This document shows, one piece after another, positions 1-30,689 of a stretch of DNA of 30,689 nucleotides. The position numbers and the translations under genes were made by a program. The stretch comes from a virus: IMG/VR virus record IMGVR_UViG_3300009419_001594, positions 1-30,689 of that record; one strand, given 5' to 3'. Under the pieces are notes generated by a model. That model did no database searches, had not been told where the DNA came from, and saw nothing but the letters and a program-made list of their open reading frames with translations. How positions within the stretch are numbered: the first letter of the stretch is position 1; every line of letters starts with the position of its first letter.

Positions 1-576
1 GGTTATTTTTTTATTGATTACTAGTTTATAGTTTTTTAAATGTTTTAGTATGTAATCTGAATTGGTTTGACAGGATAATCTAACACCTTCTCTTGTATCA
101 TAATCATTACTAAACATTGTTTTATCGCTATAACGTATTTGTAACATTATTTCATTGATGTTGGAATCGTTAAGTTTATTTAAAAAATTAATTAGATACT
201 TCTCATCTGGAAAGTGTTGTATAACAGCTTGACAAATAAAAATATCAGCATTTAAATCATTAAAGTTTGATTTTACGTTAGAGTCAAAAAGTTCTTTTTT
301 GTAACCTTTTAAGTTTATAGCTGCGTGTTTTAGTTGTCTTTGCGCTATATCAAACCCAATATACTTTTTTATTTTCTTTTTATCGAAAAGATATTTACCA
401 AATAAACCGCCACCAATACCGTAATCAATTACAGTTTTATTAGTGAAATCATATTTATTAACAAAATTATTTTCCCACGATTTTTGCAATTGTTTAATAT
501 CACCTAAATGCCCAGATATATCAATATGCGAAAATGTTTCATCGCATTTTTCCCAAAAGTCTTTATGTTTATCCAT
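1..576 (-). CDS. Class I SAM-dependent methyltransferase, 3' part cut by the window edge
   Basis: The reading frame stays open from an ATG at 574-576 to the window edge, giving 192 residues of a longer protein. A glycine-rich SAM-binding loop (VIDYGIGGGLFGKYL, about residues 49-63) is followed by an acidic strand end (YIGFDIA, about 73-79), then AVIQHFPD (about 114-121), the pattern of a small-molecule class I methyltransferase. The start codon overlaps the end of the upstream FkbM gene by 8 bases, so the two are probably translationally coupled. As the last visible gene of the glycosyltransferase operon, it probably methylates a sugar or other small acceptor; that is inference from neighbours. 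The substrate cannot be read from the sequence, and the C-terminal end is outside the window. Confidence 0.8.
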   Translation of the reverse strand, partial: MDKHKDFWEKCDETFSHIDISGHLGDIKQLQKSWENNFVNKYDFTNKTVIDYGIGGGLFGKYLFDKKKIKKYIGFDIAQRQLKHAAINLKGYKKELFDSNVKSNFNDLNADIFICQAVIQHFPDEKYLINFLNKLNDSNINEIMLQIRYSDKTMFSNDYDTREGVRLSCQTNSDYILKHLKNYKLVINKKIT

Positions 577-1261
577 TGTTACGTTTTGCTTTTAAAAAAA
601 ATATACCTTGATGTTGCTGAATTAATTCATACCCATTACCGCTTAAAAACGCTAAAACATCATACCCATTATCAAGATTCATCCAGTAATGAGTTTCAAT
701 TATTATTTTATTGAACTTTGTTTTTATTTCATTTATATTATTCTTTAAGAAATCAAATTCAAAACCCTCAATATCGCAATGTAAAGTATTAAATTTTAAA
801 TTATGTTTTTTCTCAAGATCACTAATAGTTGTCGTTTTTGTTTTAATAATATTACTACTTTTAGAATATAAACCAGAACCTAAAACAAAAGGGTTTACAT
901 GAAATTCTACAATATCTGTGTTATTGTTACTAACAATTGTATTTTCTAATATAAAATCAACATTGTTTATTTTTTTATGGTTGTTAATAATATTATTTAA
1001 ATTAGTGTTTGGTTCAACAGTTACTAAATTCTTAACTATCTTAGCCATTATACATGACACAATACCTAAACAACCACCTAATTCTAAAACAACGTCATTA
1101 TTATCATAATATTTAATAGCAAAATCACTCTCAACTCTTTCGTAATCACCCATCAATATTCTGTCTTTAATCGTTTCAACTTTAGACGCTGTTCTTTGTT
1201 CGTGAATTGACTTTGGTAATTCAACTAAAACCCCTTTATAATTTGTTTTAAATATTTCCAT
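569..1261 (-). CDS. FkbM-family methyltransferase
   Basis: This 230-residue protein has the two hallmarks of FkbM-type SAM-dependent methyltransferases: a SAM loop with VVLELGGCLGIVS (about residues 57-69) followed by VEPN (82-85), and the family signature HCDIEGFEFDFL (about 161-172). FkbM enzymes mostly O-methylate sugars or polyketides and are common in glycan clusters. It begins one base after the NeuB-like gene and overlaps the next methyltransferase by 8 bases, so it belongs to the same transcript. I infer that it methylates a glycan or glycosyl donor made by the neighbouring enzymes. Its length is close to the usual size of the domain, so no extra domain is present. The family call is strong; the substrate is unknown. 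Confidence 0.85.
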   Translation of the reverse strand: MEIFKTNYKGVLVELPKSIHEQRTASKVETIKDRILMGDYERVESDFAIKYYDNNDVVLELGGCLGIVSCIMAKIVKNLVTVEPNTNLNNIINNHKKINNVDFILENTIVSNNNTDIVEFHVNPFVLGSGLYSKSSNIIKTKTTTISDLEKKHNLKFNTLHCDIEGFEFDFLKNNINEIKTKFNKIIIETHYWMNLDNGYDVLAFLSGNGYELIQQHQGIFFLKAKRNNG

Positions 1262-1262
1262 T

Positions 1263-2108
1263 TTATTTCCTTAATGATTTTTGTTTTTCTAATTCTTTAC
1301 CAAACACCACTCTTGGTGCCATTGGGAGTGATAAGGCTTTTTCAATATCACGAATACCTTTAACTAGTTTAAATAAACCAGATGGTTCAATTGATGATGC
1401 TTGATCGGAACCCCACATACCCCTATCTAGTGTGATATGTCGTTCAATCCAAGTAACACCCATTGGAATGGTAGCAAATGTTGTTACAAGACCGTATTCG
1501 TGACCGCTATAACCAATTTCTTTAGCTGGGTACCAGCTTTTAAGCCAGTTAATATAGTTTAAATTTAATTCATCAACGGGGCATGGGTAAGTTGAATTGG
1601 TGTGCATGATAACGTCAGGTGAACATGAGTCAATACACTGTCTAATTTCATTTTCAGTACTCATGCCAGTTGATATAATAAACGTATTAGAATTTACCAT
1701 AGCATATTCACACAACTTTAAATCGGTGATTAATGCTGATGGTATTTTCATTGTACCATCATACATTTTAGTTTCTTTTGATATCTCCCTCATAAAATCA
1801 ACTGAATCCATATCCCAAACAGATACAAACCAATTGATACCTAACTCATAACAGAATCTATCAATTTCTAAATATTGTTCTTTAGTAAACTCAGTCTTCC
1901 ATTTGTAATCAATATAAGTCATTTCACCCCATGGTGTTTGTCTTATTTTTAATTTTTGATCATCAGGTACACATACATCAGGATTTCTTTTTTGAAATTT
2001 TACGTAGTCACAACCAGCAGCTCTTGCTACCATTATCAACTCTTTTGCGATATTAATATCACCGTTATGGTTGATGCCTATTTCAGCTATAATTTTTACT
2101 TTACCCAT
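1263..2108 (-). CDS. neuB: NeuB-like N-acetylneuraminate (nonulosonate) synthase lacking the SAF domain
   Basis: NeuB enzymes condense phosphoenolpyruvate with N-acetylmannosamine, or a related hexose, to form sialic acid or another nonulosonate. The 281-residue protein shows the family's TIM-barrel landmarks in order: IIAEIGINHNGD near the N-terminus, DYVKFQKR (about 34-41), FIISTGMSTENEI (about 143-155), HTNSTYPCP, IGYSGHE, and ERHITLDR with WGSDQASS and EPSGL near the end. It stops after KSLRK, where usual family members (about 340-350 residues) continue into a C-terminal SAF/antifreeze-like domain, which is missing here. It lies directly upstream of the FkbM gene and 3 bases after the GT8/GT42-like fusion, with a CMP-sialate synthetase-like gene close by. 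The exact nonulosonate (neuraminic, legionaminic or other) cannot be told. Confidence 0.92.
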   Translation of the reverse strand: MGKVKIIAEIGINHNGDINIAKELIMVARAAGCDYVKFQKRNPDVCVPDDQKLKIRQTPWGEMTYIDYKWKTEFTKEQYLEIDRFCYELGINWFVSVWDMDSVDFMREISKETKMYDGTMKIPSALITDLKLCEYAMVNSNTFIISTGMSTENEIRQCIDSCSPDVIMHTNSTYPCPVDELNLNYINWLKSWYPAKEIGYSGHEYGLVTTFATIPMGVTWIERHITLDRGMWGSDQASSIEPSGLFKLVKGIRDIEKALSLPMAPRVVFGKELEKQKSLRK

Positions 2109-2111
2109 ATT

Positions 2112-3974
2112 TTAATACCTATATTTATTTTTTATTTCATCAATTATTTGATTGTGACCATACCCATCTAAAATCATGTTATAAACATCATTAATAATTT
2201 CAGAATGATAAAATTTAATTTCTGTGTTATTTTTTATTAAATTGTTTAAAGCTAAAATAGCGTAAGTTATATCACACTCAATTGAATGTGGTTTTTTATC
2301 GTCAATGTATGGGTTAACAAATTTACTATCACCAAATTGCTTAAATGAACCATCACTATTTTTAACATTAAATAAATTATAACCAATAATATTGATTTTT
2401 TTAATTTCCATGAATGATGATAAAAATAACATAACAATACCAGATGTTGGGGTGTTTATTTTTTTATTGTTTACCCGACTAAGCAACATTTGTTTAAAAA
2501 TTATAGATCTATCCATTATAAAATAAAACGGATCTAAATTATTAGCTATAGCACCTTTTGATTTTACAAGATTGTTATATACGTTTGTAGTTAATAACCA
2601 ATTAGTTTTTGGTTTAAACAAATCAGCGTTAATTTCTTGAGCTAATTTAGCTTCATTTGTTGAACATAAATAAAAATCAACATCACAAACTTTACTAAAT
2701 TTATACCCCCAATTGGCTGACATATTTTTACCATTTTTAACTTCTGGTAGGAGTTCTCTGAGCTCATCTAATCTAATACCAGATGATATAACATTTAACT
2801 CTTCGTGTTCCACACCAATAACCCCCTTACATTTATTATAAGAATTTAACCAGAATTTTTCAATTTCAGTGTAGCTTTTTTCAAAATCTTTTTGTTTTAT
2901 TTGCCAAGGCTTCTCACCAACATAATGTATTATCTTTATATTTTTATCGTATTTTTTTAATAATTCTTTTTTAGAATCATTAAAACACCTCTTTAATAAA
3001 TTATAATTTGCGTTTATAAACAAAACCTCATATCTTTTAAGATAATAATTAAGTATGCTTTGATCTAAAAATGTGATATCAGGTATTTTATCAAATTCTG
3101 AAAAAATATTCATAACATGATCACTTTTTTGGTTAAATTCTTTGTCAACTAATAGAAAACCACCATTTAATTTTAATTGACTGTTTGAGTCATTGGCTAA
3201 TTTTATTTGATTAGTAGTTATATAATCTGAAGTGTCATTAGTTACAACAATATCCGACTTAGCTAAAAAAAGCTCTTTAATATCATTAATAACTAACGTA
3301 TCAGCGTCTAAGTATAATATCTTATCATATCCTGTAATATTAAATGTTTCTATTGTTAGGATAGACGCTGTAAATCTGTGGAAAGCTGGGTTTACACGAT
3401 TTTTAAATTCTTTTATAACGTACAGATAATCTTTAGTAGTTTCTATTTTTCTAAAAATAATGTTAGAATATAGCTTTGATATTTTATTAATGTTTTTATT
3501 AGATAAAAAAGAAAAATCATCATTATGCATAATAATAATGTCACCATCAAACCATCTGTTATGTTCTAGGAATGACGTAACGAACACATAAAAATATTCA
3601 GCAAACGAATCATTTAATATTGTTGTTACAGCGTATGTACTTGGTAAAGAATTACTTTTTAATTCAAAACTACAATTGATTTGCGTTGTATTAAGTATTT
3701 TATTTACCTCTTTTTTGTAAGTTACTTCATCTTTACTTTTAAAGGTTTTTTTATCTGGTTGAACTCCTTTATCAAAGGAACTAATTACCTGTTTTTTACC
3801 CATTAAATTTATTGTTGGTTTTTGCGGTTCGCCAATTTTACTTTTCAAACTTTTTTTACCTGGCAATGTAATCTCAGTAGCATCTTCAATTTTTAACTGA
3901 GCGTCAATAACCATTTTTTTCGGTTTATCGACACCAATAACTCTTTTACCTTTATTTCTTACAAAAATACCCAT
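2112..3974 (-). CDS. Two-domain glycosyltransferase: GT8-like domain plus GT42 sialyltransferase-like domain
   Basis: The 620-residue protein appears to be a fusion. Residues about 1-105 are lysine-rich and not recognised. Residues about 112-375 look like a GT8 retaining glycosyltransferase: YLDADTLVIND (221-231) holds the metal-binding DxD, LNGGFLLVD (269-277) is the usual acceptor-side motif, and HYVGEKPW (350-357) matches the family's HxxGxxKPW. Residues about 393-600 resemble GT42-type bacterial sialyltransferases: an N-terminal strand ISSGIRLDEL, then PTSGIVMLFLSS (509-520), INIIGYNLF (527-535), and PHSIECDI (562-569) followed by IKFYH, the same order as in Campylobacter CstII-like enzymes. 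It sits between the NeuB-like and CMP-sialate synthetase-like genes, which fits transfer of a CMP-activated nonulosonate. The GT8 call is firm; the GT42 call is from motif order only. Confidence 0.78.
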   Translation of the reverse strand: MGIFVRNKGKRVIGVDKPKKMVIDAQLKIEDATEITLPGKKSLKSKIGEPQKPTINLMGKKQVISSFDKGVQPDKKTFKSKDEVTYKKEVNKILNTTQINCSFELKSNSLPSTYAVTTILNDSFAEYFYVFVTSFLEHNRWFDGDIIIMHNDDFSFLSNKNINKISKLYSNIIFRKIETTKDYLYVIKEFKNRVNPAFHRFTASILTIETFNITGYDKILYLDADTLVINDIKELFLAKSDIVVTNDTSDYITTNQIKLANDSNSQLKLNGGFLLVDKEFNQKSDHVMNIFSEFDKIPDITFLDQSILNYYLKRYEVLFINANYNLLKRCFNDSKKELLKKYDKNIKIIHYVGEKPWQIKQKDFEKSYTEIEKFWLNSYNKCKGVIGVEHEELNVISSGIRLDELRELLPEVKNGKNMSANWGYKFSKVCDVDFYLCSTNEAKLAQEINADLFKPKTNWLLTTNVYNNLVKSKGAIANNLDPFYFIMDRSIIFKQMLLSRVNNKKINTPTSGIVMLFLSSFMEIKKINIIGYNLFNVKNSDGSFKQFGDSKFVNPYIDDKKPHSIECDITYAILALNNLIKNNTEIKFYHSEIINDVYNMILDGYGHNQIIDEIKNKYRY

Positions 3975-3977
3975 TAA

Positions 3978-4610
3978 TTAAAATATTATAGTTTCAAAAT
4001 CTTCATCAGTATCAACATCTGTAACATCACCTATAGGATAATACACAGTATTTTTATTATATAAATTACCATTTAAATTAAATAATTCAAAGATTTCAAA
4101 TATACTAATAAAATGTGATATTTCAAAAACTTTTGGATAATCTTGTCTTCGGTAAAGATTATGCTCAACTAATTGAGTTCCAGTATAATTTTTACCTTCA
4201 AACATATATAAATATGGGTGGGTACCTTTTATAATTTTTTTACATAATAAACTTTTAGCTTGATTTTCCACCATAAATGACATCGCTTTTATGATGTCAT
4301 CCCAAGTTCTTTCTGGGTATGTTAAGTATAACATAACACACATATCATCATTAGTTAACAAACCCCTATTAACTAAATCTATAATAACATCCTTTGTGGA
4401 TGTTTCATCCAAAGCCAATAAAGGGTCTCTAAAAACATAATTTATATCAAGTGATTTACACTTATCAATAATAACCTCATCGTCTGTGGTTACAATAACA
4501 GAGTTTAAGAATTCATATGGTATACTTTTGATCGTATATTCGAACAATTTCCTATTTTTAAACGGTAACCCTTTTGAATTACGTCTGGCTGGTATGATGT
4601 ATTTTATCAT
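3978..4610 (-). CDS. neuA: CMP-N-acetylneuraminate cytidylyltransferase-like protein (NeuA family)
   Basis: NeuA-type enzymes activate sialic acids as CMP-sugars. The 210-residue protein opens with YIIPARRNSKGLPFKN, the family's nucleotide-binding segment (usual form IPARxxSKGxPxKN), followed by VIVTTDDEVI, FRDPLLALDETST, and a C-terminal DVDTDEDFE resembling the closing ID-x-xEDF element. It is slightly shorter than typical family members (about 220-230 residues). It overlaps the upstream DUF115-like gene by 4 bases (ATGA) and lies 3 bases before the GT8/GT42-like fusion, so synthase, activator and putative transferase are co-transcribed. A close alternative is a KDO or legionaminate cytidylyltransferase of the same superfamily; the NeuB neighbour favours a nonulosonate. 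Confidence 0.85.
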   Translation of the reverse strand: MIKYIIPARRNSKGLPFKNRKLFEYTIKSIPYEFLNSVIVTTDDEVIIDKCKSLDINYVFRDPLLALDETSTKDVIIDLVNRGLLTNDDMCVMLYLTYPERTWDDIIKAMSFMVENQAKSLLCKKIIKGTHPYLYMFEGKNYTGTQLVEHNLYRRQDYPKVFEISHFISIFEIFELFNLNGNLYNKNTVYYPIGDVTDVDTDEDFETIIF

Positions 4611-5269
4611 TGGTAAATATTATTTTCTAAGTTTAACGACACAAAAGGGTTTATTGAAACCACATTGGCATCATAATGTCTTTTAATTTCATTTTTTACA
4701 ATTACAGTTTGGGATTCAATGACTTTTAACCAAGATTTATACTGCTTCCAGTCTTGCCATGGGGTATCTTTTATGCTGTTATAATAACCTTTAAACGTCA
4801 TTTCACTGTTTATGGTACCACAATCATGCCCTACTAATATAATATTCTTAGCGCCCATATATGCTGCAATGTGAATGGCTGATGTTATGGTTGAGAAGCT
4901 AACCACTATTTTATCTGTACCAAATACAGATGTGTCTATTTGCGTGTGACCATTATCGAGATGTTCAAAATAATATAAATTATCATGCTCTATTTTATTT
5001 ATATTTAATTTACCATCACCAGAATTAAGATTACCGCTGTCATATTTAGAAACAATAACAATTGAATCGGTATCTAAACTATCTTTAATAAATTTAGTTT
5101 CTTTCCTAACTAAATAATCGCACCAAATTTTTTTATAAGCTTGATTAACACCTATTAATATTTTACCATCAAAAAAACTATCGTCAATAAAATCTATTGA
5201 TTTACCAGATGCGATTATGTATATATCCTCACCTTTGTGTTTATCTTTTAATTCAGTTATAAGTTTCAC
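4607..5269 (-). CDS. DUF115/Maf-like (GT42-like fold) protein, possible glycosyltransferase
   Basis: This 220-residue protein begins with KGEDIYIIASGKSID (about 12-26), a nucleotide-binding-like strand and loop, then GKILIGVNQAY (about 35-45), and later FSTITSAIHIAAYMGAKNI (about 125-143) with ILVGHDCG. That order, a glycine/serine loop, a GVN segment and a TSA-helix leading to a VGHD strand, is typical of DUF115/6-hydroxymethylpterin pyrophosphokinase MptE-like and Maf-type proteins. Maf proteins take part in transfer of nonulosonic acids to flagellin. Given the NeuA-like gene immediately downstream (4-base overlap) and a GT2 gene upstream (4-base overlap), I infer a role in handling or transferring the nonulosonate. 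Family recognition is by motif only and the reaction is not established. Confidence 0.6.
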   Translation of the reverse strand: MKLITELKDKHKGEDIYIIASGKSIDFIDDSFFDGKILIGVNQAYKKIWCDYLVRKETKFIKDSLDTDSIVIVSKYDSGNLNSGDGKLNINKIEHDNLYYFEHLDNGHTQIDTSVFGTDKIVVSFSTITSAIHIAAYMGAKNIILVGHDCGTINSEMTFKGYYNSIKDTPWQDWKQYKSWLKVIESQTVIVKNEIKRHYDANVVSINPFVSLNLENNIYQ

Positions 5270-5952
5270 TTTAATTTAATTGGTAAATTGTTTTTATATT
5301 TATCCTCAAATAATTTTTTATTTTCTTCCCAATATTGGTTAGTATGCCCAACAGACATGTGAGTTATTAAGATATCGGTAATCACACCAACTTTAACACC
5401 ATCTAAATGGTTTGGGAAACAGAATGATAAGTCGTAGAAATGAAAACCTTTAAAACTCTCATCAAATGAATGTTTTATTTTTGTTCTATCGACAGCAAAA
5501 AGCACACCATCTAAAACGATCATTTCTTTAATTAAATTACCTTGTGGTTTTGAGAACATACTAGTCCATTTTTTTATACCATCACTATGGTTAACTATAC
5601 CATGCATAGATTCTCTAATCGCCCACCATTGTCCACTAATTAAATTATTAGTTCCAGCTAATCCTATGATACCATATTCTGGGTTTCTTTTAAAATGTTT
5701 GAATAATTTTTTGCCCCAATATTTTGTCTCAAAAATTAAATCATCATGACAAAAAACAATAATATCATGTTTTGCAACAGATAAAGCATCGTTGTATATT
5801 TCAGTTAAAGATTTGTCACCATTATTTTCATAAACTAGAACTTCCATATTAGGTGAAGCACATGTAGATTTTACATGTTCAAAATAATCAGGATCTATTT
5901 TCCTTGTTGAATATACAACTGTTATATTTATATCGTTATTACTCATATCCAT
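5266..5952 (-). CDS. GT2-like glycosyltransferase
   Basis: The 228-residue protein has a GT-A style N-terminus (INITVVYSTR, then VLVYENNGDKSLTEIYNDAL), a metal/nucleotide-binding IVFCHDDLIF (about residues 70-79), a DGVLFAVDR segment and a downstream GFHFYDLSFCF motif, ending with HMSVGHTNQYW. This layout matches the small family 2-like glycosyltransferases found in phages and polysaccharide loci. The start ATG overlaps the stop of the GT25 gene (TAATG), and a second ATG follows two codons later, so the exact start could be either. It lacks membrane segments and is presumably cytoplasmic. Donor and acceptor are unknown; by context it builds part of the glycan made by this operon. Confidence 0.8.
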   Translation of the reverse strand: MDMSNNDINITVVYSTRKIDPDYFEHVKSTCASPNMEVLVYENNGDKSLTEIYNDALSVAKHDIIVFCHDDLIFETKYWGKKLFKHFKRNPEYGIIGLAGTNNLISGQWWAIRESMHGIVNHSDGIKKWTSMFSKPQGNLIKEMIVLDGVLFAVDRTKIKHSFDESFKGFHFYDLSFCFPNHLDGVKVGVITDILITHMSVGHTNQYWEENKKLFEDKYKNNLPIKLK

Positions 5953-6656
5953 TATTTTATTAGTAAATCTTTTAAAACCATATTACCAACTGACTTTACA
6001 TTAGCCTCATTTATATCACTAGCACCAATTGTTTTTTGTATTATAAGTTGATCTATTGTTGAGTATAATCTTAAATCTATTTCTTCAAAGAATTTACTTT
6101 GTGTTAAAAATAGATCGAAGTTTTCACCCTTAATATTATCATCGGTCGCACTTAATAGTTTTGATAACATATTATTTTTTAACCCCCAAGCCCCAGAGCC
6201 ACTTATACCGTCAAAAGTTTCCCAATCATTGTTTATTAGTCTAAATTTAATTAAATTTTTTTTATATAAAAAAGATTTATTTCTATTGTAACCTAAAGCT
6301 AAGAAGTTCCAATTTCTTGGTAGTGTTTTTAATTTTTCTTTCATTAATTGATTAAAATTATCAACAAATTGAACATCATCTTCAAGTATAAGAACGGAAC
6401 TAACATCACGTTTTAAACAATCTAACCATATAGCTCTATGTGATTCCATACAAGCTATTTTACCATAGTTAGTTTCATTTAACTCATATTTTTTTTTATG
6501 AAATTTTTTAACATCAATAGCATTAACAGCCTCAAACCTGGTTGCAATAACATTATTTTTATTTAATTGGTCTTCAATAAATTTTAATTTATCTGGTCGA
6601 CTTTTTAAATTAATGTAATAAATTTCTTCAAATATTTTATTTAGTTCCGATCCCAT
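5952..6656 (-). CDS. GT25-family (LPS-type) glycosyltransferase
   Basis: The 234-residue protein carries the GT25 hallmarks: IYYINLKSRPDKL near the N-terminus, RFEAVNAID, an ACMESHRAIWLD segment corresponding to the family's G-x-xxSH motif, and VLILEDDVQF (about residues 86-95) holding the acidic metal-binding pair. GSGAWGLKNN further on corresponds to the GxxAYLLS-like element. GT25 enzymes add galactose and other sugars to lipooligosaccharide and, in large viruses, to collagen-like virion proteins. It overlaps its upstream and downstream neighbours by one base each. No signal peptide or membrane helix is visible. The family call is strong; the acceptor is unknown. Confidence 0.85.
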   Translation of the reverse strand: MGSELNKIFEEIYYINLKSRPDKLKFIEDQLNKNNVIATRFEAVNAIDVKKFHKKKYELNETNYGKIACMESHRAIWLDCLKRDVSSVLILEDDVQFVDNFNQLMKEKLKTLPRNWNFLALGYNRNKSFLYKKNLIKFRLINNDWETFDGISGSGAWGLKNNMLSKLLSATDDNIKGENFDLFLTQSKFFEEIDLRLYSTIDQLIIQKTIGASDINEANVKSVGNMVLKDLLIK

Positions 6657-6940
6657 TAATTTCTTTTTTTAGTATCTTCCGCAAATGATAATATAGGTAA
6701 ACCTTCATTTTCAAAACTTACAAAATTAAATCTAGAGCTAATTTCGTCTAACTCACGTTCTAAAAAAGTAATAGCTTTTAAATCATCAGTATTTGGGGCA
6801 TAAACTAAGGCGTATAGAACTCTGTCCCCTGAAACCATCCTTTTACCAGACCAAACTGTTTTAAAATCAACACGATCCAATACCTCATCAGTTAATCTAG
6901 GATAAGATTCAATTTGTATTTTGAAATAATCTTTTATCAT
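6656..6940 (-). CDS. Small protein of unknown function
   Basis: I do not recognise this 94-residue protein. It is mixed-charge and soluble-looking, with no membrane segment or cysteine cluster, and has a predicted strand-rich middle (RVLYALVYAP, about residues 41-50) followed by a likely helix (DDLKAITFLERELDEI). It overlaps dUTPase by 4 bases and the GT25 gene by one base, so it is expressed with both. Codon use and packing match the neighbours, which supports it as a real gene. Its position at the join between nucleotide-metabolism genes and glycosyltransferases gives no clear hint of function. Confidence 0.7.
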   Translation of the reverse strand: MIKDYFKIQIESYPRLTDEVLDRVDFKTVWSGKRMVSGDRVLYALVYAPNTDDLKAITFLERELDEISSRFNFVSFENEGLPILSFAEDTKKRN

Positions 6941-7524
6941 ACTCCAGTTGATCCAAAACCACCGACACCTCTATCAGAATCATCTAATGATTCAACACGT
7001 GTAAACATGGTTGTTTTTTTATTTTGAACTGGTGCTATAACTCCTTGTGCAATTCTATCACCATTTTTTATTGTAAAAGATTCATCGCCTGTGTTATATA
7101 ATATAACTTTGACTTCACCACGATACCCAGAATCAACAGTACCAGGTGTGTTTAAAACAGTGATACCATTCTTTAACGCTAAACCGCTTCTAGGTCTAAC
7201 TTGCAACTCAAACCCCATAGGTATTTGAAAGTGTAAACCAGTTGGAACTAAAACCCTTTTATGCGGTTCAACTATAATGATAGCGTCTTCAGGTAAATTA
7301 GCCATAAAATCAAATCCACTATCACCAATTTTTTGATAAGTTGGATCTGGGTTATTTGAATTATTAACTAAATCTATTTTAAGCTTCATTGAGTTATCTG
7401 TAGAATCAAAAACCCAATCTTTCATACCACCAATTTGCTCTAGCACATCAGCCATTTGAGTTTTTTCTTCATCCGTTAAGTATTCGTAAACGTTTAAATT
7501 GTTTAGTTTATCTAAATTATCCAT
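6937..7524 (-). CDS. dut: dUTPase (deoxyuridine 5'-triphosphate nucleotidohydrolase)
   Basis: dUTPase hydrolyses dUTP to dUMP and pyrophosphate, keeping uracil out of phage DNA and feeding thymidylate synthesis. All five trimeric dUTPase motifs are visible: DSGFDFMA (68-75), PRSGLA (111-116), TPGTVDSGYRGE (126-137, with the catalytic Asp and Tyr), GDRIAQGVI (155-163) and RGVGGFGSTG (185-194). The 195-residue protein has an N-terminal extension of about 60 residues before motif 1, longer than in most homologues (about 150 residues), with an acidic helical look and no recognised domain. It overlaps the HD-domain gene by 8 bases and the next small gene by 4. Co-transcription with glycosyltransferases shows that the operon mixes nucleotide metabolism with glycan functions. 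Confidence 0.95.
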   Translation of the reverse strand: MDNLDKLNNLNVYEYLTDEEKTQMADVLEQIGGMKDWVFDSTDNSMKLKIDLVNNSNNPDPTYQKIGDSGFDFMANLPEDAIIIVEPHKRVLVPTGLHFQIPMGFELQVRPRSGLALKNGITVLNTPGTVDSGYRGEVKVILYNTGDESFTIKNGDRIAQGVIAPVQNKKTTMFTRVESLDDSDRGVGGFGSTGV

Positions 7525-8101
7525 TTGTTGCGTATTTTGTTTTTTCTTCCATTATAGCTAATTTAATAGCCATTTTTAAAATCTCACCTAATGATGATGT
7601 GTGCCATTCAGACATTTTATCTGAAGCTGTTTTATCGTAATTAGTGATAGCTTGGTATTCAATATCTGTCACCATACCACCGTTGTTATTTGACATAATA
7701 TAAAATAAACTTCTTTCACCAATAGACATAGACGTTAATGATTCATTAAATTCATACATCTTACCTTGATTCTTAATATGCCAATCGCTTTTACAAGGTG
7801 TATATAAACCAACTTTACCAATTGAATGTAATAAACTAACACGAATAACACTCTCTTTAGTTTGTTTAAGGTTTTCAGGTAACAACTCATTTAATTTAAG
7901 TGCGTAACCAGTAACACGAAGTAAATGATCAACTAAGCCACCTGGGAATGCATTGTGCAAACTAAGCATTGTAGATGCTGGCGCTTCAAAAAGACCCAAA
8001 TCACCTAATTTGTCGATTAATTCATTGGTGCAAATGTTATAACCTTTTACTGTGGTTAAAAACTTTTTTTTGTTTTCTTGGATTGTTTCTATTGTTATCA
8101 T
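7517..8101 (-). CDS. HD-domain-like protein with altered HD doublet
   Basis: The 194-residue protein resembles HD-superfamily phosphohydrolases: an early histidine in SLHNAF (48-53), GGLVDHLLRV (54-63), and VSLLHSIGK (88-96), the position of the usual LLHDIGK. A later SIGERSLFYI corresponds to the GHGEKS-type segment of phage HD proteins. The metal-binding Asp of the HD doublet is Ser here (H92-S93), so activity may be weak or lost. Active members cleave phosphate from nucleotides or other small molecules. Its overlaps with dUTPase (8 bases) and the upstream glycosyltransferase (4 bases) suggest a nucleotide-related role. The family is fairly clear; function is uncertain because of the substitution. 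Confidence 0.7.
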   Translation of the reverse strand: MITIETIQENKKKFLTTVKGYNICTNELIDKLGDLGLFEAPASTMLSLHNAFPGGLVDHLLRVTGYALKLNELLPENLKQTKESVIRVSLLHSIGKVGLYTPCKSDWHIKNQGKMYEFNESLTSMSIGERSLFYIMSNNNGGMVTDIEYQAITNYDKTASDKMSEWHTSSLGEILKMAIKLAIMEEKTKYATNG

Positions 8102-9324
8102 TTTACTAAATTTTTATAAATTTCATTTCTTAATTTCGTAACATTATTTAAATCATACCTATCTTTTACAGTTTCATATAATTTTTCACCTAAATCAATA
8201 ACCATTTGTGGGCTATCAGCTAATTTTTTAGCGTATTTAGTCCATTGTTTATGATTCTTAGCTGTATCAACCAATAAACAATTACCATCTGGGTTAGATT
8301 CACCACCTTTATTAACAGCGTTAATTAGATCAATAGTGTAAGGCCCGTAATTTTGAGCAATTAAAGCTTTTTTATGGAAACCAGCTTCAATAACTTTTAA
8401 TTGTGATTTATACTTATTGAAATCACTATCATTTAACGGTGCCAAAGCAACATCAAAATTATTATAACCGTTAGCATACTGATTAATCGCTTTAGTCCAG
8501 ACTCTTCTATATGGTTTATTTGTTGAATCATATGATGGGTCATCAACAAAACTAACTAAATAAGTCAAATATTCTTTATCTTGTTCCAAGTTTTTATAGT
8601 TATTCGTTAAGAATAGTTCATACATAAACCATGTCGTTTCTTGTGGTTTCATCGGTCTTTGCTCAACCTGATTAGTGTTTGGGTTTATTGATTGAACGGT
8701 TCCTCTGGTATCAAATCCGCATAAAACTATTTGAGATTTCTCACTAATAGATTTTTGGGTTGATCCAATACCACGTAATAACTCAATATCTTTAACGTGT
8801 GATGAACCGCCTAACCAACCAAATCTAATCAAATCTGATTTAATAGGTTTTGGTTTAAACTGCTCTTCGTTCGGGTCAATTGCGTTTGGCAAAACTACAA
8901 CATTTTTATTGTATTTTGCAACTTCTTTTGCAATTATTTCTGTTGGGACTGTAACTAGGTCTGCTAATTTAATACAATCTAATATAGTACCAGGGATATT
9001 ATCTCTTTTAGCCATGGCATATAAACCATGTGATGGATCTAAATTCCAGTGATCATCAGTATCAACAATAACTTTAATACCAAGTTTTTTGATTCTATTA
9101 ATAATTTCAACAGCTTCTTTATTTCTATGTTGCGGCATTCTATGAATAAACACAGCATCATAATTTTTAAGATAATTAACATCAGTGAAGTCGATATTGT
9201 AATTAATATCGATAAAATAATCACTAGAAAAATTATTTTGTAAATTAACGTGTGGGTCGACACATCTAAATTTACCTGAACCAGCTCTATCTCCTGGTGC
9301 TACTAATATTTTAATTTTTGACAT
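8098..9324 (-). CDS. GT4-like (GT-B fold) glycosyltransferase
   Basis: The 408-residue protein looks like a GT-B glycosyltransferase of the GT4/GT1 type. The N-terminal half contains KILVAPGDRAGSGKFRCV, DAVFIHRMPQ and KVIVDTDDHW, and TVPTEIIAKEV leads to VVVLPNAID (about 147-155), the usual domain linker. The C-terminal half has IRFGWLGGSSHVKDI (about 168-182), the nucleotide-sugar strand-loop, and a late VIEAGFHKKALIA segment with the conserved Glu expected for nucleotide-sugar binding. It is the first gene of the long leftward operon and follows a promoter-like sequence at 9344-9374. No membrane segment is visible. Donor and acceptor are unknown; phage examples modify cell surface polymers, DNA or virion proteins. 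Confidence 0.8.
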   Translation of the reverse strand: MSKIKILVAPGDRAGSGKFRCVDPHVNLQNNFSSDYFIDINYNIDFTDVNYLKNYDAVFIHRMPQHRNKEAVEIINRIKKLGIKVIVDTDDHWNLDPSHGLYAMAKRDNIPGTILDCIKLADLVTVPTEIIAKEVAKYNKNVVVLPNAIDPNEEQFKPKPIKSDLIRFGWLGGSSHVKDIELLRGIGSTQKSISEKSQIVLCGFDTRGTVQSINPNTNQVEQRPMKPQETTWFMYELFLTNNYKNLEQDKEYLTYLVSFVDDPSYDSTNKPYRRVWTKAINQYANGYNNFDVALAPLNDSDFNKYKSQLKVIEAGFHKKALIAQNYGPYTIDLINAVNKGGESNPDGNCLLVDTAKNHKQWTKYAKKLADSPQMVIDLGEKLYETVKDRYDLNNVTKLRNEIYKNLVK

Positions 9325-9343
9325 TGTATATGTATGTTTTACC

Positions 9344-9374
9344 CAATAATAGTAAAATTATACAAAAAAAACAA
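9344..9374 (-). promoter_or_regulatory. Bacteroidota-type promoter candidate for the glycosylation/nucleotide operon
   Basis: On the minus strand TTG (9374-9372) is followed after exactly 20 bases by TATTATTG (9351-9344), one mismatch from the Bacteroidota -7 consensus TAnnTTTG. The same arrangement, with the identical TATTATTG box and 20-base spacing, lies before the gene starting at 24380. The first gene of the operon starts 19 bases downstream. Confidence 0.55.
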
Positions 9375-9391
9375 GTTAAGATTAAAAATAA

Positions 9392-9784
9392 TTATTGATT
9401 ATCACCTTTAATTACACGATAAGAATCATCGTCAAAATGTTCGGTTGATACTTCGAATATAATACCGTCAGTTATAGCTATTAGTTGGTGTGGTTGTCCT
9501 GGTAATTGTCTTACGGAGTCACCTTCACGCAAATTAATTTCGATAACATCTGCGTTGTTTGTGTTAATATATCGATAAATGAACTCACCTTCTTTAACGT
9601 ACCAAGTTTCATCTTTAATTAGATGGTAATGCATTGAAAATTTAGCCCCAGCTTTAAAGCATAAAAGTTTACCACAATAGAGTTCATTGTTTTCAAAAAT
9701 AACTTCGTGACCCCATCCTTTAGGTATATTACATTCTTTACATTCTAAAGCATTTATTACTTTAGGCTGTTTCTTGTGTCCCAT
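9392..9784 (-). CDS. Single-domain cupin, sugar isomerase/epimerase-like
   Basis: The protein has a nearly perfect cupin metal site: a glycine, then SMHYHLIKDETWYVKEG with the two His, the Glu and the closing Gly (GX5HXHX4EX6G), and the second motif GDSVRQLPGQPHQL with its metal-binding His. KGWGHE before the barrel is typical of mannose-6-phosphate isomerase type II C-terminal domains and related sugar isomerases. I prefer the ATG at 9784 (130 residues): an upstream GTG at 9814 would extend the protein by 10 residues but lies at the foot of a terminator hairpin. It stands alone between that terminator and the promoter-like sequence of the next operon. By context it may supply or modify a sugar for the nearby glycosyltransferases; the reaction is not readable. 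Confidence 0.8.
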   Translation of the reverse strand: MGHKKQPKVINALECKECNIPKGWGHEVIFENNELYCGKLLCFKAGAKFSMHYHLIKDETWYVKEGEFIYRYINTNNADVIEINLREGDSVRQLPGQPHQLIAITDGIIFEVSTEHFDDDSYRVIKGDNQ

Positions 9785-9814
9785 AATTGTTTTATTTAAT
9801 ATACAATATTGCAC

Positions 9815-9843
9815 AAAAAAAGGGATTATTCCTAATCCCTTTT
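9815..9843 (-). terminator. Strong bidirectional hairpin terminator
   Basis: A perfect 11-bp stem (AAAAGGGATTA, 9818-9828, with TAATCCCTTTT, 9833-9843) closes a TTCC loop. Read leftward it ends in a run of T (complement of A 9815-9821). Read rightward it is followed by TTTTTTT after two A. It lies just after the 64-residue gene and ends the leftward operon 12644-9864. Confidence 0.85.
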
Positions 9844-9863
9844 AATTTTTTTGTATTTTTTTG

Positions 9864-10058
9864 TTAATTATTATAATCTTTAATAATTTCATCAAATTTA
9901 CCATCTTTAGCCGCTTCAACAAAATCAGCGAATTGGTTTTTGCTCCATGTAGTAATTCCTTCAGGGCCTTCTTTATCACCTAATACGATAGTATTTTCTT
10001 GGATCTCAATAACTGGGCAACATTTTTGTTTGCAAAATGTAATTATATTATTATTCAT
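9864..10058 (-). CDS. Small protein of unknown function with an N-terminal cysteine cluster
   Basis: I do not recognise this 64-residue protein. It has a CKQKCC cluster at residues 9-14, a central strand-rich IEIQENTIVLGD, and an acidic C-terminal helix around NQFADFVEAAKDGKFD. The last part faintly resembles the short DUF397-type proteins, whose end has a similar Trp/Phe-rich helix and GEFD, but this is not enough for a call. The three cysteines could bind a metal. It is the last gene of the leftward operon, 19 bases after the holin-like gene and directly before the terminator, a common place for small lysis or accessory genes. Its ATG follows an A-rich stretch without a Shine-Dalgarno sequence. 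Confidence 0.65.
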   Translation of the reverse strand: MNNNIITFCKQKCCPVIEIQENTIVLGDKEGPEGITTWSKNQFADFVEAAKDGKFDEIIKDYNN

Positions 10059-10077
10059 TTTTTTTAATTTTTTTTAA

Positions 10078-10242
10078 TTATTTATTTTTTGAAATGATTG
10101 ACCATACACCACCAACTAATGTCATGGCAGCACCAATTAATTCATTAGACATAACGTCTGTAGCTAAACCTTTTGCTACTAATACACCACCAACAAATGT
10201 TAATACGTGTCTTACAATTCCTAATACTTGTTCTTTTGTCAT
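10078..10242 (-). CDS. Small two-helix membrane protein, holin-like (Pam3-gp28 type)
   Basis: From the ATG at 10242 the protein is 54 residues: MTKEQVLGIVRHVL, then FVGGVLVAKGLA and a second hydrophobic segment ELIGAAMTLVGGVWSIIS, ending with basic residues. Two short membrane helices with a turn and a charged C-terminus are the shape of small phage holins, and the wording IVRHVLTFVGGVLVAKG is what I recall for the Pam3-gp28 holin-like family. Holins form lesions in the inner membrane and time lysis. An upstream in-frame ATG at 10263 would add MKIKSKI but overlaps the previous gene by 17 bases. The shorter start leaves a 4-base gap and is preferred. No endolysin is adjacent in this window. 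Confidence 0.65.
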   Translation of the reverse strand: MTKEQVLGIVRHVLTFVGGVLVAKGLATDVMSNELIGAAMTLVGGVWSIISKNK

Positions 10243-10246
10243 AATT

Positions 10247-10810
10247 TTACTTTTTATTTTCATTTATTTTATTTTCTTTTAACACAGTTAATTTACCACC
10301 AAATGTTTTATCCCCAATTTTTATTTGGATTGTTTCATCAATAGCAGTTCTTTTACTAACTTGTTCCAAGGTTTCCTCTACTGTTTTTTTAATTATAAAT
10401 TCAATTAATTTAGCATCTAATTGTGGTGCTTGTTGAGTTTCTTTTACTACTTTTTGTACCGATTCTTGTACGGGTAACGCTTTTTTTGTAATTTCTTGCA
10501 TCATACTTTCCATCCCAATTGGGGCTGTTGGATCTATGATGGGATTTTCTTGAAATGATTTCAATATATCCGCAGGCATTTTCGATTTATGTAAATTTCT
10601 CATATTTGATCCCATTGTAGGTTGTTGTACTTTTCTTTCTGTCATGTAATTTACAGTATCATTGTCCAACATACGATCAACATCTGACTCAGTTAAATTT
10701 CTAGCCGCACCATTAGAAGGTTTAATTGAACCACCTTCAACTTTTTCCATTACTTTTCTAGCATTTGCAATCCCTTGCGCTATTATACTAGCTTTATCTT
10801 GATTATCCAT
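10247..10810 (-). CDS. Unrecognised protein in the late operon, possibly virion-associated
   Basis: This 187-residue protein is mostly hydrophilic. The N-terminal half looks flexible (NLTESDVDRMLDN, then a stretch around MTERKVQQPTMG and NPIIDPTAPIGME). The C-terminal part has a long likely helix (KLIEFIIKKTVEETLEQVSK, about 134-153) followed by a strand-rich end (IQIKIGDKTFGGKL). It overlaps the upstream WYL-like gene by 8 bases and belongs to the operon behind the late-type promoter at 12659-12670. That context suggests an expressed-late structural or assembly protein. I cannot assign a family. No transmembrane segment, cysteine or catalytic motif is seen. Confidence 0.65.
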   Translation of the reverse strand: MDNQDKASIIAQGIANARKVMEKVEGGSIKPSNGAARNLTESDVDRMLDNDTVNYMTERKVQQPTMGSNMRNLHKSKMPADILKSFQENPIIDPTAPIGMESMMQEITKKALPVQESVQKVVKETQQAPQLDAKLIEFIIKKTVEETLEQVSKRTAIDETIQIKIGDKTFGGKLTVLKENKINENKK

Positions 10811-11360
10811 TATTTAATTTTAATACCCATTTTAAAAATCCTGAAGATTCAGCCAATTGTTTTTCATCTTCTGGTTTATTTTCAATTTCAGGTTCATCAC
10901 CTTTATATTTCATATCAGCGTATTTTGGATCTTTACTACCAGATGGTTCTCTAGTTTTTAAATAATCTTTAACGCTACCTATAGCCATTTTTTTATCAGA
11001 TCCATCTCTTTTATAATCTATTCTTATAGCATCAATTGTTTTTAATTGAGTACCAGTGTTATCATAGACTATTTGAATACTACCGTCTTTTATCTCATCT
11101 ACAAGAAAAGTTTTCCAAGCATCATTCTTGGTGTTAGTAACACCTTGAAATTGGTAAGCTCTTAGCATCCATTTATCAGTTGCCGCACTTTTACCTAAAG
11201 CAAAAGGCTCTACACGTCTAAAATTTTGTTTCGTGTATTTTTTGTTATTTGGATCGCTGACTTTAACACCTTTATACCAGAATGTAATCGCATATTTGTT
11301 TTTGATTGCATATCTTAGCATTTCCAGTTTATCATCACCTGCATTTTCAATAATAGTCAT
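10803..11360 (-). CDS. WYL-like domain protein
   Basis: Residues about 12-130 of this 185-residue protein follow the layout of a WYL domain: LRYAIKNKYAITFWYKG, then a charged loop, RRVEPFALG (about 48-56), KWMLRAYQFQG (about 63-73) and a strand WKTFLVDEIKDG (about 82-93). WYL domains are Sm-like ligand- or nucleic-acid-binding domains, usually fused to a helix-turn-helix regulator. No helix-turn-helix is present here, and the C-terminal 50 residues are acidic and low-complexity around EPEIENKPEDEKQ. The gene lies in a late-type operon, so it may be a virion or takeover factor rather than a classical regulator. It overlaps the next gene by 8 bases. The domain call rests on motif pattern alone. 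Confidence 0.6.
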   Translation of the reverse strand: MTIIENAGDDKLEMLRYAIKNKYAITFWYKGVKVSDPNNKKYTKQNFRRVEPFALGKSAATDKWMLRAYQFQGVTNTKNDAWKTFLVDEIKDGSIQIVYDNTGTQLKTIDAIRIDYKRDGSDKKMAIGSVKDYLKTREPSGSKDPKYADMKYKGDEPEIENKPEDEKQLAESSGFLKWVLKLNNG

Positions 11361-11378
11361 ATAAAAATGAATGTAAAG

Positions 11379-11645
11379 TTATTCTGGTGATGTATATTGT
11401 GCTGCTTCAGTATACTGATTCACACCAAATAAGCTATTTCTTGTTATAATATCGGTTCTACTACCAATAGTAGTTAATTCACCTTTACCTTTTTCGTCAC
11501 CATCACTTAATGCGTTTGGATTTGAAGCTCCGTATTCAAAAGATGTTGGTTTATATTCGTTAATAGGTATTAGTTTACCTTCTCTTTCCGCAACTGCAAC
11601 TGTTCTTAGTTGCTCTGATGCTGGGATTCTAACTGCGTCTGCCAT
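11379..11645 (-). CDS. Small unrecognised protein in the late operon
   Basis: The 88-residue protein is hydrophilic and looks partly disordered. The N-terminus MADAVRIPASEQLRTV is followed by a short strand-like VAEREGKLIPINEY, and the rest is rich in Gly, Asp, Ser and Thr (ALSDGDEKGKGELTT). No membrane segment or cysteine is present. It follows the 155-residue gene by one base and precedes the WYL-like gene by 18 bases. Operon position behind a late-type promoter suggests a minor virion or assembly protein, but I do not recognise a family. Confidence 0.6.
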   Translation of the reverse strand: MADAVRIPASEQLRTVAVAEREGKLIPINEYKPTSFEYGASNPNALSDGDEKGKGELTTIGSRTDIITRNSLFGVNQYTEAAQYTSPE

Positions 11646-11646
11646 T

Positions 11647-12114
11647 TTAGTTTAATTTTTTAGTTATTTCTTTTATTATATTTAATTCTTCCATTAAGTC
11701 TGAAGTTGACATAAATGATGGTGTGCTTTTTAATTCTGGTGTAACTGCATTTACTGTTTCTTCTGAATCAGCTCTAAATTGGTTATCCATACCAGCATTT
11801 TTTCTGGCACTTTTAGTACCATGTACACTTTTTCTGGCTTGATCTAATGTGAAATCAACCCATTTTTTCATAATCTCCCCACCATTTAATAAATATTCGA
11901 TTTCGTTATAATTTTCATCATTAACGGAATCAAAATAATTTTTAATTCTTTTTAGTTGTTCGTAAGTACACGCTCTTCTCTCTAAAATAAATATAGCACG
12001 ATTAAAACCCTTAGAGTTTCTTTTATCAGAAAACTTCTTAAGATTTATTCCAAGTTCTTTTAATACCTTATCAGGAACTGGGAATTGCTTACCTATTAAT
12101 TTTGAGTTTGACAT
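11647..12114 (-). CDS. Unrecognised protein in the late operon
   Basis: The 155-residue protein starts with a basic, possibly folded half (LIGKQFPVPDKVLKELGIN, then RAIFILERRACTYEQLKRIKNYFDSV) and ends in a more polar tail with a final likely helix (DLMEELNIIKEITKKLN). The middle KKWVDFTLDQARKSVHGTK is basic and could contact nucleic acid or another protein. It shares one base with the upstream gene and is one base before the downstream gene. I do not recognise the family. Context makes a virion assembly role plausible. Confidence 0.6.
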   Translation of the reverse strand: MSNSKLIGKQFPVPDKVLKELGINLKKFSDKRNSKGFNRAIFILERRACTYEQLKRIKNYFDSVNDENYNEIEYLLNGGEIMKKWVDFTLDQARKSVHGTKSARKNAGMDNQFRADSEETVNAVTPELKSTPSFMSTSDLMEELNIIKEITKKLN

Positions 12115-12644
12115 TATCTTATTTTTTCACTGAAATACGATAAAATAACTTTTTTCTCGTCTTCAGACATTATTTCCTTGATAGTTTCAGCTATCTTAGT
12201 TAGTTTATCAACTAATAAAATTTCTTTATTTTTAATTTCGTCAATAGTGGGTTGTGTTTTTCTAATAATATCAATAGTATCGGTTCTATTAGATAACAAA
12301 GTCTCCATCATATCATAAGCCTTAGCTCTACTAATTTCTTTTAATTTAGCCTCAGGAGAATCGTCTTTTTGGAAATAACTCTCAAACGCATCACCTTCGT
12401 TAATTGACTTTAAATAATCATGGAACCCTTTTGGGTCATTTTTCATCTCATCAGCTTTTTTAGTATGTGGTAATTCTCCTTCACTAAAAAAACGTCTATA
12501 AACTGTGTACATGAAGGGTTGAGCCCTCATACGCATACTTTTGTCGGTAGTTGTAGCTGCTGTTGTTTTTGGGTCAACATTAGGTACTTTACTACTAATT
12601 AGACCACCGTCAGAGCTTACAAATTCATTAATATCCTTATCCAT
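12114..12644 (-). CDS. Unrecognised first gene of the late operon
   Basis: The 176-residue protein has a low-complexity Thr/Ser-rich N-terminus (KTTAATTTDKSMRMRAQP), a central aromatic segment (FMYTVYRRFFSEGELPH), and a long, highly charged helical C-terminal half (about residues 100-176), which may form a coiled coil. The start ATG lies 15 bases after the late-type element at 12659-12670, making it the promoter-proximal gene. No known motif was found. A scaffold- or core-like virion protein would fit the helical, charged character, but this is inference. Confidence 0.6.
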   Translation of the reverse strand: MDKDINEFVSSDGGLISSKVPNVDPKTTAATTTDKSMRMRAQPFMYTVYRRFFSEGELPHTKKADEMKNDPKGFHDYLKSINEGDAFESYFQKDDSPEAKLKEISRAKAYDMMETLLSNRTDTIDIIRKTQPTIDEIKNKEILLVDKLTKIAETIKEIMSEDEKKVILSYFSEKIR

Positions 12645-12658
12645 GTGTAATTTATTTA

Positions 12659-12670
12659 CTATAAATATCT
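12659..12670 (-). promoter_or_regulatory. Late-type promoter element
   Basis: On the minus strand the sequence reads AGATATTTATAG, 15 bases before the ATG at 12644. Near-identical elements lie before the virion genes at 20945, 24461, 26157 and 29634, and on the minus strand before 20911. The reverse complement contains TATAAATA, the T4 late promoter box, but the orientation relative to the genes is opposite, so equivalence is not claimed. Confidence 0.5.
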
Positions 12671-12687
12671 GGCAAATGATGTTTATT

Positions 12688-15600
12688 TTAAACTACCTCT
12701 TCTTTTCCTAATCCTGGTATCGTAAATGTTATGTTTTCTTGGAACCAAAAATCAGCTTGGTACTCTAATTTACCCCAAAAATCTATTTCCATATCAGATG
12801 GTGTAAATAATTCTTCTAAAGTATCTTGATCACCCTCTTTACTTGGTTGATTATTAACTAATGTTAATTCAGATATCATCCAATTTTTTTTATCTTCAGG
12901 TTTATTAATTAATATTTTATTTCTAACTGAAAGGTCAAAAAGTACCAATAAACCTTTAATTCTTGAGTTAAACATTGATAGGTATTTATCGACATTATAC
13001 TCACCCAATGTTTCTGGCGCTGACTCAATTACAGAAGCTTCAATTAGTTCACCATAAATCTTACCATTTTTATCCTCTTTTACATCACCATGCGATTTTT
13101 TAGTACCGACATTGACATAATATAACGTATCACCCAAATTAACTTGTAAGTTATGCTTAACAGCTAACTCCATGTGTGCTTGTTTTGGTAATGGTGCGCC
13201 ATTTTTATTTGAACCTCTATTGATATATTGTGTAATAGTTTTTTTAACTCTAGCTTTTGTTGCTATTTTAGCTAAAGGTATTTTTTTATCACAAATTAAA
13301 TCAACGTATTTGTAATAATATTTAACAAATTCATACCCTTTATCATTTAATAATAGAACTAAGCCTTTATCTAAAAATTCTTCAATGTAAACTGGCATTT
13401 TTTTAGATTTAATAGTATTACCAGTTAAACTAATACTACCATCGTCCTCTAATAACGCATAATTTTTTCTTGCTAAATTAATAGTTGCGGGCCACATACC
13501 ATCTAAACCTAAAGCCATTTCGCCTTTCATATAAAGATCGTTAAATTCAGCTACAACAGCATTAACGCCACGATATTCTTTACCAGCAATAACTTCATCA
13601 TTATTACCTTTACCAATGTAATAAAAATCATCCTCACCTTTTTCAGGTGCCATAAAGTTAACACCATCCGTATCTAATACAGTTGGTTGGTAACCCTTCT
13701 TAATAAAGAATTTAACCATTAATCTAAGATACTGTCTTGCTGTGCACGTAATCTGTTCACTGATGTTTATTTCAGCCCATGGGAACGCATTTGGCGCACC
13801 CAATGCACCAAACATTGAGTTAATGAATATCTTTAAAGGTAATTGTTTACGTTTATACAAAGATTCGAGTTGATGGTTACCTTGTTTTTTATATTGCTTA
13901 GCCAAATCTTTAGCCTTAAAACGTTCAGAGTGAAAGTATTTTAATAATGACTTCATTACACCAGTAATATCAACACTTGGAAATATATCATGCGCTAATT
14001 GAATAGCTGGGTATAGTGAGTTAAAGTCCATCTTCCTTAGATTCTTTGAGAATCCAACTTTTAATAATCTAGATAAGCCACCAACAAAATCACGTTTATC
14101 ATCTTGTGATGGTAATGCTAGGTTATTTTCATAAGACCAAGTAATCATAATCATTTTCCATAAACCAGCGGTACCCATTGTTGATACTCTTTGGTATGTT
14201 GTTGGAATCATCTTAGCTAACATAAAAGATGATTGATTATATACGTTATCAATTTCAGCAGTTTCCCATAAATCGTCCATTAAATAACGTTTAACTATAT
14301 ATTCACCATTAACAACTTCAAATTTATTAACATAATCATACATAGCCTTTATGGTTGCTTCTAAAAAAGAAAATGTTTTTGGTGCCTTTTCTTTTAATTT
14401 TGCTAATCCAGTACCTATACCATTACTTGGTAACACAATTGTTTTACCGTTATTAATTTGAGCTAAAATTAAATTAACTGAGTAGTTAATTTTTTTCTTA
14501 TTTAGTTCAAATTCGGAATCAGTATAATACGAATCATCAGTTGTGCTTGGTTTCTTTTTAGTTGGTATACCGATTGCGTTACGTTCTCCACGCATTTCTC
14601 CAGCTTGACCACCCATACCGTCTCTTTCATCGTTATCACCAAAAATAAACACCATATCTGGGTTATCTTTAACATAATCCCTGGTGATAACATCCATAGT
14701 GATAATGCTTGGTTTTTTTTCGCAATATAAACCAGTTATATTGTTAAAATAATAATCTTTATTGTTTTTCCAATAAGCACCGATTTTATCCCCTTTAATG
14801 TAAACACGATTCTTTTTAGCGATCTTATTATATTTACAAACATATTTTAAAGAAGCTGATTTCATGCTAGAATCAATAGCTTGAGCTTTACGTGACGAAT
14901 GTATGATATCTATAACTGAGTAACCAAACATATTTGTTTGAGTAAATTTTTCAACATCCCCACCTAACTTGATTATCTGATCTTTGTTTGTGATTTTAGA
15001 ATCTTCTTTTAATGTTTTAGCTAAAGATTCAATGTCAACACCTAATTTTTCACAACGCTTAAATATAAAATTCCAGTCAAAGTTAGCGCTATTATAACCA
15101 GCTATAATAGCTGGTTTTACGTAATCAATTGCGGCAAAGAATTTAGCGATAGCTGCAACCTCAGTGGCATCAGCATTATCACCCTCCGTTTCACAATCAA
15201 ACAACACCTCAAAACCTTTATTTGTCTTACAACCAATTAAGAATATCCTTGATGTTTCAGGATCTAAACCAGTTGTCTCTAAGTCAAATACAAATTTTTC
15301 AATATCGTTATAATCTTCATAACCCTTATATAACCTTTTTCCTGTGGATACTAAATATTGTTCAACAGGTGGTAGAATCATAAAATATGTGTTGATGTCA
15401 TTAGTTTTATCATATATACCACGATAAAACCCACCTTTTCTGAAGAATTCTAACATTCTATCATGCCCTTGATCACAAGTTAGTAGATACTTATAACCAT
15501 CGGTTAATCTTTCGTGTTCACCATGCTCTAATGAAGTAATGTTGATACCAAACTGTTCTCTGGCTAATTTAATTTTTAGAGGGTTGTTATCGTAAAAATT

Positions 15601-15810
15601 AAATCTTTCTTTTAGGGTGTTTAAATTCTTCATCCAAAGAAACGCCTTTAAAGGTTCAGTTTCTGTTGTTTTTGTGCCATCTGGTAATTGCTTGAATTTA
15701 TGGATTAAGTTAGTTTTGTTATCATATTCTAGGTTTACGATATACTTTTCATCATCATGACCTAATAAAAATTTCTCAACTTGCTCAATAGGTATTTTAT
15801 ACTCACTCAT
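12688..15810 (-). CDS. Family B DNA polymerase with an inserted extra domain
   Basis: The 1040-residue replicative polymerase has 3'-5' exonuclease and polymerase modules. Exo I is FVFDLETTG (D176, E178). Exo II is GYNSANFDW (D245). Exo III is YLMDDLWE (Y509, D513). Motif A is DFNSLYP (D595), motif B is LPLKIFINSMFG (K660, N664, G668), and motif C is VLDTDGVNFM (D713, D715), so both activities should be intact. Between Exo II and Exo III, residues about 369-494 form an extra domain with IFGDND, GGQAGEMRGE and SNGIGTGLAK, unlike normal family B polymerases. T4 gp43 has about 900 residues; the insert explains most of the excess. A perfect Bacteroidota-type promoter precedes it. It appears to be transcribed alone or to read through into the late operon. 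Confidence 0.95.
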   Translation of the reverse strand: MSEYKIPIEQVEKFLLGHDDEKYIVNLEYDNKTNLIHKFKQLPDGTKTTETEPLKAFLWMKNLNTLKERFNFYDNNPLKIKLAREQFGINITSLEHGEHERLTDGYKYLLTCDQGHDRMLEFFRKGGFYRGIYDKTNDINTYFMILPPVEQYLVSTGKRLYKGYEDYNDIEKFVFDLETTGLDPETSRIFLIGCKTNKGFEVLFDCETEGDNADATEVAAIAKFFAAIDYVKPAIIAGYNSANFDWNFIFKRCEKLGVDIESLAKTLKEDSKITNKDQIIKLGGDVEKFTQTNMFGYSVIDIIHSSRKAQAIDSSMKSASLKYVCKYNKIAKKNRVYIKGDKIGAYWKNNKDYYFNNITGLYCEKKPSIITMDVITRDYVKDNPDMVFIFGDNDERDGMGGQAGEMRGERNAIGIPTKKKPSTTDDSYYTDSEFELNKKKINYSVNLILAQINNGKTIVLPSNGIGTGLAKLKEKAPKTFSFLEATIKAMYDYVNKFEVVNGEYIVKRYLMDDLWETAEIDNVYNQSSFMLAKMIPTTYQRVSTMGTAGLWKMIMITWSYENNLALPSQDDKRDFVGGLSRLLKVGFSKNLRKMDFNSLYPAIQLAHDIFPSVDITGVMKSLLKYFHSERFKAKDLAKQYKKQGNHQLESLYKRKQLPLKIFINSMFGALGAPNAFPWAEINISEQITCTARQYLRLMVKFFIKKGYQPTVLDTDGVNFMAPEKGEDDFYYIGKGNNDEVIAGKEYRGVNAVVAEFNDLYMKGEMALGLDGMWPATINLARKNYALLEDDGSISLTGNTIKSKKMPVYIEEFLDKGLVLLLNDKGYEFVKYYYKYVDLICDKKIPLAKIATKARVKKTITQYINRGSNKNGAPLPKQAHMELAVKHNLQVNLGDTLYYVNVGTKKSHGDVKEDKNGKIYGELIEASVIESAPETLGEYNVDKYLSMFNSRIKGLLVLFDLSVRNKILINKPEDKKNWMISELTLVNNQPSKEGDQDTLEELFTPSDMEIDFWGKLEYQADFWFQENITFTIPGLGKEEVV
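14329..14706 (-). other. Extra domain inserted in the polymerase exonuclease region (DUF7831/macro-like)
   Basis: This marks residues about 369-494 of the polymerase. Its motifs, VITRDYVKDNPD, FIFGDNDERDGMGGQAGEMR, NAIGIPTKKKPS and LPSNGIGTGLAKL followed by KAPKTFSFLE, are those of a small free-standing phage/bacterial protein family that I recall as DUF7831, thought to be macro-domain-like. The flanking polymerase reads continuously if it is removed (from YYFNNITG with a short linker into NKFEVVNGEYIVKRY). No intein splice-junction residues are seen, so it stays in the mature enzyme. The ends are approximate. Confidence 0.75.
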
Positions 15811-15832
15811 ATTATTTTAGTCTACTTTGGGA

Positions 15833-15864
15833 CAAAAGTAATAAAAAATGAAACAAAAAACAAA
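15833..15864 (-). promoter_or_regulatory. Bacteroidota-type promoter of the DNA polymerase gene
   Basis: On the minus strand TTTG (15864-15861), a 20-base spacer and TACTTTTG (15840-15833) match the Bacteroidota -33 TTTG and -7 TAnnTTTG boxes exactly. The polymerase ATG is 22 bases downstream. The rest of the gap (15865-15958) holds no gene; I see only a weak GGG/CCC inverted repeat near 15870-15890. Confidence 0.7.
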
Positions 15865-15958
15865 TTTTTAGGGGGATATTATATTAACCCAAAACACACA
15901 TACACCCTATATCTATCCCCAAACCAATAAAATCAAGGGCTACAGAGTCAAATTTTAT

Positions 15959-16363
15959 TTAATTAATGTATTTAATGTCGCTTTTGACAAAGCTATCAAT
16001 AACATGGATGTATAACTCCTCAGCTATAGGGACTATTAAATCACCATTTGTTTGTATGCAGTCATTTAAGAAAGTTATCTTAAATTGACCTAAATATACA
16101 CCAGGTTTATTAGTGTCGTCAGTTGTAAAATCGTAGACAATATAATACTCTTTTTTACTATTAATATCACAAGGGTCTTTTAAAATAATTTTAGCTTCTT
16201 TATTTGCCACCTTGTAAATACCAGTTTTTTCATCTTTCATTGCAAAGGTGATAACTGAATTCTCTAATAAATCATCGAAACGATTATAATCATTTCTACC
16301 ATCACGATATAATTTCATTCGTAATGATGGTAATTTTGAGTTTTGTCTAATTGTAAAAATCAT
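15959..16363 (-). CDS. BppU-like baseplate or fibre-attachment domain protein
   Basis: The 134-residue protein is beta-rich and ordered like the N-terminal domain of phage baseplate upper proteins (BppU/DUF2479 type): an opening FTIRQNSKLPSLRMKLYRDG, SVITFAMKDEKTGIYKV, AKIILKDPCD, YYIVYDFTTDDT followed by PGVYLGQFKITF, and a closing VPIAEELYIHVID. In known phages this domain links receptor-binding proteins to the baseplate. It is the last gene of the leftward virion operon, overlapping the previous gene by one base. No carbohydrate-binding part is present, so it would be only the attachment module. The assignment rests on pattern only. Confidence 0.55.
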   Translation of the reverse strand: MIFTIRQNSKLPSLRMKLYRDGRNDYNRFDDLLENSVITFAMKDEKTGIYKVANKEAKIILKDPCDINSKKEYYIVYDFTTDDTNKPGVYLGQFKITFLNDCIQTNGDLIVPIAEELYIHVIDSFVKSDIKYIN

Positions 16364-16704
16364 TATATTTGGTTTTTTATAAATACCCTTCTACCACCTT
16401 TTGGTTGGTAAAGATTGTACGTTTGTAAGTTATTTTCTATAATTTCTCTAATTTCTGTTATATACAAAGGTATTGAATACATTTCAATAAACTTAACACC
16501 ACCATTAAATGTACCCGCAAAAAATTTATCTATAATACTATCTACATTTTTATTAGGGTCTAAATAAACTGCATCATATAAACCTTGAGATCCACCACCA
16601 AATGATATATTAAATGGCACACCTTCTTGATATTTTGCCTCAGTATCTAATTTCGTGTGGTATGACCTCTTTAAAATTATGATTTCTATAAACGGTAAAA
16701 CCAT
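16363..16704 (-). pseudogene. C-terminal fragment of a frameshifted virion protein
   Basis: This 113-residue frame is most simply the last third of one structural protein whose earlier parts lie in the frames at 16640-16870 and 16833-17843. Its informative part starts at KLDTEAKYQEGVPFNIS, and the residues before that (such as IEIIILKRSYHT) look like an artefact of the overlap with the frame before it. If one A near 16654 is skipped, the previous frame joins smoothly as IPHE-LDTEAKYQ. GVPFNISFGGGSQGLYD is followed by a DPN segment and a C-terminal half rich in aromatic and beta-type residues, typical of tail proteins. It overlaps the BppU-like gene by one base. The start shown is only the first ATG in this frame. 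Confidence 0.6.
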
Positions 16705-16870
16705 TTAAACTAATTGTTAATGTTCCGTTTTTATAATCACCATATGTTAAATCACATTTAGTGTCATAGCTAAAATCTCTTTCAAATGTTACCGTAACAT
16801 AAATAAATTTATCGCTGTTGTTTTGATTTTGATCAATTAATAACAGAGCATTTAGTATACGAGTCTTCAA
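16640..16870 (-). pseudogene. Middle fragment of a frameshifted virion protein
   Basis: This 76-residue frame has no good start: the first codon available is TTG inside the upstream frame. Its content, TRILNALLLIDQN, FIYVTVTFERDFSYDTKCD and GTLTISLNGFTVYRNHNFKE, reads as beta-sandwich tail protein and continues directly from KYFTIE in the upstream frame if one base (a G near 16867) is dropped. It then runs into the last frame near 16654. Both joins are +1 shifts. I therefore treat it as the middle of one protein of about 490 residues. Sequencing or assembly error and real inactivation are both possible. Confidence 0.6.
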
Positions 16871-17843
16871 TTGTAAAATATTTAGTTACTATTTTACCAA
16901 CAGTAAAATTATCGCAATCTTGTGTAAAATCAACAAATGAGTTATTTGTTATACCGCTAACATCTTGAGTTGCACCAGTATAACAAGGATCTGTTGCATA
17001 TATTTTTCTATAACCAATTTTACCGTCTGGTGTAATTCTAACACCAAAAGAATTATCTATAACGTCTTTATACATGTTAAAGTAAGATAATTGTGTATCA
17101 CCAGTAAATGTTAAATCTAAAACATTTCTACCTGCGTATGGTATACCATCTTTTATGTAAAAATACCCTTCATAAGGTGAACCGTTTAATTGATATGTAC
17201 CAGTTGCTGTGTATTGATTCTCAATATCAACAAATGTGAACGCATAATCGTTTTTTAGTATAGTAACTTCAATAGGTGTTAAATCCGAATATTTATTTTC
17301 GGCTCTAGTACCTAAATAGTAAATAAAACCTGGGTTGTTAAATACATCGTTTAATGTTGTTCCACTAGTAGCTCCAGTACCATAACCTAAAGTTGGAAAA
17401 TGTAACATCATATTTGTTGTCCACCCTTTTCTCATTCTGTTTGGCATAAATTCAACGGGATAACCGTATAGTTTAAAAAATCCTTGATAAAAACCGCCAG
17501 AAAGTTGATTATAACCTAGTTTTGGCGTGATATCATAATTTAAATTTTTAGTGTAACCTGAAACTTCATGTAAACAAAGAGTATCATCTTTAGATACAAT
17601 ATACTCAACTTCTGGGTCTATAGTGCCATTACCAAAATGAATAAAATAATTATCATAACCATTTAATGATATATTTTTTAATAAAACATCCTCACTTTGT
17701 TTAATACCAATGGTAGTACAAAGATTTTCGGTTACATCAATATAAAATAACTTTAAAGCGTTATAATCTCTAGTTGATGTCCTATCGTCTTTTGTTACGA
17801 TAAAGTCATAGTATGCGCCATATTCGAGTTGAGTTTTAATCAT
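16833..17843 (-). pseudogene. N-terminal two thirds of a frameshifted virion protein (baseplate or fibre type)
   Basis: The 336-residue frame has a good ATG at 17843, sharing one base with the upstream gene stop. It is rich in Tyr, Asn, Thr and Gly, with beta-strand patterns such as YDFIVTKDDRTS, PEVEYIVSKDD, GGFYQGFFKLYGYPVEFMP and GTYQLNGSPYEGYFYIKDG. The repeated YQGFF/YEGYF plus PYEG wording suggests tail fibre or baseplate wedge structure. It ends shortly after VTKYFTIED in residues that do not continue the theme, while the +1 frame does. With the next two frames it would form a protein of about 492 residues. I do not recognise the family beyond a virion role. Confidence 0.65.
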
Positions 17844-19483
17844 TAGTTTTGTATGTATAATAAATCTGAATAATAAGTTTTACCAATTGCACTTGCAAAG
17901 TATTTAAACCTAAACATAAGTATTTGAGCTGGGTTAGCCGAAATGTAAGTATCATAACTTTTAACAATTATTGAAACGCCCCCAGTTGTTGCAATTGTTG
18001 TTGTTATAGTGGTACTAACCGTCACAGGTTGACCGCTAATCGCATCATAAAATAATATTTCAGTCATATCACCCCCTGGTACTACCGTGTTTAAAAAATT
18101 ATAACTAAACGTTAAATCAGTACCACCAACAAGCATACCTGTTAAAATTTTTGTTGGATTAAAATATGTATTAGTATTAACAGGTAGCGGATTTAAAAGA
18201 ACCCCACCAACTCTTGGAACATCAAAAGAATTTCTATCTATAGTTTCACCAGTATATTCCAACATAAGCATGTCAGTTGTTGTAGTTGAATTAGTAGTTT
18301 GTATGAAATTTGTTACTTTTTTATATATACAATCATAGCCATATAATTTCATATATAATTTTTTTTCACCTTCAGCTTCATTTGCTGCATAAGTAACATC
18401 GGTATAATTAGTTCCAGGTGTTATATTAACAAAAGTATCTGGATCTGGGTTTCCTTTTGAATACAATAATGAATAGTGCTCGATATCTTTAATTGTATCA
18501 CCATTACTATCAATACCTTCTATACGAATCCTACCTGGCGTTTTTTTTGTAACAGCAACATATATTCTAGCATTTGCTTGTGTTATTCCAAAATTAAACT
18601 GTTTTGAAGGTAAATAAGGTCTATCAAGTATAAGTAAAGATGTGTCATAATCATAAACTTCAAAATAATATTCACAACCAACCTGAACATCTGAAACAAC
18701 AGCCGTCATACTACCATCTGTTGAAAGTGAATTGTCTTGTTCTTTAATTAAATTAACACTAAACACATTATTATCATCTAACCCCTCATATGAACTTAAA
18801 ACTTCAAATACTGGTGACTCAACGACTACCGTATCTTCATATAAAATATTATCATCAGGATCAGCAATAACTAAATCAATTGTTTGACCAGTTGGGTTTT
18901 CTGTGCCTAAATTTGGTATAGTAAAATATGATAAATTTCCACCATCATATTGTTCTGTAACAATATCACTAAAATTGCTGCCACCATCTATGCTATATTT
19001 TTTAGGTGTGTTAACATCCCATCCGTAAACTTGAACAACTATGTAACCATTAAGAATTAAATCATAACTAATACTTGCATCGTAATTATAACAATAAGCT
19101 GGGCTTACAGTTAAGTCATACTCTGATGGTGGATTTTGGTTAAAATTACCATTGGTATCAACTAAAACCCACCTTAATTTATAATTACCAAAAACTTCAA
19201 CCAAACCTAAGGCGTAAGCTTTATTGGTGCCTGGGAACGTAGTTGGTAAAGGTGGAACAGTAGTCCGTTTAATTTCTGTACCTGGATATGGCATATCGGT
19301 TATGGTACCATCTTTACGAACAAAACCAAGAACTGGGATATTGTTACCAAACTGATCTGTGTATTTATCTTCTCTTTTATATAAAATAGCACTCCCTTCA
19401 ATAATATCATCTATTTGAGAATCTGTTATTATTGTTAATTCGGTTTGTTTACTTAAATCTACTGTTGAACCTGTAACTATCAT
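17843..19483 (-). CDS. Large modular fibre- or baseplate-like virion protein
   Basis: The 546-residue protein has an N-terminal module (about residues 5-115: VDLSKQTELTIITDSQIDD, then ILYKRED and, near the end, FPGTNKAYALGLVEV with WVLVDTNGNFN) that is repeated as the separate 109-residue protein immediately upstream. The rest is a chain of Thr/Tyr/Asp-rich beta-sandwich-like segments, for example YDLILNGYIVVQVYGWD, GRIRIEGIDSNGDTI and KLYMKLYGYDC, like Ig-type fibre modules. It follows its neighbour by 6 bases and shares one base with the next gene. A tail fibre, baseplate decoration or fibre-anchoring role is likely, but no receptor-binding motif is identifiable. Confidence 0.6.
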   Translation of the reverse strand: MIVTGSTVDLSKQTELTIITDSQIDDIIEGSAILYKREDKYTDQFGNNIPVLGFVRKDGTITDMPYPGTEIKRTTVPPLPTTFPGTNKAYALGLVEVFGNYKLRWVLVDTNGNFNQNPPSEYDLTVSPAYCYNYDASISYDLILNGYIVVQVYGWDVNTPKKYSIDGGSNFSDIVTEQYDGGNLSYFTIPNLGTENPTGQTIDLVIADPDDNILYEDTVVVESPVFEVLSSYEGLDDNNVFSVNLIKEQDNSLSTDGSMTAVVSDVQVGCEYYFEVYDYDTSLLILDRPYLPSKQFNFGITQANARIYVAVTKKTPGRIRIEGIDSNGDTIKDIEHYSLLYSKGNPDPDTFVNITPGTNYTDVTYAANEAEGEKKLYMKLYGYDCIYKKVTNFIQTTNSTTTTDMLMLEYTGETIDRNSFDVPRVGGVLLNPLPVNTNTYFNPTKILTGMLVGGTDLTFSYNFLNTVVPGGDMTEILFYDAISGQPVTVSTTITTTIATTGGVSIIVKSYDTYISANPAQILMFRFKYFASAIGKTYYSDLLYIQN

Positions 19484-19489
19484 ATTTTT

Positions 19490-19819
19490 TTACACTTCAT
19501 TAAAATCGCCATCGGTATCAACTAAAACCCATTTTACAACGGGTACAGTACCAAATCGCACCATAGCTAACACATGAGCTTTATTTGATCCAGGGAATGA
19601 TGCTGGAAAATCTGGTATTTCTAAACCACGTACAACATCACCACCAGTATAACCAGTATAAATATTTCCACCATCATTAGTCGCAATACCTAATGAACCA
19701 TCTTCTCTTTTATAAAGTATGGTTTTACCTTCTTCAATATTATCTGACAATTCAGCATTAGTTAATGTTTTTAACTCAGCCTGTCTGCTTAAATCAATTC
19801 TTGTTCTATAATTTGCCAT
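19490..19819 (-). CDS. Short paralogue of the N-terminal module of the downstream fibre-like protein
   Basis: The 109-residue protein matches the first part of the next protein along nearly its whole length: IDLSRQAELKTLT against VDLSKQTELTIIT, the shared ILYKRED, FPGSNKAHVLAMV against FPGTNKAYALGLV, and KWVLVDTDGDFNEV against RWVLVDTNGNFNQ. It stops exactly where the larger protein begins its first beta-sandwich segment. This looks like a module duplication or a free-standing attachment module. It sits 3 bases after the 362-residue gene and 6 before the larger copy. Its function is presumably in the tail, possibly as a separate subunit of the same fibre base. Confidence 0.7.
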   Translation of the reverse strand: MANYRTRIDLSRQAELKTLTNAELSDNIEEGKTILYKREDGSLGIATNDGGNIYTGYTGGDVVRGLEIPDFPASFPGSNKAHVLAMVRFGTVPVVKWVLVDTDGDFNEV

Positions 19820-19822
19820 ATC

Positions 19823-20911
19823 TTAAATAATTTTAATTGGTTTTTGAAATGCTCTGAATTTTAATGATGTATTAACATAAGTAGCTTCTTCTGACACACG
19901 TTTAAGCATTTCAAGTGGGCTTAATCTACTTAATCTATCTTCCAATTCTTTTTTTAATGTAATCATTTCGTCTTTACCTTCAGATAAAAGTGATTGGTAT
20001 TCAACTTCCATGTTAGCATCTGGTACGGGTATTTTACCACCAAAAGTACCTCTAACTCTACCTAAAGTTTCTTTAGCTAAAGCGGTAAAATAACGTCTAA
20101 CCCAAACTTTGGAAGGCTCATTCAAATCATCAAATGACATATTATCAAAAGGAACGTCAGCTGGTGATTTAATGATATCTTTATTTTTTTGTAAACATTC
20201 ATCTTTATTACCGTTAATATCATAATACCAATACCAAACTTTACCTTGGGCAAATAATGAACCTCTAAAATCAAAATTACTACCTGGTGTATTCATTAAA
20301 TGTAAGAACTTCTTACCATCTGGTGCGTTTGTTACCTTATAAATCAACTCAGATTTAATTAATCTATTTTTTAAATTTCTATCAGCGGCTCTCATTAAAA
20401 TATCAAAAGCTGGCATAATATAATAACTACCTAAACCAATATATTCACCACCAAAGTTATTACTCCAAACACCAATAAAAGGGTCGATGATTGATTGGTC
20501 TATCGTAGATGGGGTAAACCATAATACCTCATTAATTTCACGGTTAGCTGGTATTTCATATATCTGAACATTTCTTACAAGCTCAACATAATCTTTTTTA
20601 AGGACAAATCCACCTTCACCAGCACCCAAACCAACAATTTTGGAATAAGAATAGGTGTATTGGGTTACAAAATCTTGTCCTCTAGTAATAAAAGCTCTAG
20701 TTAAATCAGCTTCAGTAATATCCAAACTAATTAAAGAGGGCCATTGATGCTCAGTAATATAATTTTGAATGTACTCGACATAGTCTTCAGTAGCGATTTC
20801 TAATAAACTATCCAATTGTTCATCTTCTAACTGAATTTTTCTAATTGGCGCACCAAGCCTGTGTTTGGCTTGTTTGTATATTTTTTGCTTTTCTTCTGGA
20901 TTTATTCTCAT
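19823..20911 (-). CDS. Neck/head-tail connector-like virion protein
   Basis: The 362-residue protein begins with QKIYKQAKHRLGAPIRKIQL followed by DEQLDSLLEIATEDYVEYI, the pattern of small helical adaptor-type domains at phage necks, in which a conserved RLGxP is followed by a D-x-QL and an acidic helix. The middle is beta-rich and carries long aromatic segments (GKVWYWYYDING). The C-terminal half has WVRRYFTALAKETLGRVRGTF followed by a coiled-coil-like stretch (residues about 310-345). In T4-like phages such proteins occur with neck genes gp13/gp14; a gp13-like role is my inference. It is the first gene of the leftward virion operon, with a late-type element 17-26 bases upstream. Confidence 0.5.
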   Translation of the reverse strand: MRINPEEKQKIYKQAKHRLGAPIRKIQLEDEQLDSLLEIATEDYVEYIQNYITEHQWPSLISLDITEADLTRAFITRGQDFVTQYTYSYSKIVGLGAGEGGFVLKKDYVELVRNVQIYEIPANREINEVLWFTPSTIDQSIIDPFIGVWSNNFGGEYIGLGSYYIMPAFDILMRAADRNLKNRLIKSELIYKVTNAPDGKKFLHLMNTPGSNFDFRGSLFAQGKVWYWYYDINGNKDECLQKNKDIIKSPADVPFDNMSFDDLNEPSKVWVRRYFTALAKETLGRVRGTFGGKIPVPDANMEVEYQSLLSEGKDEMITLKKELEDRLSRLSPLEMLKRVSEEATYVNTSLKFRAFQKPIKII

Positions 20912-20916
20912 AAGAT

Positions 20917-20927
20917 AGATATTTATA
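20917..20927 (+). promoter_or_regulatory. Late-type promoter element, rightward
   Basis: AGATATTTATA lies 17 bases before the ATG of the GP88-family gene. It is back to back with a leftward copy at 20928-20937 in the 33-base divergent gap. Confidence 0.45.
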
Positions 20928-20937
20928 GATAAATAGT
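20928..20937 (-). promoter_or_regulatory. Late-type promoter element, leftward
   Basis: On the minus strand the sequence is ACTATTTATC, one base from the ACTATTTATA seen at 24438-24447. It sits 16 bases upstream of the ATG at 20911 and would drive the leftward virion operon. Confidence 0.4.
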
Positions 20938-20944
20938 TCCATCA

Positions 20945-22105
20945 ATGAATAAAAAAATAACTTTAAACGAAACTTTAGATAAAATTAGAATAAATGCTGG
21001 TATTTTAGATAATCCGTTTACTTTAAGTGAAATTGATTGGAAAGAATTTAGTGACGTATCTAAAAAATGTATTGACCCAAACGGTTTAAAAGAATATTTA
21101 AACGGTATTGTTAAGAATAGCGAAGAAAAACCATCTGATCGTGAAAAATTAGCTTTAGACAAACCATATATTCATGCAAAAGCTATCCCATTTGATGAAG
21201 AGGGTGGTATTGATGTTGATGGTTTTATTAAAAAGATAACAGCAATGCCAAATGATTTGTTGAGTATTAATATGAAAATGGAGAAATCTAAAACAGATAA
21301 CTCATTTTCTGTAAATATTGGTATTCCAGCTTTACGTGGTCTAGTCTATGATATTGAAAATCAAAAGTTTTATATTGTTAATACTTGTCCTGGTGCTGGT
21401 ACTTGTGCTATGATATGCTATGCTAGAAAAGGTAGTTATGTTATGTTCCCAGATGTGTTTGTAAAGCAAACTAGAATATTAAACTTGTTATTAAATTACC
21501 CAGAAAGATTTGAAAAGTTATTAAAGCATGAGCTTGAAATAATCGCATTAAAAAACCCAACTAAAGAAATACAATTTAGATGGAATGATGCTGGTGATTT
21601 TTTTGCTAAGAAATATCATCAAATCGCTCTTAATATTACTAAAAATTTAAAAGCTGAAGGTTATAATATAAAATCATATGCTTACACTAAAATGGGTGAC
21701 ATCATTAATGTTGATGATGATGATATGATTGTAAACTTTTCAACTGACGCTAATAAAAGAGAACTTGGTAAAATTAAAGATATTAAAGGTAAGAAACAAG
21801 CTGTCACCGTACCAAAAAGTATGTTTGACGATTTATTCTTAAAATCATCTGGTAAAAACCCTAGTTATCAAGTAGATGATAAAGGTAAATTAATTTATAA
21901 GGATGAAAATGGTGCCCAGATTCTTAAACAAAGATTATCTGATGAATACGGTGTTGATGTTAATACCATTCTAACATACGATGAATTTTTAGCAAAACCA
22001 AAAGGCGAACCATTAGAATATAACATAATGGTTGCACCTAAAGGCGAGGGGGATATTGGGGCTCAGAGATCTGACGTTCAATATTCTTTCTTAATGTTTC
22101 ATTAA
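20945..22105 (+). CDS. GP88-family protein (phage gene product 88-like)
   Basis: The 386-residue protein shows the pattern of the phage GP88 family: NIGIPALRG (124-132), TCPGAGTCAMICYARKG (147-163, cysteines 148, 154 and 158), FRWNDAGDFF (211-220) and KSYAYTKMG (243-251). It ends with a GDIGAQRSDVQ stretch like the Asp-rich end of that family. The biochemical role of GP88 is not settled; the cysteine cluster could bind a metal or an iron-sulfur cluster. The N-terminal 110 residues are not recognised. It is the only rightward gene between leftward blocks and has its own late-type element, so it looks like an independently acquired cassette. Its last 15 bases overlap the end of the convergent helicase gene. 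Confidence 0.75.
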   Translation: MNKKITLNETLDKIRINAGILDNPFTLSEIDWKEFSDVSKKCIDPNGLKEYLNGIVKNSEEKPSDREKLALDKPYIHAKAIPFDEEGGIDVDGFIKKITAMPNDLLSINMKMEKSKTDNSFSVNIGIPALRGLVYDIENQKFYIVNTCPGAGTCAMICYARKGSYVMFPDVFVKQTRILNLLLNYPERFEKLLKHELEIIALKNPTKEIQFRWNDAGDFFAKKYHQIALNITKNLKAEGYNIKSYAYTKMGDIINVDDDDMIVNFSTDANKRELGKIKDIKGKKQAVTVPKSMFDDLFLKSSGKNPSYQVDDKGKLIYKDENGAQILKQRLSDEYGVDVNTILTYDEFLAKPKGEPLEYNIMVAPKGEGDIGAQRSDVQYSFLMFH

Positions 22106-23872
22106 ATTACCAATGACTTCACGTCCAACGGATGTCTCGTCAACTTCTATTGAATCACCCATAACTTGAGTTATTATTTTCATTTTTCTTTGTAATGATT
22201 GGAACATTAAAACATCCAATGTTTCATCAAATAAAGGGTATATAATATGAACTGGTTTATCTTGACCAATTCTATGAGCCCTATCTTCAGCTTGTGCGTG
22301 ATTAGCTGGAACCCAATCTAAATCATTAAAGATAACAATACTACCCTCAGTTAGCGTTAAACCAACACCAGCTGCGACTATGTTTCCGCAAAATACCTTA
22401 ATCTTATCGTCATTTTGGAATTTTTGAACAGCAATGTCACGATTCTTTGATGATATTGAACCATCTATAATAACAGAGCTTTTACCAAAATGTTCGTGTA
22501 TAGCATTTATAGTTTGAGTGAAACAACTAAATATAATAACCTTCTTTTCATTCTCGATTAAATCCTCAGCTAATTTAATAGTATGTTCAATTTTATCATT
22601 TGACAATAATTGTCTAATCTTTATTAATTTAGTTAAGTGATCACTAATTTTTGGTTTCTCTTCTTGACCCTCTGTACTATCAACCCAATCTTGGTATTCT
22701 TTTAAATAAGTGTTGTAACCAACTGAATACTCCATTGGCAGGTAAACTGGTTTAATAGTTTTTTGTGGTAAGTCTATTGAGTCTTTCTTAGTTCTCCTTA
22801 ACATAACATCGGTAGCATAATCTCTAAGTTCTTCTAAATTAGAGGCTCCTGATGTCATCCAATATTTTTGTTTGGTACCTTTTCTATTAAATTGTCTTCC
22901 AGCGCAGTAACGTCTAACATAATGCACCCAATTTGCGGCAATTGGTGAATCACACAAAAATAATAAATTATAAAAATCTATAGGTTTATTAGTAATTGGG
23001 GTTCCAGTTAAAAGCCAACGATTTTCAATTCTAGAAGCAAAGTCATTAAATATCTTTGTTCTATTTGATGTTGAATTTTTTAGATAATGAGCTTCATCAG
23101 CAATGACTAAATCAAACTTATGAAAATCGATCGGTGATACAGGTAAATCAGACATCTTAACACCTCTTTGGGGTAAATGGTGAAAGTTTTTAAGAATATC
23201 GTAATTTACAATAGTCCATTTATTAGCTCTAAAATCAACAGAATCTACAACAGATATGTTTTCAGCTCTATCATAATTCATAATCTCTTTTTTCCAGTTA
23301 AGTTTTAATGAAGCGGGGCAGACAACTAAAATCTTTTTAAACTTACCTTCCATAGCAGCAATAATAGATGATGTGGTTTTTCCTAAACCCATATCATCAG
23401 CTAATATGTACTTATCATTGGTTAATAGTTTATTAACAGCAATAACCTGGTGCGGCATTGGTTCACGCTCGTACTTACTAAAATCAATTTTAGGTATTTC
23501 TTTATTCTTTTTAATACATTCCTTTGCAATAAAAATTCCTTGGTAGTTTTTACAATCATCACCAAAGCAACCCCAAATATGTAGCAAATCACCTCTTCTT
23601 GATAATAATTTATTTATAAAAATCTTTTCTGGTTGAGATAATAAACACAGTTGAGCTTGCACAAATTCTCTACAAGATCTTTGTATTTCAACATACTTGT
23701 TAACAACAACCGAATCAATATTACCAAACCTTACAATGTATTCTGATTGTTTTTTTGTTGGGATAAATGATTTAGCTTTAAAGTAATCTTTTTGTATACC
23801 TAAGATATAATCATTATTACCTTTATATTCTTTTAATACATCTAAAGCTTTTTTTTCAATTGGTATATTCAT
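22091..23872 (-). CDS. SNF2-family helicase/ATPase (SMARCAL1-like)
   Basis: The 593-residue protein has all superfamily 2 helicase motifs in order: motif I ADDMGLGKTT (158-167, Lys165), motif Ia VVCPASLKLNW, motif II DEAH (259-262), motif III LLTGTP (287-292), then the second domain with VIIFSCF, GVGLTLT (502-508) and QAEDRAHRIGQ (527-537). The LADDMGLGKT loop and the RIGQ ending are diagnostic of SNF2 rather than of DEAD-box enzymes, and the compact size resembles SMARCAL1/ZRANB3-type annealing helicases. Phage members probably remodel replication forks or recombination intermediates, a job done in T4 by UvsW. The N-terminal 135 residues hold Cys102 and Cys107 and are not recognised. It follows the small gene at 23874 after one base. 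Confidence 0.92.
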   Translation of the reverse strand: MNIPIEKKALDVLKEYKGNNDYILGIQKDYFKAKSFIPTKKQSEYIVRFGNIDSVVVNKYVEIQRSCREFVQAQLCLLSQPEKIFINKLLSRRGDLLHIWGCFGDDCKNYQGIFIAKECIKKNKEIPKIDFSKYEREPMPHQVIAVNKLLTNDKYILADDMGLGKTTSSIIAAMEGKFKKILVVCPASLKLNWKKEIMNYDRAENISVVDSVDFRANKWTIVNYDILKNFHHLPQRGVKMSDLPVSPIDFHKFDLVIADEAHYLKNSTSNRTKIFNDFASRIENRWLLTGTPITNKPIDFYNLLFLCDSPIAANWVHYVRRYCAGRQFNRKGTKQKYWMTSGASNLEELRDYATDVMLRRTKKDSIDLPQKTIKPVYLPMEYSVGYNTYLKEYQDWVDSTEGQEEKPKISDHLTKLIKIRQLLSNDKIEHTIKLAEDLIENEKKVIIFSCFTQTINAIHEHFGKSSVIIDGSISSKNRDIAVQKFQNDDKIKVFCGNIVAAGVGLTLTEGSIVIFNDLDWVPANHAQAEDRAHRIGQDKPVHIIYPLFDETLDVLMFQSLQRKMKIITQVMGDSIEVDETSVGREVIGNLMKH

Positions 23873-23873
23873 A

Positions 23874-24380
23874 CTAAAATAAAGTTATAATTGCTGGAGT
23901 ATCGTTACCAACAAATGAACCACGAGTGTTATATTCAAAAAACTCAACAGCGTCCATTTCATCCATATCATCAACCTCAATTAATGACTGTATACACATA
24001 CTATCATCATACGCAGCCACAATGTTACATCCAGATTTAATTCTAACACCAATTACACAATTGTCATCAAAACCATCTAAAAATAACATTTTATTATTAT
24101 AATCAGAAAGTATATCCTGATTTTCATCCGTTGCTAAAATAAAAGATATTGTCGGATTTTTATCTAAAATATTAATATTGAAATCTTTAATAGCCTCATC
24201 ATAAGTAAGATTACCTTTCTTCATAATCTTACTTATGATTTTATTCAAATCATATGCAGTCGTAAACGATTCATCTAATCTATGGCAAATACCCAATAAA
24301 CAATCATCAAATTTTTTGTTTATAAACAAATCTTTAATGTTGGTTTCTGATTCACAATATTCTATTATTTGATCTCTCAT
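23874..24380 (-). CDS. Small protein of unknown function, operon with SNF2 helicase
   Basis: The 168-residue protein is acidic and soluble-looking. An N-terminal helical half (LLGICHRLDESFTTAYDLNK, TYDEAIKDFNINIL) is followed by a beta-rich half with CVIGVRIKSGCNIVAAYD, and it ends DAVEFFEYNTRGSFVGNDTP. The last segment (EFFEYN-x-RGSFVG-x-xTP) is a pattern I believe recurs in small phage and bacterial hypothetical proteins without an assigned role. The gene has a Bacteroidota-type promoter only 10 bases before its ATG, so its leader must be very short. It is expressed with the helicase, which suggests DNA metabolism, but that is only context. Confidence 0.65.
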   Translation of the reverse strand: MRDQIIEYCESETNIKDLFINKKFDDCLLGICHRLDESFTTAYDLNKIISKIMKKGNLTYDEAIKDFNINILDKNPTISFILATDENQDILSDYNNKMLFLDGFDDNCVIGVRIKSGCNIVAAYDDSMCIQSLIEVDDMDEMDAVEFFEYNTRGSFVGNDTPAIITLF

Positions 24381-24390
24381 TTTTTTCTTA

Positions 24391-24421
24391 CAATAATACG
24401 AAATATTTATTTAAAAGTCAA
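24391..24421 (-). promoter_or_regulatory. Bacteroidota-type promoter candidate for the helicase operon
   Basis: On the minus strand TTG (24421-24419), 20 bases, then TATTATTG (24398-24391), the same boxes and spacing as at 9344-9374. The ATG at 24380 is only 10 bases after the -7 box, implying a near-leaderless message. Confidence 0.55.
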
Positions 24422-24437
24422 TATAGGTTCTTATTAG

Positions 24438-24447
24438 ACTATTTATA
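24438..24447 (+). promoter_or_regulatory. Late-type promoter element for the tail gene block
   Basis: ACTATTTATA lies 13 bases before the ATG at 24461. It belongs to the same element class as at 20917, 26102 and 29588. A looser copy (AATATTTATT) occurs about 35 bases further upstream, inside the region of the divergent helicase-operon promoter. Confidence 0.45.
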
Positions 24448-24460
24448 TAAAAAAACTAAA

Positions 24461-24982
24461 ATGGAACGTAAAAATCGTATACCAATTACCAGGCTTTCTA
24501 GATATTATGATGATGTTGATTATCAATTTGATCTAGATATGGCTATGGAGGTAATTAATGAGGATGCTAATTTTAGGGTTGTTTTATATAGAATAGATAG
24601 AGTTAATAGTAATAATGACGATGTTTATGGGGAGAGTGAATCACGTGAAACTAGATTTTTATCACCTGTTGAGTTGAATGTATTACCTAAATTAGAGGAT
24701 GCTGAGAATAAAACATACGGGGCTAATGGGTCTTTAAGATATCAAGAACATGGTAATTTAGTTTTTACTGTATTAAATAAAGAATTAGCTGATAAGAGTG
24801 TTGAGATATCATATGGGGATATTGTTGGTTATTCAGCAAGTGAGAATGATATGAAATATTTTGAAGTATTTGATGATGGTGAAATAAACGTGGATAATGA
24901 AAGTACTATGTACGGGTTTAGAAGTTACTTTACTACCGTAAAATGTGTGCCAGTTGACCCAAATCAATTTAACGGTTTATAA
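24461..24982 (+). CDS. Neck-like virion protein (gp14-like candidate)
   Basis: The 173-residue protein begins RIPITRLSRYYDDVDYQFD and contains RVVLYRIDRVN, VYGESESRETRFLSPVEL, then a beta-rich second half (YQEHGNLVFTVLNK, ISYGDIVGYSASENDMKYFEVFDDGE) closing with TTVKCVPVDPNQF. A VYGE segment, a 'YGDIIGY'-type strand and a late V-K-C-x-P are features I associate with neck and head-closure proteins of T4-like phages, such as gp14, though it is shorter than T4 gp14 (256 residues). Position supports this: the following genes are gp15-, gp18- and gp19-like, the T4 order. It has its own late-type promoter element. The assignment is by synteny and pattern. Confidence 0.55.
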   Translation: MERKNRIPITRLSRYYDDVDYQFDLDMAMEVINEDANFRVVLYRIDRVNSNNDDVYGESESRETRFLSPVELNVLPKLEDAENKTYGANGSLRYQEHGNLVFTVLNKELADKSVEISYGDIVGYSASENDMKYFEVFDDGEINVDNESTMYGFRSYFTTVKCVPVDPNQFNGL

Positions 24983-24985
24983 AAA

Positions 24986-26047
24986 ATGGCTTTACCAGGA
25001 AAATATAAGAAAAAAATTAATCTAACCAGAGATAGGCAAAATACTGAATACACCGAAAACTTCAGAATGGAAAGTGCTGCCGCTGAAAACATGAAGGATA
25101 TGATAATCGATAAAGACGCTTATCTACCTAAAGGTGTTATGCATATCGATTTAGACGCTGGTTTTAAAGAGTTTGTGACTGATACTATGGCTTTAACCTT
25201 AAATGGTGAAAGAGTACCTGTATTTATGATGGGCATCCAAAAATGGACAGAATTTTCAAAAACATGGAAATTTTCAGACGAATATAAGAACGTTAAAATA
25301 CCGTTTGTAAATATAGTTAGACAGCCAGACACTAAGCCAGGATCAAATCCAGCTTTAATCTATAACGTACCACAAGGTAAGAATTATACATATGCTGAAG
25401 TACCTACTTGGGATGGTAATAGAAAGGGTGTGGATGTTTATACAATACCACAACCAGTTCCAATTGATATTTCATACGATGTTAGAATATTTGCTTACAG
25501 ACAACAGGATCTCAATAAATTTAACACAACCATATTAAAGAATTTTCAAAGCAGACAAGCTTATACGATAGTAAATGGTCATTATATACCGATAATCCTA
25601 GAAGATACGTCAGATGAGAGTAAAATAACGGATTTAGATAATAAAAGATTCTATGTCCAAGTTTATTCTTTCATGCTACAAGGTTTTATATTAGACCCTG
25701 AAGACTTTGAGGTAACTCCAGGTATAAACAGAACATTTACGATGGTTGAGGGTGGTGGGGCTGTTGCTAAGACTAAAACTTCAACAATTATTGGTTATAT
25801 ATCACCAACATTAGAATTAGTGGTTCTTTCATTTATAAGTGGCGGGCCTATTTTAAAGGGAATGTCATTAAGTGGTATCGCTTATGATGATATGGGTAAG
25901 GCTTTAACTATTGATTCTGGGGCGAAAATATCAAGATTAGCTGGGTTAGGCGTTACTGGTTTTGAGACTGGTACTTATGAAATAACAGGGCAATCTAAAG
26001 CGGTTGGTTCCGCTAATCACCCAATAACTATTAAATTAAAGAGGTGA
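24986..26047 (+). CDS. gp15-like tail completion/sheath-terminator protein candidate
   Basis: The 353-residue protein lies 3 bases after the neck-like gene and before the sheath gene, the position of T4 gene 15. Its middle (residues about 150-250) reads TIPQPVPIDISYDVRIFAYRQQDLNKF, then NFQSRQAYTIVNGHYIPIIL, FYVQVYSFMLQGFILDPEDF, a beta-rich domain typical of the proteins that cap the tail tube and sheath. The N-terminal part has a disordered start, then KGVMHIDLDAGFKEFV. The C-terminal 95 residues (from about 259, VAKTKTSTIIGYISP) are Gly/Thr/Ser-rich and look like an extra domain; T4 gp15 has 272 residues, so this is longer. The role is inferred from synteny and pattern. Confidence 0.6.
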   Translation: MALPGKYKKKINLTRDRQNTEYTENFRMESAAAENMKDMIIDKDAYLPKGVMHIDLDAGFKEFVTDTMALTLNGERVPVFMMGIQKWTEFSKTWKFSDEYKNVKIPFVNIVRQPDTKPGSNPALIYNVPQGKNYTYAEVPTWDGNRKGVDVYTIPQPVPIDISYDVRIFAYRQQDLNKFNTTILKNFQSRQAYTIVNGHYIPIILEDTSDESKITDLDNKRFYVQVYSFMLQGFILDPEDFEVTPGINRTFTMVEGGGAVAKTKTSTIIGYISPTLELVVLSFISGGPILKGMSLSGIAYDDMGKALTIDSGAKISRLAGLGVTGFETGTYEITGQSKAVGSANHPITIKLKR

Positions 26048-26101
26048 TAAATAAATTATTTTAGAAAGTAAAGTGTATTTGTTGTTTTTTGAAAAAAACA
26101 C

Positions 26102-26112
26102 AGATATTTATT
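26102..26112 (+). promoter_or_regulatory. Late-type promoter element for the tail sheath gene
   Basis: AGATATTTATT stands 44 bases before the sheath ATG, the longest leader in this group, in a 109-base gap with no gene. The rest of the gap is AT-rich without a clear terminator for the upstream gene. Confidence 0.45.
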
Positions 26113-26156
26113 GTTAGTAACAAGGTAAATAAAAAAAAATTAAAAATTAAATAAAT

Positions 26157-29100
26157 ATGGCAAACAAAGTTTATGCATCACCAGGTGTTTATACATCGGA
26201 AAAAGATTTAACATTCACAACTGAAACAATCGGTGTTACAACCTTAGGTTTAGTTGGTGAAACTAAAAAAGGGCCTGCATTCCAACCAATGTTCATCAGA
26301 AATTATGATGAATTTAAATTATCTTTCGGGGGTACAAGCCCAGAGAAATTTAAAAATACTCAAATTGTTAAGTATGAATTACCATACATAGCAAAATCTT
26401 ATTTGGGTCAATCTAACCAATTATACGTAACACGTGTATTAGGACTTTCTGGTTATGAAGGTGGTATGTCTTATGCTATCAGAACAATCGGTTCAGTTGA
26501 CAAGACTACGTTAGAGTATACATCAACTGACACTACGTTTAATTTTGAAGTTGACGTTACTCCAGCTACTTCGGCTATATTTCAACTTGCTGGGTCATCT
26601 ACTGATTTAATTGATCATATAGCTACTTTAAGTGGTGTAGATTCATCTAAGTTTGATACAGCTTACTACAGATTCTTTACAACGCTTAATTACACTTCTA
26701 AGGATTGGTATAAAAATAACGCATTCTACTGGGGTATTTTAGATTCAACTGAGGTTGCTGATTTAACTGTTGACAGAAATGCCGCATCATTAACTGGTGC
26801 AGGCCCTGTAAACCCTACGTTTGTTGATAGTTATGAATTACCAATTGGTATTCCAACTAGTGATAGAACTGATAACATCTTAATTAACGAGTTTAGTTAT
26901 GATGAAACAACTGACACTTACACTGGTTATGGCTTTGCTTTATATAACTACAACATTGGTTCAGCTGGGCTTAATACTGTAACAGGTACTACTACTTTAA
27001 GAACTTATGAGTTTACAGCAACACCAAACAGTAAATACCACAAAAAATTAGTTGCTACATTAAAAAGTAGAGGTTCTTATATTGTAAATAATTTAGGTTT
27101 CCACGTTGATTCAACAACAGTTGGTTACGATCAATTTACAGCAGCGGAATCAAATCCTTTTGCTACATTCGATATTACTGGTTCAACAACTGGCGCTACT
27201 GATTTCGTTTATTCTGTTTCATTAGATAAAACTAAAAAGAACTACATTAAAAATGTATTAGGTTCTACAGCTTCTGATAAAGACACTTACTTATTTGTTG
27301 AAGATGTGTACGATTCTATACTGAAAAAAGGTTGGACTTTCGGTGAAATTAAAGGTTTACATTACGAATTATTACCTGTAAATAATTGGGATCATTACAA
27401 ATTCCAATTCCAATCACCAGCAACACCTTTCTTTGTTTCTGAATTAAGAGGTGGTTTACCACAAAGATTATTTAGATTCATTTCCATCTCTGATGGTAGT
27501 AACGCTAACACAGAAATTAAAGTTTCAATCGGTAACGTTGATTTGGATAAGAAAACATTTGATGTTTATTTAAGAGCATTTGGTGATTCTGATAAAGCAC
27601 CAGTTTACTTAGAAAGATTCTTAGGTGTTTCTATGGATGAGTCAGCTGATAACTACATTGGTAGAAAAATCGGTACAATTGATAACAAATACCCTTTAAA
27701 GAGTTCTTATATTGTAGCTGAAATGGCTGAAAATGCACCAATGGATGGTGTAGCTTCTGGTTTTGAAGGTTATGATTTTAGAGCTGCTGGTACAGGTTCA
27801 ACGGACGCTAGTTATATTGGTGTTCCTGAATTACCATACAAAACAAAATATTACGCACCTGGTGAATTAATTGTTAACCCACCATTCGCATTACCAATTT
27901 ATTCAACTGGTGATAAAATAAGAAAAGTATTCTTAGGTTTTACTGATACTGAATATGGTTTTGATAAAGATTTATTATTCTTCAAAGGTAAAAGAGCTGC
28001 ATCTCCTGGTGATAATGTGTATAACGATGGTTTAGATTGGGATACAAAAACAAAAGGTTTCCATATGGATATTAATGCTGGGTCAATTGTTGACGCTAAC
28101 GGTAATGTTGTGTTTGCAACTGGTTTCGATTCATTTACAGACCCTGTTTTAATCGCTTCAACACCAACTCACCGATATTATGATATGAAAACTAGAAAGT
28201 TCACAGCTTTATTTGCTGGTGGTTTTGATGGTTGGGATGTTTATAGAGATCAAAGAACAAATACTGATGAATATAAAATTGGTAGAACTGGTTTCGTTCA
28301 AAGTGGTTTTGATACTTTCACTAGTGTTGAATATAACGATACATTTGGTACTTCAGATTATTACGCTACAATTTACGGTATCAAAACATTTGAAAACCCT
28401 GAACAAACTACAATTAATATTTTAGCAACTCCAGGTATTGACATAATCAATAATACTGATTTAGTTAGAGATACTATTGAAATTGTTGAAGAAAAGAGAA
28501 TGGACTCAATTTACTTGCCTACATTACCTGATATGAAATTAATTGGTAACTCTAATCCTTCTAATAGCGAAGATTGGTTCTATCCAAATGATATTATTGA
28601 TGAATTGACAGCAACTGAAATTGATTCAAACTATACAGCAATTTATTATCCTTGGATTCAAATTTCTGATGTTGAGAATAATGCTAACGTATTTATTCCA
28701 CCAACAGCTGAAGTTGTTAAGAATTTAGCATTCACTGATAACGTAGCTCACCCTTGGTTTGCAACAGCTGGTTACAATAGAGGTTTAGTAAGTTGTATTA
28801 GAGCTCGTATCCAATTAGATCAAGAGTCTAGAGATTTATTATATCCAGGTAGAATTAACCCTATCGCTACATTCTCTGACGTTGGAACTGTAATTTGGGG
28901 TAATAGAAACTTACAAGTTAAGGATAGTGCAATGAACAGATTGAATATTAGAAGATTATTGTTACAAGCAAGAAAATTAATTGTAGCTGTAGCTAATAGA
29001 TTATTATTTGATCCGAATGATGCACAAGTTAGAAGTCAATTCTTATCATTGGTAAATCCAATCTTGGATAATATCAGAAAAGAAAGAGGTTTAACTGACT

Positions 29101-29246
29101 TTAGAGTTTCATTAGTAAATGATGTTGAAGATACTGATAGAAATACTTTAAGAGGTAAAATCTTCATCAAACCTACACCTACATTAGAATTTATTGAATT
29201 AGAATTCGTAGTAACACCAACAAGTGTATCTTTCGATAACTTATAA
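26157..29246 (+). CDS. Contractile tail sheath protein (T4 gp18-like)
   Basis: The 1029-residue protein is the subunit of the contractile sheath. It begins YASPGVYTSEKDLTF, the classic sheath N-terminus (SPGVYxxExD), followed by LGLVGETKKGPAFQP and RNYDEFKLSFGG. The C-terminal part has VIWGNRNLQ, NIRRLLLQARKLIVAVANRLLFD, LVNPILDNIRKERGLTDFRV and a final KPTPTLEFIELEFVVTP, the conserved sheath core. It is much longer than T4 gp18 (659 residues), the extra length being beta-rich Thr/Gly/Asp segments between about residues 130 and 750, probably surface-exposed insert domains. Codon choice is visibly more biased (repeated GGT, GTT and GAA) than in many neighbours, in keeping with high expression. 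It ends before a terminator hairpin at 29283-29310. Confidence 0.95.
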   Translation: MANKVYASPGVYTSEKDLTFTTETIGVTTLGLVGETKKGPAFQPMFIRNYDEFKLSFGGTSPEKFKNTQIVKYELPYIAKSYLGQSNQLYVTRVLGLSGYEGGMSYAIRTIGSVDKTTLEYTSTDTTFNFEVDVTPATSAIFQLAGSSTDLIDHIATLSGVDSSKFDTAYYRFFTTLNYTSKDWYKNNAFYWGILDSTEVADLTVDRNAASLTGAGPVNPTFVDSYELPIGIPTSDRTDNILINEFSYDETTDTYTGYGFALYNYNIGSAGLNTVTGTTTLRTYEFTATPNSKYHKKLVATLKSRGSYIVNNLGFHVDSTTVGYDQFTAAESNPFATFDITGSTTGATDFVYSVSLDKTKKNYIKNVLGSTASDKDTYLFVEDVYDSILKKGWTFGEIKGLHYELLPVNNWDHYKFQFQSPATPFFVSELRGGLPQRLFRFISISDGSNANTEIKVSIGNVDLDKKTFDVYLRAFGDSDKAPVYLERFLGVSMDESADNYIGRKIGTIDNKYPLKSSYIVAEMAENAPMDGVASGFEGYDFRAAGTGSTDASYIGVPELPYKTKYYAPGELIVNPPFALPIYSTGDKIRKVFLGFTDTEYGFDKDLLFFKGKRAASPGDNVYNDGLDWDTKTKGFHMDINAGSIVDANGNVVFATGFDSFTDPVLIASTPTHRYYDMKTRKFTALFAGGFDGWDVYRDQRTNTDEYKIGRTGFVQSGFDTFTSVEYNDTFGTSDYYATIYGIKTFENPEQTTINILATPGIDIINNTDLVRDTIEIVEEKRMDSIYLPTLPDMKLIGNSNPSNSEDWFYPNDIIDELTATEIDSNYTAIYYPWIQISDVENNANVFIPPTAEVVKNLAFTDNVAHPWFATAGYNRGLVSCIRARIQLDQESRDLLYPGRINPIATFSDVGTVIWGNRNLQVKDSAMNRLNIRRLLLQARKLIVAVANRLLFDPNDAQVRSQFLSLVNPILDNIRKERGLTDFRVSLVNDVEDTDRNTLRGKIFIKPTPTLEFIELEFVVTPTSVSFDNL

Positions 29247-29282
29247 TTGAATATTTAATTTTAAAGATAAGACAAAATAAAG

Positions 29283-29310
29283 AACCCAGCTTAAAAAACT
29301 GGGTTTTTTT
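29283..29310 (+). terminator. Hairpin terminator after the tail sheath gene
   Basis: A 7-bp stem AACCCAG (29283-29289) with CTGGGTT (29299-29305) encloses a 9-base loop and is followed by a T run to 29310. It lies 37 bases after the sheath stop codon. Confidence 0.85.
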
Positions 29311-29344
29311 ATAAAATAAAATTTAAAAGATTGATTGAAAAATT

Positions 29345-29477
29345 TCTATATAATATAGGCCCTATATATAATTCTTATAATATTTAGGCCCTATTTATAT
29401 GTCTCTTATAATATTTATTATTAATATTGTTATTATAAAAACCCTAGTAAATAGAACCATAACAAGAGGGCCTATAC
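29345..29477. repeat. Cluster of GGCCC-centred dyad repeats in the sheath/tube gap
   Basis: The 387-base gap 29247-29633 has no gene and is extremely AT-rich except for three short GC-rich cores. Site 1 (29353-29367) is a perfect 15-bp dyad, ATATAGG-C-CCTATAT. Site 2 (29385-29393, TAGG-C-CCTA) is a 9-bp dyad within a 29-bp near-repeat of site 1. Site 3 (29467-29473, in AGAGGGCCTATAC) is an inverted partial copy. Sites 1 and 2 share TATAATAT-x-TAGGCCCTAT. They may bind a dimeric regulator or act as processing sites. The rest of the gap is AT-rich with late-type elements at 29530 and 29588. Confidence 0.5.
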
Positions 29478-29529
29478 AATAGTAGAAAAAATAAATCATA
29501 AAGTCAAGTGTTTTTAAAAAAAATATTGA

Positions 29530-29539
29530 ACTATTTATA
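29530..29539 (+). promoter_or_regulatory. Additional late-type element upstream of the tail tube gene
   Basis: ACTATTTATA, identical to the element at 24438-24447, lies 94 bases before the tail tube ATG, about 50 bases upstream of the proximal element at 29588. It could be a second start point. Confidence 0.3.
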
Positions 29540-29587
29540 ATAAAAGCAAAAATAAATAAAAAAGTATCGGAACAAAGCAATATTGCT

Positions 29588-29598
29588 AGATATTTATA
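29588..29598 (+). promoter_or_regulatory. Late-type promoter element for the tail tube gene
   Basis: AGATATTTATA, identical to that at 20917-20927, stands 35 bases before the tail tube ATG. Together with the sheath terminator at 29283 it indicates that the tube gene is transcribed on its own. Confidence 0.5.
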
Positions 29599-29633
29599 TA
29601 AAGAAATAACACAAATTAAAAAAATACAAAATT

Positions 29634-30122
29634 ATGGCTAATTTACTAATGAAAATGCCTGTTCCTTACGAACCAAAAAAGCAGAACAGGTTTATTTTAA
29701 GATTTCCAAGTTCACTAGGTATTAACGAGTGGTTTGTAATTTCATCTTCAAGACCAAAGATTACTATTGGTGAAGTTGAGATACCATTCTTAAATACTTC
29801 AACTTATGTTGCTGGTAGATTTAACTGGGAATCAATCGATGTAACGTTTAAAGATCCTATAGGCCCTTCAGCTGCACAAGCTTTAATGGAATGGGTACGT
29901 TTACATGCAGAATCTGTTACTGGACGTATGGGTTACGCTGCTGGTTATAAAAAAGATATCGAATTGGAAATGTTAGATCCAACGGGTGTTGTTGTTGAGA
30001 AATGGATTCTACAAGGAACGTTTATTACAAACGCTGACTTTGGTTCATTAGACTATAGCTCTGAAGATATTGCTGAAATCACAGTGACTCTAAGACCTGA
30101 TAGATGTATCTTAGTTTACTAA
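29634..30122 (+). CDS. Tail tube protein (T4 gp19-like)
   Basis: The 162-residue protein forms the inner tail tube; T4 gp19 has 163 residues. It opens MPVPYEPKKQNRFILRFPSS, then ISSSRPKITIGEVEIPFLNT and WESIDVTFKDPIGPSAAQAL, with a central helix LMEWVRLHAESVTGR, and closes with the beta-strand WILQGTFITNADFGSLDYSS followed by EITVTLRPDRCIL, the standard gp19 layout. It lies downstream of the sheath gene, as in T4, but has its own late-type element and is separated by a terminator and a 387-base gap, so that sheath and tube levels can be set separately. It ends with a terminator at 30150-30192. The codon use is biased like that of the sheath gene. Confidence 0.93.
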   Translation: MANLLMKMPVPYEPKKQNRFILRFPSSLGINEWFVISSSRPKITIGEVEIPFLNTSTYVAGRFNWESIDVTFKDPIGPSAAQALMEWVRLHAESVTGRMGYAAGYKKDIELEMLDPTGVVVEKWILQGTFITNADFGSLDYSSEDIAEITVTLRPDRCILVY

Positions 30123-30149
30123 TACTTTTTTAAAATTTTATATAACAGT

Positions 30150-30192
30150 ACCCGTTTTGCTTCCCGTAAGATTAGCAAGCGGGTCTTTTTTT
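30150..30192 (+). terminator. Hairpin terminator after the tail tube gene
   Basis: ACCCG-TTTTGCT (30150-30161) pairs with AGCAAGCGGGT (30174-30184), with one bulge and one G-T pair, followed by CTTTTTTT to 30192. It lies between the convergent tail tube and Vsr-like genes and overlaps the end of the latter by two bases. Confidence 0.8.
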
Positions 30193-30589
30193 ATCCATTG
30201 ATTATTGTATATTTTTCAATGAAGGTATTTATTTTTTCAGTTAATAGTTTTTTCTTTTCTATCTCATGTTCCCAAATTACCAATAAAGTATAAGTTTTAT
30301 CAAATTTAACTAATTTTACTTTGTATTGGTCATTCTTTAAATTTCTTCTTTGGAATGCATATTTTGGTTCTGGACTATGTTCCTTACAACAATGAAAAAA
30401 ACAACCATGAGTTTCAACCAGTATATTATGATCATTCAATAGAAAATCATATTCTCTTTTTTTAAACACAAAGTGTTGCTCATATTTAATCCCCAATTCA
30501 TCAAGTAAATCAGCAAAAGATACTTCAAGATTTGAGGTACCCTTCATTTTTTTAAATAATTTACCTATTTTACCTTTCTTTTTAGCCAT
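30191..30589 (-). CDS. Vsr-like PD-(D/E)xK-type nuclease, possible free-standing homing endonuclease
   Basis: The 132-residue protein follows the very-short-patch-repair endonuclease fold: Glu22 in SNLEVSFADLL, GIKYEQHF, Asp48 in REYDFLL, ILVETHGCFFH (56-66), and LLVIWEHEI (102-110) at the place of Vsr's VVWECEL. E. coli Vsr uses E25, D51, T63, H64 and H69; E22, D48, T60, H61 and H66 here keep the same spacing, so the active site looks complete. The N-terminus is strongly basic. Vsr nicks at T:G mismatches, while related phage proteins of the EDxHD group are homing endonucleases. Placed alone and convergent next to a tail gene, with no DNA cytosine methyltransferase in view, it fits a homing role better than repair. 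Confidence 0.8.
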   Translation of the reverse strand: MAKKKGKIGKLFKKMKGTSNLEVSFADLLDELGIKYEQHFVFKKREYDFLLNDHNILVETHGCFFHCCKEHSPEPKYAFQRRNLKNDQYKVKLVKFDKTYTLLVIWEHEIEKKKLLTEKINTFIEKYTIING

Positions 30590-30591
30590 AA

Positions 30592-30623
30592 TTAGTTATT
30601 ATTATTATAAGTACCTATATTTG
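30592..30623 (+). promoter_or_regulatory. Weak Bacteroidota-type promoter candidate reading out of the window
   Basis: TATATTTG (30616-30623) matches TAnnTTTG perfectly, but the upstream box 20 bases before it is TTAG (30592-30595) rather than TTTG. It would drive a rightward gene outside the window. The remaining bases to 30689 are AT-rich with no gene seen. Confidence 0.25.
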
Positions 30624-30689
30624 GGCGTAACGTCAAAATCCAAGTAAACGGTAAAAAAATAAAAAAATATAGTTTACACTATTTAATAA

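Follow-up and report, generated by a model that had tools for sequence, protein, structure and literature searches.

Can a bacterial virus make, activate and use a sialic-acid-type sugar of its own? The question is raised by a stretch of viral DNA of 30,689 nucleotides (the window), a T4-like phage fragment that also holds tail sheath and DNA polymerase genes. On its minus strand, between positions 569 and 5269, genes for a NeuB-family synthase, a NeuA-like cytidylyltransferase, a GT8 fusion and a DUF115/Maf-like protein follow each other almost without gaps. A preliminary description had placed these four proteins on one transcript and proposed that they synthesize, activate and transfer a nonulosonate.

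A compact gene run at the edge of the window

All four proteins were found where they had been placed, and the tight packing, with 3-base spacings and 4-base overlaps, agrees with the recomputed gaps of 1, 3, 3, -4, -4 and -1 bases from gene to gene between 569 and 6656. The single transcript is a reading of this spacing, which it fits, but promoter-like sites in the window (67, against a mean of 78.1 in shuffled sequences) and terminator-like sites (3, against 2.9) are not above chance. The features discussed below are these:

1..576, minus strand: start of a class I methyltransferase, truncated at the window edge, with 182 of 192 residues identical to the nearest relative, L004
569..1261, minus strand: FkbM-family methyltransferase (PF05050 1.4e-9, TIGR01444 1.1e-16, both above cut-off)
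1263..2108, minus strand: NeuB-family nonulosonate synthase without a SAF domain, 281 aa (PF03102 3.3e-56)
2112..3974, minus strand: three-part fusion of a basic leader, GT8 and a sialyltransferase-fold domain (PF01501 and structure model)
3978..4610, minus strand: NeuA/PseF-like CMP-nonulosonate cytidylyltransferase (PF02348 5e-6, PseF 4.2e-12)
4607..5269, minus strand: DUF115/Maf-like protein, candidate nonulosonate transferase (PF01973 7.6e-7, below cut-off; fold)
5266..5952, minus strand: GT2-type glycosyltransferase (PF13712 6.1e-25)
5952..6656, minus strand: GT25-type glycosyltransferase (PF01755 2.4e-20)
8098..9324, minus strand: GT4-like glycosyltransferase, conserved flank of the locus (phrog_7162 1.1e-41)
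9392..9814, minus strand: small cupin, possibly a sugar isomerase (PF07883 and PF07385, just above cut-off)

The cassette is larger than first described, since it also comprises the FkbM methyltransferase (569-1261) and a HAD phosphatase that the nearest relative encodes past the window edge. In that relative (L004:11533-13449) the open reading frame that is truncated here continues through HAD phosphatase and GT4-like domains, with profile matches to HAD (4.8e-59) and Methyltransf_11 (5.2e-6) and one to Glycos_transf_1 (1.4e-4) that lies below cut-off. The window stops just short of the place of this phosphatase, and itself contains no HAD and no GT29 match. The GT4-like gene at the conserved flank has a counterpart in the equivalent place in L467 (63% identical); L469, in which no gene was labelled, was left out. 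The cupin matches the D-lyxose isomerase family PF07385 at 9.9e-5, with no strong relative among solved structures (best 0.044); a HAD-cupin protein is present in L062, and the membership of the window's cupin in the cassette is uncertain. A dUTPase, annotated from sequence, lies in the same gene run, and a search based on it returned 9 loci, which were set aside. Searches of a phage collection with the first 12 kb of the window (megablast) and with the GT8 fusion (tblastn) gave no match.

The synthase and the cytidylyltransferase

The PF03102 profile, which the preliminary description had named as the check on the synthase, matches it with 190.9 bits, well above the gathering score of 22.1. 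Residues E9, K37 and Q39 are each kept in 65 of 66 distinct phage synthases (one gap each), and K121, S124, H203 and H224 in all 66; their catalytic and metal-binding roles we take to be those of the corresponding residues in N. meningitidis NeuB. The protein scores far below the cut-offs of the N-acetylneuraminate synthase equivalog TIGR03569 (186.7 bits, cut-off 399.65) and of the NCBIfam pseudaminate synthase equivalog (138.5 bits, cut-off 340.25), and at the active-site position two after the KxxS serine the phage synthases have leucine in 61 of 66 cases, against D or E in the three solved relatives that were aligned. There is no match to a SAF (antifreeze-like) domain in the synthase, which stops at residue 281; the chain of the solved relative 6ncs is likewise short, with 290 residues. 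The synthase motifs presumably resemble those of the animal 9-phosphate synthases. Cellular relatives are plentiful, 429 of them confirmed in GTDB contigs, and some interleave with phage sequences in a midpoint-rooted FastTree phylogeny, several nodes of which are weakly supported; those "cellular" contigs that lie nearest may in fact be viral and have been binned with cells.

The cytidylyltransferase is above the cut-off of PF02348 (26.9 bits, cut-off 22.6) and far below that of the NCBIfam PseF equivalog TIGR03584 (46.2 bits, cut-off 205.7), and its matches in the PDB are CMP-Neu5Ac synthetases (3.6e-9 and 2.2e-8). A placement in the KDO pathway, the outcome singled out beforehand as contrary to the proposal, did not emerge: KdsB-type KDO cytidylyltransferase models match at 0.0014 to 0.093, against 4.2e-12 for PseF, so that the Kdo pathway is not the best reading and nonulosonate-type models score better. 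Of 10 long NeuA proteins encoded close to this synthase subfamily in cellular contigs, 7 carry a DxDGV phosphatase-like motif behind the NeuA domain.

Candidate transferases in the window and its relatives

The fusion consists of a basic leader (about residues 1-110), a GT8 domain (residues 118-358, PF01501 6.5e-18) and a C-terminal domain (residues 385-620, bases 2112-2822), with no Pfam match outside GT8, and has a PHS/PHT motif whose His is invariant. The predicted structure of residues 385-620 (pLDDT 80.4) is closest to the Campylobacter jejuni GT42 enzymes Cst-I (Z 12.2, rmsd 3.8, 188 residues aligned) and Cst-II (Z 11.3), followed by the non-transferases SteA (9.9) and MptE (9.5) and by mammalian GT29 (6.8-8.2), the remaining matches being at 4.4 and below. 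The sialyltransferase fold predicted earlier for this region is thus borne out in the model, in a domain that shares the Cst fold but, unlike Cst-I and Cst-II, is fused to GT8 and has 10-14% identity to them. The GT42 profile PF06002 matched none of 17 records, and none of 14 controls either. A search of viral contigs with the fusion C-terminus returned one relative; a homologue in L079 has GT8 plus GT29 by Pfam, and a comparison of the fusion C-terminus with a profile of phage GT29s gave a probability of 88.9 and an E-value of 2.4e-6 over only 74 columns and 7 sequences.

The model of the DUF115/Maf-like protein (pLDDT 89.9) matches the fold of the Maf flagellin glycosyltransferase 5mu5 (Z 13.6, rmsd 3.8, 171 aligned), but the PF01973 score of the protein is under the cut-off (29.5 bits against 34.6), which a relative in L036 (9542-10204) passes with 34.8 bits. 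The protein differs from Maf also in length (220 aa against 632) and in being phage-borne. The lead of Maf over MptE (Z 12.5) and Cst-I (Z 12.0) is small, and the protein matches phrog_4603, labelled "alpha-2;3-sialyltransferase", at 2.3e-7. Profile comparison revealed no similarity of the DUF115 protein to the phage GT29s and no relationship to the fusion C-terminus. As the sialyltransferase fold is common to Maf and the pterin kinase MptE, and the non-transferases that share the fold of the candidates include thiamine pyrophosphokinase, the fold alone is no proof of function.

In some relatives the position 5' of NeuA that DUF115 occupies here is taken by a GT29 gene (12 GT29 and 23 DUF115 among 78 tallied). 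All 20 phage GT29s sampled match PF00777, and mammalian ST3Gal I aligns to the phage GT29 profile at 4.7e-33. PF00777 matches 8 of 17 records, made up of the window and 16 large relatives; it has no match in the window or in 8 of the 16. A 2014 review states, in the portion available, that bacterial sialyltransferases do not belong to GT29 (PMC4202792), and the available text of a 2023 review lists eukaryotes, 23 proteobacterial sequences and one archaeal sequence in the family, derives it from Proteobacteria and contains the word "phage" 0 times (PMC10225777).

Recurrence and exchange of the cassette

The recurrence of the genes was followed in 83 phage synthase loci (the best 80 of 108 confirmed viral matches, two phage records and the window, whose own copy L003 was left out), many of them on fragmentary contigs. 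A NeuA-like cytidylyltransferase is present at 76 of the 83, within three genes of the synthase at 60 and adjacent to it at 39. From the other direction, NeuA lies near 45 of 80 loci seeded with GT29 (best 80 of 123) and 28 of 46 seeded with DUF115. By hand comparison, 11 of the 80 and 17 of the 46 overlap with contigs of the NeuB set; when these are removed, NeuA is near 34 of 69 GT29 loci and 15 of 29 DUF115 loci. NeuB occurs within 4 kb of only 10 of the 46 DUF115 loci. As a control, tail-sheath surroundings of the same lineage (852 kb; best 80 of 149 loci, some on contigs that bear the cassette further away) gave no match to NeuB, NeuA, GT29, DUF115 or HAD profiles at any of 80 loci. The association of NeuB with NeuA exceeds chance.

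A HAD phosphatase with a DxDxT-type motif is likewise found at 76 of the 83 loci; a first cluster had mixed in cupins by single linkage, its separation left 71 HADs, and the motif requirement gave this count. The nearest match of the small HAD is to phosphatases of capsule biosynthesis (EcbF-BcbF). Since one of the 71 sequences behind the search profile is a HAD-cupin fusion, cupins can match that profile too; 44 of 80 loci with HAD relatives (best 80 of at least 468) have neither NeuB nor NeuA. No protein was recognised as NeuC, which the preliminary description had reported missing from the window. Epimerase_2 occurs in 3 of the 16 large records, which may be incomplete; two of the phage proteins (L045 and L050), considered as candidate NeuC, score above the cut-off for WecB and far below that for NeuC. 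Mutual exclusion of Epimerase_2 and HAD was also rejected, HAD being present at 11 of 13 loci with Epimerase_2 and 65 of 70 without it (p 0.30).

In a syntenic 206-kb relative the same slot is occupied by a different glycan cassette with RgpF and WbsX, both envelope polysaccharide families. We infer that phages exchange this locus as a glycan cassette, whose enzymes form an activated nonulosonate and put it to use; such cassettes appear to be carried by some large aquatic bacterial viruses.

On these data a pathway can be proposed. The short NeuB-family enzyme would condense phosphoenolpyruvate with a mannose-type sugar, or the 6-phosphate of one, supplied by the host, and the NeuA/PseF-like enzyme would form the CMP-sugar; both steps are strongly suggested. 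Between them the small HAD phosphatase, encoded outside the window and known here from relatives, would strip a 9-phosphate, so that synthesis probably passes through a phosphorylated intermediate. As their fold and position suggest, the DUF115/Maf-like protein and the fusion C-terminal domain would then pass the nonulosonate on to a short glycan, which the GT8, GT2, GT25 and GT4 enzymes nearby would assemble and FkbM-type enzymes would methylate. Synthesis, activation and transfer taken together, as proposed earlier, agree with the profiles, conserved catalytic residues and modelled folds, and we regard this part as reasonably likely; what the earlier account of a phage-made activated sugar had missed is the associated phosphatase and the exchangeability of the locus. 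The product may be Neu5Ac, Kdn or another nonulosonate. A comparable gene set, with synthase, HAD phosphatase and CMP-synthetase, no NeuC and three steps from the sugar phosphate, is that of the Kdn pathway of Bacteroides thetaiotaomicron and Prymnesium parvum (Kdn-9-P synthase, phosphatase and CMP-Kdn synthetase), as given in the part of the account available (PMC6200933); the likeness is one of gene set and not of directly compared sequences, and the present cassette differs in being phage-borne and in its EcbF-BcbF-like HAD.

The acceptor is the weakest step. We put cytoplasmic glycosylation of a virion protein slightly below even chance. Maf is a cytoplasmic protein glycosyltransferase, and the flippase, initiating transferase and O-antigen ligase families PF01943, PF02397 and PF04932 are each found in 0 of the 16 large relatives, which were picked for size, against 13, 9 and 9 of 14 controls; among the destinations first proposed (virion, DNA or host envelope), the missing lipid-linked export families lean towards the virion, and nothing pointing to DNA was found. 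In mycobacteriophages, glycosyltransferases encoded by the phage glycosylate proteins of the capsid and tail (Freeman et al. 2023, cited in PMC12619734), where, unlike here, the available text mentions no nonulosonate pathway; the virion glycans proposed for the present phages are read from genes.

The same enzymes might instead modify the host surface, adding CMP-nonulosonate to lipid-linked LPS or capsule units that host machinery exports, with superinfection block or altered host recognition as the benefit. Loci for envelope glycans often hold GT2, GT4, GT8 and GT25 enzymes and FkbM methyltransferases, and the RgpF and WbsX genes in the syntenic slot and the capsule-type HAD fit as well; yet with the three families missing from all 16 relatives export would depend on the host entirely, and Maf is, by its small margin, the best structural match of the DUF115 model, so that we consider this alternative rather unlikely. 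Somewhat less probable still is that the synthase and cytidylyltransferase make another activated acidic sugar, for instance another ulosonic acid, and that the transferases are not strict sialyltransferases. The missed equivalog cut-offs, the leucine in place of an active-site acid and the occurrence of the fold in non-transferases are compatible with this, but both enzymes have nonulosonate enzymes as their family-level matches and PDB relatives, and GT29 and DUF115 genes recur beside them. That the genes are host-derived passengers without a phage role, or a binning or assembly artefact, as the numerous and partly interleaving cellular synthases might suggest, is highly improbable in view of the 80 viral loci kept from 108, their open frames and conserved residues, the tail sheath and DNA polymerase genes in the window and the different cassette between the same flanks in a related phage. 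Equally improbable is that the sugar hypermodifies the phage DNA: DNA can be a substrate of phage glycosyltransferases, according to the available part of PMC12619734, and a dUTPase lies in the gene run, but among the window proteins scanned, a subset of the open reading frames, no match to an enzyme of base modification or hydroxymethylation was noticed, and the transferases resemble glycan and protein sialyltransferases.

Searches of open-access literature, a coverage from which most subscription journals and all preprints fall out, yielded no description of a phage NeuB-NeuA-sialyltransferase cassette. Azotobacter phage TayeBlu has a gene annotated as alpha-2,3-/2,8-sialyltransferase, and the available account of it, unlike the present cassette, names no synthase or CMP-activating gene (PMC12772287). 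Returning to virion glycosylation, a wider proposal, speculative and on the unlikely side as a whole, is that T4-like phages possess a self-contained CMP-nonulosonate pathway, perhaps to CMP-Kdn from mannose-6-phosphate, sialylate their own virions by Maf/GT42- or GT29-type transferases, and swap whole cassettes at one locus; such swaps at a fixed locus, like those of bacterial O-antigen genes, would create phage surface serotypes. If this were true, bacterial viruses would make and activate their own sialic-acid-type sugars, virion glycosylation would gain a specific, assayable mark, glycan cassette exchange among related phages would have a defined locus, and a phage reservoir would be added to the known GT29 enzymes.

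The gene run and its synthase

The window, a viral record 30,689 bases long, carries by profile search the genes for a DNA polymerase and for a tail sheath matched by many T4-type phages. On its minus strand lies a packed run, 569-6656, with inter-gene gaps of 1, 3, 3, -4, -4 and -1 bases and, by profile matches, the following order:

569-1261, minus, FkbM methyltransferase
1263-2108, minus, NeuB-family synthase
2112-3974, minus, GT8 fusion
3978-4610, minus, NeuA/PseF-like cytidylyltransferase
4607-5269, minus, DUF115-like protein
5266-5952, minus, GT2
5952-6656, minus, GT25

Profile matches and spacing thus bear out the gene cassette noted in the preliminary description, and the spacing makes a single transcript plausible. 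Elsewhere, residues 370-481 of the DNA polymerase (12688-15810) seem to form an inserted domain, matching phrog_2072 (function unknown, 8.8e-15); 20945-22105 encodes a GP88 family protein (PF17338, 3.7e-19) on the plus strand, with minus-strand genes to either side, and 30191-30589 weakly resembles the mismatch endonuclease Vsr (7.7e-4, below cut-off).

The synthase has 281 residues and lacks a SAF domain. Scanning viral contigs yielded 108 confirmed relatives; the best 80, together with two phage records and the window itself, make up a set of 83 loci. Across 66 distinct phage synthases, one gapped sequence aside, E9, K37, Q39, K121, S124, Y174, H203 and H224 are invariant. At position 126, 61 of the 66 have leucine and the three solved relatives compared have D or E; of 72 cellular relatives, at least 69 have S, M, L, K, C or A there. 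Since the window protein scores less than half the cut-off of the N-acetylneuraminate synthase equivalog, the phage enzymes are a distinct, short NeuB subfamily and not classical N-acetylneuraminate synthases.

A HAD partner and the probable route

NeuA-like genes are present in 76 of the 83 loci, at most three genes from NeuB in 60 and adjoining it in 39. Equally frequent, in 76 loci, is a HAD protein of roughly 100 residues bearing a DxDxT-type motif; in 36 it is the next gene downstream of NeuB. This protein is related to phosphatases of capsule biosynthesis: 10 of 12 sampled members match EcbF-BcbF, far under the cut-off where bit scores are given, and PDB 9iqw matches at 4.6e-20. No HAD gene was found within the window; from its nearest relative, L004 (same gene order, NeuB 96% identical), one would be expected in the very ORF that the window edge truncates. 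The ORF cut at base 1 shares 182 of 192 residues with the L004 copy, in which a HAD and then a GT4-like domain follow. Of 10 long NeuA proteins encoded on cellular contigs that carry this synthase subfamily, 7 bear a DxDGV motif behind the NeuA domain, as expected of a fused phosphatase.

Synthase, phosphatase and CMP-synthetase act in this order in the Kdn pathway known from Bacteroides and Prymnesium (PMC6200933). No NeuC was found: 13 of the 83 loci and 3 of the 16 large records contain Epimerase_2, and two of these proteins, when tested, both turned out to be WecB and were rejected as NeuC. Given the HAD partnership, the Kdn precedent and the lack of a detected NeuC, a phosphorylated nonulosonate route would be the simplest reading. 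An exclusive link of HAD to NeuB or NeuA is counted against by 44 of 80 phage HAD loci (best 80 of at least 468), which have neither within 10 kb.

HAD and cupin are fused as one protein in a further phage locus (L062:10820-11530). The window cupin (9392-9814) matches D-lyxose isomerase just above cut-off, so a mannose-type precursor might come from it. In a close relative, NeuB and HAD are separated by a GH130-like gene (L008:10567-11577; mannooligosaccharide phosphorylase family, 2.3e-11), which may be another hint of mannose.

Candidate sialyltransferases

The preliminary description had proposed a sialyltransferase fold for the C-terminal part of the GT8 fusion, and a match was found: the predicted model of residues 385-620 (pLDDT 80.4) is closest to Cst-I (Z 12.2 over 188 residues), with Cst-II and then a Pasteurella sialyltransferase next, followed by Maf (10.4), SteA (9.9), MptE (9.5) and mammalian GT29s (6.8 to 8.2), the remaining rows reaching at most 4.4. 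The DUF115 model (pLDDT 89.9) matches Maf (13.6), MptE (12.5), Cst-I (12.0), SteA (10.2) and thiamine pyrophosphokinases (up to 9.4). The predicted fold is thus right for a sialyltransferase in both candidates, and fold alone is no proof of one.

Gene position adds weight to this reading. The gene 5' of NeuA is, in 78 cases, DUF115 in 23, GT29 in 12, NeuB in 11 and another gene in 32; GT29 or DUF115 is present in 61 of the 83 NeuB loci, and a phage homologue of the window fusion (L079) is GT8 plus GT29 by Pfam. All 20 sampled phage GT29s match PF00777, and their profile matches mammalian ST3Gal I at 4.7e-33, the alignment spanning the IDSHD...RxN, TG, HY and H...E regions. LR756508 has seven GT29 stretches by profile and five places by tblastn; in this 484-kb uncultured phage (LR756508.1, L001) tandem GT29 genes at 14259-19080 adjoin NeuB and HAD. 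GT29 matches also lie near this NeuB subfamily in 4 of 80 cellular contigs (L134, L139, L177, L190), titled Thermoplasmatales, Neomarinimicrobiota, Actinomarina and Pelagibacteraceae.

Searches begun at the transferases gave NeuA within 10 kb in 45 and NeuB in 25 of 80 GT29 loci (best 80 of 123), and, with 4-kb flanks, NeuA in 28 and NeuB in 10 of 46 DUF115 loci. After removal, by manual comparison, of contigs belonging to the NeuB set, 34 of 69 GT29 and 15 of 29 DUF115 loci still have NeuA nearby. None of 80 tail-sheath loci of the same lineage (best 80 of 149; a control from one lineage, short contigs included) matches a NeuB, NeuA, GT29, DUF115 or HAD profile.

GT8 fusions and the GT29 proteins occupying the same position after NeuA both begin with a basic leader some 100 residues long (MG-F-xKNKxKR...; window 3645-3974, L005:4097-5248, L008:7128-9023). 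Alignment scores are 219 for L008 against L005 (best of 300 shuffles 83) and 89 for the window against L005 (73). Could this leader be a shared targeting module placed on different enzymes?

An exchangeable locus and the possible destination of the sugar

Of 16 larger records chosen by us for a related sheath, NeuB occurs in one, whose contig is already in the NeuB set, and is absent from the other 15, which may be fragments. One of those 15, of 206 kb, keeps the window's flanks on both sides: GT4, dUTPase, w6656 and GT2 on one, and on the other PhoH, two glycosyltransferases with weak matches and a gene weakly resembling a sigma factor. Between these flanks lie RgpF (1.3e-27), WbsX (8.1e-92), a gene of unknown kind and a weak match to HAD. 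On this gene content, the nonulosonate genes are one of at least two cassettes occupying a fixed site.

The export families PF01943, PF02397 and PF04932 are absent from all 16 large relatives; of 14 control genomes, 13, 9 and 9 respectively have a match. The sugar might instead use export machinery of the host; the absence of these families, together with the predicted Maf-like fold, favours virion proteins, glycosylated in the cytoplasm, as its destination. Mycobacteriophages offer a precedent for virion protein glycosylation (PMC12619734). Nothing among the results points to DNA as acceptor.

A gene annotated as sialyltransferase is already in print for Azotobacter phage TayeBlu (PMC12772287), and GT29 is known from Proteobacteria (PMC10225777); no description of such a cassette was found in the open-access literature searched. 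What may be new is that phage glycosylation and prokaryotic nonulosonate synthesis, both of known kinds, would here be combined in an exchangeable phage cassette.
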